Origin: Spiribacter salilacus
GTDB taxonomy: Bacteria > Pseudomonadota > Gammaproteobacteria > Nitrococcales > Nitrococcaceae
Assembly: GCF_009649225.1 (NCBI RefSeq)
Contig: NZ_WJPP01000006.1
Span: 1 to 64,000 of the forward strand
Direction of reading: 5' to 3'
Length of the DNA stretch: 64,000 nucleotides
Shown here: positions 1 through 64,000 of the stretch, in pieces
Layout of the letters: the number at the start of each line of letters is the position of its first letter
How positions within the stretch are numbered: the first letter of the stretch is position 1
The notes under the pieces: generated by a model
The model's database searches: none
Seen by the model: the letters and a program-made list of their open reading frames with translations, nothing else
Told to the model about the DNA's origin: nothing
Program-made: the position numbers and the translations under genes

Positions 1-4
1 GCTC

Positions 5-40
5 GGGGTCCTAATTGCCTTCGGCAATTAGTCGAACCCC
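5..40. repeat. Long hairpin-forming inverted repeat at left edge
   Basis: A perfect 9-bp stem (CTAATTGCC at 11-19, GGCAATTAG at 23-31, TTC loop) is flanked by a second pairing, GGGGT at 5-9 with ACCCC at 36-40. No T-run follows on either strand, so it is not a classical intrinsic terminator. It could be part of a short intergenic repeat or the remnant of a structured RNA whose remainder lies outside the window. Confidence 0.5.
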
Positions 41-48
41 AATTGCTT

Positions 49-63
49 TACCGAGGGTTCGAA
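49..63 (+). repeat. 15-bp inverted copy of tRNA-Ser T-arm sequence
   Basis: Bases 49-63 (TACCGAGGGTTCGAA) are identical to the opposite strand of 132-146, inside the T-arm of the neighbouring tRNA-Ser gene. The copies are in inverted orientation and 68 bp apart, with the tRNA terminator between them. This may be a fragment left by recombination or integration at the tRNA, or part of a second tRNA-like gene lost on the left. The match is seen directly; its origin is inference. Confidence 0.45.
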
Positions 64-77
64 CACACTTTCATCAG

Positions 78-114
78 ATATAAAAAAGCCCCACTGCGGG
101 GGCATTTTTATATC
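78..114 (-). terminator. Intrinsic terminator of tRNA-Ser
   Basis: Read on the minus strand, just past the CCA end of the tRNA, a G+C-rich stem (TGCCCC...GGGGC with a short loop) is flanked by A-rich and T-rich runs and ends in TTTTTT. The A/T flanks are nearly symmetrical, so it may also work in the other direction. Its place immediately after the tRNA fits a terminator. Confidence 0.8.
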
Positions 115-205
115 TGGCGGAGAGAGAGGGATTCGAACCCTCGGTACGGGGTTACCGTACACACGCTTTCCAGGCGTGCTCCTTCGACCGCTCGGACACC
201 TCTCC
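115..205 (-). tRNA. tRNA-Ser (anticodon GGA)
   Basis: The minus strand folds as a class II tRNA. The acceptor stem is GGAGAGG paired with UCUCUCC, followed by discriminator G and an encoded CCA (115-117). The anticodon stem CACGC/GCGUG holds the loop CUGGAAA, giving anticodon GGA for UCC/UCU serine codons. A long variable arm (UACGG...CCGUA) and the T-loop GGUUCGAAUCC are present. The long variable arm is diagnostic of Ser/Leu/Tyr types and the anticodon settles Ser. Confidence 0.96.
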
Positions 206-241
206 AGAAGATGCGCAGCTTAATGCAGCCAGCCCGGCTGA

Positions 242-574
242 TCAATCACTGCCTTTAGATGGACCATAAAAGGGCATTGGAAACGGCGTTACTTTTGAAT
301 CCGTGTCCGAAACCTTTGCCGTGCCCTCTTTTTCAACCTCGTCAATGCGCATAATGGCATGCATAGGAATGTAGGTTCGCTTAACCCCAGAAAACTCGCT
401 TTTAAGCTTTTCTTCAGCAGGGTCAACCACCACTTGAGTGCGCTCACCAAAGGTTAGCTCCTCAATTTCCACAAATCCCATCAGTGCCCCATCTGACACA
501 CCCCGAGCATAGACTTCGTAAATCTTACCCTGATTGTGAAAGATGACCCGATAAATGCGCGCTGCTTGATTCAT
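242..574 (-). CDS. DUF1820 family protein
   Basis: A 110-residue protein with the full pattern of the DUF1820 family of small, conserved proteobacterial proteins of unknown function. Visible hallmarks are IYRVIFHNQGKIYEVYAR near the N-terminus, the central GFVEIEELTFGE, and the block VDPAEEKLK...GVKRTYIPMHAIMRIDEVEKEG. Length is normal and the ATG start at 574 keeps all conserved blocks. It contains no signal peptide, membrane segment or cysteine, so it is probably cytoplasmic. It lies between tRNA-Ser and a divergent small gene only 16 bp away, so the two promoters must overlap coding sequence. Family membership is confident; the role is unknown. Confidence 0.9.
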   Translation of the reverse strand: MNQAARIYRVIFHNQGKIYEVYARGVSDGALMGFVEIEELTFGERTQVVVDPAEEKLKSEFSGVKRTYIPMHAIMRIDEVEKEGTAKVSDTDSKVTPFPMPFYGPSKGSD

Positions 575-590
575 AACCTAAAAGTGTATC

Positions 591-932
591 ATGACATGGA
601 TGCATATTTGGGAAGGACAAGCATTTTCTGAGGTGGCGCTGATACCTGTGCGCCGAGACCCGGCGCGCTTTAAAGTCAGCTGCACTGTCACCGACGGGCA
701 GGAACATACCTTTCAGCTCTGGTTTTACAATATCCCAGAAATCTCACAGTGGCTGCGGCGAATGGAGCCCCAGCGCTGGGGGTTTAATGGGCCTGGGCTG
801 ATTGAGATCAAGGCAGCCCTTGAGCCGGCGCTCACGCAGGTAGATGTCTATGGTTTAACCGACACTAATCGTGAAGCGCATAACCAAGTCACCGCGCCGC
901 ATTATTGGATTACACATTGGGCGCTCACTTAA
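591..932 (+). CDS. Hypothetical protein, 113 aa
   Basis: I do not recognise a family. The predicted protein has a normal amino-acid mix with many aromatics (WEGQAF, LWFYNIPEISQWL, PHYWITHW) and no signal peptide or membrane helix, so it is probably a small soluble protein. Two ATG codons lie close together (591 and 600); the first is given here. It is divergent from the DUF1820 gene, and its stop overlaps the end of convergent tadA by 8 bp. No other good reading frame covers 591-924, which supports it as a real gene. It could still be a chance frame. Confidence 0.6.
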   Translation: MTWMHIWEGQAFSEVALIPVRRDPARFKVSCTVTDGQEHTFQLWFYNIPEISQWLRRMEPQRWGFNGPGLIEIKAALEPALTQVDVYGLTDTNREAHNQVTAPHYWITHWALT

Positions 933-1386
933 GATGACCGGCCCGGCGCTGCTTAAAAAACTCACGTAACAGTGCCGCGCAGTCTTTCTCTAGCACACCA
1001 CCAATCACTTCAATTTGATGATTATGCGAGGTATGTGCATGTAAAGACATCGCACTGCCACACGCGCCAGTTTTGGGGTCGTGAGCACCAAACACAACTC
1101 GCCCTACCCGCGCATGAATCAAAGCCCCAATGCACATTGGGCACGGCTCAAGGGTTACATATAACGTGGTATCCGGTAATCGATAAGCCTGAATCGCCTG
1201 CCCTGCCTGCCTCAGCGTAAGCATTTCGGCATGAGCGCTGGGGTCGTGCAGGCCAATCGGCGCATTATGGGCTTCGGCTAGCACCTGATCGCCTTGCACC
1301 AGAAGCGCGCCAACAGGCACTTCGCCCTGCTCAGCGGCTTGTTGGGCGAGCGCATAAGCGCGACGCATATAATCTGTGTGGTTCAA
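925..1386 (-). CDS. tadA: tRNA-specific adenosine deaminase TadA
   Basis: The enzyme converts wobble adenosine-34 to inosine in tRNA-Arg(ACG); it is a zinc-dependent homodimer of the cytidine/deoxycytidylate deaminase fold. The zinc and proton-shuttle motifs are intact: H52-A-E54 in PSAHAEMLTL and P81-C-P-M-C85 in LEPCPMCIGALIHAR. EVPVGALLV and the family-typical FGAHDPKTGACGS are also present. Length (153 aa) is normal. The start is a TTG at 1384-1386, preceded at good spacing by AGAGAGG. The next ATG, six codons in (1368), would keep the whole fold and is the alternative. The kinase gene ends 14 bp upstream, so tadA is probably the third gene of the response regulator-kinase-tadA unit. The end overlaps the convergent gene. 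Confidence 0.95.
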   Translation of the reverse strand: MNHTDYMRRAYALAQQAAEQGEVPVGALLVQGDQVLAEAHNAPIGLHDPSAHAEMLTLRQAGQAIQAYRLPDTTLYVTLEPCPMCIGALIHARVGRVVFGAHDPKTGACGSAMSLHAHTSHNHQIEVIGGVLEKDCAALLREFFKQRRAGHLK

Positions 1387-1400
1387 GGCTAGCCTCTCTC

Positions 1401-3728
1401 TTATCCAGCTTTTATGGCTGGAACTATCAGTTTTATAGATTTTTCAAATATATCCATTAGCTGCTTGTCAATAAAATCCTCTTTCTCTATGGCATTTTCT
1501 ACCTGACCAGCCACTGACGCTAACTGCAATGCACCAATTTGTGTTGCCGAGCCACGAATATTATGTAAGCGGCGCTGGGCAGAGGCCACATCACCCTTGG
1601 CTAAATCAGCCTTCAAATCAACCAGTACCGTAGAGAACTCTTCGCGGAAAATACCCAAGAGACGCTCAAATAAGGCAACATTCCCATCCATGGTGTGCGC
1701 CGCATGCTGAATATCTATTCCAGGTACCTCGGGCATGGCCTGTTTGCACCAACGCCCAAAGCACGCAGCCATTTGCTCCAAGCTTAAGGGCTTGAGCAGT
1801 ACATCGTTCATTCCGGCTGCTAAGGCGGCCTCTCTTTGCTCTTCCATCGCGCCAGCGGTAAATGCCACGATCGGCAACGCTTTAAATCGAGGGTCTTTCC
1901 TTAACCGCCGGGTAGTTTCTAGCCCATCTAAAATTGGCATTTGCACATCCATCAGCACACCACTATATAACGTTGGATGATCATTGAGCATGGCCAAAGC
2001 CTGCTCACCATCATTCACCGCGTCACATTCCCCACCCAGCGCTTCAATAAACTCTTGAACCAAATACCGGTTGAGTTCACCGTCATCCACCACCAGCAGT
2101 CGGCATCCCTTCAAAAGCTGCTGATCAACCATCGAGCGCGGGTCGGCCGCGCGCAAAACACCCGACTGCCCTTCAGCAACACCAAAGGGCAACTCAACCC
2201 AAAACACACTTCCCTTGCCTAGCGTGCTCTTGACCCCAATATCACCCCCCATTAACCGAACCAAACGAGCACTAATCGAAAGCCCCAGCCCAGTGCCTGG
2301 ATAACTTTCATTATCCGCCCAATCGGCCTGCGTAAATGGCTCAAAAAGCCCAGATTGATCTGATTCTGACAACCCGATACCGGTATCTGACACGTTAAAT
2401 CGAAAGCGCACTTGCTCTTTACTTTGCGCCACCGTATCAACGCTAACTTGCACCCGACCCTGGCGGGTAAATTTAATGGCGTTACCCACTAGGTTTCCGA
2501 GCACTTGCTCAAGACGAAGCGGATCACCCATTAATACCTGGCCCACCGGGCCAGATGCCGGGAAAAGCTCGAATGCTAGCCCTTTGCTATCTGCTACATG
2601 CTGATACAGGTTACGAAGCCGCTCGAGCACCTCATTCAAATCAAACAAACGCTGTCGAATGACTAGTTTGCCGGCCTCTATTCGAGACAGATCCAGCACA
2701 TCATCAATAATCGACAGCAATAGCTCACCGGCATCCTGAATGCGCGAAACCATATCGCGCTGGCGTTCTTCAAGCGAATCACGCATCAGCAGATCTGTCA
2801 GCCCAAGAACGGCATTCATCGGAGTGCGAATCTCATGGCTCATATTGGCCAGAAAGGCGCTTTTTGCCCGTTCCAGCCGTTCGGCACGTTGTTTGTTTTC
2901 TACCAGCTGCTGTTCAGCAGCTTTGCGGGTGGTAATATCGGCCAATACCCCTTCCCACACGGTGGAACCATCGGGTAGCTTGCGTGGCACCGACTCGGCA
3001 CTAATCCAGTTGACCTTGCCGTCTACCACCACCCGGGTTTCGCCATAAAATGGCGCCTGCTTCTCAAAGGCCGCTGCATTAAGCGCAACCCATTCATCAA
3101 AATCATCGGGATGCACACACGCAAACCCCTTCATCGGATCTGCCGCCGCTTCTTCACGCTTAAGCCCGGTAAGCTCCAAAAAGCGAGTGCTCATAAAGGC
3201 GAAATAGGCCATGCCCCCATCTGGTGGTTGCACCATGGTATAGGTTCCAACAGGGATGTTTTCAGTTAGCTCATAAGCCGTTTGCTGTAGCTGCTGCTCT
3301 GCGCTGCGCAGTGCGGCCTGAGTCTCTCTGAGGATGCTGACATCGGTAAAGGTAACCAGCGCGTAAACATCAAATACCATTGCGCGTAAAACCACCTCAC
3401 GCGCCGTGCCGGTTTTACCGGTCACGCTCAGTTCAAGGGATTCAATTTTGCCCGCGCCCTGCTGAGCCGCTGCAATGGCAGCGTCCCAACGGGCAAAGGC
3501 TTTGCTCCGATAATCCGGGTCGGGATAAGCTAGCTCTGCCCATTGATAAACGGTGGAAATATCTTCTAACGTGTACCCAAAACTATCCGTAAACTGCTGA
3601 TTGACATAGATAACATCACGCTGTTTATCTAACTTGGTTACTGCCAAAGCGATTGGCAGGCCCTCGATTAGCGTCGCTAAATCATCCTTAAGCCAATTAC
3701 TCAGGCCAGTGCGTCTAGAGCAATCCAT
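1401..3728 (-). CDS. Cytoplasmic PAS-hybrid sensor histidine kinase (PAS-PAS-HK-REC-HPt)
   Basis: A 775-residue hybrid kinase without membrane segments, so it senses an intracellular signal. Domains in order: PAS (about 17-130), PAS/PAC (about 150-270, ending WEGVLADITTRKAAE), short coiled coil, HisKA (H-box MSHEIRTPMN, His298), HATPase (N-box NLVGNAIKF 412-420, G1 DTGIG 448-452, G2 GTGLGLS 478-484), receiver (phospho-acceptor Asp594 in LMDVQMP, Lys646), and C-terminal HPt (His722 in LHNIRGSA). All phosphorelay residues are intact. I chose the ATG at 3728, which overlaps the end of the response-regulator gene by 14 bp. An upstream in-frame start at 3770 would add 14 residues inside that gene. 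Likely partner: the adjacent LuxR-type regulator, via the HPt. The signal is unknown. Confidence 0.9.
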   Translation of the reverse strand: MDCSRRTGLSNWLKDDLATLIEGLPIALAVTKLDKQRDVIYVNQQFTDSFGYTLEDISTVYQWAELAYPDPDYRSKAFARWDAAIAAAQQGAGKIESLELSVTGKTGTAREVVLRAMVFDVYALVTFTDVSILRETQAALRSAEQQLQQTAYELTENIPVGTYTMVQPPDGGMAYFAFMSTRFLELTGLKREEAAADPMKGFACVHPDDFDEWVALNAAAFEKQAPFYGETRVVVDGKVNWISAESVPRKLPDGSTVWEGVLADITTRKAAEQQLVENKQRAERLERAKSAFLANMSHEIRTPMNAVLGLTDLLMRDSLEERQRDMVSRIQDAGELLLSIIDDVLDLSRIEAGKLVIRQRLFDLNEVLERLRNLYQHVADSKGLAFELFPASGPVGQVLMGDPLRLEQVLGNLVGNAIKFTRQGRVQVSVDTVAQSKEQVRFRFNVSDTGIGLSESDQSGLFEPFTQADWADNESYPGTGLGLSISARLVRLMGGDIGVKSTLGKGSVFWVELPFGVAEGQSGVLRAADPRSMVDQQLLKGCRLLVVDDGELNRYLVQEFIEALGGECDAVNDGEQALAMLNDHPTLYSGVLMDVQMPILDGLETTRRLRKDPRFKALPIVAFTAGAMEEQREAALAAGMNDVLLKPLSLEQMAACFGRWCKQAMPEVPGIDIQHAAHTMDGNVALFERLLGIFREEFSTVLVDLKADLAKGDVASAQRRLHNIRGSATQIGALQLASVAGQVENAIEKEDFIDKQLMDIFEKSIKLIVPAIKAG

Positions 3729-4368
3729 GCGCACGCGCTTTTGACAGCGCCTGTAAGCCTGAATGCACACCCAGCTTTCTGTACAAGTTTCGAGCGTGGG
3801 TTTGTGCCGTTGCCACAGAAATATTCATACTATCTGCTGCCTGCGCATAAGATGCGCCCTCAGCAAATTGCACTAACAATTCTCTTTCTCGGCGTGTAAG
3901 CGGCGAGAAGTTGGTTGGCTCATCAGCCACAGTGGCTGGCGGATCTTCTTTAAAGACACGCTTTAACAAATAACCCGCAAGCTGAGGGCTAATTGGATGT
4001 AATCCATCCATCAGCTGTTCAATGGCACGGGAAATCGAAATATGCGCATCGCCTTTAACGATATAACCCACAGCGCCAAGGCGTACGGCCGCCAAGAGCC
4101 GCCCTTCTTCTGCTGAAGAGGAAATGACCAAAATTCGTACATCAGGAAAATGCGCATTAATCTCACGAATCACTTCAAGGCCATCCATATCCGGCAGCCC
4201 CAAATCCACCAATGCAACCCCAATCTGATGCCCATGCTCAGAAAGTAGATTAATTGCATCATGGCCGGTAGGCGCTAAAAGCACCTCACAATCCATCCGG
4301 CTGCTCTCAATCGCATCCTTAATTACACTCCGAAAGAAAGCATCATCCTCAACAATTAACGTTTCCAT
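3715..4368 (-). CDS. LuxR/NarL-type response regulator
   Basis: A 217-residue two-domain regulator. The receiver spans about 1-120, with acidic pocket EDD at 7-9, phospho-acceptor Asp55 in VALVDLGLPDMDG, Ser/Thr switch in ILVISSS and Lys104 in GYIVKGD. A LuxR-type helix-turn-helix (about 153-217) follows, starting FSPLTRRERELL and with SVATAQTHARNLYRKLGV as the recognition region. It should bind DNA when phosphorylated, presumably by the hybrid kinase encoded immediately downstream with an overlapping start. It is divergently transcribed from putA across a 182-bp region full of repeats, so putA or its own operon is a possible target (inference). The Shine-Dalgarno region is weak. Confidence 0.92.
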   Translation of the reverse strand: METLIVEDDAFFRSVIKDAIESSRMDCEVLLAPTGHDAINLLSEHGHQIGVALVDLGLPDMDGLEVIREINAHFPDVRILVISSSAEEGRLLAAVRLGAVGYIVKGDAHISISRAIEQLMDGLHPISPQLAGYLLKRVFKEDPPATVADEPTNFSPLTRRERELLVQFAEGASYAQAADSMNISVATAQTHARNLYRKLGVHSGLQALSKARAHGLL

Positions 4369-4446
4369 GACGGTTTTAACCCACTCAAATTACTGTGTAC
4401 TGCCTTTAAGGTAGCCTAAAACCTTACACCAAGAGGATACCCAAAT

Positions 4447-4490
4447 CATGTGGTTTGTTCCGACTTTTACTGACAAAAACAAACCAAATG
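4447..4490. promoter_or_regulatory. Inverted repeat, candidate operator between the response-regulator gene and putA
   Basis: CATGTGGTTTGTT (4447-4459) and AACAAACCAAATG (4478-4490) are 13-bp arms with 12 matches, separated by 18 bp. They lie mid-way in the 182-bp divergent intergenic region. Arm spacing of about three helical turns suits a dimeric regulator. The binding protein is unknown. A weak CTGACA...CATAAA promoter for putA would overlap the right arm, which would fit repression or activation there. Confidence 0.45.
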
Positions 4491-4496
4491 GATCAT

Positions 4497-4525
4497 AAAA
4501 AGACTGCTTTCAGGTCAAAAAGACT
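4497..4525. promoter_or_regulatory. Pair of AAAAAGACT direct repeats upstream of putA
   Basis: Identical nonamers AAAAAGACT start at 4497 and 4517, exactly 20 bp apart (about two helical turns), 26-54 bp before the putA ATG. Such phased direct repeats can bind response regulators. The repeats are seen directly; the function is inference. Confidence 0.35.
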
Positions 4526-4533
4526 TCGCATCT

Positions 4534-4550
4534 GGCCTACCATCTAGGCC
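4534..4550 (+). promoter_or_regulatory. Stem-loop abutting the putA start codon
   Basis: GGCCTA (4534-4539) and TAGGCC (4545-4550) form a perfect 6-bp stem with a 5-nt loop whose last base touches the ATG at 4551. No purine-rich Shine-Dalgarno lies between the stem and the ATG. The stem may occlude ribosome binding and so control putA translation. Confidence 0.45.
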
Positions 4551-7500
4551 ATGGATAAAAAAGCAATCGTAACCAACGCCACCGAGCTCGTTCATGCCAT
4601 CCGCCAAGGCGACCGACCTGGCTTGATGGAGGTTTTTTTAGCCGAGTATGGACTATCAACTGAAGAAGGCGTGGCAATGATGTGCCTTGCCGAGGCGCTG
4701 TTGCGCGTGCCAGACGCCCCCAGTATTGACGCACTGATCGAAGATAAAATTGGTAGTGGCGATTGGGCGCGTCACAAGGGGCAGTCAAGCTCTTCATGGG
4801 TTAATGCTTCCACCTTTGCCCTTGATCTGACAGCCGGCGTACTTAACGCGCATGGCAGCGGTGTTGAGCAGACCCTACGGGGCGCTATAAAGCGCCTTGG
4901 CGAGCCCGCCATTCGCAAGGCCGCGCGCCTTGCCATGCGTGAGATGGGCCGACAGTTTGTGCTGGGCGAGTCAATTGAGTCAGCCACCCGGCGTGCGCGC
5001 CGGTTAGAGGCAAAAGGCTACACCTACTCTTACGATATGCTGGGTGAGGCCGCCCGCACCGCCGCGGATGCGCAAGCGTATTTTAACGCTTACCAGCACG
5101 CCATTCTTGCCATCGCAAAAAATGCACAAACGCGTGACAGCCGATCAAACCCCGGTATTTCGGTCAAACTCTCGGCCCTGCACCCACGCTACGAGGTGGC
5201 ACAGCAGGCGCGAGTTGCAAAAGAGCTTACCCCCCGCTTAGCGGCGCTAGTGCGCCTGGCGGCAACCCATCACATTGGGCTAAACATTGACGCCGAAGAG
5301 ATGGATCGTCTTGCCCTATCGCAACAGGTTGTTGAGCAGGTACTCAGTAATCCTGACCTTGCCAGCTGGAATGGGTTTGGCATGGTGGTGCAGGCGTATG
5401 GGCACCGCGCAACCGAGGTTGTCGATTGGTTTTACGCCCTAGCTGAAACACTCGATCGCCAATTCACCTTACGGTTAGTGAAGGGGGCGTATTGGGATAC
5501 CGAGATTAAACATGCGCAGGTACTCGGGCTTAATCACTTTCCGGTATTCACCAATAAAGCAGCTACCGATGTGAACTACATCAATATCTCGCAAAAGCTC
5601 TTAGGCATGACAGATCGAATCTACCCGCAATTTGCCACGCATAACGCCCATACGTTAAGCGCCGTCATTGCCCTGGCAAAAGAACTCGGTATTAGCCGTA
5701 CGCAGTTTGAGTTTCAGCGACTCCATGGCATGGGGGAGAAACTCCACGAGATTGTGATGGAACGCCATCACACACGCTGCCGCATTTATGCACCGGTGGG
5801 TCAACACAAAGACCTTCTTGCCTACCTTGTCCGCCGCTTGCTAGAAAACGGGGCCAATTCGTCTTTTGTGAATCAAATTGCCGATAAAACCATTCCGGCA
5901 GAAGAAGTGGTTACCTGCCCTTTTGAAGCGCTCTGTTACGCCCCAACCCTGCCCACCGGGCATAAAGTCTTTTTGCCAACCCGACGTAATGCCCGGGGTT
6001 TTGATCTTGCCGATAGCGATGATTTGGCTTTGATTGAGCAGGCCCGCGCTCAGCAGCGTAAGCACTTTTTAGCAGAACCGATTATTGCCCAGCCCGTTAG
6101 CAGAACCAGCAGCAACTGGCAGGTTGTGACAAACCCAGCCAACCCGGCAGAGAAAGTGGGTGACGTCCTTTACGCCACTACTGAGGAAGTTGACCAAGCC
6201 ATTGGCGCGGCAACGCCGTGGGCGGCGCCTGCGGCTGAGCGCGCTGATGTATTGGAGCATGCCGCCGAGCTCTATGAACGTGACTTTGGCGAAATTCTCA
6301 CCATTGCCGCGCGCGAAGCCGGAAAAAACTTACCCGATGCGGTAGGCGAACTGCGAGAAGCGGTTGATTTTCTTTACTACTACGCAGCACAAGCGCGGCA
6401 AAACGACTTAAAACCCCGTGGCCGATTTGCCTGCATTTCGCCTTGGAACTTTCCACTTGCTATTTTTACCGGCCAAATTGCCGGCGCTCTGGCTGCGGGC
6501 AATGCTGTACTTGCCAAACCTGCCGAGCAATCACCCCTCATGGCCGCCAAGGGCGTGGCTCTGTTGCATGAGGCTGGCGTTCCGCTAACGGCGCTACAAC
6601 TACTCCCCGGCGATGGCACCACGGTTGGGGCACAATTAACTTGTGACTCGCGCATCGATGGCGTTGCATTTACGGGTGGCACCAACACCGCGCGCCTCAT
6701 CCAGCAAAACCTTGCTAAACATTGTGCGCCAGGCACCCCGTTCATTGCCGAAACCGGCGGTTTAAATGCGATGGTCATCGACTCGACCGCGCTACATGAA
6801 CAAGCCGTTAAGGATGTCATTGCCAGTGCCTTTCAGTCGGCGGGGCAACGCTGCTCGGCCTTACGCTGTTTGTATATTCAAAAAGAGGTGTATGCCGATT
6901 TCCTCACCATGCTCTATGGCGCTATGGATGAGCTTAGCATCGGCAACCCATGGCCACTGAATACCGACATCGGCCCCGTTATCGATGCACCTGCCGCGGC
7001 ATCTATTCAAGCTTATATTGATACCGCCAAAGCAGATGGGCGACTACTCAAACAACTCGACCCACCCACCACGGGGCATTTTATTGGCCCAGCGGTGATT
7101 GGCGTAAACAGCATCCAAGACCTTGCACAGGAAATTTTTGGCCCTGTGCTGCATGTTGCCAGCTACACGGCCGACGCCCTCGATACCGTTATTAAACAAA
7201 TTAATGAGCGCGGCTACGGGCTGACTTTTGGTGTTCACACGCGCATTAATGAGCGCTCAACCTATCTATCTGAGCAGATTCATGCCGGCAACATTTACGT
7301 TAACCGCAATCAAATTGGGGCGATTGTTGCCAGCCAGCCCTTTGGCGGTGAAGGATTATCGGGCACCGGCCCCAAGGCGGGCGGGCCGCATTATCTTGCG
7401 CGTTTTGCTGCGCCGCAGCCGGCCACTGCGCCGCCACCCCATCACTTTGACATGCCAGGCCCAACAGGCGAGTCGAATACGCTCTATCTTATGCCACGCC

Positions 7501-7829
7501 CGCCGCTGCTTTGCCTTGGGCCAGATCCACAAGCCTTGGAGGAGCAGCGCCAGCAGGTCCAAGCCCTTGGCGGCCAAAGCAAAACACTGCAGGGCAAGCT
7601 CAACCCCGCTGAACTTGAAACCCTGAACGAGATTGGCGGTGTGATCTGGTGGGGTGATGAGGCAACGGGGCGTGAACTGGCATTAGCCCTAGCGCGCCGC
7701 GAAGGCCCTATCATTCCGCTAATTACCGGTTATCCAGACACAGCACATGTTTACTTTGAGCGCCATGTTTGTATTGATACAACCGCCTCGGGCGGCAATG
7801 CCGAGCTGTTAGCAAGCGCAACGCCCTAG
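4551..7829 (+). CDS. putA: Bifunctional proline dehydrogenase / L-glutamate-gamma-semialdehyde dehydrogenase
   Basis: This enzyme oxidises proline to glutamate in two steps: an FAD-dependent PRODH beta/alpha-barrel, then NAD-dependent aldehyde dehydrogenation with substrate channelling. The PRODH half (about 80-470) shows GISVKLSALHPRY, LRLVKGAYWDTEIK, YPQFATHNAHT and FQRLHGMGE. The ALDH half (about 500-985) shows ISPWNFPLAIFTGQ, ETGGLNAM, and catalytic Cys768 in SAGQRCSALR. At 1,092 aa it lacks the N-terminal ribbon-helix-helix DNA-binding domain of E. coli-type trifunctional PutA. It keeps about 100 residues beyond the ALDH core. It therefore cannot repress itself through that domain, so regulation must come from elsewhere, perhaps the divergent two-component pair. 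It ends convergently with the minus-strand gene, the two stops sharing CTAG. Confidence 0.96.
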   Translation: MDKKAIVTNATELVHAIRQGDRPGLMEVFLAEYGLSTEEGVAMMCLAEALLRVPDAPSIDALIEDKIGSGDWARHKGQSSSSWVNASTFALDLTAGVLNAHGSGVEQTLRGAIKRLGEPAIRKAARLAMREMGRQFVLGESIESATRRARRLEAKGYTYSYDMLGEAARTAADAQAYFNAYQHAILAIAKNAQTRDSRSNPGISVKLSALHPRYEVAQQARVAKELTPRLAALVRLAATHHIGLNIDAEEMDRLALSQQVVEQVLSNPDLASWNGFGMVVQAYGHRATEVVDWFYALAETLDRQFTLRLVKGAYWDTEIKHAQVLGLNHFPVFTNKAATDVNYINISQKLLGMTDRIYPQFATHNAHTLSAVIALAKELGISRTQFEFQRLHGMGEKLHEIVMERHHTRCRIYAPVGQHKDLLAYLVRRLLENGANSSFVNQIADKTIPAEEVVTCPFEALCYAPTLPTGHKVFLPTRRNARGFDLADSDDLALIEQARAQQRKHFLAEPIIAQPVSRTSSNWQVVTNPANPAEKVGDVLYATTEEVDQAIGAATPWAAPAAERADVLEHAAELYERDFGEILTIAAREAGKNLPDAVGELREAVDFLYYYAAQARQNDLKPRGRFACISPWNFPLAIFTGQIAGALAAGNAVLAKPAEQSPLMAAKGVALLHEAGVPLTALQLLPGDGTTVGAQLTCDSRIDGVAFTGGTNTARLIQQNLAKHCAPGTPFIAETGGLNAMVIDSTALHEQAVKDVIASAFQSAGQRCSALRCLYIQKEVYADFLTMLYGAMDELSIGNPWPLNTDIGPVIDAPAAASIQAYIDTAKADGRLLKQLDPPTTGHFIGPAVIGVNSIQDLAQEIFGPVLHVASYTADALDTVIKQINERGYGLTFGVHTRINERSTYLSEQIHAGNIYVNRNQIGAIVASQPFGGEGLSGTGPKAGGPHYLARFAAPQPATAPPPHHFDMPGPTGESNTLYLMPRPPLLCLGPDPQALEEQRQQVQALGGQSKTLQGKLNPAELETLNEIGGVIWWGDEATGRELALALARREGPIIPLITGYPDTAHVYFERHVCIDTTASGGNAELLASATP

Positions 7830-8137
7830 TCGTTGTGCAATAGGTGATGATGCTGATTGGCCAGCACCAAGCGTCCCGTTTGCACATCAACAGAAACCCA
7901 GAGGTGTTTTAAATGCTCAAGCAAGGGCGCACCAGACACCCCATATACCGCTGAAAAAAATTCATGACTTTTCTCGTCAAGCTGCCATGGCTTATCACGC
8001 AAGAGTGGGCGTGCATAGATTTTATCGGTATCTGACCCGTCTAAAGACACGCGCACCAGGGCAACGCTGCCCGTCTGCCAGGCCGCCTCCAACGTCGGCG
8101 GTGGCTCGTTATTAATCAAACCGATCCAGCGCCGCAA
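7826..8137 (-). CDS. Downstream part of an interrupted hypothetical gene
   Basis: This frame is exactly in phase with the gene at 8153-8512 and separated from it only by a TAG (8153-8155). It continues LSDWELRRWIGLINN without a convincing own start. The nominal TTG at 8137 has no usable Shine-Dalgarno and no ATG exists in the frame. The rest (KIYARPLLRDKPWQLD, HLWVSVDVQTGRLVLANQHHHLL) looks like real protein of unknown family. I think 7826-8512 was one gene of 229 codons, with a CAG-to-TAG change. Alternatives are readthrough, a TTG-initiated separate protein, or a sequencing error. It is the last gene after the secA-like gene; its stop overlaps that of putA. Confidence 0.45.
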   Translation of the reverse strand: MRRWIGLINNEPPPTLEAAWQTGSVALVRVSLDGSDTDKIYARPLLRDKPWQLDEKSHEFFSAVYGVSGAPLLEHLKHLWVSVDVQTGRLVLANQHHHLLHND

Positions 8138-8152
8138 TTCCCAGTCGCTAAG

Positions 8153-8512
8153 CTAATTGGCCCGCGCAAAGGCACTCAAAAACCGCATAAAAGACTGCAG
8201 CCCGGCCGGCTCGATAAACAGATAAAGATTTTGCCCCTCCATGGTATCGGGCTGAATCTCTCGCTCATCAAACGCCGCACCCAGTCGCTGCTCAAGCGCT
8301 GACCACGCCGCGCCGGGCTGCATAGCTAGATGCTGCTCAATAACCCGCTTACCCTCAACTTTGTAAAGGGTCTGTTCATCGGCAGACAAAAAGTAAAGTT
8401 TGACAACACCTTGCGCCGGTTCAAACGCGATGTTGAACAAGCGCGACCGATCGATCCAGCTCGGCAGCCAGTCAAAACCCTGTTGTTTAAAGATAAAATC
8501 GTGATTAAACAT
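8153..8512 (-). CDS. Hypothetical protein following the SecA-like gene (119 aa, ends at in-frame TAG)
   Basis: Family not recognised. The 119-residue product (starts MFNHDFIFKQQGFDWLPSW) is mixed alpha/beta, without signal peptide or membrane helix. It has YFLSADEQTLYKVEGKRV and a C-terminal helix FMRFLSAFARAN just before the stop. Its ATG overlaps the end of the SecA-like gene by 8 bp, so the two are translationally coupled. This suggests a cytoplasmic helper, for instance a chaperone for the giant substrate or for SecA (inference). The TAG that ends it is followed in phase by 103 more sensible codons, so the annotated protein may be a truncated form. Confidence 0.65.
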   Translation of the reverse strand: MFNHDFIFKQQGFDWLPSWIDRSRLFNIAFEPAQGVVKLYFLSADEQTLYKVEGKRVIEQHLAMQPGAAWSALEQRLGAAFDEREIQPDTMEGQNLYLFIEPAGLQSFMRFLSAFARAN

Positions 8513-10442
8513 GATCGGTAAAAGTCATTCGCTCCTGCGACTCGCGGGTGGCCCGATTGATGCGTTTGCGCAAACCAAACGCGCGGCGCTCTGCACGCTG
8601 CTGAGCGGCGCGAATCATTAGCTGCGGTTTTAAACGGGCTAACCAATGAATAGCGCGCGGAAGATTTCGGGTAATAAGCTCATCCTCTAAGCTTGCATAA
8701 CGAAACACCTCGCCCGGCTGCCCCTGCCGCGCGGTTCTTCCGTATAACTGCCAGTCCACTCGAATGCTCTCATGCGGCTCAAACATCATCACACACAGCC
8801 CACCCGCTTCGGCGGCCTCTGGAGACAACTTAATATCGGTACCCCGGCCAGCCATGTTTGTAGCTACGGTAATTTTCCCACTGCCACCGGCTGCCGATAC
8901 GATCTCAGCCTCTAACGCAGGCTGCTTGGCATTCAACAGCTGAAACTCTAATCTTTGCTGGGTTAGTGCTTCCGCCAAAAACTCACTATCTGCCACATTC
9001 CGCGTGCCAATCAGCACGGCTCGCCCCTGCTGATGTAATTGGCGAATACGAGCAACCACCGCATCGCGCTTAGTTAGCCGATCGGCAAACATCTGCACCG
9101 GGTCAATTTGCCTACGCGATGGCACTCGCGGAGGTATACGCAGGGTATGAACGCGGTAGTTAAAGAATAGCTCATGATCGATATCCTGCAGCGTACCGCT
9201 GGCCCCCGCAAGGCGCCCATAAAGCTTAAAAAAGTTCTGAAAACTCAAGCGTGCAAGCGTTCGGCTGGGGTCAGTGAGCGGCACACCGGCGCGGGCCTCA
9301 ATGGCCTGATGCAGGCCATAACTCCAGGTGCGCCCTGGCATACTGCGGCCGGTACCTTCATCCACAATCACCACTTCGTCTTCAAGCACCACATAGTGAT
9401 GATCTTGAATAAACCGCTCACGGGCCAACACCGCTTGGGTAAACAAATCTTCGCGCCGACCACGACTGCGCCACATTGCCGGTAATTGTTTGGCCAGACG
9501 GGCTAAGGCCTCCTGCCCGGCCTCTCGCCAAATCACATCCCGCTGACCGGGCACCAACCGATAATGCCGATCAGTTTCTAACTGCTCGACCAGCGCATGG
9601 GCTTTAGCTACCGCGTCTTTTAGCCCGGGGTTAGGCTCTGGCTCTGAAATAATCATGGGCGTAATCGCCTCATCAATCAGAATCTGATCTGCTTCATCTA
9701 CCAACACATCCTGCAACCCGCGCTGCATTAGCGGCACCGAGGCTTCACCGCGCAAGGTACGCAAACTGGCTTGTATACGATCGACAACACCGCCAAAACG
9801 CACCCGATCAATGAGGTGGTCGGCAATAACCTGTTTGGCAGTCGCATAGACAATCGGCTTGGTATAGGCGATACGTTTTTCCTCGGGGTTCATTTCGGCG
9901 TTAAGCGCCACCGCCTCTAATCGGCAAAAGGCATATAAGGGCTGCAGAAATTCCGCATCACGCGCGGCCAAATACTCGTTAGCGGTAATCAGATGACAGG
10001 GCCCCGGCTCCCAACCCCGGATTACCGCTGCAAGCCCCAGCGTAAGTGTTTTACCCTCGCCTGGCGCCACTTGCACAACATACCCATCGAGCATGGCAAG
10101 CGCCGCCATGATTTGCACCTTGTAGGGTGTTTGGCCGAGCTGCCGGGTTGCCGCCTCGCAAAGCCCCGCTAGTGCGTTGCATAAGATGGCCCGAGAGGTA
10201 TCTATCTGCCGGCGCGCAGCAGCTTGGCGAGATTGGTCCAGCAGCGCCTGTAGCTGGGGATCAGACAGGGTAGACAAGTCTTTAACACTAGCGCTGACTT
10301 GCGCGGCTTCTTGAGCATACTTTGACTCGAGCTGCGAGCGTCTGAGCCGGTGCCAAAGCAGCGCAGGTGCCACCTCAAACCAACGCGGATCCTTTGGAAT
10401 CCGCCGCGTTGGCTCATGCCGAAATGCTGCGGTCATCTCCAT
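8505..10442 (-). CDS. Shortened SecA-like preprotein translocase ATPase
   Basis: A 645-residue paralogue of SecA (about 900 aa). The motor is complete: Walker A APGEGKT (126-132), Walker B VDEADQILIDEA (248-259), and a preprotein cross-linking domain with HHYVVLEDEVVIVDEGTGR (348-366). Motifs SFQNFFKLYGRLAGASGTL (400-418), ATNMAGRGTD (527-536) and GRTARQGQPG (568-577) are also present. It stops soon after the start of the long scaffold helix. The helical wing, the two-helix finger and the zinc/SecB-binding tail are therefore missing. It is the only energy-providing ATPase in the secretion operon; the start overlaps the M50-HlyD stop by one base (TAATG). Inferred role: powering or gating export of the giant protein, possibly with the chromosomal SecYEG or with the M50-HlyD protein. 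Housekeeping SecA is excluded by length and context. Confidence 0.88.
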   Translation of the reverse strand: MEMTAAFRHEPTRRIPKDPRWFEVAPALLWHRLRRSQLESKYAQEAAQVSASVKDLSTLSDPQLQALLDQSRQAAARRQIDTSRAILCNALAGLCEAATRQLGQTPYKVQIMAALAMLDGYVVQVAPGEGKTLTLGLAAVIRGWEPGPCHLITANEYLAARDAEFLQPLYAFCRLEAVALNAEMNPEEKRIAYTKPIVYATAKQVIADHLIDRVRFGGVVDRIQASLRTLRGEASVPLMQRGLQDVLVDEADQILIDEAITPMIISEPEPNPGLKDAVAKAHALVEQLETDRHYRLVPGQRDVIWREAGQEALARLAKQLPAMWRSRGRREDLFTQAVLARERFIQDHHYVVLEDEVVIVDEGTGRSMPGRTWSYGLHQAIEARAGVPLTDPSRTLARLSFQNFFKLYGRLAGASGTLQDIDHELFFNYRVHTLRIPPRVPSRRQIDPVQMFADRLTKRDAVVARIRQLHQQGRAVLIGTRNVADSEFLAEALTQQRLEFQLLNAKQPALEAEIVSAAGGSGKITVATNMAGRGTDIKLSPEAAEAGGLCVMMFEPHESIRVDWQLYGRTARQGQPGEVFRYASLEDELITRNLPRAIHWLARLKPQLMIRAAQQRAERRAFGLRKRINRATRESQERMTFTDHV

Positions 10443-12592
10443 TAAAGCTGATAACGCGCTTTGAGCAACTGTTGTAGCGCTGTCCAGCCCTGCTGTAAGG
10501 GCGGCGCCGGCTCAAGAGCTACGCGAATCGTACCCAAAACCCCATCTTCTAGGCGTGCACTAGCCACCGCATCCAACGGCGCGCGCAGCTCAAAAAACGG
10601 CTCTTGCGCCATCATCCGGCCTTGCTCATCGGGTTGCGCAGCAAACCGCCCGCCGCCGGGAATACCCAACGCTGGGCTGGGCAGCTCACGCCGCTCAAAG
10701 GGTAAAAAGCGCAGGGCTTGCGGATTAATGCGCTGACCCGGATTAGCGTGAATGCGGATTTCTCCGCCAGCCAGTTGACCGTCAAACAAGCTAGAAGCGC
10801 GCTCTTGACTGACCACACCCACAAAAACTTTCTGCTCAGGGGCAAGGACTGTGCCTAGGCGCTGCCCCCGCGTAATTTGTGTTTGTAACTGATCTGGGCC
10901 AATTGAGCGAATCCAAATCCCATCATGCGGTGCACGCACCTGCAGTGCGGTTAGCCTTTCATCAATCTCATCGAGCCTTTGGAGCAGCCATGCTTCACGC
11001 TCTTCAAGCGCTTCAAGATCACCGCTCGACTGATTGACCGCCCGTCGTAGCAACCACCGCACCTCAATAATTTGCTGGCCCGTTAACTCTCGCTCAAGTG
11101 TTAGGGTTTCGTTGCTAAGCTCAAGCAGAACCTGGCCGGCAACGACTGGCTGGCCATCATCCACAGACACCTGCTCTAGTTGCCCACCGGCCGCCGCAAA
11201 AAGCGTGGTTCGCTCTGTTGCCTCAACAACGCCCGGCGCTCGCAGACCTTGCGGCATGGGCCAGGCCGCCAGCAGCGTAATCACCAAGCCCAGCGCTACC
11301 AGTGCCAGAGCCACCGCACGCGGCCTGCCGTGTTGTAGCTCACCATTTCGCGCCAGATATTTCACCCCCTTAACCGCCGGGCCCACCAGCCAGATGTATC
11401 CCATGGCCATCACCATCAACACCCCCAGCACCAGCGAAATATCTGCCATATACAGGGTGATCACCACCATCACCATCAAACGATAAGCAATGCTGCCCAC
11501 CGCATAGCTTAGGTACCACACCCGTGCATAGCGGTCTTCTGCCGGGCTAATGGCACGGCTTACCCTTAAGTAGTATCGCTTGAGCAAATACAACCACTGC
11601 TGAGAGGATTTTTGATACAGATTTGGCAGCCCCGTCAGGTCTGAGAGGATGTAGTAGGCGTCAAACTTGAGCAATGGGTTGCCATTAAAGGCCAGTGATG
11701 AGACTGATCCGATAATCATCACATTAAACGCCAGCGCATTAACCAAGCCCGGGGCCGTCTGTGCCCAAATCAGTGCAGCCAATGCGGCAATAAATAACTC
11801 TACATACATACCAGCAGCTGCCACCATCGAGCGCTGCCATGGGCTGCGTAAAGACCAACTGGCACTGGCATCTGTGTACGGCAGGGGCATTAGGGCAATT
11901 AGCATGATGCCGATGGTATGCACGCTGGCCCCATATCGACGACACACAATGGCATGCCCAAGCTCATGCAATAGCTTTAAGAAAAACAGCGCCACGAACA
12001 GCCAAATCAAATTATCTGCAGCCAGCAGGCCCTGTGTTGCACTGCGAAGCCGATCGGTATTTTGCAAAACAGCACGGGCGCCCAGCACCACCACAATCAA
12101 CCAAATCACAAAAGCCGGTTGGGTAAAAAAGCGCCGTAACCAGCCAATATTGGCTTTTAGCACCTCATCCGGATTCCAAATGGGAATGCGGAAGTACAAA
12201 AACGCCATTAAATAGCTCAGCTTTTCTTTTCGGCGCCCCTTTTGATAGCGCTCAAAAATCCCTTCACTACCGCCTTGAGATCGAAAAAACAGCAAATTCA
12301 TTTGATGAAGCTGCGCGAGCAACGCCACTACTTCTTCTTGGCCCGGGGCGGTTTCGGGGTGGTCTTCACAAAACTTTGACCAAATCTCCTCCACGGTTCG
12401 CCGCGGTGTGAGCTGGCCCACAAATGCCCAGGCCTCGGGTCGCAGGCGATAGTACTTCTCAGAGCAGCTATCCTGCAGCACATACCAAATCTGATGGCGA
12501 TAGGTTTGTTTATGTACTTGCACAGTTGGCAATAACCCAACCCGCAAGGGTGCCACTTGATACCAAGATTCGCTAAAGGTTGAACGTGCCAC
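10442..12592 (-). CDS. PqqD-like / M50 site-2 metalloprotease / HlyD fusion, inner-membrane secretion protein
   Basis: A 716-residue three-part protein. Residues about 10-105 resemble PqqD (peptide-binding winged helix; IWYVLQDSCSEKYYRLRPEA). Residues 155-445 form a multi-helix M50 membrane protease with HELGH (209-213) in LLHELGHAIVCRRYG, and a second metal-site segment NGNPLLKFDAYYILSDL (Asp311; Ala replaces the usual Gly). Residues about 450-700 are a periplasmic HlyD-type adaptor with paired lipoyl halves and a coiled coil. The start is GTG at 12592, after GGCGGCC, 6 bp from the upstream stop. Similar fusions are known near peptide-export systems. Inferred role: inner-membrane anchor that recognises the substrate (PqqD part), may process it, and links to TolC. 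Confidence 0.85.
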   Translation of the reverse strand: MARSTFSESWYQVAPLRVGLLPTVQVHKQTYRHQIWYVLQDSCSEKYYRLRPEAWAFVGQLTPRRTVEEIWSKFCEDHPETAPGQEEVVALLAQLHQMNLLFFRSQGGSEGIFERYQKGRRKEKLSYLMAFLYFRIPIWNPDEVLKANIGWLRRFFTQPAFVIWLIVVVLGARAVLQNTDRLRSATQGLLAADNLIWLFVALFFLKLLHELGHAIVCRRYGASVHTIGIMLIALMPLPYTDASASWSLRSPWQRSMVAAAGMYVELFIAALAALIWAQTAPGLVNALAFNVMIIGSVSSLAFNGNPLLKFDAYYILSDLTGLPNLYQKSSQQWLYLLKRYYLRVSRAISPAEDRYARVWYLSYAVGSIAYRLMVMVVITLYMADISLVLGVLMVMAMGYIWLVGPAVKGVKYLARNGELQHGRPRAVALALVALGLVITLLAAWPMPQGLRAPGVVEATERTTLFAAAGGQLEQVSVDDGQPVVAGQVLLELSNETLTLERELTGQQIIEVRWLLRRAVNQSSGDLEALEEREAWLLQRLDEIDERLTALQVRAPHDGIWIRSIGPDQLQTQITRGQRLGTVLAPEQKVFVGVVSQERASSLFDGQLAGGEIRIHANPGQRINPQALRFLPFERRELPSPALGIPGGGRFAAQPDEQGRMMAQEPFFELRAPLDAVASARLEDGVLGTIRVALEPAPPLQQGWTALQQLLKARYQL

Positions 12593-12598
12593 GGCCGC

Positions 12599-14446
12599 CT
12601 ACCACCAAAGCCAAAGACGCAGACGATTCCACGCCTTATGCCCAATCACCCACAGCGCGCTGCGTTTACCTACATCGATACGCGCAACGCCCGTCATGCC
12701 AGGCCGCCACCAAGGTGCAACAGCGGTATCTAAACTGGCATTAACGGAAAACACCGCACCCTGCCCATCACGCACCTGCGCCATTGGAATAATCTGCTCT
12801 ACGCTCAAGGCGATCTGCTCAGACGGCCGTGCCACTAGAGAAAACGTACCCGTGCTATCCGATTCAACAAACTGAATATCCTCTTCAGCCACATCAATCA
12901 GCAAATAAATGCCGCGTAACTCTGCCACGCGCATTAATCGATCACCCTGATTGACTGGTGCTGAGAGCAAATCACGCCGATCACCCTCAACCACCACGCC
13001 CGTCAGCGGTGCAATGAGCTCAGCTTGATTGACTTGTCGCTGCACCTGGGCAATGCGCGCTCTGGTTTGGGCAACGCGCGCCTCGGCCACTGCGGTATCT
13101 ACGTTATTAAACTCAGCCCGCGCGCGATCAAGCTCAGCTTGGTTGCGCTGTAACTCGGCCTGAAGCTCGGCAAGTTGCAGCAAGCGCTCTTCGGTATCCA
13201 TCACCACCAGCGTGTCGCCAGCTTGAACCGCATCGCCGCTTGTTGCATTGACCTCAGCAACGGTGCCCTGCCAAGGTGCCGTAAGCAGTCGCGTTTCATC
13301 AGTAACAAGGCGCGCCGTACCGCTCACGCGATGAGTGACTGGCGTGACCGCAGCCAACAGCAAGACTGCGCTGAGCACAACAATGGCGGTTTTAATCCAA
13401 AGATTCTCACCGCCAAACCAGCGGCTCACACTCTGGCGCACTCGATAGCCAAGCCGCTTAAACACGCCGGCCTCTTCGCGCCGTAAATTTTGCAGGTGGC
13501 CTACTATGGTTTGCGCCACCAAATAACCGCTAGAAACCGTTTGGGCACTAATTGGGCCAACATAGCTAATCAGCGTGAGGGAGGCAATCGATTCACCATC
13601 GGCATCGTGCAACGGAAACGTGACTAAATCTTTAGCGCCTAGTTGCGCTAGCAGTTGCTGATGGGCCACTTCGATAATACCCGGGGTACCTTCTGCATCA
13701 CCCTGAGCACACTGAATCATCGTATCTTGATCAGCCGCCTCTTCTAAGGCCGCCTCCATCAGTCTGACCTGTTCAGTTTTTCGCTCAAAGCGCTCGTAGT
13801 GGCTAATGAAACGCGCGCGAATATAAGCACCCTCACGCCAACCCAGCACGGCCTGATCTATCCCCTCTGCGGCACTAACCAAACCATTCACCAGGCTATA
13901 GCCTGCGGTTTGAAAACGCTGTGCCTGTAAACAACCAGACAGCACATCTAACAAAGGACCAAGCCCTGCTGACTCAACGCCGCTTTGCTCGGCTTCGTCA
14001 GGCAAAATATCGGCAATGAGCCCCGCCCGAGTGAGCGCCGCTTTAATGGCGTCTTCTGAGTCTGCCTCCAGCCCAACCAGCAAAACAAACGCCTGCTCAG
14101 CGCCGGGCATTTGAATAGCTAAAAAGGGCGGCTCAAAGGGCGCGCCGGGTGAGCGTGCGCGCAGTGCATAGCCACTGGCCTTAACACGACCCAACAGTGC
14201 CTTGGCATCGGGGGCACCCAGCCACCGAGACAGGGCCAAGTCATCAGACCCCACTTGACCGAGCAGCTTGGGGGGCAGATCTTGCTCGGCAACATGAACA
14301 ACCGCCACCCAATCAGCCTGGCAAAAACCCTGCGCCGTGCTTAAGTAACGTGGCCAATCAAATGCATCTAACCCCTGCTGCGCGGCCAAAAGGCGCAAAT
14401 CGCGCAGGTCTTGGAGATAATCAAAGAGGCCTAATCGCTGGCTCAT
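12599..14446 (-). CDS. HlyD-family adaptor with GAF-like cytoplasmic N-terminal half
   Basis: A 615-residue protein. Residues about 1-330 are cytoplasmic, rich in alternating helices and strands with GAF-like features (DLVTFPLHDADGESIASLTLISY), and lack clear catalytic residues. One transmembrane helix (about 350-368, IKTAIVVLSAVLLLAAV) follows. Next comes a periplasmic adaptor: lipoyl half (LLTAPWQGTVAEVNATSGDAVQAGD), coiled coil (LAELQAELQRNQAELDRA), second lipoyl half (AELIAPLTGVVVEGDRRDLL) and beta-barrel. The ATG overlaps the preceding HlyD stop by 4 bp (ATGA), indicating translational coupling. It is one of three HlyD-type modules in the operon. Inferred role: inner-membrane part of the export channel, with the N-terminal half sensing a ligand or contacting the SecA-like ATPase. 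Confidence 0.85.
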   Translation of the reverse strand: MSQRLGLFDYLQDLRDLRLLAAQQGLDAFDWPRYLSTAQGFCQADWVAVVHVAEQDLPPKLLGQVGSDDLALSRWLGAPDAKALLGRVKASGYALRARSPGAPFEPPFLAIQMPGAEQAFVLLVGLEADSEDAIKAALTRAGLIADILPDEAEQSGVESAGLGPLLDVLSGCLQAQRFQTAGYSLVNGLVSAAEGIDQAVLGWREGAYIRARFISHYERFERKTEQVRLMEAALEEAADQDTMIQCAQGDAEGTPGIIEVAHQQLLAQLGAKDLVTFPLHDADGESIASLTLISYVGPISAQTVSSGYLVAQTIVGHLQNLRREEAGVFKRLGYRVRQSVSRWFGGENLWIKTAIVVLSAVLLLAAVTPVTHRVSGTARLVTDETRLLTAPWQGTVAEVNATSGDAVQAGDTLVVMDTEERLLQLAELQAELQRNQAELDRARAEFNNVDTAVAEARVAQTRARIAQVQRQVNQAELIAPLTGVVVEGDRRDLLSAPVNQGDRLMRVAELRGIYLLIDVAEEDIQFVESDSTGTFSLVARPSEQIALSVEQIIPMAQVRDGQGAVFSVNASLDTAVAPWWRPGMTGVARIDVGKRSALWVIGHKAWNRLRLWLWW

Positions 14447-15324
14447 TCCGCGGGGGTCAACTGTACGCGGGCACTTAGCCCGGGACGAATCAGAAAATCA
14501 GGGTTATCAAATTCCACCTTCACCTCAACCCGACCACTGGCCGGATCGGCAATTGGTGAGATAAAGCTGACTCGCCCATCATAACGTTGCCCTTCAACCT
14601 CCACGATTGCTGACATTCCCTGTGTAAGGTTTACCGCTTGTCGGCTGCGTAAGTTAAGGCGTACGAAATTAACCCCACTATCAATCAGTTCAACCGCAGG
14701 GTCACCGGCCTGCACCCATTCACCCGGTTTTGAGGTGACCTGGCTAATCGTACCTGCCACGGGAGCAGTGAGCGTGCGTTGCGCTAAGCGCCCCAACCCA
14801 ATTTCGTAGTCTAATTGTTGTTGCGATTTGGTCAGCACTAACTGATCAACCTCTGCCGCGGCACTCAGCCGCTGCAACTCTAAATTACGCAACTCATCAC
14901 GGCTGACAGAGCCGGTATCCGCAAACAGCATCTCTAAGCTCTCAAGGCGCTCTTCAATAAGCGCCAGCCGACTGCGTGCGGCCGTTAGCGCGCTGTTATC
15001 ACGCCAATCAAGCTCAAGTCGCTCAAGCTCAAGATCTTGAATTTCTTGCTGGAGCACCAGCAAGGGCTGGCCGGCCTCGACCCGCTCTCCTTCATCCACC
15101 GGAGCTTCTGCGACGACGCCGCTCACCTCTAGGGCAAGTAAATACCGCCCGCGCGGGTAGACAACACCCACCAGCGCCTCTGGCTCCACAGCCACAATTT
15201 GCTCTGGCGAGAAATTTCTAAAATCTTCTGCGGGGTCTTCTTGCGCGAGGGCAAGAGACCCCATCCAACATCCTGCACCGATTAAACAACAACAGTGAAT
15301 AAAACGGCTTAACTCAAATTTCAT
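14443..15324 (-). CDS. Periplasmic HlyD/RND-type membrane fusion protein
   Basis: A 293-residue adaptor. The N-terminal signal sequence (MKFELSRF then CCCLIGAGCWMGSLALA) is followed by a mature part with lipoyl halves (VVAEAPVDEGERVEAGQPLLVLQ and TLTAPVAGTISQVTSKPGE) around a helical hairpin (LELERLELDWRD to LVLTKSQQQLDYE). A beta-barrel and the typical RPGLSARVQL end close it. I chose the ATG at 15324, overlapping the TolC stop by 11 bp, because the longer frame to 15510 would read 62 residues inside the tolC-like gene before the signal peptide. Expected to bridge the TolC-like channel and the inner-membrane components. The sequence lacks an obvious lipobox, so it is probably soluble periplasmic. 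Confidence 0.87.
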   Translation of the reverse strand: MKFELSRFIHCCCLIGAGCWMGSLALAQEDPAEDFRNFSPEQIVAVEPEALVGVVYPRGRYLLALEVSGVVAEAPVDEGERVEAGQPLLVLQQEIQDLELERLELDWRDNSALTAARSRLALIEERLESLEMLFADTGSVSRDELRNLELQRLSAAAEVDQLVLTKSQQQLDYEIGLGRLAQRTLTAPVAGTISQVTSKPGEWVQAGDPAVELIDSGVNFVRLNLRSRQAVNLTQGMSAIVEVEGQRYDGRVSFISPIADPASGRVEVKVEFDNPDFLIRPGLSARVQLTPAE

Positions 15325-16885
15325 CCGCGACTTCCAGCTCGACACCCAACTCATCGAGTAGAGTACCATCTGATAGCCGTAGTGATGACTTTGCCAACTC
15401 GTAACGAACCTCAGCATCGATAGCGCGTAGCCGTGCAATGTTAAGCGCATCTTCCCGGCCAAGCACGGCCCGCACAGACGATTCTCCACGCTCAAACGCT
15501 GTTCGCTCACGCTGCAATAACTGATTCAGAATCATCACGTTATCGTTATGGCTTTGCAGTTCTTGGTAAGTGGTGCTGACTTGATTTAAACGGTTCATCA
15601 GCTGATTACCCACTTCGCCACGAATGGCTTTAGCTTCTAGCTGCGATTGCCGAACCTGCGCGCGGGCCACGGCTTCTTCTGCGCGCCCGCGCCGACTGCC
15701 GCCAAGCTTGGTTGACCACTCAATGCCAGCCACCCACTCGGGGTACTCACTCTCAAACGATTCATCAAAGGCATCGCTCAGCGAATTTTCAAAACTTCTG
15801 GCGTTTTGCCCGTAAGAAAGAATTAAATCTAGGCTGCTACGCCGATCGTCTTGAACCATCTTGATCGACTCATACCCAATCGCGACCTGCTTGTTGGCAA
15901 TTTGATAACTTGGCCAAATATCGAGCACTTGCGCCACATAGGCTGAAAAATCCTCAGGCGGGTTAATCGGCCCAATATCTGGCTCAGCAGCTGCCTCAAA
16001 TTCCCAGTCTCCGTATTCAACGGGGTCGACGTCGAGCAAGCGGCGCATTTCCGCTTGTGACTGACTCACCTGCTGCGATGCCGCTGCTAGCTCGGCCTGC
16101 CGTACCAGCAAGCCAGACTCCGCATCATCAATGGCACTCTGCGGCAGCCGCCCGGCCAACACTAAGCGCCGTGAATCCTCTAACAATGCCTCGGCATTGG
16201 CCACAGAGCCAGACGTTAGCGCCGCTGTGCGCTGTGCGCGATACATCTGCCAGTAGGTTCGCAGCACATTAAAGCTGCTATCCAATAAGCGGCGTTGCAT
16301 TTGCTGATGGGCAATATCTAACTGATGCTTGGCCTGCTGAACCGCACCTTTAATGCCCACCGCACCGCGGCCGCGCAACAGCGGCTGACGAATTTCAAAG
16401 CGTACATTTGCGATAACATCATCAAAGCCATCTGGATCATCACCTGATGAAGCATTACTAAACCGATCGCTTGCCTCATAACTCAGCGTAATCTCAGCAC
16501 CCGTGCCCACCAAGGAGCGAATACCAAACTCCCCATAGCTCGTTTCATCAATCAAAACGGGGCGATCAGGCCGATCGAGGCTATTTTTACGCTCAGTTTC
16601 GCTACGCTCTACATTGGCAAAAAACTCAGGCTGCCAGCCACCTTTTTCTGCCTCCACGCGCTGTTCACCAATTTCAATATCTTCTGCGGCAATTAACACA
16701 TCGGTATTTCGCAGTAAGGCCCACTGCACCGCCGTTGAGGGATCAAACGCCAGCGCACCGCCATGCTCAGCACGCAGTGCACGCTCAAGCGCCTCGGCAT
16801 CGAGCTGTGCCGCGTTGTTACCAAAGGCTATAGGCGCAGCTAAGACCACAGACCCTATCGTTAAACGCTTTAAAAACGTACGCAT
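15314..16885 (-). CDS. TolC-family outer-membrane efflux/secretion channel
   Basis: A 523-residue outer-membrane factor. A Sec signal peptide (MRTFLKRLTIGSVVLAAPIAFG) is followed by two internally similar halves, each with long amphipathic helices. These carry typical pieces such as QWALLRNTDVLIAAEDIEIGEQRVEAE, IRQPLLRGRG, and RTAFERGESSVRAVLGREDALN (quoted in parts). I chose the ATG at 16885; the frame opens at 16915, but those ten residues precede the signal peptide and overlap sapC. AAAGGAAG lies upstream of the ATG, and the sapC stop is 4 bp before it. It forms the outer-membrane exit duct for the operon. Compared with SapF of Campylobacter fetus it has the same place next to sapC. Confidence 0.9.
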   Translation of the reverse strand: MRTFLKRLTIGSVVLAAPIAFGNNAAQLDAEALERALRAEHGGALAFDPSTAVQWALLRNTDVLIAAEDIEIGEQRVEAEKGGWQPEFFANVERSETERKNSLDRPDRPVLIDETSYGEFGIRSLVGTGAEITLSYEASDRFSNASSGDDPDGFDDVIANVRFEIRQPLLRGRGAVGIKGAVQQAKHQLDIAHQQMQRRLLDSSFNVLRTYWQMYRAQRTAALTSGSVANAEALLEDSRRLVLAGRLPQSAIDDAESGLLVRQAELAAASQQVSQSQAEMRRLLDVDPVEYGDWEFEAAAEPDIGPINPPEDFSAYVAQVLDIWPSYQIANKQVAIGYESIKMVQDDRRSSLDLILSYGQNARSFENSLSDAFDESFESEYPEWVAGIEWSTKLGGSRRGRAEEAVARAQVRQSQLEAKAIRGEVGNQLMNRLNQVSTTYQELQSHNDNVMILNQLLQRERTAFERGESSVRAVLGREDALNIARLRAIDAEVRYELAKSSLRLSDGTLLDELGVELEVADEI

Positions 16886-16889
16886 CGTT

Positions 16890-17588
16890 TTATGCTTCCT
16901 TTGCCAACCGTTCAATCTGACTGAGCGAGGTTAAATGCGAGAACATGGGCGCTAAGTAACGTTTATCCCGAATCTCTAGGAAGAGTTTGTCAGATAGGTT
17001 GTAAATCCGCTCCTCATTAATCACGTAACAACCCGTTACATTCCGCATTGTGTCGCCTTGGCGTACCCGCATATTCAGCGGATTAAACAAATTATGCTCT
17101 GAGAGGAAATGGCAAAACTGTTGGGTGAACACCTCCATTTGCTGCATTTCGCCCAAATAACGCTTCACATTCTCAACCACTCCCGTTGGCTCGCCTTCGT
17201 CGTCAAATAAGGGCTCGCCTTCCTCAGCACTCACAAAATCAGAGTCTTCGTCTAAACAAACCGTAAATTGATCTTCATCTTCACCCAGTCGCGCCAGCGC
17301 AAAGGGATAGCGGCGAATAATGGCGGGCACGTAGGAGGCATTCCAGCTGCCGTCTTCAGCTAAAAACAAATTCTCACCCGCCTCTAAGCCCAATAACACC
17401 ACGGGCCGAAACTCATCTTTTTCTTTATCTTCAAGAAAAACAATAGGATAAACGGATGCGGCCCGCGCAAATTCGTGCACCATCAGCGAGGCAATATGAA
17501 AGCCTTTCGCAAAGCCAAAGTTATCAATTGGCTTCACTTTGAGATTGGCATGGGTTTCACGATTTAACGGGACTAATTTGCTAAACAT
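16890..17588 (-). CDS. sapC: SapC family protein
   Basis: A 232-residue member of the SapC family, named from the Campylobacter fetus sapCDEF operon that exports S-layer proteins. The biochemical role of SapC is not established. Recognisable blocks: KLVPLNRETHANLKVKP, GFHIASLMVHEFARAASVYPIVF (in parts), RPVVLLGLEAGENLFL, YVPAIIRRYPFAL, and the acidic FTVCLDEDSDFVS. No signal peptide or membrane helix, so presumably cytoplasmic. GGAG lies 6 bp before the ATG. It stands between the giant gene (92 bp upstream) and the tolC-like gene (4 bp downstream), linking substrate and export genes. It may be a dedicated cytoplasmic secretion factor or chaperone (inference). Confidence 0.92.
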   Translation of the reverse strand: MFSKLVPLNRETHANLKVKPIDNFGFAKGFHIASLMVHEFARAASVYPIVFLEDKEKDEFRPVVLLGLEAGENLFLAEDGSWNASYVPAIIRRYPFALARLGEDEDQFTVCLDEDSDFVSAEEGEPLFDDEGEPTGVVENVKRYLGEMQQMEVFTQQFCHFLSEHNLFNPLNMRVRQGDTMRNVTGCYVINEERIYNLSDKLFLEIRDKRYLAPMFSHLTSLSQIERLAKEA

Positions 17589-17680
17589 TTTTTCTCCATG
17601 AAAATTGGTAATTTATAATAATTGCAGGATAAACGGGTACTTCCGCACATCCTTGCAATGCCTTGCATTACCTTGAAACG
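17589..17680 (-). promoter_or_regulatory. Spacer between giant gene and sapC with 10-bp phased repeats
   Basis: Right after the giant gene stop, three CAAGG motifs follow at exact 10-bp spacing (plus-strand blocks at 17651, 17661 and 17671 each start CCTTG). An AATGC-AAG-GCATT mini-hairpin lies among them. Further down is an A/T-rich TATTATAAAT stretch that could be a -10 box, but no good -35 box is visible. This could be an internal promoter, attenuator or processing site that lets the export genes be expressed differently from the 32-kb gene above. Confidence 0.35.
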
Positions 17681-18240
17681 TCAAAATACAAACTCCGATT
17701 CCAAATCAAAGCTCAGCACCCCTGAAAATGACTGGCCAAGGCATGAAAACTGCAAACTGCTAAACGGATTAACAACCATGCTGCAGGCCAACGGCCCTGA
17801 GAGATTAAACCCCGGTTGCCAGAGCGCTTCAGGCGGGCGAACCGTGTAAAAGCTATCTTGCTCTGCCGCTAGAAAACCCGCACGCCAAAATCGATCGGCA
17901 TCACGGCTTGGGATGTTGTCTAGCCATGCGCGCCCCATATCAAACGCAGAGCGGCCAGCTAGCGGCGGCCTTTCTGGCCGCGCATCGTCAGCAAGCGCCG
18001 CACCCAGGCCATACGCAATCAACGGAAACTCTCGGTCAACCCAGCCACCCATGATGTTGGCGCGATTATTAAGAGAAACTAAAAATACGCCCTGATTATT
18101 AGGCCCAGTTTGATATAAAAAGGCATGCCCACGCTGATCAATTAAGCCAAGACGCTCGCCAGAGCCCGCCGGCAATGTAATGGTGTTAGCAGACACCTTA
18201 ATGAGCCGATCTTCCATGCCCAGCAACTGCCCCCGTACGC
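17681..18240 (-). other. Conserved C-terminal domain of giant protein 1
   Basis: The last ~185 residues are non-repetitive: FLYQTGPNNQGVFLVSLNNR, YGLGAALADD, then LWQPGFNLSG, VVNPFSSLQF and a phenylalanine-ending tail (FDLESEFVF). The same blocks close the paralogue (50333-50935). Conservation at the extreme C-terminus suggests an export signal or outer-membrane/S-layer anchor (inference). Confidence 0.6.
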
Positions 18241-21200
18241 CAGAAGCGGTGCCCGTAACGCCGGCTGGCGCGGCCTGCCAAAACAGGTTGTTTGCCTCTA
18301 TATTGGCCGCCATGCCCGGGTTAGCACTAACTACCTGCTGTGCACCTGCATTAATGCGCACGTCTCCGCCGGTTGCCAGCCTGGCTAGCTGCATCGTACC
18401 GCCAGTAGCCTGATAGTCGATCGTGCCCGTATTCGAACGGGTGATACTGCCCGCTTCCATGCGAATAACCGATGCCCGATATTGCACTGGCCCGGCCAAA
18501 ACATCAGATTGTTGAGTGATCGTGCCGCCGGCTGTCAGATCAAGCCGGCTGCCTTGCAGATTGGCGCCCAATAATTCCGCATCTTCGCCAGCCTGTAAGC
18601 GAAGCGCACCCCCCGCATTAACGTCACCTAAAAACTGAATGCCACCCCCAGTGGTGATATTCAGCGCATTACCGATGCCGCTGGTGCCATCGAGCTCAAC
18701 ATTGCCACCGGCTTGCAGTTGTAACGAGCCTGAGGCATTAACACCTTCAGCCAGGCGAATATCTCGCTCGGCACGCAGGTCAACCAACCCATCAACCTGC
18801 AAATCAACGGGTACCGTCGCGAGAATGTCGCGGCCTGCCGTGATATCTAAAGTGCCATCGACCAGCAAGTCTTGCAGCGCCAAATCACCAATATCGTTTA
18901 GCGCCACATCGCCGGCGTTGGTAATACCAAGCTGGCCCGAAAAATCATTGGCCCCTAACAAGCGCACGGTCTCGGGCTTTTCAGTCAGGCCATCAACCGC
19001 GCGCAGCACCGTATCGCCCTCTACCATCAGCGTGGCGGCGGTTGTTTGCTCAATGGCGCCGCCACTGTTGAGGTTTAGATTACCGCCTACCACGCTGCTT
19101 TCAGTAAATAACGTTGCGTTTTGCTCAACAATCAAGGCATTGCCCGTTGTGCCCAAGCGCAGTGAGCCTGCCGTGAAGTCAGCATCTAGACTTGAACCCA
19201 TATCAACAGAGGCGCCCCGCAGCCATGCCTGCCCATCAATCTGAATAACGGCGTTTTCTGTATTAAGCACGGTGCCATTGGCGGCATCCGCTATTGCCAC
19301 TAAATCTCCCGTGAGTGTGGTGTTGCCTAGTAACAGATCACCCTCCGTGTTCAGGTAGGCATCGCCCGTATCTACTAATACCTCACCCCCTAGGGCATGG
19401 ATGTTGTCTAACGTAATGGCTGTGGCTTCAAACTGGCTGGTGCCGGTGGTTTCTAGCCGCCCACCTGCAGCCCGATCCGTTACATTTCCATCCGTTATCA
19501 ACACCAGTTCTGCCACGGCGCTGGTGTTGGCAAATACCACATCGCCGGTGTGCGTAATCTCTACGCGTCCATCGCTATTAAGGGTTAGTGCATCGGTGCT
19601 CAAGCTGCGGCCATCGCCCTGCCCCAGATTAATGCGGGTACCGGTAAAGCTTGCATCTCGGGTAACCGCAATTTGAGCGGTGGTTGTGCTATCCAGCGCA
19701 CCCCCCGAAACCACCGTTAAATTGCCACTCACCGTTTGATCGCCCAAAGTTAATGCATCAAGGTCGGTAAGCGAAACATTGCGCCCCACCGTCTCCACCG
19801 TGCCACCAAAGCCATGGGAATTAGTAAGCGTGATATCCCGCTCTGCATCAAATTTGGCTGATCCTGAGATATCGAGAATACCCAGCGCGGTGTTACCAAT
19901 GTCTCCAGCGTCTACCGTGATATCCACATCGCCGCCCACCTCAGAAACACCGGCAAAGTCAAAGCCACTGGCCAGTGTTAAGGTGACAGCATTGTCGGTT
20001 TCTAGACGCAGGCTGCCTACATTTAGCGCAGCACCGGTTATGTTGGTTATGGCGCCGGTGGCTGTAAGATCAGTCAGATAGGTGATGTCGACCTGATCGA
20101 GCGCTAGCGCACCGGTCACATTCAGCGTTAAGGCATCGGCTTGCGCGCTCACGGCATTGCCTGAAAGGTCATGTCCATTATCCAGCGTAATGGCATAGCG
20201 CACATCGGCCTCGTCAACCGCTGTTAAACTGACTGGGCCAGAAGCAGTTAACACCCCACCCGCTTCCTCAAGCTCGCCATCGTCCATCGCGCCAGCGCTT
20301 TGCAAGGTAACGGCGGCTGCACTACTTGCATTGCTCAGCGTCATCGCGCTGTCTTCGGCAATATCAACCGCGCCCCCGGTGGTAAACCGGACTGATCCAA
20401 ACTGCGTGGTGCCTGCCGTATCAACGGTAATGTCACCATCGTTTTCTGCTTGGAACCAGGCCTCGCCGCCTATCTCAATACGCTCATCCGCGCCGTTTGC
20501 CAGTAAAATCGCTACGCCTTTAGATTCACCATTATCGGCTTTGATATGGGCATCTCCGGTGATGGTGATTTGCGCATCGGCTGCCGTCTCGATAATTCCG
20601 TCTGAACGCATAATCAGGCTATCGGCCGTATTCACGCCGTCTATGCGGATATTGTTGCCATTGGTGGAGTTAACAATGGCCTCACCCGTTGTATTAAAGG
20701 TAATGGATTCCGTTTCAAAGGGCGGGTTATTGCCCACTCGCAGGCTGGCTGCAGTAATATCTGTGCGTCCACCCACCTTAATACCGTTTCCAGACTGCGT
20801 AAGCGCACCCGTTACCCGAATCGTTAGATTGCCATCCGTACGAGTCTCATCGAGCACCAGATCGATACTATTTTCAATTTCAATATCATGTTCACCGGTG
20901 TTTTTGAGCGACACCGCGCCGCGGAACTGGTTATCGGCATGATCCAGCGTTATCGCCCCATCACCGGTAATGAATTGGGTGAGCCCGGCCTCAGCCGCTT
21001 GGGTAATGGCACCGCTTTGAGTGATATTACCGCCGGCGGTAACCGTGAGCGCGCCACTGCCTAAGGTGGCTGCATCTAATGTTAATGCCTGCGTACCGCC
21101 CTGGTGGATGGCCACATCATGCTCACCACTGTTTTGCAAACGAACCACATCAGCAAACTGGTTATTGGCATGATCAAGAATAAGACTACCAGCCCCGGCA

Positions 21201-24200
21201 TCAAACCGAGCAAAACCACTCACCGTTAACGCGCCGCTTTGCGTAATGCCCACACCGCGCACCACAAGGTTGCCCGACACATTCATTTGAGCCAGGTTTA
21301 TTGCAGACTGACTAGACACCACGGTGGTATCGCCACCATCAATTAGCGTGAGCGCGCCACTAATCGTATAGTCTTCTTCGTCTAGCAGGATCCTGGCCCC
21401 TTCAGACTCGGTCAGCATGATGGCATCGCCCGCCACCTCAATGGTGTTGAACTGAACAATGTTGCCCACCACCGTGGTTAAGTCTAAATTGCCAGATAGA
21501 TCAATTTTGCCAAGCTCAAGCGTTCGTGCGCTGAGCAGCTCAACGCTCACAGCTTCTAGCGCAACCTGCCCCACAAAATGATTGTCGCGGTCAGTTAGCG
21601 TAATGCCACCCGTGCTGGTTAATGAGGTAGTGCCTGCTACTTCTAACTCAGCACTTTGGGTGATTGCACCATCGGCATCGATCGACAGGTTGCCTTTAAT
21701 ATCAGCGCCCGCTAGCAAAATGGCCTGTGCCGAGCCAAGCTCAACATGGCGTGCAACTAAAATCTGCAGGCCATCATCAAAGGTATGCTTGCCGGACAGT
21801 TGAATGTCATCATCTGCAGTAGCGCTGAGAACAGCGGCGCCGGTTACCTCAAGCACGCCAGTGCCGGTTAAACCACCGGAGGCCACTAAATTAAGCGTAC
21901 CGCCAATGGTGCTGGTGCCGCTGAGCTCTACGGCGACATCTCCGCTTAACTCTAGGTCTACATCAGCGCCAACCTCAAGCATGAGGCTGCCAACCGTTAT
22001 CTCAGCATTTAATGTCTGGTTCACCGAGCCGGTGGTCACAAGCGTGAGCTGATCAGATAGCGCCACCTGATCAAGTGTGATTGCGTTGGCCTTGATGAGG
22101 GCAGACTGACCACTCAGTGATAGCGTGCCATCGAATTGATTGACGACTGTTCCGTTGGCAAGAGAGATAGTCGCCCCTGCGCCCACACTCAGATTGGTAT
22201 TTCCATCAACCTCTAGCACGGTTGTGCTATCGCTGGTAATGCCCGTTTCGGCATGCAAGTCGAGATCACCGCTGATTGTGCTCACACCCAACAGCTGCAC
22301 CGTGCCATCTGACTCAATGGTGACATTGCCTGCTGCCGTTATTTTTAAGCTACCTACGGTAAAACTGCCGTCCGCCGCTTGAGTAATAGCCCCATCCGCG
22401 TCAACGCGCAACTCGCCACCCACATCAATTGCGCCAAGCTCAAGGGCTGAACCGCTTTCTAAATCGAGGGACCCGGTTGTTTGCACGGCATTAACCACCA
22501 TGTTGGTGGCGTAGATGGTTGTTGCCACGGGCAACACTGCCGCCGTGCCATCGGTAAGACCTAAATTGACGCTGCCGGTGACCGTATTACTCAGCTCACC
22601 CACATGCAGGTGTGAAAACCCGCTAATCCGATTTAATTCGGCTTGGTCAAGGGTCAGCTGATCACTATCACTGGCTGAACCCCCTAACTGAATACCCCGG
22701 TTGGCTTTTTGAGTGTGGATTGTGAGCTCGCCATTGCCGCTTATTGCGGCATCAATTTGCAAGGCGTTGGTTTCCAGCGATACATCGTTATCAACGCTCA
22801 CGGTATCGCCCAAAATAATCGACTCTGCACCGTTGATTGTGAGCGCCGTGGCATCGACTGCCGCATTTAGGTTGGCTATGCCGCCATCAAGCTGCAGGTT
22901 GACCTGATCGCTTCCATCGGCACCGCCCTGCACGCGATTGGCATTAATGGTTACGCCACCCGCCTGCCCCGCGTTTTGACCGCTCAGCACCACATTGCCA
23001 CCAAATCGCACATCATCTGCGCCGGTGATATTCAGGTTAGCGCCATTTTCAAGGGTAACCCCCTCGGCAAAATAGATATCACCGGTAGTTTGCAGATCTA
23101 AATCAGCAGACAGCGTTAGCGCTTTGTGGAAGGTAACATCGCCACTGGCATCAACGCTGAGCGTATCGGCTAAATCCAGCGTTTCATGAAAATCGATATC
23201 GCTGGCATCTATAATGCTTAAGGTTTGTAGCAACCCGGTTGTTTGCGTTGCGCCGGTGCCCGCACCAATCGCGCTAAAGATGCTCACGGCGCCGCCATTG
23301 GTAGCGGTAAGCGTTAGCGCACTATTGGCGGTCTCATCATGCGCTGCCAGGTAAAATGGCGTACTGAGGCCATCGCGCCCCAGCGTAATATCGCCGCCGC
23401 TGGTTAGCTCAATATCGCCATCCACACGAATTGAATCGTCGATCACGATATTACCGGCCATTTCAATATCGTTGGCCAAGCGCAACGTATTACCCGAACC
23501 AACCAACTGGAAGTTATTGCCCATCACCTTGCCATCGATAATCAATGTATCGGCATTGATATCCACATCGCCCGACCCCGCATTAGTTGTGCCGGTCAGG
23601 CGAAGTTCCTCATCGCCATTTGAGGTGATGTTAAGCCCGTTGCTGGTCAGGTTATTGAGGTTGGTTTTGGTACCTGCCTGTCCATTCAAGTTCAGATTGG
23701 CCGACTTTTGGGTAAGGAGTTGCAAGTGGCCGAGAACGCCAGTTGAAATGATCCCGTCAATCGTTACCTGAGTATTCGAATTGATTGCGGTGCCGGCATC
23801 ATCGGTATCTACCCCATCAATTTGAACAAACTGGTTTTCATTGTTGTGCGTGTTCAGATTAACGTTGCCGCCCTTGCTATTAATTAACCCGCCAATGATT
23901 TCTGTGAGGTTATTCAGGCTCACATTCAACCCAGGTTGCTTACCCACAATTTCGATTTGTTTGGTGTTGGTATTTAGCTCGGTTTCTAATTCCGTCCCAA
24001 CCGTCAGCTTGTTGGCCGTAATCGTCTTTCCGTTGCCCTCAATACGCTTACCGGCTAGGCGAATATCCGATGTTGCGGTGCCCACATCATCACCAATCAC
24101 CACCTCATCCTGAGTGCTTTCTAAGTCTAGGGCTTGGCCGTTTTCAAGCTGCAAGTCAGTGACGCGAATGGTGCCGGTGGCGCGTGAGCTCAAAGGCACA

Positions 24201-27200
24201 AAGTCATCCGATGCACCCTCGCTTGAACCGATCTGCTGATTGGTTACCGCAAACCGGCCCGAGACCACAGTATCTCCCTGCACTGGTGCCTCATCGGTGC
24301 CCTCAAGCCTGCCTAACTCAATGGCTGCTTGCGACACACCATCCTGAGTAAAATCGCCAGACTCATTGTTGACAACGAGATTGGGGCGCTGCGCATTGCC
24401 AACAGCAGGCAACTCTGTGCCATTAATGGTGATGTTGTGCGCAAACACCTGATAGGCGTTGGGGCTGGCAAACGCTGCACGGCGGATGTCGCCAATGGTG
24501 TCGAGCGTGACGGTGGCGTTTTGACGATCGTTGGTTTCGTTACCCACATCGATGCGGCCCAGGTCGATGTTGCCTAGCGTGCGGACATCAAAATCATTCC
24601 CCACGCTATCACGGAGGATCTGAACATCACGCAACACAAGATCACCACGGCTGCGCAGGGTGATGGCGCCATCGTCGGTGCGCAGACGCTCTACATCCAA
24701 ATCGCCAGTCTGACGTAGGTCGATATCACCAACATCCGTGCGGATATCCACTGTTTGCACATCGGTGCTCAGCGCCACATCACCCACTGATCGCACCGAT
24801 AGGTCGGTTGTGCGCAGCAAGCCATTCGAACTCATCGTGAGTCGATCGGCATTGATCTCGATGTTCTCGGTGGCATTGATCACGCCAGAACCAAAACTCA
24901 GCTCTGCCGGTTCTTCATCATTACCGCTTTGTGCATCTATGCGCAGCGCCGCCAGTGGATCGAGCGCAGACAGACCCGCCACCACGCCATTGACGTTAAA
25001 GCTATTCTGGGTGCTGACAAAAATGGTTTCTTCGGCTCTAAGATCAACCTGATCGACCGCCAACGCAGGCGCATTAATCGAGATGAAGCCGGTGCCGCGG
25101 GCGGCGGCAGAGTCATCGTTAACTGGCGCAGGCACATCGCCGATGACCTCGAGCGCGCTCAAGCTACCTTTACCCTCGGCACGCATCACCAGCCGATCGA
25201 TCACCACCGGATCATCAGTAGCATCAAGGTCAGCCCAGCGCTCAAGACTGCCGTTGACCAGCACATTGGCATCTGAGCGCAAGTCCACTAAGGCCCGCGC
25301 CGCCAGATCAGCATCGATCATCAACGCCGCACCAAAACGGCCGGCTTCATCGCCACTGTAGGTGGACTCGATGATGATGCGGTTAGCCTGCATATTCTCT
25401 TCGAACCGCACGGTGCGATCGCCGGCATCGCCCGCTGGGTCACCAAACTGGAAGCGGCTGGCGCGGTATTCGAGCGTGCCCGGTGCCTGATCAAACTGGC
25501 GGAATGCATCGAGCGTGCCGCCAGTGGCGATCAGCGCTAGGTTGTGAAAGCCGGTGATCGGGTCATCCTCAGCGTCTGTCCAACCATCGGCCGGGCGATC
25601 GATACGCAAGGTGCCAGATTCGGCCACGAGTTTGACCGAACCACCACCACTGGTCATGTGTGCGTCTGGCCCCAGTATTAAATTTTCCTCGGCACTCAGC
25701 GTGATCGTTCCATCGCCAACCAGCGTTACCGTGCCCACATTCAGGCTGCGGCCCAGCACCGTGGTGCTGCCATCCCCGTTGCTCTGGGCGCCATCGGCCT
25801 CGATGATTTCCCGATCATTCAGCTCGATGTTACCGCTTTGACTCTCTGCATCCAGACGGTTGATCGCCACCTCAAGCCCGGTAATACCGGTTTGTGCAGT
25901 GAGGTCCAGACTTTCAGCGCGGATCATCACTGCAGACCGGTCGGTCATGCCAATAATATCGGCATCTGAAGTCAGCGTGACGGAGCCGACGGCGCTATCG
26001 CGGGTGGCATCAAAGTCGGCCTCGGCATCCGGTGTGCCTCCAACGCTGTCATCAAAACCAAAAAAGCCCAAGCTGCTACCACGTAGCCAAATGTCTTCCA
26101 CCACAATTCGCTGATCTGAATCGACCGTCAGATCCCCGCCATCCAGCACCATGGTGCCCAGCGTCAGCTCAGTGCCAGATTGGTCAATAATCAGATCCCC
26201 TCTGCGCAGCTCGGCATCGAGGCGACCGGTTTGTGTGCGCAGATTGATTGTGCCGCCGGCCGACAACACCAACTCAGCAGCTTGCAGCGCTGGGCTGCTG
26301 GCGTTGACGTAGGTGATGCCACCGGCAGCGTTCAGCTCGAGTCGGCCTGCGCTCACCACCTCGCCGAGAGTCAGTTTCGCCCGGGCATTGGCAGCCGCAT
26401 CGGTATCATCGGCGTCTTGAATGTTTTCGGCGAGGGCGGTTTCGATTTTTACCGACAGCTCTGAGTCTTCACCCGTCAAGTTGGCCGAGGTGAGCGTGAG
26501 GTCGCCGGTATGGCGAATCAGCATGTCGGCGCTCTGACCTGCCAGGTGCAGCGCGCCAATGTTGGTCAGATCGGCGCGCACCAATTCATTCGCCTCAATG
26601 TGTAGGCTATCGGCAATGACGTTTGCGCCGGGCATCAGTTGCTCAAAGCTGTCAGCATCTCCGCCTTGGATAACGGAGCCGCTAGCCTGCAGGGTAACTG
26701 ACCCCGTCTCACCAAGCGCCTCCACCAAGGCCAGTGGTGACGTGCCATTATTGGTCTCGCCCGGCCGCAGCACCACATCACCGCCAGTGCTCTCCAGCGT
26801 GATCGACTCCCCTCGAACCGCGCCAGTCACCACAACGTTGTTGGCAGCGGTGGCCATGACTGATTGGGTATTCACCGGAGTGCCCTCGTCTTCAGCGGAG
26901 GCGCCGACCTCGCCATTCACGGTCATGCTGCTGCCCGCATCCAACGTAATCGTCTGACCCTCAAGCACACTGGCTGCAGCCACCGACAAGCTGGTTCCGG
27001 CATCCACCGTCAAAGCGGCATCAGCCGCCATGCGACCACTCAGCGATACACTGCCACCCGTTGAAATTCGGATGTTATCGCCCCGCAAAGAATCGGCCTC
27101 AAATTCGGCAACGGACACTTCTTTTGAATTAAAGCCCGGCACTTGAACTTCTTGCGCGTCCAGAGTTACCACCGGCTCACGCCGCCAAACATTGCGCTCA

Positions 27201-30200
27201 ACCTCGGTTACCGTCTCTTCACGCACCGTCTTCACCGCATACTCTGTGCGCAGCTCGGTCAGCGGGGTGGGTTCGTAGACAACGCGCCAGTCGTGGCGAA
27301 TGCGGGGGTCGCGGATTTCGGTTTCGTTTGATCGCCAGTCGTAGGTGAAATCACTCACCGTCTCGTTGACAAATACGTCACGTGACAACCAGAGCTCCAA
27401 CGACGTTCGATAAATGAAATCGCCGGACGAGGCTGGATCTTCATATTTGTCGTAAGTGACTAAAAAGCGGCTCACTAAACCGTTTTGGGCATTAGAACTT
27501 CGGGTATCTGAATCAATATAATAATCAAAAAATGAATTACGTGCTTTATCAATATCTACGGTGTTATCTGAATTAGCCTCAGGCAATGCTTCCGATCGAT
27601 AGCCGTTAAACCAAGTATAAAACCTAGATACCCCGTCTCTATCCGAGACACTATTTGTATGCCAGCGCATCTCGTTATTTGCAAAACTTGCTGAGTCTTC
27701 AGTCACAAAGGTAATGACCCGGCTAGCATCAAGCACATCAACCGATAGAAAACCTCTACCTTCTAACGTGTCGCCAATTGGGCCTTGCCATGGAACCTTG
27801 GAGCTAACACTTGGGTTTACATTACTGCCGAATATATCTGAAAACGCAGCTACAAACTTGTCATAAAGATCCCCGGTTTTACTTCTACCGCCATTGGTTG
27901 TTTCCGCGATGGTAAACAAGACATAGTCTTTTTTGTTGACTTCAGTCCAGCTTGCTACTTGAGTTGAAGTGCTTTGAGTGTCCTGAAGCAAGAGCTCGCC
28001 CGTATTCGTCTGTAGGGCAGTTAGATAGGAATCTCCTGCTTGCACTCGATTTGCAGACAGCTCAGCAGGTGATGTAGAAGCGGATCGGACAGCATTATTT
28101 ATAGAATATTCAACTGCCCAGCTGGGAATCCTTTGGAGGCTAACATTACCAGTGTCATCCGTATTAAATTGTCGCTGGGCTTGGCTGAGATTGGTCGGGT
28201 TTACTCGCCAAAATTCTTGACGAGTATCACCAGAGACGTCGAGATATCTTTTTGAGACGTCACCGGGCACACCTGTCCACTGGCTACCAACTTGTTCATA
28301 TAAAACGTTGACTCTATCTTTAAAGCTTCCAACCAAAGCGCCGGGCTGAGAAGCGTTAAAAACAGGCTCGTAACCCAGATAATTAGCAACGGCTGCTTTT
28401 TGCGATCTGCCCAAATCAGCCCATGTGGCATCATCACCAGCAACTGGAACACCGAGCAACTGCCATGAGATGTCTTCATTTCTATAGTCTGCATCCTGGC
28501 CACTGCCTTGAACAAAGGCGTTTCTAACTGTGCCATCTGCGGCACGATAAATTGATGAGGTAAGATCAGCACTCCAAACTCCATCAGTCAAATTGGTCTC
28601 ACCGTTATCATCAACCAATGCCTGTGATACGGCCCTCGAAACAGCCCGTTGGATATCATCCTGCGCGCCATCAGGTAGCCGAATAGCCATATCGCGCCAG
28701 CCTGCAATGTCTGGACTAACGACCACGTCTGGGTTGCCATCCCAGGCCGGCGTTTGCGCCGCCGTGGTGACATTGCCACCACGGACTGTTATTTGCTCGG
28801 CATTGGTGTAACTGAATTCGAACAACGGTTTGTAACCGAGGTGATTTAAGACAGCTGTTCTTTGTGCATCATTGAGTTCGTCAAACCTTAGGTAAGTTGA
28901 ACTATTCGAGTCAGCTGTAACAGGTGTCGCTTTCCGGTTAGGCTGTAATTCGTTGCCAGCATTATCCCAATTTACTTCGTCATTCTCGTAATCATGCCCT
29001 TCAATAAAGTAGGTGCGCTCTGTGTTAGTTGAAGTGTTGTAATACCCCACCTGTGTTAGCGTCACATTCATCGCTAGGTACTGCTCGCCAACAGTCACGC
29101 GTTTTTGAGCGACCACTTCAAGCCGGGTGGTTTCTTCCCAAGTGACCTCCGGCACAAGGATTCTGCCGACAAAGACATCACGATATTCTTCGGTTTCAAC
29201 CGGTACAAAACGTGTTTGGGTGATCAGCGTGGGAACGCGGATGCTACGCACTACCTCATCGCCTAGGCTGGCATCAAGGTTAACGTTGCCGCCCGCCTGC
29301 AGCCTGAGTGCGCCTGTGGCGTTAGCAAGGCCGGTAGTGAGGATATGGATATCCGCATTGTCAGCAAGGCCATCAGTATTAACGCTGCTGAGCAATGCCT
29401 GCGTGTCGGCACTCAGGCTGATACCGGCGCGCAGGTCGATGTCTGCCGTGCTGTGAATCTCGCCGTTGAGCACGATTTGCCCCGCCGCGTTAATGAGGGC
29501 ACGGCCGTGTTGGCCTTCGGCATCGAGCCGGCCATTAATGGTAACGGCATCACCAATCAGGTGAATCAAGCCATCCTCGGCCTTTAGTGCAGCCAAACTA
29601 TCGACCAACACATTATCAGCCGAACGCACCGTGATTTGGCTATTGGTGCCGGTGGTGGTGAGATCTGCGCCACCCAGCAGGTTAATCTGCCCTTCGGCGG
29701 TAAGCGTGATGGCATCCACCGCGGTGACTTGCCCTGCCCCTGTGAGCACGTTGTCGCCGTCTTCTTCACCATCACCAATCGAGATGTGCCCACCGGTTGA
29801 CGTGAGCGAGACCGTCCGTGCAATCAGCTCATCACGCAACAGAATCGAGGCACTGGCTGAACCGGTGAGTATGCCGCCGGCCTCAAGCGTTGGCGCCGCG
29901 CCCTGATCGATGAACAAGCCCACACCGGTGCGGCTGGCATTGTTATTAGCGCCACCAAACAACTGCACCTCGCTGATAGCATTGACCTGCCCGCCCGCCA
30001 GCCACAGCAATCCGGTGGATTCGAGGTTAACGGTATCCGCCTCAATACGCGCCAAATTGCCGACTTTGAGCAGATCACCGCTGGTGCCGGCGAGGTCGGC
30101 CTGCCCGGTTGCCACCGTGACGGTGCCAGACGCCAGCAGCAAAGCTGGGCTCTCTGCTACACCAAATTGGATCTCTTCTTGGAGAGTAATAGTGAGCTCG

Positions 30201-33200
30201 GCGGTGCCGGTGCCAACCGCCTCAGTCCAAATTGGATTACCGGGGTCTTCTGAATTCGCAGTACCGCCAGCAATCAGGCGCCCGGCCAATTCTGCACGGG
30301 TGGCTTCAATGGTCAGGCTGGAATCAGCCGCGGTGGTGTACAGATCGGTATTACCATCAAGATTGAGCAGGTTACCCGCAACAATGCTGAATTCCCGCCC
30401 AGCGCCAGTCATCGCCAAATCCGCACTGGCAATGACGATGTTCTGATCTGATTCCAGTCTCAGCGCAGTGGGAATATTGATTTCACCGCTTACTTCGAGG
30501 CGCTCGGTAGCATGCAGGCGGGTGGTGGCGGTGCTGGTAGCGTCGGTAATCTCAAGCGTACCGGCAAAGACCAACTCTTTGGCACTCAGATCGATAGACT
30601 CGGCGGCGCGCACACCGCCCTCTTGCGTCACGGTCAGCGTGCCACCCGCGCTAAAGCCAATGCGTTGCACACCGATGGTGCTGGCATCGAACACGTTGCT
30701 GATGGTGAGATCCTCGAGCGAACCGAGCACGAAACTGCCCGCCGCCTGATATTGCCCAGCGCTCAGGCGCAGCTGCTCGGTATCGCCCACTAGCAAGCGG
30801 AGATCATTGCCAGCCTGCAGCGCCGCCGCGCCATTGCCCAGCGGCTGTACCGTCAGGTCGCGCTCAGCGCTCAGCTGAATCCGCCCGCTATCCCCAGTGG
30901 TGATCAGCCGTGATTCACTCGTAATGGTAAGACCGGCACTCAAACCGCTAAGCGCATCCTCGTCGGCGAGCACGGCCGCCGTAGCATCAGTTTCAACGGC
31001 AGTCAGATCGAGATCGATGCGATCATGCGCACGCAGTTCGCCCAGCACCTCCAGCCGATCTTGGGCGGATACGGAGATGCGCGAGGAACCCGAGAGCGTG
31101 GGGGTAAAGACTCGGTGATCGGTTGTCAGCGGGTCGCCATCGGCATCGTAGCGCAGCGCCATATCGCCACCGCTGGCCACAAAGCCCCACAGTCGGGCGC
31201 CACCCTCGGCAATCAAATCAATTTCGCCATCGGCCGAATGCACGGCCATCTGTGCAGTCGCGGGCATGCGGATTGCAATGCCGTCGTTGTTGCCGCTGGC
31301 ATCCTCTCGGCCACCGCCGCCGCGCAGGCTAATGGCGCCACCGGCGCGCAAGGTACCGCCAACTTCAATCGTGCCGTTGCCGTTTGCCGCGGCCTGACCA
31401 CCCAACGCCAGCTGCCCTCCAGCCACTAAGGAGAGCATGGCAGCGCTGTTGATCCAGGTGACCGTATCTTCGCGAATATTGTTTTCAGTGGTGCTGAGCG
31501 GTGTGCCACCAGCCAGCAGCGTGCCCAACACCTCCAGATGCTCGGCGCTCTCGATCTGCAGCGCCGGTTGCTCGGCATCAATGGCTGCTACCCAGCTGTT
31601 ATCGCTGAGCCCTGCTCCCACCGTGACGCCGCCAGCTGCAGTGATACGCACGCCAACGCCATCAAAGTCAGTTGCCACGCCGCCCTTCAGCACGGCCTGC
31701 CCTGAGGCCGCCAATGTGGAGGCTACGCGCAGTTGCTGATTTAACGACTCAGCATGAATTTGGTTATTTTTGACATCAAAGTTGATGCCCTGCTCACCCG
31801 AGCTGGCGCCAGCGAGTACCACACCCTCTAGGTGGACGGCCTGCGAGCCAATCAGCTCGATCCGCGCATCCGCGCTGGTGGTACGCAAAATACTGGTTGA
31901 AGCCACCACCAGGCTGCTGCCATCTTCAGCCGCACCACCTTGGTCGATGCGCTCGATACCGCTTTGCTGCACACCACCATACAGCGCGATATTGCCGCCC
32001 ACAGTGGCGTCGCCTTCCCAGTAGATCCACTGATCCGACTGCAAAATCAGGTCGGAGCGTGCACCGCGCAGATCGATGTCACCACGGATAAGAATGGCGC
32101 CCTCGCCACTGACGCGCAGATCGCCATCATCACCGAGCGTAGTCAGCGTGCCGGTCAACAGGAAACCGAACTCGGGGTTGTTGCTGCCCGCCGCCTGAAA
32201 CAGGCGATGATCATCGGCCATGCTGTTGAAATACGCGGTGCGGTAATTCTCGCTCGATTCAGACTGCGGACCGTAATTGCCCATGGTGATGCTAAGCCGG
32301 TCGGTAGCATTAACAGTACCGGCAATCCACAGCTCTTCACCCGCAAACAGGAACACGCTGGCACGCTCACCGGCCACTTGCGGCTCGACGCCATCAAAAC
32401 TAACCCCGGCGGTCACCGCTGACGCCGAACCCAGAATCATCGCCCGCCCGGATTCTAAGGTGATAGTTGAATCTGCCGACTGCGCAGAAACCGTGGCATT
32501 TTGCGCCAGCACCAGTTCACCCCCGGCAATAACGCGAATAATTGCGCCGTCTGCGTTCGTGGCCGTGATGGTCTGCACCGTGACCGAATCGTTAGTCTCA
32601 ATCCCAACATCGCTGGCAGTGGCGGTTAGCCCGTTATTATTGGGATCATTAAAATCAACACGCAGGCCATCAAACACCTGCAAAACCAAACTCTCTACTT
32701 GATGACGGTTTTCTATCAACATGCCTTCAGTAAGGGCTAGGGTGCCGCCATCGCTGGCGTTGCCCTCATCAGCAATCGCAATCTTTTTCCAGCGCTCGGT
32801 GTTGGCATAGTCTTCACGCGCTAGATCAACGGTTGCAGCATCGCCCAGATATTCATAAAGGCCGTAATCTGCTCGGGAGTACTGCACACGCAGCAAATCA
32901 CCGGTTGCCAATGCACGCGCACGATTAACCGAACTTTCTGTTCGTCTATCGGTTGTAGTTGCATAATCTGCAGTGATTTTTTGCCACGCATCCTCATCCG
33001 TGAAATCTTCTTTGGCCAAATCGCGCTCGGCGGCCGCACCGAGGTAGCGGTAGAGCGCGTGGCTCAACCCGATCACATCACCCACCCCAGCCTGAGCCAA
33101 AGCCTGCTGCTGCTCCTGACTCAATTCATCAAACTGATCAGGGCGCTCGATAATGATGCGATCACCCACCACACCGATAGCCCCGTCTGTGCCCGCATTA

Positions 33201-36200
33201 AGCTCAATCGTGTTGCCCCGCACCGCGGTGTAGGCGCTGGTAACCTCTGAGCCCAAATCGGCCGCATCCACATGCGGGTTGAGGTATGTGGCAAGCCCTG
33301 CACTTAAGCGGTAATCCACCCGCCCATCTGAATAGCCATCGGCACGTAGCAAGTCTTTAAGAACCTCTGCACGCGATAGCCCCTCGATGCCGCTAGCTGC
33401 AACTACCGCATCGCCGTTAATAATGTTTCCTGAAACGGTACTTAAGGTGACATCGCCACCGGTGGATTCCACAGCCGCGTTACCGCCTGACCAAAGCGTG
33501 GGCCGCAATAGCACCAGATCACCGGTTTGTTGCTCGATGGTAATGTTGCCAGCCGCGCGAACCGCCACACCACCGGTGCCCTGGGTATTACTCTGAAGCT
33601 TGATATTGCCAACCGCGCCGTTCGCTGCGTCCAGCTCAACTCGATTACCCCGAATGCTCAGCTCCTCATTCACATCCGGTCCAAAACTTAAAATTCCGTC
33701 CACGGCGCTGAGGCGAACATCTCCGATAGTCGACTCAATGCGCGTGGCGCGTAACGAAGCCTCCCCAGTTTCACCCACACTAAACACATTGATATCAATA
33801 TCGTTTTTGGCACGAATATCACCGGTGCCCGCGCCGCCCTCAAGCGACATTTTGATATGCCCGCCCGCGTTTAACACCGGAGCGCGGCCGTAATAGGCAG
33901 CGCCATCGGCAAAGCGAATATTGCCATCTGCGGTTACGTTCAGCGTCATATCGCCGATACGCACATCACCCCGGAAAAAGACCGAACCACCCCCCGTGAC
34001 ATTGATGCCGGCATCGCCCGAGCTTGAAATCTGATCGATAATTACCGGGTAATCGGCCCGAATGGTATGAGTGTAGAAATCTTTAAACCCAGTTTCGGTG
34101 GTTGTTTCGGTGTGATGGGTCTTTTTGCGCAGCCAGCCACCACCGGTAGTCCAATTACGCTGGTTGTAGGTGTAGTTCTGAAAGCTATTGTCATAGCGGT
34201 TAGCACCCGGTGCCTCAAACTCACCCTCAAAGCGGCTACCTTTACTCCATAGCTCTCCATCAGAGTAATCAGCCTCAACCAACTCAACGGGTTGATCAGG
34301 GCCAACATAGGTATAAATGATGCCGGTAGAAATCACATCATCACCGCGCCGGAAGGTACCATCCACCACGCGTACTTGGCTTACCCCGGCACGCATATCA
34401 ACTGCGGTATTACGCTTTGTTTCAAAATTAAGCGCGTAAACAACCTCAAAGCCAAGCAAATCTTCAGCCCGGTTAAAATTCTCTGAGGTGATTAATGTCT
34501 CAGACTCCAGCAACGGCCTCTCATCGCTATACTCAAATCGACGGAATTTCCAGCTGCGGTCTTTAACCAAGAACCCCCAATCTCGCCCAACAAGATTAAA
34601 AGAGCGCTTCTCGTACTTGCGAATTTCAGTTTCGGTAAACGCCTGCCCCTCAACCCAACTGTAAAAAGTGCCTTCCTCAGGCTGATAAAAAATACGATGC
34701 TGGGTATCGCGTAAAGGGTTATAGTCGGCTGCATCTAAATTGCCCGCGTCTTCCCACGCTGTGCGTTGCGCTGCCAGCGCGGCAATGTTGTGGGCTACCG
34801 TTGTGCCATCGTCACTGTAGTTAATGCGTGGCAGCCCGTCTTCACCGGTTGTTAGGGTGCCCGTGAAGGTCTCTTCGGTAATTTCACCCTCATCAAAGGT
34901 GTAGACCGTGCGCTTAAGTCCATTGGTGTCATTAATGGTTAACAGCCCAGGGCTTGATACCGCAAGGTCAATCCCGTCAAACACCAGATCATAGTCTGTT
35001 CGATTATCTACGCGCAGACTTGGCTTGCCATCTGCAATCAGGATTTTGCCCGCGCCCGTATTGAAGATTTCGCCCGTTACCGTGACACGGCCAGGCGTTG
35101 TCGCCAGCTCTTCAATCACGACCGCCTGACTGGCGGCATCAAAATAGCTACTAAACGGCACTTCACCAAATGAAACACCGGCCACTAATACCTCAGGGGC
35201 ACGAGTATAGGTGTCTAAAGAGCGCCCGCTTCGGACATCACCAAATAAGGCGGTTGTTTCGGTGGGGGCAAAATTCTCGCGAATCGTTAATTCAAGATCA
35301 GTAACACCACTTTGCAAAATGCCGTTTAAATTCAGGTAGGTGGCACTAATGTTGATTTCGCCACGTGCCACCACTCGCGTCGGCTCACGGTCGATAATGG
35401 CCTGCTCGATGGTTTGCGCAAACGTGCTGGCTATCCCGCCATTAAACCGTAAATCCAAAACCTGGCCATTTTCGGAATCTCGCGCTGCTTGATAGCGCTC
35501 GGCGTAATTCACCAGCTGCCGCGGGTCGCTAAAGTGCTGCCAACCTTCAACATTCAAATCAAAATCGCCGGATGCCTTGACATCTAAGGTGGCGGCACGA
35601 ATCTGCCCTGAAACCTCAACACTGCCCATTCGGTTATCGAGCGTTGCGCTGCCATCATCATTCACCACCGAACCCAGCACAAATAGGTCACTGGGCCCTG
35701 AAAGTCGCTCAATAATCAGCTCGGGCAGGCCTAATAATCTTGCAGGTTGGCTTTGCTGGAGGATGCTGATTTCGCTTTCACCCGTTTCGGCCACGCCTGT
35801 TAACGACTCGCCAGACAAATACACATTGCCGGGGTCAAGCTCTAGCATCCGGCCATCAACCGGTTGAATGATCCGGCTATTGGCAATGGCCACATCATAA
35901 ATACGCATCTGCAACGGCGTTTCGTTACGAATATCGATTTGTGCGCTTGCAGCGCCGCCGATACGCCCAGCTGTAATGCCGGCATTCAACGCGTCACGAT
36001 CGGTATCGACGCCATCAATACGAACTAGGCCTGCCGCGGCATATAGATCGGGAATGTCGAGGAAAACTAAATCCAGCTCCTCAGCCACCACATACTCAGT
36101 GCGCCCATTAACGTTAACTTCCTCACGCAGGCCCAATCGGTCTAATGCCCGCTCTACCAGCTCGAGTTGCGATTGGTAGCGTGCCACGGCTTCTTCATTT

Positions 36201-39200
36201 TCCGCATGGCTAATCATCCACCCGCGCAGCGTGTCATAGCGCTGAATCAGCAGATTGCTCACGGTATCTAAACTCACGCTTGGCGCCGCAACCGCTACAG
36301 GCTTAATCACATAAAACCGATTCTCAAGCGCTGCCAACACCGCATCACGGGTGGCTTTTTCTTCGTCATCCAGCCCGGTGGCATCCAAATTGGAGAAATC
36401 GAGCGCGGCATACTCCATGCGCTGATCAGACAAGACCCCGAGTGCCGTTTTCTCAGCCTCCGTCAGGTCTGTACCCAGCCGTGAAATATCAAAATCGGGC
36501 TGATTCGGCGCGCTCACCGGCAGCACATGGAAAATCAAATCACTGGTAATGCCCGCTTTAATCTGCGTGGCCTCAGCAACAAGCACTTCTTGCGTGGCGC
36601 TGACCACCTGACCGCGGCTGGTGCGGTCATTACCGTAGGGGATGCCAGATAAAGACAGTAATGAGGTAGCTTCTGTGCCGCGATCATCCTCACCAATGCC
36701 TTCGATGGCCCGCAACTGCACATTCCCAATGGCCTGAATGCGCGTGGCACCGGTTAAATCAATTCGATTGCTCTCGGTAATCTTTAGGTCGGCATCGGGG
36801 CGTGCAAGGTTGGGGAAAATGCTAACCGCGGTGGCCTGCGCATCGGCATATCCGCCTAGCTGATTCACGCGCCCGCCGCTATCAAGCCCCGTAAGCAGCT
36901 GCACACTGCCACCACGAATTAGCGCATTACTGGTCTTAATCAAGTTTAAGGCATTGACTCGGCCCACCGCTTCAGCACCCGTTACCCCGGTTAGAATCGA
37001 GGCGGTGTAAAGATTCGCACTGGGGTTTGCACTACTAATCGTGCGCGCGGAAAGAATCACATCGCCGCTGTCATTACGCAGGGTGGAGGCACCTACAGCA
37101 ATACCCGACTGCGTAGCGGCATCAATTTTGCTACGGCCTAGCGAGAGGTTGAACCCGCCCACGCCTTCAACCCTAACGCTATCAACCGCAAAAACATCGG
37201 CAAGGCTTGAAACTTCAATACGCCCGGGCGCTTGCACCGAGCCGGCTACCTCAATACGGCTGTTATCACCTATCTCAACATCAGCACTAAACCGACTGCT
37301 ATCGGTGCCAAACAGGGTGTAACTCCTTAGCACACTCACGTTTGCCGCACCGGCAGATCCAGCGCGCAAATTATTTTGCTGCGCATACCGGTCTTTAAGC
37401 CCAATATTGACCGCATTAATAAAGACATTGCCGGTGGCATCTATTGCCACCCCGTCACCAATTCGTGAAAGCGCCGCACCCGTGAGGCGCGTTTCGACCT
37501 TTGCCCCCGTGCCGGTGGCTAGGCCAATGGAGCTTGCATTTGCCCGCGCATCGCCGGCCTGCTGGTGGCTCGATGCCACGCTTAAATTAGTAACCGTAAT
37601 CTTTGACCCATCAGCAATTTGGGCAATCACATCGCGCGTGTCCACCACCTCAACCTGTGCACCAGCAACCGCGGCCAATAATGCACCACTGCTCGATTCG
37701 CCTTCAGCAAAGACCGTATCCAAGGCACTAGACTGAACATTGAGTCGGTTTGCCGTAAGCGTGGTTGATTGGCCCAAGCCCGCGCGCACATTACCGCTCG
37801 CACTGACCTTGGCGGTAGTTACCCCCACCGCAACGCCGGTACTTGCGGCAAGACCGGCCGCCTTACCGGAACCGGTGGCTTTGGCGTCTGCCGATACCAC
37901 CACCGCGCCACCGGCGTTCACGGTACCGCCGTCAATTAGCGCCTCAACGGGATTGTTCAAGGTGACGCGCGAAACACTGCCAGCCGCTGCTGCGGAAATA
38001 AGCCCAACCGATACGGCGGTGGCTTTGACCTCGCTGCTCGCGTTTACCTCACTAGTGGCCTGCAGCGTGACATCTTGAGCGGCATCGAGACGAGCGGCAT
38101 TGGTTGTGCGCGCTTGGGTCAGGTTTTCGATGGTAACGAGTGACTCCGCACCACCACCAGCAAGGCTGCCACCTAAGCTCACCCCAACGGCAACGGCCGC
38201 CGCGGCGGCCTCCGAATTGACCCGCGCGGTATCTTTTGCCGTTAGCGTGATGCTGCCTGCCTCGCTCGTCACGCGGCCCGCGTTAATTTCTGCCTTAATC
38301 TGATTATCAATTTGGTTATCAGCCAGCGCCACGCCAACTGCTAGGCTTGCAGAGACCAACCCAAACGATGCCGCCACTGATGCAGCACGCACGGTTGCAT
38401 CAATTTGGGATTCATCCTCAGCCCGCAATATCACATTATTTTTTGCCGTTAGCGTGCTGCCAATACTTTGCGCCGTCACATCAATACCAATGCGATTACG
38501 TGCATCAGACCCGGCGCCAGTAGCGGCTACTGAAACCTTACCGCCAGCCAATGCCGCACTTTTGGCATCTACCAACGCTTTAATGCTGGCATCGTTATCT
38601 GCAGTCAGCCTGAGCCCACCCTCAGCGGTTAAATTAACGCTGTTGGCCGTTGCGCTCACCTCACCGTCTATGGTGTTGGTGGCCTGAGCAGACCCAATGG
38701 CAATACCCACACCAACGCTAATGCCCGCGGCCACCGATGCCGCCGCCGCCCGCACCTCCGCATCAATCTGCGTTGATTGACGGGCATCCACATACACATT
38801 GCCGGCACTACGCAAGGTTGAGTCGCGCAGCTGCGCCTGGGTAGTGGTTGTGATGACATTACGCGCATCACTAAACGCCCCAGAGAAGTTAATACCGGCC
38901 GTGCCACCCACACTTGCCGCCGCGCCTAGCGCAAACACCAACGCATCAATTTGCCCGTCACTGCGTGCCCGCACATCCAGCCCGGTGCGGCGAGTCTCCA
39001 GCAAATCTAGGTTGTTGACCCGGGCAACTACCGAACTGGTAATACGATTTTGCGCCACGGTGGCTGCCACCGATGCCGCAATGCCAACATTGCCACCAAA
39101 CGCCGCCGCTATGCTTGCCGCGCCAACACGTGCGTTAATTTCTGCGGTATCCCGTGCGTCTAACAGCACATTACCGGCACGCACCCGGTTGCTGGCATCA

Positions 39201-42200
39201 CCATCAATACTGGCAAGCACATCAACATGAATGCGATTAACCGCACCCACCCCAGCGCCACTTAGCCCAACGCCAGCAGCGCCCCCAATGGCCAACGCTA
39301 AAGAAACGGAGAACACCTCAGCACGAATCTGCTGATCGGCCTGCGCCTTTACCGTCAAACCGCGGGTAACATCAACATCGCTGGTGAGCACTTTGGCTTC
39401 AACGGCCCGTGCATTTGGGCTGATGCCAACGCGCTTCCAAAGATCGGTGTTGCCATAGTCTTGCTGCGCCAGGTCTTCGTTTTCTACGGGGTCTTCACCC
39501 AGGTAGCGATAGGTTTCACCGGCTCTTACGCCATGCAGCACCTTAACCACTTTGCCATTAGCCAGGCTGGCGATCTCACCCTCATCGGTGGTGTAGTCCG
39601 CCGTGACTGCGTTTTCCTGAATACCGATTTCATTGCGCGCCAGCGAAACACCTAACGACGCCCCCACGCCAGCCGTGCCACCGCCGCCGGCCGATAGTGC
39701 CAGCACCGCCACAAAGGCATTGATGCGTGCGGCATCTTCAGCATCCAGCACCACACTGCGCGTTGCGGTTATCGAGGCATCTTCTATCCATGCCCGCGTT
39801 GCACCGCCAATGAGGTTTTTGGCATCTGCCCCGGCGCCGGCTAGGGCCAAACCCGTGGTGCCCGCTAATCCGGCCGCTGCCGAGGCGGCAATCGCCGTTA
39901 CCTCAATCACTGCGGTTGAACGCGCCTCAATCCGCACATCGCCACTGTTAACATTGGCGTCTTTAAGGCTCGCCTCAACCACCACATCAATACTGTTGCG
40001 GGCAATACTCGCGCCAATGGCCAACGCCCCGCCAGTGGACCCACCAAGCCCCGCTGCCAATGAAGCCGCGCCAGCAAATGCCAAAATACGCGAGGCATCC
40101 TCAGCCAATAGGTTCAGCCCTTGGGTATCCGCGGTACCCCCGCTAACCTGCGCACTCACACCCGCATGCACACGGTTGCGCACATCCACCCCAGAGCCAG
40201 CGGCACCAATCCCCACGCTGCCACCGCCGGCAATGGCCACCGAGCCACTAAAAACGTTGGCGGTAATCTGCTGGCCAGCACGCGCCTCGATGGCCGTCTG
40301 CCCAGTAATATCCAGTGAACTATTCACCACCCGGGCAATGGCCTCAGCGCGATCTTCTGCGCCATTGCCAATACGGTTATAAGCTACCGCTACCCCAATT
40401 GATGCGCCCACGCCCGTGGAGCCGCCCGCCCCTATGGCTAGCGAGGCCGTTAGAACACCCGCATTAGTACCGGTTGTTTGGCTAGCGTTTAAATCAAACC
40501 GATCAGCGCTCTTAACCGTGCTGCCACTGACTTCTGCCAGCGTATCGCCATTAACCCGGTTATCCGCCACCGCGGCACCGCCGCTCACCGACACGCTCGT
40601 GCTGCCGCCCGCTGCAAAGGAGAGACTCGCCGCCGTGGCCACGGCATTCACGGTATAGGCTGACACCTGCAACGCATCGGGCGCCGTGGCAGGGTCATTG
40701 ATCTTCAGCTGATAGCTCCGCCCATCTTGATCGGTGAGCAGCCAGGCTGTGCCCGCATCAATCGTGGCCAGTTCAAAGGGCCGCTCATCGGTATCCTCCA
40801 CGCTGTTGATTTCAACGCCGGCACTGCTTAGCGCTCCAGCCAACGCCGTGAGTACCGCACGATCAGCGGTTAAATCCTGCGCAAATTCATCGGCATCCGT
40901 GTCTGGGTTATCGCTTTCTTGCTCAGCGGCACCGTTGAGCGCGGCGGCTGAGAGTGCTGCATGTTCAGTCAGATCAATCGTGCCCAGCGGCGTGCTGCTC
41001 TGGTTGGCACGAATATCGATGGCACCGGTGCGGCTTTCAAGGCGACTCACATTAACGGCTCTGGCGCGCGCGTCAGTATCCACCTCGTTAAACGCCAGCG
41101 CTAAACCCACGCTAATGGCCACACCGGTACTGCCACCGAGTGCGCCGCTAATCGCGGCTGCGCCGGTTCGTGCATCTATGCCTGTGAGGTTTTCAGATCT
41201 AATGGAGATATCATCAGCAAGCAGTTGATTTAGCTGATTTACCTCAGCCACCACATCTCGATTAATCAGGTTCAATGTGACCGCGCCACCGGCGGCTACG
41301 GCAACCCCCGTGCCACTGCTCGCGCCAATGGCTACGCTGTTGGCAGCCACTACAGAGTTGATAAGCGATCGGGCATCGGCATGCACCACCAAGCTGCCTG
41401 CGATATCGATATCGGCATCTTCAATGCTTGCTGCAATACCCGCGGCGGCTGATATCAGATCAACTCGCTGCCACAGCGTACGGTCTTCAAAATTCTGGTT
41501 GGCTAGCACCAAATCGCTAACGGCTTTGCCGAGGTATTCATAGACCCCGCCGCGTAGTGGGCCATCGGTGATTTTGACGGTTTGCCCCGTGCTAAGCGCA
41601 GTAGGCGTATCGGCTTGGGTGTAATCTGCGGTGATATCGGTACGGCTGGTTTGGCCAATTTCGTTACGTGATACCGCCAGCCCCAGCGCCGCTGCCGGCG
41701 CGCTGCCACTGCCCAGCCCTACGGCCACGGAGGCCGCCGTTGCACGCAGGCGGGCTTCGATACGCGCCCGGTCTCGCGATTCAACCCGCAAATCACCCCC
41801 ACTGCTTAGCGACACGCCGCTTAATACGGCCCGCGTGGCGCCATTAATGCGGTTAAAGCCCAGCGCGCCCGCCCCGGAGATGGCCAAGCCACTGCCGGAT
41901 GCACTGGCGACTATCGCAATTGCCGTTGCTAACCCTTGGGCATTAATGGCCGCATCGCGCGTGGCTTTAATCTCAATATCGCCATCAACACGCAGAGACG
42001 GCCGCGTGGTCAGGCCATCGGCATCATCCCTTACCGCTGCGGTTACCGCATGGGTAATGGCGTTGCGTGCCATCGATACTGCAAAAGACAGTGCCTTAGC
42101 GGCACCTGCCTGACTTAAGCCTGCACTGGCAGCGGTAGCACTAACCCGCGCGGTAATATCGGTATCACCGGCGGCCAGCACTTTAAGGTCGCCATCAACA

Positions 42201-45200
42201 CTTGCTTCATCGCCGTTATTACCCAGCTCCCAGCGGGCCTCTGTAGTGGCAGCAATTCGGTTAAGCGCCATCACCGGCGCCACCGTGAGTGTGGTGGCAG
42301 CGCCGCTGTCTGTACCAACGGCCACATCAAGCGCTAGGGCCTGATTGGCGATATGGGCACTAATGCTGCCATCGGCCGTTGCCAACACTTGCGCATTACC
42401 GCCAATATCGAGCGTGCTATTTTCAATACGCGCAAGCGTTTTTAAGGTTTCAAGCCCGCCTAAATTGGTGCCAAGCAGGGTATCCACCACGTTTTCAAAA
42501 AGATTAGCGGGGCGATAGCCGATGGTATTAAACGCCAGCGTAATGCCAACGGATACCGAGGCCTGTAGTTGGCTATCCACCTGCGCAATGAGGGTGCTGG
42601 CGGCATCGGCTTTAACCAGCAGATTGCCCCCGGTGGTGATTGTGCTGCCGAGCAGGCTTGCCTCACTGCCGCCTAGCACGGTATTGGTTGCGATAATGAC
42701 ATTGGCAGCCACAGTATCGGCCGTGGCCTGGGCGCGATTATCCGCTACCAACAGCGCCTCATCGAGCGCTTGAATTTGCAGGGCATCATTAAGCGTTAAG
42801 GTGGCGGCCTTAACCTCGGCCAGGCTCTGGCCCCGCACATCATTACGCGCGATAACCGCACCGATGCTACTACCTCGGGCGGCCGGACCAAAGGCCGCTT
42901 CTACCTCATCAATAGCCGCTAAGGCGGCATCATTGAGCAGACCATCTACATCCACCGCGCGCCAGCGATCGGTATTGAGGAAGTTCTCAGCGGAAAGATC
43001 GACCGTGTCGCCGGCATTGCCTTCATATACATAAATGCCGCGCGGCGCGGCTAATACTTTGCGCCAGCGGCTGGTATCGCTAAAGTCTTCCCGATCTAGC
43101 CGTACATCCGTCTCGCTTGAGGTGGCAATAAACTCATAAATGGCGCCGGCTTCACCACCGCCTATAGCCCAGTCCAGCTGCACCCGTTCACCGGTGCTGA
43201 GCTCGGCGGGGCGATCCAGCAATCGGTACTCTGCCTCACGAATCCCAACTCGCTCGCCACCTTGCAGGGTAAGCTCATCGGTATCGGCCATTGCCTCATC
43301 CCGATAGAGCGCCCCTAAAGCGCGCAATGCCGATGCCATGGCACCCTCACTACCGGTGGTGGCACTCAGTGCCGTATCTGCGATGATGCTGGCGGTATCC
43401 TGGGCATTGACCAGCGCATCAGCCGCCGAGCCGCCCTTTTCATTCAGTGTTGCCAGCGTATCGGTGGCAATCATGTTGCTTGAAAGCACAAAACCTGCGG
43501 CCAGCGATCGCCCGCCTGATTGACCACCACCCCCGGCAGCTGTTTCATTACCCAACTGCGCGCTAATGGCCGAATCATTAAGCGCCTCAATACGTAACCC
43601 ACCGGTCAAATCCAGTGTTGAGTCGGTTACTTGTGCGCGCACAATCAGCGGATCGGCATCGCCAATATCGGTATTTGCCAGCGCCTCGGCCGTGGCGGTA
43701 AGCCAATCGGTGGCCTCCCAGCCCACGGTGTTAAAAGCTAAAGTGGCGTTAACCGCGTTGTCTCCCGCGCTCATAGCGCTGGTGTTTTTGGCCAGTAAAT
43801 CGGTGGTGTTTGTTGCTTTAACGTGAAGATCACCTACCGTGGTGGTGATAGTTGCCGAATTTACTTTCGCATCCACTTGGCCCAGCACCCGGTTGGTGGC
43901 CAAAATGCCACCGGCGGCCAGCCCGGCACCGCTGCCCTCACCCACGGTGGCCGCGCCATCAAGCTGGGCATGAATGCGTGCTGATTCATCAGCCTGAATG
44001 TTGGCTGAGCCCACCTCAAGAACGGCCCTGGCAACCTGAGCCAGGGCCTTACCCTGCACATCGTTACGCGCAATCAAACCGCCAATGGCACTTGCCGAGG
44101 CGGGTTTTGCGTTTTGATCGGCCGGATCACCCAGCGCACTTAAGGCAAAGTCGCTCACCCGCTTGCCATCGTTGGCCCCAGTAAACTCGACCCGCCAGCG
44201 ATCATCCTCCGCGCTAACCTCAGCGCCAACATCGGTTGCCGACAGCGCCGCGGCAATGGCCGACTGAATGCTGGCTGCCCCTGCGGTGCGCACTAGCTCT
44301 CGCGTTTCGAGGCCTTCGCCATTCACCGCAAAACTCAGCTTAAAGCGCTCGGTATCGGGCAGGCTAAACGCCCAGGCGGGGTTGGCTGGCGCCTCGCTAC
44401 CGGCCGGCGCCATGGTTTGAACAGCTACAACTGAGTCGGCAGGATCTGCGGCGGCATCATCCCCATCGGGTACCGCATTAAACGGCAGGCTGACACCGAG
44501 GTCGTCTAAAAACCCGATAGCCTGATCGATCACACCACGATAGTCTTCTAGGCCCTCTGGCGTGATATCGCCCAAGCGCACATCCGGCAAGCTTTGCTCC
44601 AATGTGCGTGTGTCATCCACCAGCTGGTTAACATAGCCGCTGAGTGATGGCGGCAGCCATTGACCATAAAGCGCCGCCAGATCAAGCTCGGCAAAACCGC
44701 CGGTGTCATCCGTACCACTGGTTAACCAATCCACTTGGTTGGCCAAGGTGGCAATTGGCAAGGCCTCGTTAAAACGCGTACCGAGCAAAGAGAAGTCGAT
44801 ACTGGGGTCACGCAGCTTCACGCTCGAGGGCAAAAACGCCACGGCTTGGAGCAAGTTGGCCACCGTGGCGGCGGGGTCATCCGCAATTTCGATAACCAGC
44901 GGGGTGCCTTCGCCTGGATCAGCCAAATTGATGGTACCCAGTTCAAAGCTCTGCTCGGCAAAATCCCCATCAATGAGGCGCTCAAGCGGGGTATCCGCCA
45001 ATAGCGTTTTTAAATTCAGCGTTAGCGCATTGCCGGCGGCCTCGTCTGCCAGCTTAAATTCCACGGGCTTATCAAATAAGCGCATGGCAAGCTTAGGCGG
45101 CTCAAAGGTAATGGTCTCTGGCAAAAACGGCTCGGGCGTCCAAACGGTAGATTCCTCGCCTTCGATGTAAATCGAATACTCCACACCCGGCAAGGCGGCC

Positions 45201-48200
45201 TGAAAATCATTGGCAACCAGGGCGGCCAGTAGCTCGCTGGTTTTAAGCTCGTCCCAGCCAAAATCAATCTGTACGCCCCAGTTCACCGTTTCACCAGCAA
45301 ACTCGGTGCTGCCCAGTTGCTCACGCACCGTGTAGGCGGGAAGTTCCGGATCAGGCACCAGCAGCTCAAGATCAAGCCGCGGTGCAGCAAAACCGGCAAT
45401 CGCACCGGGCTGCAAAGACAACACCCCGTCTGCAAAGCCAGCCGCTGCGGGGTTAGTACCCGCCCCATCCAAAAAGGAGAGCACGCTGAGATCTTCCCAG
45501 CCTAGGTTAAACCGCAGGCCCAACTCATGCACCGCATCGCCAATCGGCAACGTTGCCAGCGTCATGGCCCGCTCAAGGTTGGGCATATCGCCACTTAAGA
45601 AATCAATGAGCGCGCCCAGCTGCCCATCAAGCCCAGCCGGCGCCTCGCCAGGCAGGCCACTGCTGGCTTGCACAACGCCATCGGCCAAAATCTGCGGGGC
45701 ATCGGTTGCTTTAACCACCAAATCGCCAGTTATTGAAACCACGCCATTGGTATCACGGATTTCGGCGATGGCCTCGCTGGCTACGCGGTTGGTGGCCAAC
45801 ACCAGGCCAGCCGCCACGCCATTGCCCGAGGCGGCGGCCGTGCTTTGTGTGTTGGCGTTGATGGTTGCCGTGGTTGCTGCCGTGATTTCCGCATCACCGC
45901 CCACGGTGATTTCAGCGCCGGTAACCCGCGCGGTAGCCGATAAGGGCACCGTGCTTTGTGGGCTACCACCCAGCAAAACACCCAACCCACTGGTCAGTAA
46001 ATTGCCCGCCTGATGCCCGATACTATTAAACGCCAGCATTAGCCCTGCGGCACTACCGCTGGCATCTAGTGCTAGGGTGTTATCCGCATCAACCTGCCCA
46101 TCTGCGGTGCTGCTGATCAGCAAATCACCATCAATAGTCAGGCTGCCACCCTGCAGCTCGGCCTGCGCCGACCCGAGCAGGCGATTCGAAGCAATAGCAC
46201 CGCTTGCCGCAATGCCGCTGGCACCAGAGCCTTCTGCTGATGCGCTGATGCTGCCGCTGAGAACCGCGTTAATGCGCTGATTTTGCTTTGCGGTGATGGT
46301 GGCATTGCCACTCAGCGTGATCGCCGCATCTTTGGCCTGCGCAACCACGGTAGTGTTGATGTCGTTACGTGCCAGCACGGCACCGACGGCAACGCCACCG
46401 CCGGCCGCCAGCTGCACCTGGGCATCTATCGATGCGAGATCTTCAGCCTGTAATGTCAGGCTAGCGGCAGGGTTGGCAGCGGCGGTGTTGACCTGCCCAC
46501 CAATCACTACTGCTTGTGTATCCGCCTCAACTCGGTTGCCGGCCAAAATCAGCCCCACGCCAGCACCGGCCTCTGAGGCCGCGGCGCCATCAATCAGTGA
46601 GGTGATGCCGCTTTGCTCACCCATCCCTGCCTGGGCACTAACCGTAACATCACCACCGGCGGTAATTGTGCTGCGCTCAAGGCGGGTGAGCGTGAGATTT
46701 TTATCGACACTGCCCAGTGCCCCGCCAAGCAGAGCATCCTTGCCCAGCGATAAGATATTTTGCGCGGCCACGCCGAGTACATTAAATGCCAGCGTTAAGC
46801 CCACCGCGGCGCCATCGGCACTGGCACTAGCAGTATTGGTGGCCTTAATTTGTGCGTTTTGTGTGCTAGTTAGTTCGATGCTGCCGTTGGCGGTGAGTGT
46901 GCTGTCTAGCAGACGATTTTCAACATCCGCCAGAATGAGATTAGTGGCCATTAAACCGCTTAGGGCAACACCGTCAGTGGCCTCTACCACGCCGGTTAAA
47001 TCCGCAGTAATGCTGGCCTGCCCACTGGCTGTAAGCGAGATATCTCCACCCGCCTCCAGCGTAATCACTGAGAGCTGATTTTCAGCACCACCTCGCACAT
47101 CGTTACGCGCCACCACCGCGCCAGCGCCCACGGGGCCGCCGGCGCCGGCGCTTAAATCAATGGAGGCAGTCACCGTTATGGCATCGCTACTCGTTAACGT
47201 GGCCTGCCCACCAGACTTCAGCGTGCTGCGCTCTAGCTGCAAGCGCGCGCGGCTGCTGATCAGATTGCTTGCCAGAACCACGCCGGCAGCAACGCCAGCG
47301 TCTGCTGCAGTAACTAGCGAGCTAAGGGTGCTCGTCAGACTTTGCTGGCTGGCAGCGCCCACCTGCAGATTGCCATCGGCCTCTAGCTCAGAATTTCGCA
47401 CAATCACCCGCGCCTGCAGTGGCACCTCGGTGCCCAGCTCACTGCCAATCAGGGCATCGAGACTGCCGGCTAGCAGGTTCGGCGCGCTCCAGCCCATCAC
47501 GTTAAAGGCAAGCACGCCACTTACGGATGCCTGCCCCCCTTGGGCCTCTGATTCGGTGGTTGCGCTCAGTTCCGCCGCATTACGCGCATCAACCACCAAA
47601 TCGCCCGATGCCTTAAGGCTGCTATCGCTAATCGTTACGCCCACCGAGCCACGGAGCTGATTGACTGCGGCGATGCCGCTAAAACCGGTAGCCGTGGCCT
47701 CATCATCTGTGCCCGGCTGAACGCCATTAAGGCTGGCTGCAATAACCGCCGCATTGCGCGCTAAGATGCGCATATCGCTATTGGCGTTGAGCTGCGCGTT
47801 AGCGATGCTAATGGTTACATCGTGATTAAGGTCATTGCGTGCAATCAGCACCCCGCGGCCTGCGGTGGCGTTGGCCTGAATTTCGGCGGCATCGGAGGCC
47901 ACCACAATCATCTCACCACCGATGTTATGGGTCACATCGGCGTCTAAATTAAGACTTACGGCCACATTCACATTGCCCAAGTTGCTACTGAGCAACAGCC
48001 CAAACCCGGGGTCATCCGCGCCATCATCCACAACCAGTGAGGTGCTTAACTGCGGGGCCGAGATGGCCTCAATGCGTAAATTGTCCGCCACCGTAAAGCG
48101 CGTGTTGGTGATGCCAACCTGCACCTCAAAGGCCTTGGCGGCATCGGCATCAGGCCGGCCCAATAAAGTGTCTGCGCCCAGTGCCCATAGCGAATCGGCC

Positions 48201-49972
48201 TCCCACCCCAGCGTATTGAGCGCAACGACGGCCGAGGCCGTAGTGCCCCCACCCCCCTCAACACTGGCGGTTAGGCTGGCGCGCTGCTGGGTGAGTACGG
48301 TGACGTTGCCCGCTGCCGTGGTGGTGATTTCACCACCGGTAAGCGTAATATTGGCCACGCCATTAAGCGTATTGCTTGCCGCTAGCGCGTTTACACCAAA
48401 GCTTGGCAAATCAACCGGCAGGTCAATTGGGGGCAGCAGCTCATCGATGGTAATCGCCTTAACCGATGCACTCAGCGTTGGCGCATAGTCAATGGCAACA
48501 TCAATATCACCATTATTGGCCGATAAGGCGGTTTCATTTAGCGTAATGCGCGCATCGGCATCAAGCCGATTAACCGCCAACCCCGCGCCACTCCAGGCGA
48601 ACGCCTCGGGTGTTTCAGCGGTGAGTGAAACGGATTGTTTGGCGTGTAAACGCAGCGGGCCATTTTGGGTGTCTATGTTGGCGCCATCAGCAGTAATTTC
48701 CGCCGCAGCGGCTACCGTATTGCCGGCCAAAATACCGGCAGACTGATAGCTTGTTGCCGTTTCAGCCACCAGGTGCACGCCGCCAGCAGTGCTTTGCAAG
48801 TTGGCAGCGCCTAAATCTACGCGCGCCAGCGTATCGCCTTCCACGCGGGCGTTCGTCTCGCTCACGCTGCCGGCAGTGGAGGCATTCAGCCGTATCCGCT
48901 CTGCTTGCAGCGAGGCATCATCTTCAAGGGTAATTTGCGCTTGCGCGGCATCATGCCGAGCATCAAGCGTGAGCGTTTTACCCGCCTCAAGCTGCCCCGA
49001 TACCGCGATATTCCCGGTTTGTGAGAGCAAGGTGAGATCGCCGGTGGTGCTTAGTGAAGCGCCATTGCCAATTTCAATATCGCCACCCCTCACCAACACA
49101 TGCCTGTCTTGAAAATCTAGGGTGTCGATAAAGCGAATCGTATAGCCCGCCGTGCCTTGAATGGTCAGCCCCGGTGAGGCATCCAGCGAAATCGTGTTTG
49201 TCATCAGCCCCGAGAAGGACAAACTCCCGAGCTCATCCTGCCGGATTTCGACCTGACCGCCCTCTTCAGCGGTTGTTGGAAGCGTAATTGTTTGACTCTC
49301 CAGCGCTTCAAGCACGAGTTTTGTTGGCGTTTCATCCAAGCGCAGCAGTGTGTCTTCAAAGCCCTGATCATGCAGCCCGTTGATGCGATCAAAACCGCCC
49401 TCAACCTCGCCATAGCGCATTAGCTCAAAGGTATCGCCCGCGCTCGGCTCATAGTCAGCGACAAAATCATCGATAAAGGAAAGATCCAAATCACCGTTTA
49501 GGCTTGCGCGCTCGGCCACATCGAGCTCATCGAACTCCGTGCCCGCCGTGGTTCCGCCTACCTCAAGCTCTAGTGTGCCGGTGCGATCCTGAGAGAATTC
49601 AGTAACGCTTAGGCTGCCGGGTGAGTGCCCCGGTGCCAGCGTACCGGCATTGTCGATCCGAATAGCCTGCTCGCCATCACCCTTTAGCGTTTCATCCGTT
49701 GCCACATTAACGCGCTCTTGCTCAGAGAGATCCTCCACATCAAGGGCAAGCTCCACCTTTTCGGCTTGCTCATCTTTGGGGATGGTTTCAACGTGGTTGG
49801 ATTCTGGCTCATCCTCTGGCGCCATCACGCCGGCGGGCGAGAGCATGGGGTCGGCCGATAGAAGAATTCTTTGCTCTAAGGGTTCAAGGGCAAAAATATC
49901 CCGCGGCTGCTCAGCATCTGCAGCCCGATGGAGCGCCGTGGAAAGCCGTTTAAAAGATTGGAATACACCCAT
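17681..49972 (-). CDS. Giant LEPR-XLL-type repetitive surface/adhesin-like protein, 10,763 aa
   Basis: One uninterrupted frame of 10,763 codons (about 1.1 MDa). No hydrophobic signal peptide is present; residues 29-42 carry an LEPR-XLL-like motif (ALEPLEQRILLSADP) known from the N-terminus of very large Gram-negative proteins. Next are a beta-strand unit (GTLAPGHSPGSL, about 107-215), six ~240-aa super-repeats with LAFNxxGW, and alternating GGSTGVG/ARNxI repeats (about 2,700-4,000). A mixed region with short YEYLG...W modules follows. Then come about 5,000 residues of beta-helix-like repeats (GDLxLxAxGxI, DITxxxx) interrupted by one globular block (27.1-29.25 kb). The last ~185 residues are shared with the neighbouring giant. 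By reading I found cysteine only twice, near the C-terminus. No RTX GGxGxD repeats, no two-partner TPS domain. Expected to be exported and surface-bound; receptor unknown. Confidence 0.93.
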   Translation of the reverse strand: MGVFQSFKRLSTALHRAADAEQPRDIFALEPLEQRILLSADPMLSPAGVMAPEDEPESNHVETIPKDEQAEKVELALDVEDLSEQERVNVATDETLKGDGEQAIRIDNAGTLAPGHSPGSLSVTEFSQDRTGTLELEVGGTTAGTEFDELDVAERASLNGDLDLSFIDDFVADYEPSAGDTFELMRYGEVEGGFDRINGLHDQGFEDTLLRLDETPTKLVLEALESQTITLPTTAEEGGQVEIRQDELGSLSFSGLMTNTISLDASPGLTIQGTAGYTIRFIDTLDFQDRHVLVRGGDIEIGNGASLSTTGDLTLLSQTGNIAVSGQLEAGKTLTLDARHDAAQAQITLEDDASLQAERIRLNASTAGSVSETNARVEGDTLARVDLGAANLQSTAGGVHLVAETATSYQSAGILAGNTVAAAAEITADGANIDTQNGPLRLHAKQSVSLTAETPEAFAWSGAGLAVNRLDADARITLNETALSANNGDIDVAIDYAPTLSASVKAITIDELLPPIDLPVDLPSFGVNALAASNTLNGVANITLTGGEITTTAAGNVTVLTQQRASLTASVEGGGGTTASAVVALNTLGWEADSLWALGADTLLGRPDADAAKAFEVQVGITNTRFTVADNLRIEAISAPQLSTSLVVDDGADDPGFGLLLSSNLGNVNVAVSLNLDADVTHNIGGEMIVVASDAAEIQANATAGRGVLIARNDLNHDVTISIANAQLNANSDMRILARNAAVIAASLNGVQPGTDDEATATGFSGIAAVNQLRGSVGVTISDSSLKASGDLVVDARNAAELSATTESEAQGGQASVSGVLAFNVMGWSAPNLLAGSLDALIGSELGTEVPLQARVIVRNSELEADGNLQVGAASQQSLTSTLSSLVTAADAGVAAGVVLASNLISSRARLQLERSTLKSGGQATLTSSDAITVTASIDLSAGAGGPVGAGAVVARNDVRGGAENQLSVITLEAGGDISLTASGQASITADLTGVVEATDGVALSGLMATNLILADVENRLLDSTLTANGSIELTSTQNAQIKATNTASASADGAAVGLTLAFNVLGVAAQNILSLGKDALLGGALGSVDKNLTLTRLERSTITAGGDVTVSAQAGMGEQSGITSLIDGAAASEAGAGVGLILAGNRVEADTQAVVIGGQVNTAAANPAASLTLQAEDLASIDAQVQLAAGGGVAVGAVLARNDINTTVVAQAKDAAITLSGNATITAKQNQRINAVLSGSISASAEGSGASGIAASGAIASNRLLGSAQAELQGGSLTIDGDLLISSTADGQVDADNTLALDASGSAAGLMLAFNSIGHQAGNLLTSGLGVLLGGSPQSTVPLSATARVTGAEITVGGDAEITAATTATINANTQSTAAASGNGVAAGLVLATNRVASEAIAEIRDTNGVVSITGDLVVKATDAPQILADGVVQASSGLPGEAPAGLDGQLGALIDFLSGDMPNLERAMTLATLPIGDAVHELGLRFNLGWEDLSVLSFLDGAGTNPAAAGFADGVLSLQPGAIAGFAAPRLDLELLVPDPELPAYTVREQLGSTEFAGETVNWGVQIDFGWDELKTSELLAALVANDFQAALPGVEYSIYIEGEESTVWTPEPFLPETITFEPPKLAMRLFDKPVEFKLADEAAGNALTLNLKTLLADTPLERLIDGDFAEQSFELGTINLADPGEGTPLVIEIADDPAATVANLLQAVAFLPSSVKLRDPSIDFSLLGTRFNEALPIATLANQVDWLTSGTDDTGGFAELDLAALYGQWLPPSLSGYVNQLVDDTRTLEQSLPDVRLGDITPEGLEDYRGVIDQAIGFLDDLGVSLPFNAVPDGDDAAADPADSVVAVQTMAPAGSEAPANPAWAFSLPDTERFKLSFAVNGEGLETRELVRTAGAASIQSAIAAALSATDVGAEVSAEDDRWRVEFTGANDGKRVSDFALSALGDPADQNAKPASASAIGGLIARNDVQGKALAQVARAVLEVGSANIQADESARIHAQLDGAATVGEGSGAGLAAGGILATNRVLGQVDAKVNSATITTTVGDLHVKATNTTDLLAKNTSAMSAGDNAVNATLAFNTVGWEATDWLTATAEALANTDIGDADPLIVRAQVTDSTLDLTGGLRIEALNDSAISAQLGNETAAGGGGQSGGRSLAAGFVLSSNMIATDTLATLNEKGGSAADALVNAQDTASIIADTALSATTGSEGAMASALRALGALYRDEAMADTDELTLQGGERVGIREAEYRLLDRPAELSTGERVQLDWAIGGGEAGAIYEFIATSSETDVRLDREDFSDTSRWRKVLAAPRGIYVYEGNAGDTVDLSAENFLNTDRWRAVDVDGLLNDAALAAIDEVEAAFGPAARGSSIGAVIARNDVRGQSLAEVKAATLTLNDALQIQALDEALLVADNRAQATADTVAANVIIATNTVLGGSEASLLGSTITTGGNLLVKADAASTLIAQVDSQLQASVSVGITLAFNTIGYRPANLFENVVDTLLGTNLGGLETLKTLARIENSTLDIGGNAQVLATADGSISAHIANQALALDVAVGTDSGAATTLTVAPVMALNRIAATTEARWELGNNGDEASVDGDLKVLAAGDTDITARVSATAASAGLSQAGAAKALSFAVSMARNAITHAVTAAVRDDADGLTTRPSLRVDGDIEIKATRDAAINAQGLATAIAIVASASGSGLAISGAGALGFNRINGATRAVLSGVSLSSGGDLRVESRDRARIEARLRATAASVAVGLGSGSAPAAALGLAVSRNEIGQTSRTDITADYTQADTPTALSTGQTVKITDGPLRGGVYEYLGKAVSDLVLANQNFEDRTLWQRVDLISAAAGIAASIEDADIDIAGSLVVHADARSLINSVVAANSVAIGASSGTGVAVAAGGAVTLNLINRDVVAEVNQLNQLLADDISIRSENLTGIDARTGAAAISGALGGSTGVAISVGLALAFNEVDTDARARAVNVSRLESRTGAIDIRANQSSTPLGTIDLTEHAALSAAALNGAAEQESDNPDTDADEFAQDLTADRAVLTALAGALSSAGVEINSVEDTDERPFELATIDAGTAWLLTDQDGRSYQLKINDPATAPDALQVSAYTVNAVATAASLSFAAGGSTSVSVSGGAAVADNRVNGDTLAEVSGSTVKSADRFDLNASQTTGTNAGVLTASLAIGAGGSTGVGASIGVAVAYNRIGNGAEDRAEAIARVVNSSLDITGQTAIEARAGQQITANVFSGSVAIAGGGSVGIGAAGSGVDVRNRVHAGVSAQVSGGTADTQGLNLLAEDASRILAFAGAASLAAGLGGSTGGALAIGASIARNSIDVVVEASLKDANVNSGDVRIEARSTAVIEVTAIAASAAAGLAGTTGLALAGAGADAKNLIGGATRAWIEDASITATRSVVLDAEDAARINAFVAVLALSAGGGGTAGVGASLGVSLARNEIGIQENAVTADYTTDEGEIASLANGKVVKVLHGVRAGETYRYLGEDPVENEDLAQQDYGNTDLWKRVGISPNARAVEAKVLTSDVDVTRGLTVKAQADQQIRAEVFSVSLALAIGGAAGVGLSGAGVGAVNRIHVDVLASIDGDASNRVRAGNVLLDARDTAEINARVGAASIAAAFGGNVGIAASVAATVAQNRITSSVVARVNNLDLLETRRTGLDVRARSDGQIDALVFALGAAASVGGTAGINFSGAFSDARNVITTTTQAQLRDSTLRSAGNVYVDARQSTQIDAEVRAAAASVAAGISVGVGIAIGSAQATNTIDGEVSATANSVNLTAEGGLRLTADNDASIKALVDAKSAALAGGKVSVAATGAGSDARNRIGIDVTAQSIGSTLTAKNNVILRAEDESQIDATVRAASVAASFGLVSASLAVGVALADNQIDNQIKAEINAGRVTSEAGSITLTAKDTARVNSEAAAAAVAVGVSLGGSLAGGGAESLVTIENLTQARTTNAARLDAAQDVTLQATSEVNASSEVKATAVSVGLISAAAAGSVSRVTLNNPVEALIDGGTVNAGGAVVVSADAKATGSGKAAGLAASTGVAVGVTTAKVSASGNVRAGLGQSTTLTANRLNVQSSALDTVFAEGESSSGALLAAVAGAQVEVVDTRDVIAQIADGSKITVTNLSVASSHQQAGDARANASSIGLATGTGAKVETRLTGAALSRIGDGVAIDATGNVFINAVNIGLKDRYAQQNNLRAGSAGAANVSVLRSYTLFGTDSSRFSADVEIGDNSRIEVAGSVQAPGRIEVSSLADVFAVDSVRVEGVGGFNLSLGRSKIDAATQSGIAVGASTLRNDSGDVILSARTISSANPSANLYTASILTGVTGAEAVGRVNALNLIKTSNALIRGGSVQLLTGLDSGGRVNQLGGYADAQATAVSIFPNLARPDADLKITESNRIDLTGATRIQAIGNVQLRAIEGIGEDDRGTEATSLLSLSGIPYGNDRTSRGQVVSATQEVLVAEATQIKAGITSDLIFHVLPVSAPNQPDFDISRLGTDLTEAEKTALGVLSDQRMEYAALDFSNLDATGLDDEEKATRDAVLAALENRFYVIKPVAVAAPSVSLDTVSNLLIQRYDTLRGWMISHAENEEAVARYQSQLELVERALDRLGLREEVNVNGRTEYVVAEELDLVFLDIPDLYAAAGLVRIDGVDTDRDALNAGITAGRIGGAASAQIDIRNETPLQMRIYDVAIANSRIIQPVDGRMLELDPGNVYLSGESLTGVAETGESEISILQQSQPARLLGLPELIIERLSGPSDLFVLGSVVNDDGSATLDNRMGSVEVSGQIRAATLDVKASGDFDLNVEGWQHFSDPRQLVNYAERYQAARDSENGQVLDLRFNGGIASTFAQTIEQAIIDREPTRVVARGEINISATYLNLNGILQSGVTDLELTIRENFAPTETTALFGDVRSGRSLDTYTRAPEVLVAGVSFGEVPFSSYFDAASQAVVIEELATTPGRVTVTGEIFNTGAGKILIADGKPSLRVDNRTDYDLVFDGIDLAVSSPGLLTINDTNGLKRTVYTFDEGEITEETFTGTLTTGEDGLPRINYSDDGTTVAHNIAALAAQRTAWEDAGNLDAADYNPLRDTQHRIFYQPEEGTFYSWVEGQAFTETEIRKYEKRSFNLVGRDWGFLVKDRSWKFRRFEYSDERPLLESETLITSENFNRAEDLLGFEVVYALNFETKRNTAVDMRAGVSQVRVVDGTFRRGDDVISTGIIYTYVGPDQPVELVEADYSDGELWSKGSRFEGEFEAPGANRYDNSFQNYTYNQRNWTTGGGWLRKKTHHTETTTETGFKDFYTHTIRADYPVIIDQISSSGDAGINVTGGGSVFFRGDVRIGDMTLNVTADGNIRFADGAAYYGRAPVLNAGGHIKMSLEGGAGTGDIRAKNDIDINVFSVGETGEASLRATRIESTIGDVRLSAVDGILSFGPDVNEELSIRGNRVELDAANGAVGNIKLQSNTQGTGGVAVRAAGNITIEQQTGDLVLLRPTLWSGGNAAVESTGGDVTLSTVSGNIINGDAVVAASGIEGLSRAEVLKDLLRADGYSDGRVDYRLSAGLATYLNPHVDAADLGSEVTSAYTAVRGNTIELNAGTDGAIGVVGDRIIIERPDQFDELSQEQQQALAQAGVGDVIGLSHALYRYLGAAAERDLAKEDFTDEDAWQKITADYATTTDRRTESSVNRARALATGDLLRVQYSRADYGLYEYLGDAATVDLAREDYANTERWKKIAIADEGNASDGGTLALTEGMLIENRHQVESLVLQVFDGLRVDFNDPNNNGLTATASDVGIETNDSVTVQTITATNADGAIIRVIAGGELVLAQNATVSAQSADSTITLESGRAMILGSASAVTAGVSFDGVEPQVAGERASVFLFAGEELWIAGTVNATDRLSITMGNYGPQSESSENYRTAYFNSMADDHRLFQAAGSNNPEFGFLLTGTLTTLGDDGDLRVSGEGAILIRGDIDLRGARSDLILQSDQWIYWEGDATVGGNIALYGGVQQSGIERIDQGGAAEDGSSLVVASTSILRTTSADARIELIGSQAVHLEGVVLAGASSGEQGINFDVKNNQIHAESLNQQLRVASTLAASGQAVLKGGVATDFDGVGVRITAAGGVTVGAGLSDNSWVAAIDAEQPALQIESAEHLEVLGTLLAGGTPLSTTENNIREDTVTWINSAAMLSLVAGGQLALGGQAAANGNGTIEVGGTLRAGGAISLRGGGGREDASGNNDGIAIRMPATAQMAVHSADGEIDLIAEGGARLWGFVASGGDMALRYDADGDPLTTDHRVFTPTLSGSSRISVSAQDRLEVLGELRAHDRIDLDLTAVETDATAAVLADEDALSGLSAGLTITSESRLITTGDSGRIQLSAERDLTVQPLGNGAAALQAGNDLRLLVGDTEQLRLSAGQYQAAGSFVLGSLEDLTISNVFDASTIGVQRIGFSAGGTLTVTQEGGVRAAESIDLSAKELVFAGTLEITDATSTATTRLHATERLEVSGEINIPTALRLESDQNIVIASADLAMTGAGREFSIVAGNLLNLDGNTDLYTTAADSSLTIEATRAELAGRLIAGGTANSEDPGNPIWTEAVGTGTAELTITLQEEIQFGVAESPALLLASGTVTVATGQADLAGTSGDLLKVGNLARIEADTVNLESTGLLWLAGGQVNAISEVQLFGGANNNASRTGVGLFIDQGAAPTLEAGGILTGSASASILLRDELIARTVSLTSTGGHISIGDGEEDGDNVLTGAGQVTAVDAITLTAEGQINLLGGADLTTTGTNSQITVRSADNVLVDSLAALKAEDGLIHLIGDAVTINGRLDAEGQHGRALINAAGQIVLNGEIHSTADIDLRAGISLSADTQALLSSVNTDGLADNADIHILTTGLANATGALRLQAGGNVNLDASLGDEVVRSIRVPTLITQTRFVPVETEEYRDVFVGRILVPEVTWEETTRLEVVAQKRVTVGEQYLAMNVTLTQVGYYNTSTNTERTYFIEGHDYENDEVNWDNAGNELQPNRKATPVTADSNSSTYLRFDELNDAQRTAVLNHLGYKPLFEFSYTNAEQITVRGGNVTTAAQTPAWDGNPDVVVSPDIAGWRDMAIRLPDGAQDDIQRAVSRAVSQALVDDNGETNLTDGVWSADLTSSIYRAADGTVRNAFVQGSGQDADYRNEDISWQLLGVPVAGDDATWADLGRSQKAAVANYLGYEPVFNASQPGALVGSFKDRVNVLYEQVGSQWTGVPGDVSKRYLDVSGDTRQEFWRVNPTNLSQAQRQFNTDDTGNVSLQRIPSWAVEYSINNAVRSASTSPAELSANRVQAGDSYLTALQTNTGELLLQDTQSTSTQVASWTEVNKKDYVLFTIAETTNGGRSKTGDLYDKFVAAFSDIFGSNVNPSVSSKVPWQGPIGDTLEGRGFLSVDVLDASRVITFVTEDSASFANNEMRWHTNSVSDRDGVSRFYTWFNGYRSEALPEANSDNTVDIDKARNSFFDYYIDSDTRSSNAQNGLVSRFLVTYDKYEDPASSGDFIYRTSLELWLSRDVFVNETVSDFTYDWRSNETEIRDPRIRHDWRVVYEPTPLTELRTEYAVKTVREETVTEVERNVWRREPVVTLDAQEVQVPGFNSKEVSVAEFEADSLRGDNIRISTGGSVSLSGRMAADAALTVDAGTSLSVAAASVLEGQTITLDAGSSMTVNGEVGASAEDEGTPVNTQSVMATAANNVVVTGAVRGESITLESTGGDVVLRPGETNNGTSPLALVEALGETGSVTLQASGSVIQGGDADSFEQLMPGANVIADSLHIEANELVRADLTNIGALHLAGQSADMLIRHTGDLTLTSANLTGEDSELSVKIETALAENIQDADDTDAAANARAKLTLGEVVSAGRLELNAAGGITYVNASSPALQAAELVLSAGGTINLRTQTGRLDAELRRGDLIIDQSGTELTLGTMVLDGGDLTVDSDQRIVVEDIWLRGSSLGFFGFDDSVGGTPDAEADFDATRDSAVGSVTLTSDADIIGMTDRSAVMIRAESLDLTAQTGITGLEVAINRLDAESQSGNIELNDREIIEADGAQSNGDGSTTVLGRSLNVGTVTLVGDGTITLSAEENLILGPDAHMTSGGGSVKLVAESGTLRIDRPADGWTDAEDDPITGFHNLALIATGGTLDAFRQFDQAPGTLEYRASRFQFGDPAGDAGDRTVRFEENMQANRIIIESTYSGDEAGRFGAALMIDADLAARALVDLRSDANVLVNGSLERWADLDATDDPVVIDRLVMRAEGKGSLSALEVIGDVPAPVNDDSAAARGTGFISINAPALAVDQVDLRAEETIFVSTQNSFNVNGVVAGLSALDPLAALRIDAQSGNDEEPAELSFGSGVINATENIEINADRLTMSSNGLLRTTDLSVRSVGDVALSTDVQTVDIRTDVGDIDLRQTGDLDVERLRTDDGAITLRSRGDLVLRDVQILRDSVGNDFDVRTLGNIDLGRIDVGNETNDRQNATVTLDTIGDIRRAAFASPNAYQVFAHNITINGTELPAVGNAQRPNLVVNNESGDFTQDGVSQAAIELGRLEGTDEAPVQGDTVVSGRFAVTNQQIGSSEGASDDFVPLSSRATGTIRVTDLQLENGQALDLESTQDEVVIGDDVGTATSDIRLAGKRIEGNGKTITANKLTVGTELETELNTNTKQIEIVGKQPGLNVSLNNLTEIIGGLINSKGGNVNLNTHNNENQFVQIDGVDTDDAGTAINSNTQVTIDGIISTGVLGHLQLLTQKSANLNLNGQAGTKTNLNNLTSNGLNITSNGDEELRLTGTTNAGSGDVDINADTLIIDGKVMGNNFQLVGSGNTLRLANDIEMAGNIVIDDSIRVDGDIELTSGGDITLGRDGLSTPFYLAAHDETANSALTLTATNGGAVSIFSAIGAGTGATQTTGLLQTLSIIDASDIDFHETLDLADTLSVDASGDVTFHKALTLSADLDLQTTGDIYFAEGVTLENGANLNITGADDVRFGGNVVLSGQNAGQAGGVTINANRVQGGADGSDQVNLQLDGGIANLNAAVDATALTINGAESIILGDTVSVDNDVSLETNALQIDAAISGNGELTIHTQKANRGIQLGGSASDSDQLTLDQAELNRISGFSHLHVGELSNTVTGSVNLGLTDGTAAVLPVATTIYATNMVVNAVQTTGSLDLESGSALELGAIDVGGELRVDADGAITQAADGSFTVGSLKITAAGNVTIESDGTVQLLGVSTISGDLDLHAETGITSDSTTVLEVDGNTNLSVGAGATISLANGTVVNQFDGTLSLSGQSALIKANAITLDQVALSDQLTLVTTGSVNQTLNAEITVGSLMLEVGADVDLELSGDVAVELSGTSTIGGTLNLVASGGLTGTGVLEVTGAAVLSATADDDIQLSGKHTFDDGLQILVARHVELGSAQAILLAGADIKGNLSIDADGAITQSAELEVAGTTSLTSTGGITLTDRDNHFVGQVALEAVSVELLSARTLELGKIDLSGNLDLTTVVGNIVQFNTIEVAGDAIMLTESEGARILLDEEDYTISGALTLIDGGDTTVVSSQSAINLAQMNVSGNLVVRGVGITQSGALTVSGFARFDAGAGSLILDHANNQFADVVRLQNSGEHDVAIHQGGTQALTLDAATLGSGALTVTAGGNITQSGAITQAAEAGLTQFITGDGAITLDHADNQFRGAVSLKNTGEHDIEIENSIDLVLDETRTDGNLTIRVTGALTQSGNGIKVGGRTDITAASLRVGNNPPFETESITFNTTGEAIVNSTNGNNIRIDGVNTADSLIMRSDGIIETAADAQITITGDAHIKADNGESKGVAILLANGADERIEIGGEAWFQAENDGDITVDTAGTTQFGSVRFTTGGAVDIAEDSAMTLSNASSAAAVTLQSAGAMDDGELEEAGGVLTASGPVSLTAVDEADVRYAITLDNGHDLSGNAVSAQADALTLNVTGALALDQVDITYLTDLTATGAITNITGAALNVGSLRLETDNAVTLTLASGFDFAGVSEVGGDVDITVDAGDIGNTALGILDISGSAKFDAERDITLTNSHGFGGTVETVGRNVSLTDLDALTLGDQTVSGNLTVVSGGALDSTTTAQIAVTRDASFTGTRINLGQGDGRSLSTDALTLNSDGRVEITHTGDVVFANTSAVAELVLITDGNVTDRAAGGRLETTGTSQFEATAITLDNIHALGGEVLVDTGDAYLNTEGDLLLGNTTLTGDLVAIADAANGTVLNTENAVIQIDGQAWLRGASVDMGSSLDADFTAGSLRLGTTGNALIVEQNATLFTESSVVGGNLNLNSGGAIEQTTAATLMVEGDTVLRAVDGLTEKPETVRLLGANDFSGQLGITNAGDVALNDIGDLALQDLLVDGTLDITAGRDILATVPVDLQVDGLVDLRAERDIRLAEGVNASGSLQLQAGGNVELDGTSGIGNALNITTGGGIQFLGDVNAGGALRLQAGEDAELLGANLQGSRLDLTAGGTITQQSDVLAGPVQYRASVIRMEAGSITRSNTGTIDYQATGGTMQLARLATGGDVRINAGAQQVVSANPGMAANIEANNLFWQAAPAGVTGTASGVRGQLLGMEDRLIKVSANTITLPAGSGERLGLIDQRGHAFLYQTGPNNQGVFLVSLNNRANIMGGWVDREFPLIAYGLGAALADDARPERPPLAGRSAFDMGRAWLDNIPSRDADRFWRAGFLAAEQDSFYTVRPPEALWQPGFNLSGPLACSMVVNPFSSLQFSCLGQSFSGVLSFDLESEFVF
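27120..29250 (-). other. Globular block with duplicated DY-IDW/LGY modules, giant protein 1
   Basis: About 700 residues without beta-helix periodicity. The block starts RVPTLITQTRF and LEVVAQKRVTVGEQ and ends TEVERNVWRREP. It holds two copies of a module: an acidic DYxNxxIxW segment (28955-29015; 28465-28525) followed by AQxxAVxxxLGYxPxF (near 28800-28870; 28350-28420). The matching block lies at 59770-62255 in giant 2. DNA from about 27,350 to 28,600 is clearly more A+T-rich than the rest of the gene, a sign of domain exchange. Confidence 0.6.
32760..33090 (-). other. Pair of short YLG...W modules, giant protein 1
   Basis: Two consecutive copies of a ~55-residue module: LYRYLGAAAERDLAKEDF then W, and LYEYLGDAATVDLAREDY then W. 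Each follows a short turn ending in V/L. Other single or paired copies are near 34220-34330, 39418-39560, 41455-41640 and 42950-43280. The spacing of aromatic residues recalls small carbohydrate-binding modules of the CBM5/12 type, but the similarity is only by eye. Confidence 0.5.
36080..36450 (-). other. Predicted helical segment within giant protein 1
   Basis: About 120 residues rich in Glu, Lys, Arg and Leu (DDEEKATRDAVLAALENRF, YQSQLELVERALDRLGLREE) stand out from the surrounding beta-rich sequence. They look alpha-helical, perhaps a coiled-coil hinge between the N-terminal super-repeat half and the C-terminal beta-helix half. Confidence 0.45.
37400..42000 (-). repeat. Alternating GGSTGVG / ARNxI protein repeats, giant protein 1
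   Basis: A run of units of roughly 85-90 residues. Each has a small-residue hydrophobic stretch (AAGLGGSTGGALAIGASIARN, AGLAGTTGLALAGAGADAKN), then V/I-rich strands and a GDVxIxAxxxAxI segment. Consecutive units alternate between an 'ARNxI/YNRI' and a 'GxGxxxRNxI' type, so the repeat is really a two-unit cycle. Inserted YLG...W modules interrupt it twice. Confidence 0.55.
42400..48400 (-). repeat. Six super-repeats with LAFNxxGW signature, giant protein 1
   Basis: The signature V/LALN/AFN-x-x-G-W/Y/H/V occurs near 48210, 47500, 46780, 46023, 43728 and 42524, i.e. every 710-756 bp (about 240 aa) except where extra sequence is inserted. In each cycle the order is LAFNxxGW with LLG about 15 residues on, then L(A/S)SNxI, then ARND(I/V), then A(T/S)NxLxG. 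This indicates duplication of a four-part unit. Confidence 0.6.
44150..45660 (-). other. Non-repeat insertion of about 500 aa in the super-repeat region
   Basis: Between the fourth and fifth super-repeat signature lies unrelated sequence rich in helices and prolines (LGALIDFLSGDMPNLERAM, FGWDELKTSELLAALV, LPDVRLGDITPEGLEDYRGV). It explains why that interval is about 2.3 kb rather than 0.7 kb. I do not recognise the fold. It may be an adhesion or enzymatic domain displayed on the stalk. Confidence 0.5.
49310..49690 (-). other. Autotransporter-associated beta-strand-like unit
   Basis: Residues about 95-220 of giant protein 1 follow the pattern GTLAPGHSPGSLSVT, LELEVGGTTAGTEFDELDV, LNGDLDLSF, AGDTFELM and INGL. 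This pattern is typical of beta-strand repeats in autotransporters and other large surface proteins. It forms the cap between the LEPR-XLL-like motif and the main repeat region. Confidence 0.6.
49847..49888 (-). other. LEPR-XLL-like motif at N-terminus of giant protein 1
   Basis: Residues 29-42 (LEPLEQRILLSADP) match the LEPR-XLL type motif near the start of very large, repetitive Gram-negative proteins. The preceding 28 residues are amphipathic and charged, not a Sec signal peptide, so this short region may itself be the export or sorting signal. Confidence 0.65.
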
Positions 49973-50066
49973 AGTCTCGCGAGTAAATCATACCCACGAG
50001 CGCGAACTTCTCACTTGCTCTCAGCGGCTAGGGCCACACGCTAAGTGGGAGCCCTCCACCCACATT
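49973..50066 (-). promoter_or_regulatory. Leader between RHH gene and giant gene
   Basis: The 94 bp hold a weak hairpin (GTGGG 50045-50049, CCCAC 50059-50063) with no T-run, so not a terminator, and only a poor Shine-Dalgarno (GAG) before the ATG at 49972. No convincing promoter is visible. Transcription of the giant gene probably comes through the RHH gene. Confidence 0.35.
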
Positions 50067-50279
50067 TTATTCTGAATCGAGCTTATCAAGTAGTTCAAGG
50101 CCGCGTTTAACATCGCCTGATGCCGCCAGCGTTCGGAAACGAATTTCGCTGTCAAACTCAGCCAGTGTCTGCGTAGACATTTCTTCGATGAGCTTATTGA
50201 CGCTCATCTTTTTACGACGAGCTAGCGCCTTCAAACGGCTGTGTTTGTCATCGGGTAGTCGGATGGTTAACGTGGCCAT
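50067..50279 (-). CDS. Ribbon-helix-helix (CopG/HicB-antitoxin-like) DNA-binding protein
   Basis: A 70-residue protein starting MATLTIRLPDD, with the RHH beta-strand (ATLTIRLP), helix A (KHSRLKALARRKK) and helix B (SVNKLIEEMSTQTLAEF). The C-terminal tail RFRTLAASGDVKRGLELLDKL is typical of antitoxins of the HicB/CopG-like group. I start at the ATG at 50279, preceded by AGAGG nine bases upstream; the frame extends to a TTG at 50312 without support. No toxin gene lies beside it: both neighbours are giant genes. It is therefore an orphan antitoxin or, more likely here, a local regulator. An inverted repeat lies in its own promoter spacer. RHH proteins bind as dimers to such short palindromes. 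Confidence 0.85.
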   Translation of the reverse strand: MATLTIRLPDDKHSRLKALARRKKMSVNKLIEEMSTQTLAEFDSEIRFRTLAASGDVKRGLELLDKLDSE

Positions 50280-50300
50280 GGCATTATTCCTCTCGTAGCC

Positions 50301-50329
50301 ATTACTATCCAATCTAAGATGGATGTCAA
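50301..50329 (-). promoter_or_regulatory. Promoter with embedded inverted repeat upstream of the RHH-giant operon
   Basis: On the minus strand a perfect -35 box TTGACA (plus-strand TGTCAA, 50324-50329) is followed after 17 bp by AGTAAT (50301-50306), a 4/6 -10 box. The spacer 50307-50323 is almost exactly filled by an inverted repeat, ATCCA (50307-50311) and TGGAT (50320-50324), with a second inner pair ATCT/AGAT. This geometry suits autorepression by the RHH protein encoded directly downstream (inference). Confidence 0.55.
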
Positions 50330-50332
50330 CAA

Positions 50333-50935
50333 TCAGAGTGTCGGCGTAGCAATCAGATCAAAATCCAGCAGATCGGGCAGGGTTTGCCCGAGGCTCCAGA
50401 ATTGTAAGCTACCGTAGTGGTTAACCACCAAGCTGCCGGTGCCTAGGCCCCAGAGGTTATAGCCAGGCTGCCAGAGATCACCCGGTAAACGCATGGTCAG
50501 CAGGCTATCTCGCGCGCCACTTCCCACAAGGGTCTGTGACTCACGATCACCCCACATGCTTTCACGCCATTCCGAAAGGAAGCTAGAGCGCGACATGCGA
50601 TCACGCTCAAGCATGCCCTGACCAAACCATGAGCCTGCTCGGCTATCAAGCAACAGTGAGTTGTTAGGGCCTGCCGCATCCTCTGAAAGCGCCGCCCCAA
50701 GCCCGTATGAGCGAAGCAGTATCTCCCGGTCTAGCCATGGTGCTAGCCCGGCGCGATTACCTACCGAAATCAAGAACACGCCCTGGTTTTGCGGGCCACT
50801 TTGATAGAGGAAGCCGTTGCCATCTCTATCGATTAGGCTCAGCCGATCACCAAATCCAGCGGGTAGGCGAATTGAGTTTGCAGAAACTTTAATCAGCTCA
50901 CTTTCTAAATCAAGCAACTGCCCACGCACACCGGG
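50333..50935 (-). other. Conserved C-terminal domain of giant protein 2
   Basis: About 200 residues from GQLLDLESELIKVSAN to the end match the end of giant protein 1: FLYQSGPQNQGVFLISVGNR, YGLGAALSED, LWQPGYNLWG and VVNHYGSLQFW. A stretch rich in Arg/Ser/Trp (FLSEWRESMWGDRES) is inserted relative to the other copy. Shared ends with unlike middles point to a common export or anchoring signal. Confidence 0.6.
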
Positions 50936-53900
50936 CGCTGAGCCGGTAACGGTATGCGGCAGTGCAGAGAGCGTTAACACACCGGCCTGAACGTTCACAC
51001 CGATATTGCCCGATGCGCTCATCACCCGATGCCCACCGGCATCAAGCCGCACTTCTCCGCCGGTGGTTAACTGGCCAAGCACCATCGGCGCCGCTGTGGA
51101 GCGCAAGTTAATGAGCCCGCCACCAGAGCGAATCTCACCATCCGCCTGCATTTGAATGATGCTGGCGTTTAGGTTAACTGCACGTGCATTCAACGAGCCG
51201 CCCAAGTCAATCGTTCCGCGGGCCCGCAAGTCGGCATTGCCACCCAGCGTGATATCCGCTGTGCTGGTAATCGCCCCACCGCTTGTTGCGGTTAAGCCCT
51301 GAGCGCGCACCGTGCCGCTGAGCGTCATGGCGCCGGTAGAAGTTAGGCTAACTGCTCCATCGGCATTAATGCCGTTGGCCACCAAATCGCCGCTCATATT
51401 CACCGATACAAGACCACCGGCCTCGGTAATCTCCAGGTCGCCAAAGCGGTGATCATTCTCCAGTGTGATGGGTGAGCCGGCCGCACCAAAACGCGCCGTG
51501 CCGGTCACATCCAGTACGGCATTGCCACCGTCATCAATCTCGCCGGTAGCGCTTAGGTCAAAAAGCCCTCCGATGGAGTTATCAGCGGCCAGCACGGCCG
51601 CGCCATCCACGCTAAGCACCGCATCGCCCGTGGTGGTGATGTTAAACAGGCTCGCTTCAAGCTGGTCACCATTTTGATCACCCAAATCAGCACTCGCGCT
51701 CGATAGTGTGAGCTGCTCATCAATGATCATCTGCGCACCGGCCACATTGGTGATCATGCCATTGGCGCTTACTTCGGCCTCAGGCACCGCCACGTTACCC
51801 AGCTGCAGGGTATTCACGTCATTTACGCGCAGCGACTCGGCGGCTAGCACGTTAAATGCACCCCCAAAGTCGTTACCGTTATCTAAGGTGATGACGAACA
51901 ACGTTTGATTAGTTGCCTGCGCGGTCAGTGTGGTTTGACCGGTAATGCTCAGGCTCGTTACACCACCATCGTCTTGATCGGTAATCTCCCCGCGGGAGAT
52001 CAGCTCAAGCGCACCCATGGTGTTCTCACCCACAAATAGGGTGTCGTCAACATGAGTCAGCTTAACTAGCCCATCACTGGTGATCGTAAAGGTACCGGCT
52101 TTTAGGCTGGCGTTGGCTTGGCCGCCCAGGTCCATGCTGGCTGCTTCTAGCGTGGCATTGCCGATGACATCGATATCGGCATCATCCGTGTTCGTCAGCG
52201 CACCGGATAGGCTGAGATCAAAACTCAAGGCTGACACATCGGCCAACTCCACCGCGCCGGATGCCGCAATCTGTACCTCTTCACCGGCAATTTCAAGCGC
52301 ACCAGCAAACTCGTTCAAGTTGCTGGTTAGCATAATGTTCAGGGGATCCTCATCGCGCTCCGCCACCAGCTTGCTCGTGCCACCCACACTTAAGTTGCCG
52401 CCATCACGGGTGCCAATGGTACCCGCCACGTCTAGGTCTAAGTTGCCAGTGATAGAACTGGCGCCTGAGAACTCCAGGGCCCGATCAAGCTCAAGGGTGA
52501 CATTACCACCCGTCACCACTTGCAGCGCACCAAAGGAGACATTGTTATCGGCGCCCAGGGTCAGATCAGAGTTATCACCAATCTGCAGGGTGGCTACCTC
52601 GGCCACGTTGATGTCGACGTCCGCCTCGGCCGAAATACCACCCGCACTGTTAAGCGTGAGGTTGCGGGAGGCATCAACATTGCCCAGGCGGATATTACCG
52701 CTATTGGTAATTAAGGTGGCATCGCGCGATTGGGTAAAGGTAACAATACCGCCTACTGCGTGACCGTTATCTAGCAGAATGTCTGACTCGGTATCGGTTT
52801 CGAGCGTTAGCGCGCCGGTGATGGTAAGTGTGGCTGCATCAGATGCCTCCGCATCACCGTCGGTGATATTTCCGGTTGAGGTCAGATCCAGCGAGCCGAT
52901 GACACTGGCATTGCTCAACAGCGTGCTGCTGTTTTCGTTAATGGTGACATCGCCATCGGTGGTCAGGCGCAGGCTGCCAAAGTTGACCGTGCCATCGCCG
53001 CCAACGGTAATATCTCCGCTATTGCCGGCCTGGAACCAGGCTTCACCGCCAATCGAGAAGACTTCATCTGATTCTGTGCCAACCGTAATCGCATCGTCTT
53101 CACTATTCAGGTTGTCAGCTTTAATGCTGGCATCCCCAGTGACCGTAACGCTGGCATTCGCTGCACTGGTAATTACGCCATCGGCGCGCAGGATCAGCGA
53201 GGCCGCCGTGTTGGTGCCGACGATCTTGGCATCATTATTTTGCGTGTGATTAATTTCAACGGCCCCATCCGAGGTGAACGTCACCTGTTTGGTGGTAAAC
53301 GAGGGGTTATTACCCAGTCGAATGCTGTCTGCCGTCAGATCCGTGAGCCCGCCTACCGACACGCCATTGGCCGATTGAGTCAGCGCCCCATTCACGTGAA
53401 TGGTGAAATCACCGGCGGTGTCCACATCATCCAGCGCCGTATCGATGCTGTTGACGATATGAATGCTATTCGTTGTGCCGGTATTTTGTGCCGACACCGC
53501 TTGGGTAAGCTCGTTATCGGCGTGGTCAAGCGTAATGGCGGCACCGTCTGTTGCAAAGCGGGCCACGGTTAGAGCCGTGCCTTCAGCCTCTTCGGCCTGT
53601 ACCAAGGCGCCCGTTTGGGTAATGGCGCCAGTGGCGATAAGCGTTAATGCCCCCGAACCCACATTGGAGGCCGCGAGCGCCAGTGCACCAGTTTGCGTAA
53701 AGGCCACGGCATCAGTGCCGGTGTTATTCAGCGCCACCGTGCCGGTGACGGCATTATTGGTAGCGGTAAGATTAATGGCCGCGGCTTCGGCATCAAACAC
53801 CGCATTGCCACCCACCACAAACCGCGTATCCGTAGCCTGATCAATCAAGCCGCTGGTGTTGACCGTGAGATCACCGGTGATATCGATGTTGCCCAGCATG

Positions 53901-56900
53901 ATGCCGGCATCGTCATCGTCATCGTCATCGTGCAGATTCACATGGGTGGCGTCTGTAATTGTGACGACGCCATCGAGACGGTGCGCGTTGTCGAGAAGCA
54001 CATCACCATCTCCACCATTCACTTCAAAGGTGGCCGCCCTGGTGACAGACAGCGTGGCGGCATCGCCATCGGTAATAGTGTCTTGCGCGGTTAGATCCAG
54101 ATCACCCGTAATTGCGCTATTGCCGCTGAAGGTGATGCCGGCGTCCGTATCTACCAAGGTAACGTTATCCGCACTCACCCGGAGGGTGGCGGAGGTAAAG
54201 TCGTCGCTACCGGTGCCCAAGGTAATGTCATTGCCCGTGGCGGTCAGATCGGCCAGGCCAGTGACATCAATATCGGTACCGGTTGCCTGATTGATGTTGT
54301 CGGCTGCTGTTACGTTCAGGTCGCGGCCGATGGCCATGGCGCCCAGCGTGATGCCACTATCGGTATCGTTCAACACCACATCGTAGGCCGCCGTCACCGT
54401 GATCACGCCATCAAGATGATTGGCGTTATCAAGCAGGATGTTGCCGGTGCTGGAAATCACGTTGAAGGTGGCTGCGCCATCAATCGACAGCGTCGCGTTA
54501 TCACCATCGGTCATGGTGTCTTGCGCGGTTAGATCCAGATCACCCGTAATTACGCTATTGCCGCTGAAGGTGATGCCGGCATCCGTATCTACCAAAGTGA
54601 CGTTATCCGCACTCATCCGCAGGGTGGCGGAGGTAAAGTCATCGCTACTGCCGGTGCCCAAGGTGATGTCATAGTCCGTGGCGGTCAGATCGGCCAGGCC
54701 AGTGACATCGATGCTGGTGCCATTTGCCTGATCGATGTTGCCGTCAGCCGTTACGGTCAGGTTGCGGCCAATGTCCATAGCGCCCAGCGTGATGCCACTA
54801 TCGGTATCCTTGAGCACCACATCGCGGGCCGCCGTTACCGTGATCACGTCATCAAGATGGTTGGCGTTATCGAGTAGGATATCGCCCGTCTCGGAGACCA
54901 CATTAAAGGTGGCGGCGCCTGCAACGGATAGCGTGGCAGCCGTATCGTCAGTAATCGTGTTTTGCGCGGTTAAGTTCAACGCACCGGTGATATCACTATC
55001 GCCGCTGAAGGTGATGCCGGCATCCGTATCCACTACGGTAACGTCTGCCGCGTTCACCCGCAGGGTACCTGAGGTAAAGGCATCGCTGCCGGTGCCCAAG
55101 GTAATGTTATTGCCCGTGGTGGTCAGATCGGCAAGGCCGGTGATATCGATGGTGGTATCCGCTGCCTGGGTAATATCACCCACCGCCACAACGCTAAGAT
55201 CGCCCGTCAGGTCAATGGCATTGAGCTCAAGGTTCCCCGTGCCTGAATTCAGCAGCAGATCGCGCGCACTGCCATCCGCCGAGCCAATGGCATTCAGGGT
55301 CATGGCGCCACCGCTCACTAGCTCGGTGTCGCGAGACAGCTCAAAGGTGGTGTCCGCTACGCCCACGCTGAGCTGACCGGTTGCTTCAAGGCGCTGGCTG
55401 GCAAAGCCAGAGAGGCGGTCAATCTCGGCTGTGGTCAGGGTTAGGGTATCCGCCTGCTCTGTAGCCACATCCACCGCCATATCGCGGTTGGCCGTGGCGG
55501 CCGTCACTGCAAGTGATCCGCTACTAGTAGAATTAAGCGCCGCATCAACCACCAGCGTATCGGTGGTGAGATCGACATTGCCCTGCACCGTCACGGCCTT
55601 GTCAAGGCTGACTGAAGCGGCGTTATCGATGGTTAAGTCCTGCAGGAGATTATCCGCGCCCAGCACCGCATTCAGAGTAACCGCGCCGCCCTCGGCACTG
55701 CCGCTAAGGTCATAGTCAATCACGAAGTCTTCCGCGGTGTTGCCATCACCAGTGAGCAATTCAGCCGCATTGATGGTGACATCACCCGCCTCGCCGCTGC
55801 TGGCCTGCAGCGTGAGCAGGCCATCCGTGAAGCGCACATCCTGCGCGCCATTAATCGTCAGCGAACCGCCATCATGTAGCGTCACGCCCTTGGCAAAGTT
55901 CACATTACCAGTGGCGTTAATGGTGACATCACCGGCCACCTCCAGCGCTTCGTTAAAGGTGACATCCTCTGCCCCGTCAATCTCAAGCCCTTCAAGGCGG
56001 TCTGTAGTTGGGCTGGTGCCAGTGCCCGCATCAATCACCGAGTGGAACACGGCATCACCGCCGGCCAGCTCTAGGCGCAGGGTGGCCAGATCGCTGTCAC
56101 CGTTGCTGGCCAGATAGAATGGAGCCTGGCCCTCGCTGAGCTGATCAGCTGCTCGGCCCAACACAATATCAGCGGTGTTATCCGTGACCTTCAGGGTCAG
56201 CGCATCGACTGCGCGCAGGGAGTCATCAATGGTGATGCCGGCCGCATCACTGGCGGTGACGGTGCCATCCAACACGGCGGTGTTACCTGAGCCGACCAGC
56301 ACAAAGCTACCGGCAATCAAATCACCCTCCAGGCGGCTGGTATCGGCATCCACCGTGAAGGCGCGATCACCAGCATCAATGCTACCGGTCATATCCAGCC
56401 CATCGGTCAGGGCGAAGTTTGAACCGCCATCACCCCGCAGCACCACAACCAGCTGCTCAGAATCGGTATTGGCGGATTTGAGCGTGGCTAGCTGCACGTT
56501 GTTATCTGCATTCAGCGTGAGATGGCTGCCGCCCTGGAGTTCAACGTCGCCGCTGCTGAGCTCACCCGACTGATGGATCACCAAATCCACGGCCTGACCG
56601 TTCTCTAGGCTGAGACCACTGGCTTGAGTATTGAGTGTGGCGTTTTCTGAGAGCTTAACGCTCAAATTCTGTGCGGTGATGGTGCCGCCGGCATCAATAG
56701 ACTGACCGCTTAGACGGATGTCTGAATCGGCGCGACCAAAGTCTCCAGCCAACATAACTTTGCCATTCAGGCTCTCAAGGTCTAGCCCCTGAGCATCACC
56801 AAGCGGCAACTCCAGCACAAAAATATCGCCCGTTGCTTTTGAGGTGAGCGTGGCAAGACTACCCTCTCCAAAGCTTGGATCGTCCGATGGCAAGCTGATG

Positions 56901-59900
56901 ACGTAATCGCCCTGCACCGCGTTGCCATCGCTGCCTTCGAGGTCAAGCAGGGCATTGGCGGCGTTTTCAGTGGCGTTGTAATCAAAGGTTCCGTCTGCCG
57001 TGGCCACATTCAGGCCAGACTGGCCAGAGCCTTGTGCCCAGTCATCCTGACGATCGCTACTACCAGACTTGAGCTTGCCATCATTAATTTTGGCGTTGGC
57101 GGCAATGATGTGATTGTCAGCGCCAGCGGTGCCGGTAATCAGGCTAACAGCACCCCGTGTATTAATCTGAACCTCGGAGAGCAGCTTATCGACATCGTCC
57201 CGACCAGCTTCTACGGCGGCCAGCGCAATATCGCCCAGGTTGCTGACGATAATTCGGTTGCCGATGGTCTGCCCACTGTCATCATCACGCCCATCGGCAT
57301 CGATCCAGACATCGTGCAGCGTCAGATTACCGCGCGCATTAAGAATAACATCGCCACCACCGCTGCCCAGGCGCTGGACCTCCAGGTCGGTTGCCTCACG
57401 CACTTCCACGGTGCCACCGGCTGAATAGGCGTCGAGCGTGTCGACTCGGGTATTGACCATCACATCGAAGCCGGCATCGACTATCAGATCTCGCGTCTGC
57501 AGCAGACTGCCCACGTTCATCTGAATTTCATCGGCTACCAGGTTGATGCTATCAGTGGCTTTCAGCACGCCGCTGGCAAAATCCAACACCGACGGTGTGC
57601 CATCGGTGCCGCGCACATCCACCCGCAACGATTCCACGGGCGAGAAGCCCTCAAGCGCCAGGAAATTGCCCTTGAGGGTTAAGTCATCCTGGGTGGCAAT
57701 GGCGATGTTGGCATCGGCTCTGAGATCAAAGACGTCGACTGACAAGGCTTGCGTGTTGAGGGTGATATCACCGGTGGTACGCGTGCTCGTAACTGCATTG
57801 CCACCCCCGTCTACGATGCCGTTGCCATCACCATCAACATCCTGCACTTCAACTGTCGCTAGGCCATTGGCCCGCATCGACAGCGTATCAATCTGATTGT
57901 CGCCACCGTCGCTGTGCGTAATGTCGCCAATGACCAGCACATCGCGATCAGACATCAGTTCAACCCGAGACTCGGCGGCGATATCCGCATTGATGGTCAG
58001 CGTCTCACCAAAGGTGCTCTTGTCCAGATCCGTTGGATCACCATGCACCGCGTGGATGATCACGGTTTCCGCGCTGAGATTCTCAGTAAAGGCCGTTTCA
58101 CCATCAAACTGGAACCCCGCGGCGCGGTACTCGAGCGTGCCGTCTGCTGTGGCGTACTGGCGGTGGAGATCGACTACGCCCAGCGTGGCGATAAAGCTCA
58201 AGTCTTTATAGCCGGCAATCGAGTCATCAGAGTTGCTCGACCAGCCGGTGGGCTCGTCCACGGTAATATTGCCGGTTTCAGACTCCAGCCGGATCGTGCC
58301 GTTATTCACGCTCACGCTGCTGGCGTCATCCAGATAAAGATCGTCCACGGTGTTAAGCGTCAGCGTGCCGCTGCCGGCCAGGCTCAAGTCGCCGATGCTC
58401 AGCGTTTCATCCGCGCTCAGGTGGCGAAGGGTGAGATCACCGCCGGTGCTGGTGGCCGTGGTCAGGCGGTTGGCGCTAATGGCCAGACCTTCAATGCCGG
58501 TGGCAGCTTCAAGCACTAGCTCATCCGCGCTGAGCTGTGCCACATCCAGCCCGCCGAGGCCCAGGATATCGCCAGCGGTCGTGCGCAGCGTGGCGGTGCC
58601 GACGCGATCGACGATGTTGGCCGCATCGAGGGTAATATCACGGGTGTCGCCGGCATTCGTGGTCTCACCGTCCCCTCGAGCTTCGGCCACCCCGCTCAGC
58701 TGCACATCCTCCAGGCGAATGCCGGCATCCGAGTCAACCGTTAGATCACCACCGATCACGCGCACTTCATCAAGCGTCAAAACGCCTGAGCCCTGATCCA
58801 GCGTGAGGTCACCAAACTCAATCTTGGCATCCAACCGACCAACCAGGGTGCGCAGATCGGCATCACCCACCAAATCCAGATCAAGATGATCGACCTCAAT
58901 GGCCGTCGAAGTTGCGCTCTCGTGGCTGAGCGTGCCGGCGGCGGTGAGCGCGACGTACCCGGTGCTCACCAGATCACGCACCACAATGCCGGCCTGCGTC
59001 GCCACGGCGTTCGATGAGAACTCCGTCTTCACCTCAATCTCGAGACGGTTATCGGCCGTGTCACCGCTAAGGTTCAGATCCAGCAGGCTCAGATCGCCCC
59101 AGTTGGTCAGGCTGATGTCGGAATCCGTGGCCTCGGCGTTCAGATTCAGGGCACCGCGATGGCTGATCTGGAGATCGCCGCCCTCGCCCTTGAGCGTAAG
59201 GGTATCCAGCCCATTCAGATCCAAGGCGGTCTGCCCATCCACATCGACGATCAGATGATCGACCGCCAGATACGCCTTGTGTTGAGCGGTTTCACCGGCC
59301 GTCCGGGAGAGGGTCTGACCCGCGGCGAGTGCCAGGGTGTCGGAGTTGGCCTCGCCCAAGCCCTCGAGGACCGCGGTGCTCACCAGCGTCAGGTTTACGC
59401 CCGCCTCAAAGTCCAGATCGCTGCCGAGGACCGTACCACGCAGTGTCACATCACCCGTGGCGGCCACGGCGACCTCACCGGCCGGGCCTTGTGCGGTCAA
59501 AACAGACGTGGCCGCCAGGTCAACATCCCCACCCGCTGAAATATCCAGGCTTGTTCCAGCGGTAAGCTCGGCGATGGTATTGATGGTGGTAATGCCATCA
59601 TCGGCCGTGACGTTATGACCCTGCGCTGTGACCGTGCCGGCAGCGTCGATCTCCAGCGTGCCCGAGGCCTCGACCACCGCGGTAACGGTGACATCCGCGC
59701 CACTTTCAATCCGAATGTTCTGCGCATCGAGGGCATTGCCGGCGAAGGTGGCGATGGTTTGGGTTTCGTTTCCAACGCCGGCCACCTGCTCAGTCTGCGC
59801 GGAGAGGCTATAGGTGGGCGTGCGCTTCCAGACGTTTTCCGTAATCTCGCTGACGGTCGCGACTTCCTGCGACTTCAGCCCAAACTCGTTAACCAACCCG

Positions 59901-62900
59901 GTTACATCCGATGGCTGGTACACCATCTGATAATCCAACTTCAGCCGCTGATCTCTTAAGTCAACATCGGTGGATTGCCATTCGTAATCGTAGTCGTAGA
60001 AGATTTCCTTGGCGGTAGTGACATCCTTCTTACTGATCTTAGACGCCGTTAAAGTCGATCCGTCAATATCGTATTGAACACGATATTGACCGCCTTCGGC
60101 GAAACTCATAAAGCTGTTGTTCTTGCTGACAGCAGTGTCTCTGGAAAGCGATAAGTCAATGGCCTGTGCAATCCAGTCGGCCCGAGATTGAGTTTGGGTT
60201 CCGCCGGAATAGCTACCATCGCCGTATGCACCAAATATTCCGGCAATGTAGTTATCTCTTATGCCGCTATCCGACAGATAATAATTATAGATATCTACAT
60301 CATAGGAACGGAGCGCTACAGCGCCAGCAATGCCTATTTCCCAATCACCCTCCACGTTGTATGGGCGCGTGAGGGTATCACTATAATCTTTATATTTATT
60401 AGTGTCGTTTTTCCCGTCGACAAACAACATGAGCGGAGCACGGTAATCGGGGTTGTATGCGTATTTCGCGACCACGTGGCGGTACTGAGTAACATCGACT
60501 CTAGAACTTGAAGTTACTCCACTCCAAACGTCGTCTCCTCCTTGGTATAACCAAAAGATGGCCTTCCCGTCAATAATTTCTATAGACCGAGTGTTACCGG
60601 CGTCATCACTGACAAACTCAAAAATCTTTCCGTCGGGAGAATTATATATCCAAGCTTCAAGGGTAAACGTTTGAGCGAACGTATCACTCCCTAAACCTAC
60701 ATTACCCGAGGTTTTAACGACCGGAGAAATACTGACGGTCACATCGTCTTTTTGCTCAGCGCCAATCAAATCACCACTCTGGGTGCCATCACTGCGGTAA
60801 ACGGAATAACTCCCGTCACCCAACTCGCTCAAGATCTCTCGCGACCATTTAGACTGATCGCTTGAAGAAACTTCAAAGCTCTGGCTGGCACTTCCGTCAA
60901 AAAATCCGTATTTTGCCGCGAGCTGATCGCCGATCTCACGTTCACCCTGGCGCGTCAAGCTTGCCGTGTAATCCTCAAGCGCATCCAAGTAATCCTGATC
61001 CGCCTTAATCAGGTTAGTAAATCCGCCACCACCGACGTAGTCGGCTGCCATCTCCGCCTCCTCGGGGCCAGATGTCGCTGCATAGTTCTCCGCCCATGCA
61101 GGGGTGTAGCTCAACTCGAGCGTCTTTTCGCTATCAAGCAGCTCAAAGGACCGCTTGCCGGTGTTATCCACATAACCCACTTCCCAGTAGGCTTCATCAG
61201 CCCCCGTCTCCACCACCCGGTAGCTTCGGTTCGTTGGATATAGCGCTTCAGTCCAGCGAGATTCCTCCTGCGTGTATGTCACCTGAGCCGTGTCGAAGAC
61301 GGTACCGACCCACTCACCGAGTTCATCAAGGTCCGCTGTTGGATCACCAAACACTGGCAGATAGCCCAGCTCCTTGGCCACCGCAATTTGTTGGGCATCC
61401 GTCAAATCATCCCATCCAGCGTCAACTGCCGGTTCGCTCAGCTCAAAGCTCTCCCAATCGATATTGGCATTGTTGTAATCCGTACCCTCGGTAAAGGTGG
61501 TCTGAACATCGGAATCATCATCGACGTTCACGTACTCCACCGTCACGCCGAAATCGGCGGCAGTTTTCCATTCTCCGTCGTTGGTTCCCTCGCGGGTGTC
61601 GTCATCCACCAGATACTGCGGCGCGCCTTGGGAGACGATGCGCTGGATGTCTTCTTCAGCGCCCTGCGGTAGCTGGATGTAGAAATCCTGCCAGCCAGAC
61701 TCAGAAAGGTTCATTACGCGTGTGCTGTTGCCCGACCAACTTGGCGTGGTGGCCTGCGTGGTGGCCGTACCGTCGATGACGGTAACCTTCTCGGCATTGC
61801 TGTAGCTAAAGTCAAACAGCGGCTTGTAGCCCAGGTGATTCAATACCGCCTGGCGCTGGGCGGTGTCGAGCTGGTCGAAGCGTTTATAATCCGGATCGTT
61901 AGGATCGGTTGTCGAGACAGCAGTTGCGGCACGGTCAGGCAATAGCGTGGTACCCGCATTGCTCCAGTCGATCTCATCATTGGAGTAATCGACCCCCTCA
62001 TCCGACTCACCAATCCCCTCAACAAAGAACTCTTTAAAGTCAGTCCCGTTGTGGTAACCAATCTGCTCAAGGGTGGCGTCTAGGCGAACAAATTCCTCAC
62101 CCACAACAACGCGTTTCTGTGCCACTACTTCAAGCTGCGTGGTCGTACTCCAGGTCACCTTGGGAATGACGATGGTGCCGTCCAGGGTGTCTTGATAGCC
62201 ACTGACCTCGGGCTCATACACGGTTCGATCAACCAGAGTCGGCACGCGAATCAGCTCTGAGCTCTGGCCAGAGACATCGGCGCGCAGCTTTACCGCACCG
62301 CTTGCTAAAACATCCAGATTGCCCGCCGCAGTGGCACGCCCCACCTCTAGCACTCGCACTGTGCCGTTGTTGTTCAAATCAATGCCAGATTTCAGCTCGA
62401 TATTCCCACTCGAATCGAGCGCACCGGTAATCACGATCTGATCAACCGCATGGACCTGCAGCTCAGCGCTTGCGCCCGTGTCAGTCACTTCGCCATCGCC
62501 CTGAATGGTCACCACCTCACCAGCCAGATGCAGCAAACCGCCGGCGGACAAATCGGCTGATCCGGCCACGAATAGCTCAGCGTCAGCCGTGGCGCGCAAT
62601 GTCGAGCCGGTATCCCGCGCCTCCAAGGCTGCGCCAGCCAGTAAGTTGACCTGCCCGCTGGCATCAAGCTCAATCTGGTTATTGGCGAAAATCGCACCCG
62701 CATTAAGCACCGTCACCGTATCGCCATCGATATCCGTGGCGCCATTACCGATGGAGATGTCAGCAGTGTTCGACGTGAGGCTTATGCTGTCTACCCAATC
62801 AACAAGGTTTGTTTCATCGTCATATTGAGCACCCAAATGCGTCCGCAGCATCAATGACTTTTCAGCCACGGCCGTAATGCTGCCGCCCGCGCCAACTACC

Positions 62901-64000
62901 GGCGAAGAATCGATCACAATCGAGTCGCCACGCAGAGTAAGATCACTCAAAGCCGATACCGTGCCACCCGCCAGCACGAGCTGGCCGGCACTGCCCAAAT
63001 CAAGCGCATCCGCTGTGATTAGCGCGTCATTCACTGTAAAGTTGCTACCCACATCGATGCGCACCTGATCAACGGCATCCAGCACCGCTCGGCTATCGGT
63101 CAACGCATTAGGCTCTTCACCGCTATAGCTAATGACTGGGCCACCCAACGTGAATGTGTTGCTCACATCCACGGCCATTTCGGCAGCTCGGCCTTCACCA
63201 ATCCATTGGGCTGAACCTACGTTTACATTGAACTCGCTATCTGTGTCGGTCGCCTCAAGCGTGGCATTACCGCCAAGCATTAAGTGCCCATCTGCCTCAA
63301 GGCCGATCAGTGAAGCCGCCTCGATGGTCACGCTGTCGGCGATTGTGGCGCTGTCATCAACCTGATCCTGTGTGGCGAAATTGCCCAGCGTCAGATCGGC
63401 GCCTGACTTCAGGCGGAAGGCCTCGACATCGGCCACCACATTTTCAAGGGTGAGATCGGCGCCGGCCTCAATCAGATACCGCCCACCGATAAACTCACCA
63501 GAAATGGTGAAGTCGTTCACCGCCTGCCAGTGTGACAAGGCCGTTGGGTCTGCCTGACGCACTTCGGCCACACCGGCAAAAGCGATCTCATCGCCCTCTA
63601 GGCTCACGCTTTCATCGGCCACAACGTAACCGTCGCTCGTTACCGTCAGCAAGCCATCGGTGGCCAGCGTAATCTGGCCAACACCCAGCGTGTCGCCATC
63701 GATCTTGGTATCCACCAATAAGTCTTCGGAGGACCGGAGGATTACCCCCTTGGCCGCATCAAACTGATTCTGGCCCAAGGTGAGCTGATCAGAGCGCAGC
63801 ACCTTAAATTCGACGGCGCCTGCCGATTGAATCGCTGCGGGATCACCCGTCTCCGCTTTTTCCTGCACCACAATGGTGTTCTCAGCGCCTAAGCGAACGC
63901 CTAAGCGAATCAGACTGTCTGCGTCGGTGGTCTTTAGAAGTGCCGCGCCGCCCACCTCAATCGTATCGGCTGCCGCATCGATCAATCCGGTGGAATGAAG
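50333..64000 (-). CDS. Second giant repetitive surface/adhesin-like protein (5' end outside window)
   Basis: More than 4,550 codons are open to the right edge without a stop; codons before the nominal TTG at 63985 are also open, so the start lies outside. It is homologous to the C-terminal ~4,500 residues of the neighbouring giant. Shared parts are the beta-helix-like GDLTL/ADNIxQ repeats, the globular block (59770-62255) with LEVVAQKRVVVGEE, and a shared C-terminal domain ending LWQPGYNLWGLGTGSL and FDLIATPTL. Differences are a LamG-like insertion, three 438-bp tandem repeats and a poly-Asp run. No cysteine was seen in the visible part. It ends 4 bp upstream of the -35 box of the RHH promoter. 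Probably another substrate of the same export genes, unless its own set lies upstream. Confidence 0.92.
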   Translation of the reverse strand, partial: LHSTGLIDAAADTIEVGGAALLKTTDADSLIRLGVRLGAENTIVVQEKAETGDPAAIQSAGAVEFKVLRSDQLTLGQNQFDAAKGVILRSSEDLLVDTKIDGDTLGVGQITLATDGLLTVTSDGYVVADESVSLEGDEIAFAGVAEVRQADPTALSHWQAVNDFTISGEFIGGRYLIEAGADLTLENVVADVEAFRLKSGADLTLGNFATQDQVDDSATIADSVTIEAASLIGLEADGHLMLGGNATLEATDTDSEFNVNVGSAQWIGEGRAAEMAVDVSNTFTLGGPVISYSGEEPNALTDSRAVLDAVDQVRIDVGSNFTVNDALITADALDLGSAGQLVLAGGTVSALSDLTLRGDSIVIDSSPVVGAGGSITAVAEKSLMLRTHLGAQYDDETNLVDWVDSISLTSNTADISIGNGATDIDGDTVTVLNAGAIFANNQIELDASGQVNLLAGAALEARDTGSTLRATADAELFVAGSADLSAGGLLHLAGEVVTIQGDGEVTDTGASAELQVHAVDQIVITGALDSSGNIELKSGIDLNNNGTVRVLEVGRATAAGNLDVLASGAVKLRADVSGQSSELIRVPTLVDRTVYEPEVSGYQDTLDGTIVIPKVTWSTTTQLEVVAQKRVVVGEEFVRLDATLEQIGYHNGTDFKEFFVEGIGESDEGVDYSNDEIDWSNAGTTLLPDRAATAVSTTDPNDPDYKRFDQLDTAQRQAVLNHLGYKPLFDFSYSNAEKVTVIDGTATTQATTPSWSGNSTRVMNLSESGWQDFYIQLPQGAEEDIQRIVSQGAPQYLVDDDTREGTNDGEWKTAADFGVTVEYVNVDDDSDVQTTFTEGTDYNNANIDWESFELSEPAVDAGWDDLTDAQQIAVAKELGYLPVFGDPTADLDELGEWVGTVFDTAQVTYTQEESRWTEALYPTNRSYRVVETGADEAYWEVGYVDNTGKRSFELLDSEKTLELSYTPAWAENYAATSGPEEAEMAADYVGGGGFTNLIKADQDYLDALEDYTASLTRQGEREIGDQLAAKYGFFDGSASQSFEVSSSDQSKWSREILSELGDGSYSVYRSDGTQSGDLIGAEQKDDVTVSISPVVKTSGNVGLGSDTFAQTFTLEAWIYNSPDGKIFEFVSDDAGNTRSIEIIDGKAIFWLYQGGDDVWSGVTSSSRVDVTQYRHVVAKYAYNPDYRAPLMLFVDGKNDTNKYKDYSDTLTRPYNVEGDWEIGIAGAVALRSYDVDIYNYYLSDSGIRDNYIAGIFGAYGDGSYSGGTQTQSRADWIAQAIDLSLSRDTAVSKNNSFMSFAEGGQYRVQYDIDGSTLTASKISKKDVTTAKEIFYDYDYEWQSTDVDLRDQRLKLDYQMVYQPSDVTGLVNEFGLKSQEVATVSEITENVWKRTPTYSLSAQTEQVAGVGNETQTIATFAGNALDAQNIRIESGADVTVTAVVEASGTLEIDAAGTVTAQGHNVTADDGITTINTIAELTAGTSLDISAGGDVDLAATSVLTAQGPAGEVAVAATGDVTLRGTVLGSDLDFEAGVNLTLVSTAVLEGLGEANSDTLALAAGQTLSRTAGETAQHKAYLAVDHLIVDVDGQTALDLNGLDTLTLKGEGGDLQISHRGALNLNAEATDSDISLTNWGDLSLLDLNLSGDTADNRLEIEVKTEFSSNAVATQAGIVVRDLVSTGYVALTAAGTLSHESATSTAIEVDHLDLDLVGDADLRTLVGRLDAKIEFGDLTLDQGSGVLTLDEVRVIGGDLTVDSDAGIRLEDVQLSGVAEARGDGETTNAGDTRDITLDAANIVDRVGTATLRTTAGDILGLGGLDVAQLSADELVLEAATGIEGLAISANRLTTATSTGGDLTLRHLSADETLSIGDLSLAGSGTLTLNTVDDLYLDDASSVSVNNGTIRLESETGNITVDEPTGWSSNSDDSIAGYKDLSFIATLGVVDLHRQYATADGTLEYRAAGFQFDGETAFTENLSAETVIIHAVHGDPTDLDKSTFGETLTINADIAAESRVELMSDRDVLVIGDITHSDGGDNQIDTLSMRANGLATVEVQDVDGDGNGIVDGGGNAVTSTRTTGDITLNTQALSVDVFDLRADANIAIATQDDLTLKGNFLALEGFSPVESLRVDVRGTDGTPSVLDFASGVLKATDSINLVADEIQMNVGSLLQTRDLIVDAGFDVMVNTRVDTLDAYSAGGTVEVREATDLEVQRLGSGGGDVILNARGNLTLHDVWIDADGRDDDSGQTIGNRIIVSNLGDIALAAVEAGRDDVDKLLSEVQINTRGAVSLITGTAGADNHIIAANAKINDGKLKSGSSDRQDDWAQGSGQSGLNVATADGTFDYNATENAANALLDLEGSDGNAVQGDYVISLPSDDPSFGEGSLATLTSKATGDIFVLELPLGDAQGLDLESLNGKVMLAGDFGRADSDIRLSGQSIDAGGTITAQNLSVKLSENATLNTQASGLSLENGQAVDLVIHQSGELSSGDVELQGGSHLTLNADNNVQLATLKSANTDSEQLVVVLRGDGGSNFALTDGLDMTGSIDAGDRAFTVDADTSRLEGDLIAGSFVLVGSGNTAVLDGTVTASDAAGITIDDSLRAVDALTLKVTDNTADIVLGRAADQLSEGQAPFYLASNGDSDLATLRLELAGGDAVFHSVIDAGTGTSPTTDRLEGLEIDGAEDVTFNEALEVAGDVTINATGNVNFAKGVTLHDGGSLTINGAQDVRFTDGLLTLQASSGEAGDVTINAAELLTGDGNTAEDFVIDYDLSGSAEGGAVTLNAVLGADNLLQDLTIDNAASVSLDKAVTVQGNVDLTTDTLVVDAALNSTSSGSLAVTAATANRDMAVDVATEQADTLTLTTAEIDRLSGFASQRLEATGQLSVGVADTTFELSRDTELVSGGAMTLNAIGSADGSARDLLLNSGTGNLELNAIDLTGDLSVVAVGDITQAADTTIDITGLADLTTTGNNITLGTGSDAFTSGTLRVNAADVTVVDTDAGITFSGDSDITGALNLTAQNTITDDTAATLSVAGAATFNVVSETGDILLDNANHLDDVITVTAARDVVLKDTDSGITLGAMDIGRNLTVTADGNIDQANGTSIDVTGLADLTATDYDITLGTGSSDDFTSATLRMSADNVTLVDTDAGITFSGNSVITGDLDLTAQDTMTDGDNATLSIDGAATFNVISSTGNILLDNANHLDGVITVTAAYDVVLNDTDSGITLGAMAIGRDLNVTAADNINQATGTDIDVTGLADLTATGNDITLGTGSDDFTSATLRVSADNVTLVDTDAGITFSGNSAITGDLDLTAQDTITDGDAATLSVTRAATFEVNGGDGDVLLDNAHRLDGVVTITDATHVNLHDDDDDDDAGIMLGNIDITGDLTVNTSGLIDQATDTRFVVGGNAVFDAEAAAINLTATNNAVTGTVALNNTGTDAVAFTQTGALALAASNVGSGALTLIATGAITQTGALVQAEEAEGTALTVARFATDGAAITLDHADNELTQAVSAQNTGTTNSIHIVNSIDTALDDVDTAGDFTIHVNGALTQSANGVSVGGLTDLTADSIRLGNNPSFTTKQVTFTSDGAVEINHTQNNDAKIVGTNTAASLILRADGVITSAANASVTVTGDASIKADNLNSEDDAITVGTESDEVFSIGGEAWFQAGNSGDITVGGDGTVNFGSLRLTTDGDVTINENSSTLLSNASVIGSLDLTSTGNITDGDAEASDAATLTITGALTLETDTESDILLDNGHAVGGIVTFTQSRDATLITNSGNIRLGNVDASRNLTLNSAGGISAEADVDINVAEVATLQIGDNSDLTLGADNNVSFGALQVVTGGNVTLELDRALEFSGASSITGNLDLDVAGTIGTRDGGNLSVGGTSKLVAERDEDPLNIMLTSNLNEFAGALEIAGEEVQIAASGAVELADVSALSFDLSLSGALTNTDDADIDVIGNATLEAASMDLGGQANASLKAGTFTITSDGLVKLTHVDDTLFVGENTMGALELISRGEITDQDDGGVTSLSITGQTTLTAQATNQTLFVITLDNGNDFGGAFNVLAAESLRVNDVNTLQLGNVAVPEAEVSANGMITNVAGAQMIIDEQLTLSSASADLGDQNGDQLEASLFNITTTGDAVLSVDGAAVLAADNSIGGLFDLSATGEIDDGGNAVLDVTGTARFGAAGSPITLENDHRFGDLEITEAGGLVSVNMSGDLVANGINADGAVSLTSTGAMTLSGTVRAQGLTATSGGAITSTADITLGGNADLRARGTIDLGGSLNARAVNLNASIIQMQADGEIRSGGGLINLRSTAAPMVLGQLTTGGEVRLDAGGHRVMSASGNIGVNVQAGVLTLSALPHTVTGSAPGVRGQLLDLESELIKVSANSIRLPAGFGDRLSLIDRDGNGFLYQSGPQNQGVFLISVGNRAGLAPWLDREILLRSYGLGAALSEDAAGPNNSLLLDSRAGSWFGQGMLERDRMSRSSFLSEWRESMWGDRESQTLVGSGARDSLLTMRLPGDLWQPGYNLWGLGTGSLVVNHYGSLQFWSLGQTLPDLLDFDLIATPTL
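53830..55150 (-). repeat. Three tandem ~438-bp repeats in giant gene 2
   Basis: The string CCGCTGAAGGTGATGCCGGC recurs starting at 54123, 54561 and 55002, i.e. 438 and 441 bp apart, within stretches that stay nearly identical over most of the unit. Each unit encodes about 146 residues with SGITLGAMxIGRxLxVTA, VTGLADLTATxxDITLGTG, VTLVDTDAGITFSGNS and DAATLSVxxAATF. Near identity at DNA level shows recent duplication or gene conversion. Confidence 0.75.
53906..53933 (-). repeat. Hexanucleotide microsatellite encoding poly-Asp
   Basis: The plus strand reads GCATCGTCATCGTCATCGTCATCG, i.e. about four units of ATCGTC, encoding a run of Asp (HDDDDDDDAGI). The matching place in the sister 438-bp repeats reads NDTDSGITL, so about four codons were added here. 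It is in frame and prone to slippage in steps of two codons. Confidence 0.7.
59770..62255 (-). other. Globular block with duplicated DY-IDW/LGY modules, giant protein 2
   Basis: Homologous to 27120-29250. The first module has VDYSNDEIDWSNAG (61965-62040) and AQRQAVLNHLGYKPLFDF (about 61810-61870). The second has DYNNANIDWESF (61455-61505) and AQQIAVAKELGYLPVF (about 61345-61400). The block ends with ITENVWKRTPTYSL. In this copy a LamG-like domain is inserted after the second module. Confidence 0.6.
60240..60700 (-). other. LamG/concanavalin-like lectin domain inserted in giant protein 2
   Basis: About 150 residues with the LamG-like jellyroll signature: FTLEAWIYNSPDGKIFEF, KAIFWLYQGGDDVW, YRHVVAKYAYNP, LMLFVDGKND, WEIGIAG. 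Giant protein 1 has no LamG-like sequence at this point. The DNA is distinctly more A+T-rich than its surroundings, suggesting acquisition from another source. Such domains usually bind glycans or proteins. Confidence 0.65.

Follow-up and report, generated by a model that had tools for sequence, protein, structure and literature searches.

The 64,000-nucleotide stretch of Spiribacter salilacus DNA analysed here (the window) encodes a member of a distinct, conserved and widespread family of short SecA proteins, which keep the SecA motor and preprotein clamp and stop directly before the wing. Their genes are linked to those of an M50-HlyD fusion protein, and they probably help to power an unrecognised export route; with modest confidence, we assign to them the role of an accessory cytoplasmic ATPase in an envelope machine dedicated to exporting giant LEPR-XLL proteins. 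SecA is usually treated as one machine, its finger and scaffold being needed for moving proteins through SecY. If our reading is correct, the SecA motor can be put to work on another channel, since a natural family consisting of motor and clamp is tied to another membrane machine, and some bacterial proteins that are among the largest known (3,000–14,000 aa) have an export route in which the N-terminal leader is defined and the receptor can be tested. The initial annotation of this DNA, which the present analysis follows up, left out the LEPR-XLL giants, the PqqD-like domain, and those M50-HlyD systems that have no short SecA.

Domain content and end point of the short SecA

The short SecA frame opens with an ATG at 10442 on the minus strand, and its 645-residue product matches the Pfam families SecA_DEAD (2.2e-69), P-loop_SecA (3.1e-42) and SecA_PP_bind (6.7e-22), with no Pfam match to the wing/scaffold family SecA_SW. 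It has the organisation of the SecA superfamily, a DEAD motor made of NBD1 and NBD2 with its motifs and a PPXD inserted in NBD1. Walker A, DEAD, GRGTD and QLxGRxxRQG are all intact, in agreement with the initial annotation, which had described the ATPase and preprotein-binding motifs as such. When the protein is aligned to E. coli SecA, with domain limits that we take from general knowledge, the alignment covers 218 of 220 and 39 of 39 residues in the two parts of NBD1, 139 of 157 in the PPXD, 164 of 204 in NBD2 and 41 of 52 in the first scaffold helix, and none of the 83 residues of the wing, the 77 of the finger and second scaffold part, or the 69 of the C-tail. The final residue pairs with approximately residue 671 of E. 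coli SecA, so that the protein includes the whole length of the first scaffold helix and stops just short of the wing; the wing, two-helix finger and C-tail are missing. Neither the complete scaffold, the wing and the two-helix finger of a housekeeping SecA nor its C-tail zinc/SecB motif is present. The loss of wing, finger and tail had been recognised correctly, although the end had been placed just inside the scaffold helix, which is slightly too short.

Modelled alone with AlphaFold2, a check that the initial annotation had proposed, the protein gives a confident structure (pLDDT 88, pTM 0.85) with a last helix at residues 606–640. The best PDB matches of this model are SecA structures, across both motor and clamp.

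A conserved family of short SecA proteins

The genome (2.2 Mb, 99.99% complete) also encodes a normal full SecA, a 913-aa frame on another contig that carries the C-tail zinc/SecB motif. SecA_SW matches this full SecA and no other gene genome-wide, and the idea that a separate gene supplies the missing domains, raised with the original reading as an objection to it, was therefore rejected.

We searched 369 genomes of the window's class with the window short SecA protein. The matches split into short proteins (E < 1e-93, frames mostly 650–760) and full-length proteins (best value ~1e-86, frames of ~900 or more). An additional short SecA interrupted by a contig end (G366) was found by profile, for a total of 24 genomes drawn from ~20 families. 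Roughly 30 genomes of a wider phylum sample carry a short SecA, and the closest named relatives of the window protein are in Nitrincola and in Oceanospirillales MAGs. Plasmid-borne short SecAs are publicly labelled as SecA, translocase, prepilin peptidase, DEAD/DEAH helicase or hypothetical protein; the label 'prepilin peptidase' or 'DEAD/DEAH box helicase' is attached to those of L058 (11222–13138), L059 (11171–13132) and L068 (8731–10716). Labels of this kind keep the family hidden in databases.

Twenty-seven short SecAs from alpha- and gammaproteobacteria are 638–703 aa long, end at a common point and keep the ATPase residues. They have a C-terminal pattern in common, comprising Q614, an R625 that never varies and, in most of them, LxF(S/T)G at the very end, and this pattern lies exactly where the wing would start. 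We compared them with 13 full-length SecAs, nine of them gammaproteobacterial and the others from Listeria, Nocardia, a Variovorax plasmid and a Lactobacillus plasmid (with its own SecY adjoining). In the resulting tree, a quick one in which some rows have unusual composition, the short proteins make up one side of a branch with an SH-aLRT of 100. The dN/dS ratios are 0.17 and 0.21, and cover two pairs of short SecAs; the pair L003/L004 was left out because its synonymous sites are saturated.

If the gene were a recently truncated copy of housekeeping SecA now in decay, it would also lack the C-terminal domains, and this is all that speaks for such an origin, which we consider highly improbable. 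Against it stand the same end in 27 diverse sequences, the invariant catalytic residues, dN/dS values near 0.2, the co-occurrence with M50-HlyD in every genome with a short SecA (see below), and the separate clade, phylogeny being the test that had been named for this question at the outset. We reject decay on the tree, dN/dS, motif conservation and co-occurrence together.

Gene order at the locus

The genes on the minus strand follow one another in transcription direction as two giants, SapC, TolC-like OEP, HlyD, long HlyD, M50-HlyD and short SecA (Table 1), and the same core order is present in the same-genus relatives G383 and G386. Most of the loci fetched have the extended HlyD, M50-HlyD and short SecA genes consecutively, commonly with overlaps of 1–8 bp. 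The typical arrangement on alphaproteobacterial plasmids is a giant gene (~8,100 to 12,700 aa) followed by DUF3467, HlyD, M50-HlyD and short SecA, with HlyD and TolC after them in some cases.

Table 1. Features of the short SecA locus in the window.
Feature	Coordinates	Strand	Basis or remark
119-codon ORF overlapping the short SecA end; probably outside the conserved system	8153..8512	-	no homologue in related loci
Short SecA, 645 aa: NBD1, PPXD, NBD2, first scaffold helix; without wing, finger, C-tail	8505..10442	-	ORF, Pfam, alignment, AlphaFold2
PqqD-like / M50 site-2-protease-like / HlyD fusion, 716 aa, HELGH + NxxPxxxxD; 1-bp overlap with short SecA start	10442..12592	-	
HlyD adaptor with long N-terminal region, 615 aa	12599..14446	-	
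HlyD/RND-type periplasmic adaptor, 355 aa as called	14443..15510	-	
TolC-like outer-membrane efflux protein (OEP)	15314..16915	-	
SapC-family protein, recurrent beside the system	16890..17588	-	
Giant repeat protein, 10,763 aa, LEPR-XLL leader N-terminal (FALEPLEQRILLSADP); proposed substrate	17681..49972	-	
Second giant repeat protein, C-terminal part; proposed second substrate	50333..63985	-	frame open to contig end 81634

Several features of these loci are worth recording in their own right. The relatives of the shorter HlyD adaptor are ~280 aa long, so its true start is probably further in. A GAF domain, which is sensor-like and unusual for a secretion adaptor, is found on the long HlyD adaptor in 12 of 16 relatives. 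SapC genes recur beside the loci in gammaproteobacteria (the window, L039, L040, L044, L136 and others), as do DUF3467 genes in alphaproteobacteria. The frame of the second giant is open for more than 10,400 codons and reaches the end of its contig, C15; positions ~1–400 of contig C11 encode a LEPR leader very like that of the first giant, which may be the N-terminus of the second, although the two contigs do not overlap at their ends.

The small gene downstream had been put forward as a possible partner of the short SecA, a suggestion that we do not uphold. A 229-codon frame (7826–8512, minus strand) lies directly after the short SecA and is split by an in-frame TAG at codon 120, no homologue is detectable in the other loci, and its highest-scoring alignment to the downstream ORF of L004 was no better than shuffles.

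Coupling to the M50-HlyD fusion

M50-HlyD was found in all 24 genomes with a short SecA and in 33 of the 345 others (369 genomes; Fisher p = 2e-22), although this p-value and those given below overstate the evidence somewhat because genomes share ancestry and are not independent draws. The two genes adjoin in 21 of the 24 genomes and also in six annotated alphaproteobacterial plasmids. With the frequent gene overlaps, this adjacency makes M50-HlyD the probable partner, as had been conjectured in the initial annotation, where a different partner was expected. The short SecA is apart from the M50 gene in G081 and G310 and near a contig edge in G354. G081 and G310 belong to one family, in which the short SecA sits next to GGDEF/EAL and histidine-kinase genes (L041/L046), away from the M50-HlyD/LEPR locus (L097/L100).

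Short SecA is missing from 33 of the 57 M50-HlyD genomes and is not obligatory for the M50-HlyD apparatus; it is thus an addition and not part of the core, or else those machines use another energy source. Its absence there tells against a simple motor role. Some of the systems without it have LLSAD-type leaders (L087, L088 and Thalassospira L060). Plasmids of E. coli and of Citrobacter also encode the M50-HlyD fusion. In the E. coli case, plasmid NZ_CP081687 (L062, L083), no short SecA accompanies it, and its neighbour is an Ig-like protein of ~4,460 aa whose leader reads LESRQLFDGAA.

The M50-HlyD fusion and the giant LEPR-XLL proteins

HExxH and NxxPxxxxD, which in M50 (site-2) proteases lie in membrane helices, are likewise so placed in M50-HlyD and are invariant in 24 of 24 sequences. 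The fusion further has a periplasmic HlyD part and a putative PqqD-like N-terminal region. The PqqD profile PF05402 matches 11 of 24 relatives (best 1.6e-6), the window copy scoring 0.005, below the cut-off, and an M50-HlyD profile matches PDB 3g2b (PqqD) at 1e-4. The fusion also matches the daptide_HExxH family (NF041824) at 6e-44 and 151 bits, under the 300-bit family cut-off. Its structural model is of moderate quality (pTM 0.54) and offers no sign of a pore for protein passage; the Foldseek matches listed for it are only periplasmic adaptors (MacA, MexA, AcrA and similar). RiPP pathways use PqqD-like domains for leader-peptide binding (PMC7470986), and on the basis of homology and co-occurrence the corresponding region of M50-HlyD may bind the LEPR leader.

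The giant LEPR-XLL proteins are likely candidates for the substrates. The window giant starts MGVFQSFKRLSTALHRAADAEQPRDIFALEPLEQRILLSADP and shares the LEPR-XLL domain (NF012209, 5e-7). At a match threshold of E of 1e-3 or better, LEPR-8K proteins were detected in 18 of the 24 short-SecA genomes and in 11 of the remaining 345 (p = 2e-18); of the 29 LEPR genomes, 27 also encode M50-HlyD (p = 7e-23). LEPR giants directly adjoin the genes of the system in several loci. The LEPR motif lies 16–57 residues from the called start and is preceded by a basic stretch. In peak hydrophobicity, almost all of these N-termini fall below the signal region of the window TolC. Leaders of the LLSAD/LFSAD type go with long HlyD proteins and sometimes with a short SecA; those of the MFDGA/LFDGA type go with shorter HlyD proteins and, in the loci seen, with no short SecA. 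We found no export route for LEPR-XLL proteins in the open-licence literature.

Proposed role and alternatives

The mechanism that we infer takes in ATPase activity of the short SecA, its contact with M50-HlyD, binding or cutting of the leader, and a path of export. The N-terminal leader of the giant, as its sequence shows, is basic and not hydrophobic, has an LExR-xLLSAD core, and stands in place of a normal Sec signal peptide. By homology and co-occurrence, the PqqD-like domain of M50-HlyD would bind this leader, and the S2P-like M50 domain, with its invariant catalytic residues, might cleave it or form the inner-membrane passage. The unfolded chain would be held in the PPXD clamp of the short SecA, where ATP would be used to prevent folding and to drive the chain into the machine, a step suggested by the intact motor and clamp and by the gene coupling. 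HlyD adaptors and TolC could then take the giant over the periplasm and outer membrane, much as their homologues do in type I secretion. The ATPase would be an optional addition, since related machines exist without a short SecA. A fuller version of the proposal is that these genes constitute a new class of secretion system, in which PqqD-M50-HlyD recognises, and perhaps cuts, the LEPR leader and passes the giants straight to HlyD/TolC, with energy coming from the fingerless SecA and not from an ABC transporter or SecYEG; we advance this version tentatively and regard it as more doubtful than the accessory role itself.

Work on E. coli SecA bears directly on the place where the push is delivered. 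Fragments 1–649 to 1–668 (N649–N668) have ATPase activity scored as +++ and 0% pOmpA translocation with SecYEG (PMC5456053, Table 1), with strong pore formation and high ion-channel activity in the presence of SecYEG; pOmpA translocation requires residues up to 828–831 (PMC5456053). The natural short SecA stops at about the same place as these fragments. We thus expect it to be an active, clamp-bearing ATPase but not to carry out ordinary SecYEG translocation, and favour a route in which the giant is handed to the M50-HlyD/HlyD/TolC assembly. Lacking a finger, the protein should not drive ordinary translocation through SecYEG, and the push would have to go to the M50/HlyD proteins. It is accordingly unlikely that the short SecA acts on ordinary SecYEG, alone or mixed with housekeeping SecA, with M50, HlyD and TolC serving only after the inner membrane. 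The genome does have a single SecY, the AlphaFold2 model superposes best on SecY-engaged SecA (6itc, 5eul; TMq 0.79–0.80, versus ~0.67 for most free SecA), and on this account M50-HlyD systems without a short SecA would use housekeeping SecA. However, most LEPR leaders have no Sec-type hydrophobic core, and the short SecA gene is linked to M50-HlyD and not to sec genes.

Retention of motor and clamp with loss of the membrane-facing parts would also suit a cytoplasmic holdase or unfoldase, or a quality-control ATPase, that keeps chains of 3,000–14,000 aa unfolded outside the translocation step, and a patchy presence among M50-HlyD systems fits such a helper. We nevertheless judge this to be improbable. 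LEPR giants of similar size (frames of 7,459–8,576 in G177 and G284) occur in genomes with M50-HlyD and no short SecA, and the close translational link with the gene for the membrane fusion points to a direct complex.

Comparison with known systems

No description of a short SecA/M50-HlyD/giant system was found in the open-licence literature. With housekeeping SecA (TIGR00963 / PRK12904) the short SecA shares a homologous DEAD motor and PPXD clamp and the conserved Walker/DEAD-box motifs, but it lacks the wing, the finger, the second part of the scaffold and the C-tail, scores 423–437 bits where the cut-offs are 800 or more, and belongs to a separate clade with other gene neighbours. Almost the same architecture is seen in the laboratory truncations SecA-N68 (E. 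coli SecA 1–609, PDB 5k9t) and N649–N668 (PMC5456053), although these are artificial and have neither a dedicated partner nor a conserved C-terminal motif of their own.

The accessory Sec system (SecA2/SecY2), as described in PMC5076819 and PMC5578698, resembles the present one in that a second SecA is linked to the gene of a large surface protein, there an adhesin. SecA2, however, is near full length (795 aa in a plasmid example), and the one accessory SecA included in our tree sits with the full-length SecAs, so that the grouping of short SecA with SecA2, which the initial annotation had proposed to examine by phylogeny, does not emerge. The SecA2 system has SecY2, whereas there is one SecY in the whole window genome, and neither Asp proteins nor a second SecY were identified in the window locus. 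With no second SecY and the wrong clade, we reject an accessory Sec identity for the short SecA.

Type I secretion (ABC-HlyD-TolC) also has HlyD adaptors and TolC beside a giant repeat adhesin, as in the window locus, where an HlyD adaptor and a TolC outer-membrane protein are both present. A C-terminal signal is usual for type I substrates; the window system has instead an N-terminal leader, an M50-HlyD fusion in the inner membrane, and no adjoining ABC transporter. None was found by Pfam among the eight window genes or among the annotated neighbours of the plasmid systems, and a motif-pattern scan of the loci without short SecA flagged two ORFs, neither of which adjoins the M50 gene. With the M50 proteases that process RiPP leaders (daptide HExxH, NF041824; YydH/LiaK), M50-HlyD has the M50 motifs and, probably, a PqqD-like domain in common; unlike them it falls below the family cut-off, is fused to HlyD, and is linked to giants and not to small peptides.

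Follow-up and report, generated by a model that had tools for sequence, protein, structure and literature searches.

The two adjacent giant genes of Spiribacter salilacus described here are homologous over most of their length, and comparison with related giants indicates that their N-terminal repeat arrays come from two lineages, the array of the first gene (g1) being similar to that of the giant in genome G075 and the array of the second gene (g2) to that of the giant in genome G466. Judging from alignments and trees, g1 and g2 are each other's closest relatives outside this array in the set examined, and a past exchange of modules in the pair is supported. The interpretation that we favor, and consider probable, is that of an old tandem LEPR-XLL pair in which one array was replaced as a block, served by a common exporter and forming long filaments with differing properties. 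The analysis was based on a window of 64,000 nucleotides (the whole stretch of DNA analyzed; G000:C15:1-64000) belonging to an assembly of 18 contigs that totals 2,235,242 bases, with a completeness of 99.99%. Together, g1 and g2 occupy at least 63.6 kb of this 2.24-Mb genome (about 3%). How proteins of more than 10,000 residues are built, exported, and diversified in bacteria is poorly known, and the pair suggests that module swapping can reshape bacterial proteins of very large size, which are probably located at the surface.

Extent and homology of the two giant genes

The first giant gene (g1; 17681..49972, minus strand) is a complete open reading frame of 10,763 aa. The second (g2; 50333..64000 in the window and on to C15:81634, minus strand) has its C-terminal 4,555 codons in the window, and no stop codon was found in its frame there or over the 17.6 kb that follow in contig C15 (81,634 bp), so the protein comprises at least 10,433 aa, a lower bound given that the frame of 10,433 codons is still open at C15:81634. 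Both genes encode long repetitive proteins in one open frame. A global alignment of g1 and g2 is co-linear, with 9,494 aligned residues at 40.5% identity and nine gaps of at least 25 aa, and three blocks were recovered by BLASTP, namely g2 1371-5074 with g1 1945-5657 (43%, 2154 bits), g2 5226-6907 with g1 5657-7341 (39%, 871 bits), and g2 7210-10427 with g1 7537-10757 (33%, 1097 bits). Identity to g1 ranged from 33 to 60% in 200-residue windows of g2 residues 2201-6800, and the conserved core of g1 (residues 2900-6000; 31973..41275, minus strand) is 47.8% identical to g2. The two genes thus lie side by side in the same orientation as tandem paralogs, with homology along most of the sequence, and are mutual nearest relatives except within the N-terminal repeat array.

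The first-pass annotation had described g2 as a homolog of the C-terminal part of g1 at an offset of about 32.7 kb. This observation is real and larger than first reported: the homology and the shared C-terminus stand, the offset equals the distance between both stop codons (50333-17681 = 32,652), and the alignment covers essentially the whole gene. Similarity at the level of generic low-complexity repeats only was not what the alignment showed. The common end, previously put at the last 185-200 residues, extends over ~370 aa (g1, 17681..18793; g2, 50333..51445; both minus strand) at 40% with an E value of 5e-74, and it gave no clear match in G075 or G466, its similarity to G075 being marginal. 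The copies differ in repeat number and by inserted domains, as had been proposed; these include an insertion of 152 aa in g2 relative to g1 (g2 5075-5225) and a g2-specific domain of ~230 aa (residues 6950-7179; 60098..60787, minus strand) that has no counterpart in g1, appears LamG-like by eye, and was not detected by Pfam. Separately, g2 residues ~8823-9225 (window about 53960-55168) consist of tandem 146-aa repeats whose identity at the DNA level reaches 83%; no younger duplication was seen in g2.

Different ancestry of the N-terminal repeat arrays

The giants were compared by block alignments, and quartet tests were performed on 500-residue blocks, for which the giants of G075 (13,846 aa) and G466 (12,124 aa) served as outgroups; the four giants all have long branches, and alignable arrays occur in few taxa. 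The N-terminal repeat array of g1 (residues 524-2634; 42071..48403, minus strand) groups with G075. For g1 residues 601-2600, identity was 31.5% between g1 and g2, 36.6% between g1 and G075, and 43.8% between g2 and G466, while the corresponding values were 47.8, 43.2, and 43.8% for residues 2901-6000 and 39.1, 27.3, and 29.7% for residues 6001-10763. The quartets favored g1 with G075 and g2 with G466 in blocks 601-1100, 1101-1600, 1601-2100, and 2101-2600 by 21, 66, 102, and 41 lnL units, respectively, and g1 with g2 in 10 of the 11 blocks of 3101-8600 (8 to 49 units), block 3601-4100 showing no preference. The preference was weak in 2601-3100 and in most blocks past residue 8600, where strong support for g1 with g2 returned in 9601-10100 only. 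The cumulative site likelihood placed the switch between the two topologies at g1 residues ~2570-2900 (41273..42265, minus strand); the pair represents a clear case of a giant gene as a mosaic with a locatable breakpoint. For the N-terminus preceding the repeats, where G466 is unlike the other three, the quartet gave no clear topology.

The architecture of the arrays was analyzed with a profile of the ~280-residue unit. In g1 and G075, contiguous units of ~250 residues are followed by an insert of ~500-860 residues (~500 aa in g1) and two more units, and in G466 and in g2 together with the short contig C2 (see below) the units are spaced at ~355 residues with a linker and no insert. In the tree of the units, whose resolution is limited (8 of 28 branches starred), the units of g1 and G075 pair by position (g1 701 with G075 775, 1193 with 1302, 1958 with 2411, and 2369 with 2822), the last ones at 100/99. 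The pairs g2 1381 with G466 2534 (87/84) and C2 464 with G466 704 (92/85) have weaker support. Domain exchange in the history of the family, an idea already present in the first-pass annotation, agrees with a repeat array whose phylogeny differs from that of the rest of the gene.

Relatives and distribution of the core

When g1 residues 4190-4816 were used as the core block, none of the 22 further family genomes (13 from the same genus) had a copy, and, of 368 additional genomes sampled from the class, 5 gave matches. A GTDB-wide scan with a five-row alignment retrieved 42 loci from several phyla, among them Pseudomonadota, Planctomycetota, and Cyanobacteriota (a two-row alignment gave none), and no core relatives were found in viral contigs or plasmids. 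The maximum-likelihood tree of the core joined g1 and g2 at 100/100, followed by G075 at 99/95 and then by two Rhodospirillales MAGs, one of them being G466, the genome of locus L046. The core-block homologs L045, L057, and L080 contain 2, 1, and 9 stop codons inside the matched stretch, respectively, and are possibly decayed genes or the product of sequencing errors.

Exporter-like genes next to the giants

Downstream of g1, a run of six genes on the minus strand (8505-17588) encodes a SapC-family protein (16890..17588; PF07277), a TolC-like outer-membrane channel (15314..16915; PF02321), an HlyD/RND-type periplasmic adaptor (14443..15510), a long HlyD-type adaptor designated HlyD2 (12599..14446), an M50 peptidase-HlyD fusion with a HELGH motif (10442..12592), and a SecA-like ATPase of 645 aa in which the PGEGKT and DEAD motifs are kept (8505..10442). 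Based on their position, these genes probably constitute the exporter of the giants, and it is these exporter-like neighbors that point to a putative cell-surface location of both proteins. As in type I secretion, TolC-like and HlyD-like genes are situated directly downstream of the putative substrates. In contrast to the ABC transporter-HlyD-TolC arrangement of that system, a SecA-like ATPase, an M50-HlyD fusion, and SapC are encoded here and no ABC transporter was found within 8505-17588; the run is therefore not a type I system, since HlyD and TolC are accompanied by an ATPase of the SecA-like kind.

Homologs of the SecA-like, M50-HlyD, and HlyD2 proteins flank giants in G075, G466, G261, G493, and G476, and a SapC homolog is present in G075, G466, and G493, so that the conserved neighbors of the giants name a candidate exporter. 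The M50-HlyD protein was matched in 45 of 321 genomes of the class, the source genome included, and the operon proteins are nearer to those of G075 than to those of G466 (SapC, 76% vs 53%). In a literature search of incomplete coverage, we found no description of this six-gene set. The genome G075 bears a second LEPR-XLL protein of 3,177 aa inside the exporter gene run (L026:4804-14337), so two-substrate arrangements exist in more than one form.

LEPR-XLL starts and the N-terminus of g2

Exactly two matches to the LEPR-XLL model (NF012209, cut-off 17) were identified in the genome, one in g1 (49829..49894, minus strand; 35.5 bits) and the other at the end of contig C11 (C11:222-290, minus strand; 35.6 bits). 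Whether g2 also carries such a motif had been raised as a question; a second motif does exist, and contig ends suggest its assignment to g2. The N-terminus of g1, used as a query, also matched C2, a contig of 3,869 bp that is open throughout. Contigs C11 and C2 have ~85 bp in common with one mismatch, after which the sequences differ, and C2 does not overlap with C15, its end being just 68% identical at the protein level to the start of the g2 part on C15. The first repeat unit detected in C2 is paired in the unit tree with its first counterpart in the G466 giant, which is of the same type as g2. From these data we infer the contig order C11-C2-gap-C15, which would give g2 its LEPR-XLL start. 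Membership in NF012209 applies to g1, which lies above the cut-off, and for g2 it depends on this join. Like LEPR-XLL proteins in general, g1 and the C11 N-terminus match the model, which describes a motif of 24 residues, and the tandem arrangement and mosaic of g1 and g2 go beyond it. In the literature covered, the term LEPR-XLL was found in two papers, one of which mentions it in passing.

Upstream of the C11 start, genes encoding a response-regulator-like and a histidine-kinase-like protein are located, and in a genome of the same genus a LEPR-XLL start (L135 in G016) is likewise preceded by genes for a related regulator and kinase. LEPR-XLL starts cut by contig ends were observed in two other species of the genus (L135 in G016 and L136 in G019), one situated beside a two-component pair and one after an HlyD-like gene.

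Age and origin of the tandem pair

The four-fold sites of g1 and g2 match at 27-47%, against 33% expected at saturation, with an amino-acid identity of 26-50%. The longest exact DNA word common to both genes is 21 bp, and no aligned stretch of at least 100 bp exceeds 77% identity. Since the four-fold sites are near saturation and the longest match is this short, both the exchange and the duplication are old. Exchange between g1 and g2 as a present-day process, as the two-gene family had been pictured at first, is not supported by these values; the stretches of high nucleotide identity that mark ongoing recombination are missing between the copies, and recent gene conversion between them was rejected.

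In the scenario that we favor, g1 and g2 would be old tandem duplicates of a LEPR-XLL giant gene, and after or around the duplication recombination with another giant of the family would have exchanged the array of one copy in a single piece. The replaced array would most likely be that of g2, because the core tree and the neighboring operon proteins place the locus next to G075. Both proteins would leave the cell via their common ends through the neighboring SapC/TolC/HlyD/HlyD2/M50-HlyD/SecA-like system and be displayed as filaments of great length and mainly beta structure. Although built on a shared body, the two could differ in binding or spacing because of the swapped array and the small inserted domains.

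Clusters of LEPR-XLL giants on the same strand also occur in G493 (7,734 and 7,897 aa), in G476 (5,362 and 9,643 aa), and in G261, where a single contig bears several giants. In the G493 pair, identity amounts to 82-94% over the final ~1,400 aa, and a rise of four-fold identity to 63-78%, compared with 28% expected, is confined to the last ~1,200 aa; this region was therefore converted recently, which shows that local conversion occurs in tandem giant pairs. Between the copies in G476, identity is 22-30% up to residue 3,300 and 35-68% beyond it, and the clustered giants of G261 are likewise more alike at the C-terminus. Part-limited conversion as directly seen in G493, together with the C-terminal likeness in G476 and G261, gives some weight to the strongest competing explanation, to which we assign a minor but appreciable probability: the duplication would predate the split of G075 and G466, each of which kept one copy, and in the present genome conversion would have homogenized the C-terminal three quarters while the arrays kept their original ancestry. 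The array tree would then be accounted for without outside donors, but at the price of ~8,000 converted codons and of one copy lost in two lineages; moreover, the converted part of g1 and g2 would itself now be saturated, and the operon proteins side with G075.

The comparison with clustered giants provides a testable rule, with free N-terminal arrays and C-termini kept common in tandem pairs. A stricter rule, by which the giants of one genome would have C-termini in common that other genomes lack, fits G000, G261, and G493 and is false in general. In G484 and G483, the copies differ in their C-termini within the genome and are matched between the two genomes, and one C-terminal type is common to G129, G472, G473, G476, G483, and G484, with a HELGH-type motif in several members. 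As a tentative and broader proposal, LEPR-XLL giants might be substrates of an undescribed SecA-driven, TolC-type export pathway, the tandem copies diversifying by replacement of whole N-terminal arrays while conversion keeps the C-terminal side common, such that one exporter could serve changing surface fibers.

The proposal that g1 and g2 are alternative surface coats, expressed in turn by means of a switch, appears unlikely to us. The gap of 360 bp between the giants, which contains a weak promoter-like site and an RHH-like ORF of 70 aa (50070..50279, minus strand; weak HicB/CopG-type Pfam matches below the cut-off and no other close copy in the genome), would allow separate expression. However, the two promoter-like matches found are near the shuffled expectation (mean 0.7, sd 1.0), no switch element was seen in the gap or at the C11 start, nothing shows alternation, and joint production would be equally possible. 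Separate acquisition of g1 and g2 by horizontal transfer from different donors, with no duplication in this lineage, would fit the patchy distribution of the core in the class, its absence from the 22 other family genomes, and the occurrence of pieces of other LEPR-XLL giants in two congeneric species, but we consider it improbable given that the core tree unites g1 and g2 at full support to the exclusion of G075 and that both share a C-terminal end only marginally similar to G075. Finally, a mosaic signal produced by the alignment of non-orthologous repeat units, conceivable for the first part of the array, which is repetitive and differs in unit copy number, is the least probable explanation, since the effect persists in the last two units, which occupy corresponding positions in the four genes (lnL difference of 41 in block 2101-2600; last g1/G075 units at 100/99), and the architecture agrees, one type having contiguous ~250-aa units and an insert and the other ~355-aa units and a linker.

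Stalk repeats, precedent, and small modules

The domain DUF5649, classed as a stalk domain of fibrillar adhesins (PMC8286594), was detected in 8 stretches in g1 residues 5001-10000, 13 in g1 7765-10763, and 14 in the window part of g2; both giants thus share with fibrillar adhesins (PMC8286594) the stalk repeats, which are numerous in their C-terminal parts. No Pfam adhesive domain was matched at an E value of 0.01 in the scanned regions. The repeat unit was modeled from 11 sequences with a pLDDT of 81 and the core from 26 sequences with a pLDDT of 82; both predicted structures contain many beta strands, and neither had a PDB match at an E value of 0.001.

Tandem giants are already known; what is unusual about g1 and g2 is their scale and how clearly the module swap can be seen. 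The closest precedent is the giant1-5 gene cluster of Apilactobacillus kunkeei, in which N-terminal beta-solenoid domains were exchanged between lineages and other parts have another history (PMC12863079). By description, that cluster resembles g1 and g2 in the N-terminal exchange and in a shared kind of C-terminal end. In contrast, A. kunkeei is Gram-positive, with no transporter genes reported nearby (PMC12863079), whereas a putative six-gene exporter is adjacent here, and the g1 and g2 proteins exceed 10,000 aa, unlike the A. kunkeei giants.

A module of ~45 aa with the consensus GxxYRYxG...vDLxxxDYxDxxxW, which has no Pfam match, is scattered through the giants, with 7 copies in g1, 11 in g2, 2 in C2, 15 in G466, and 32 in G129.
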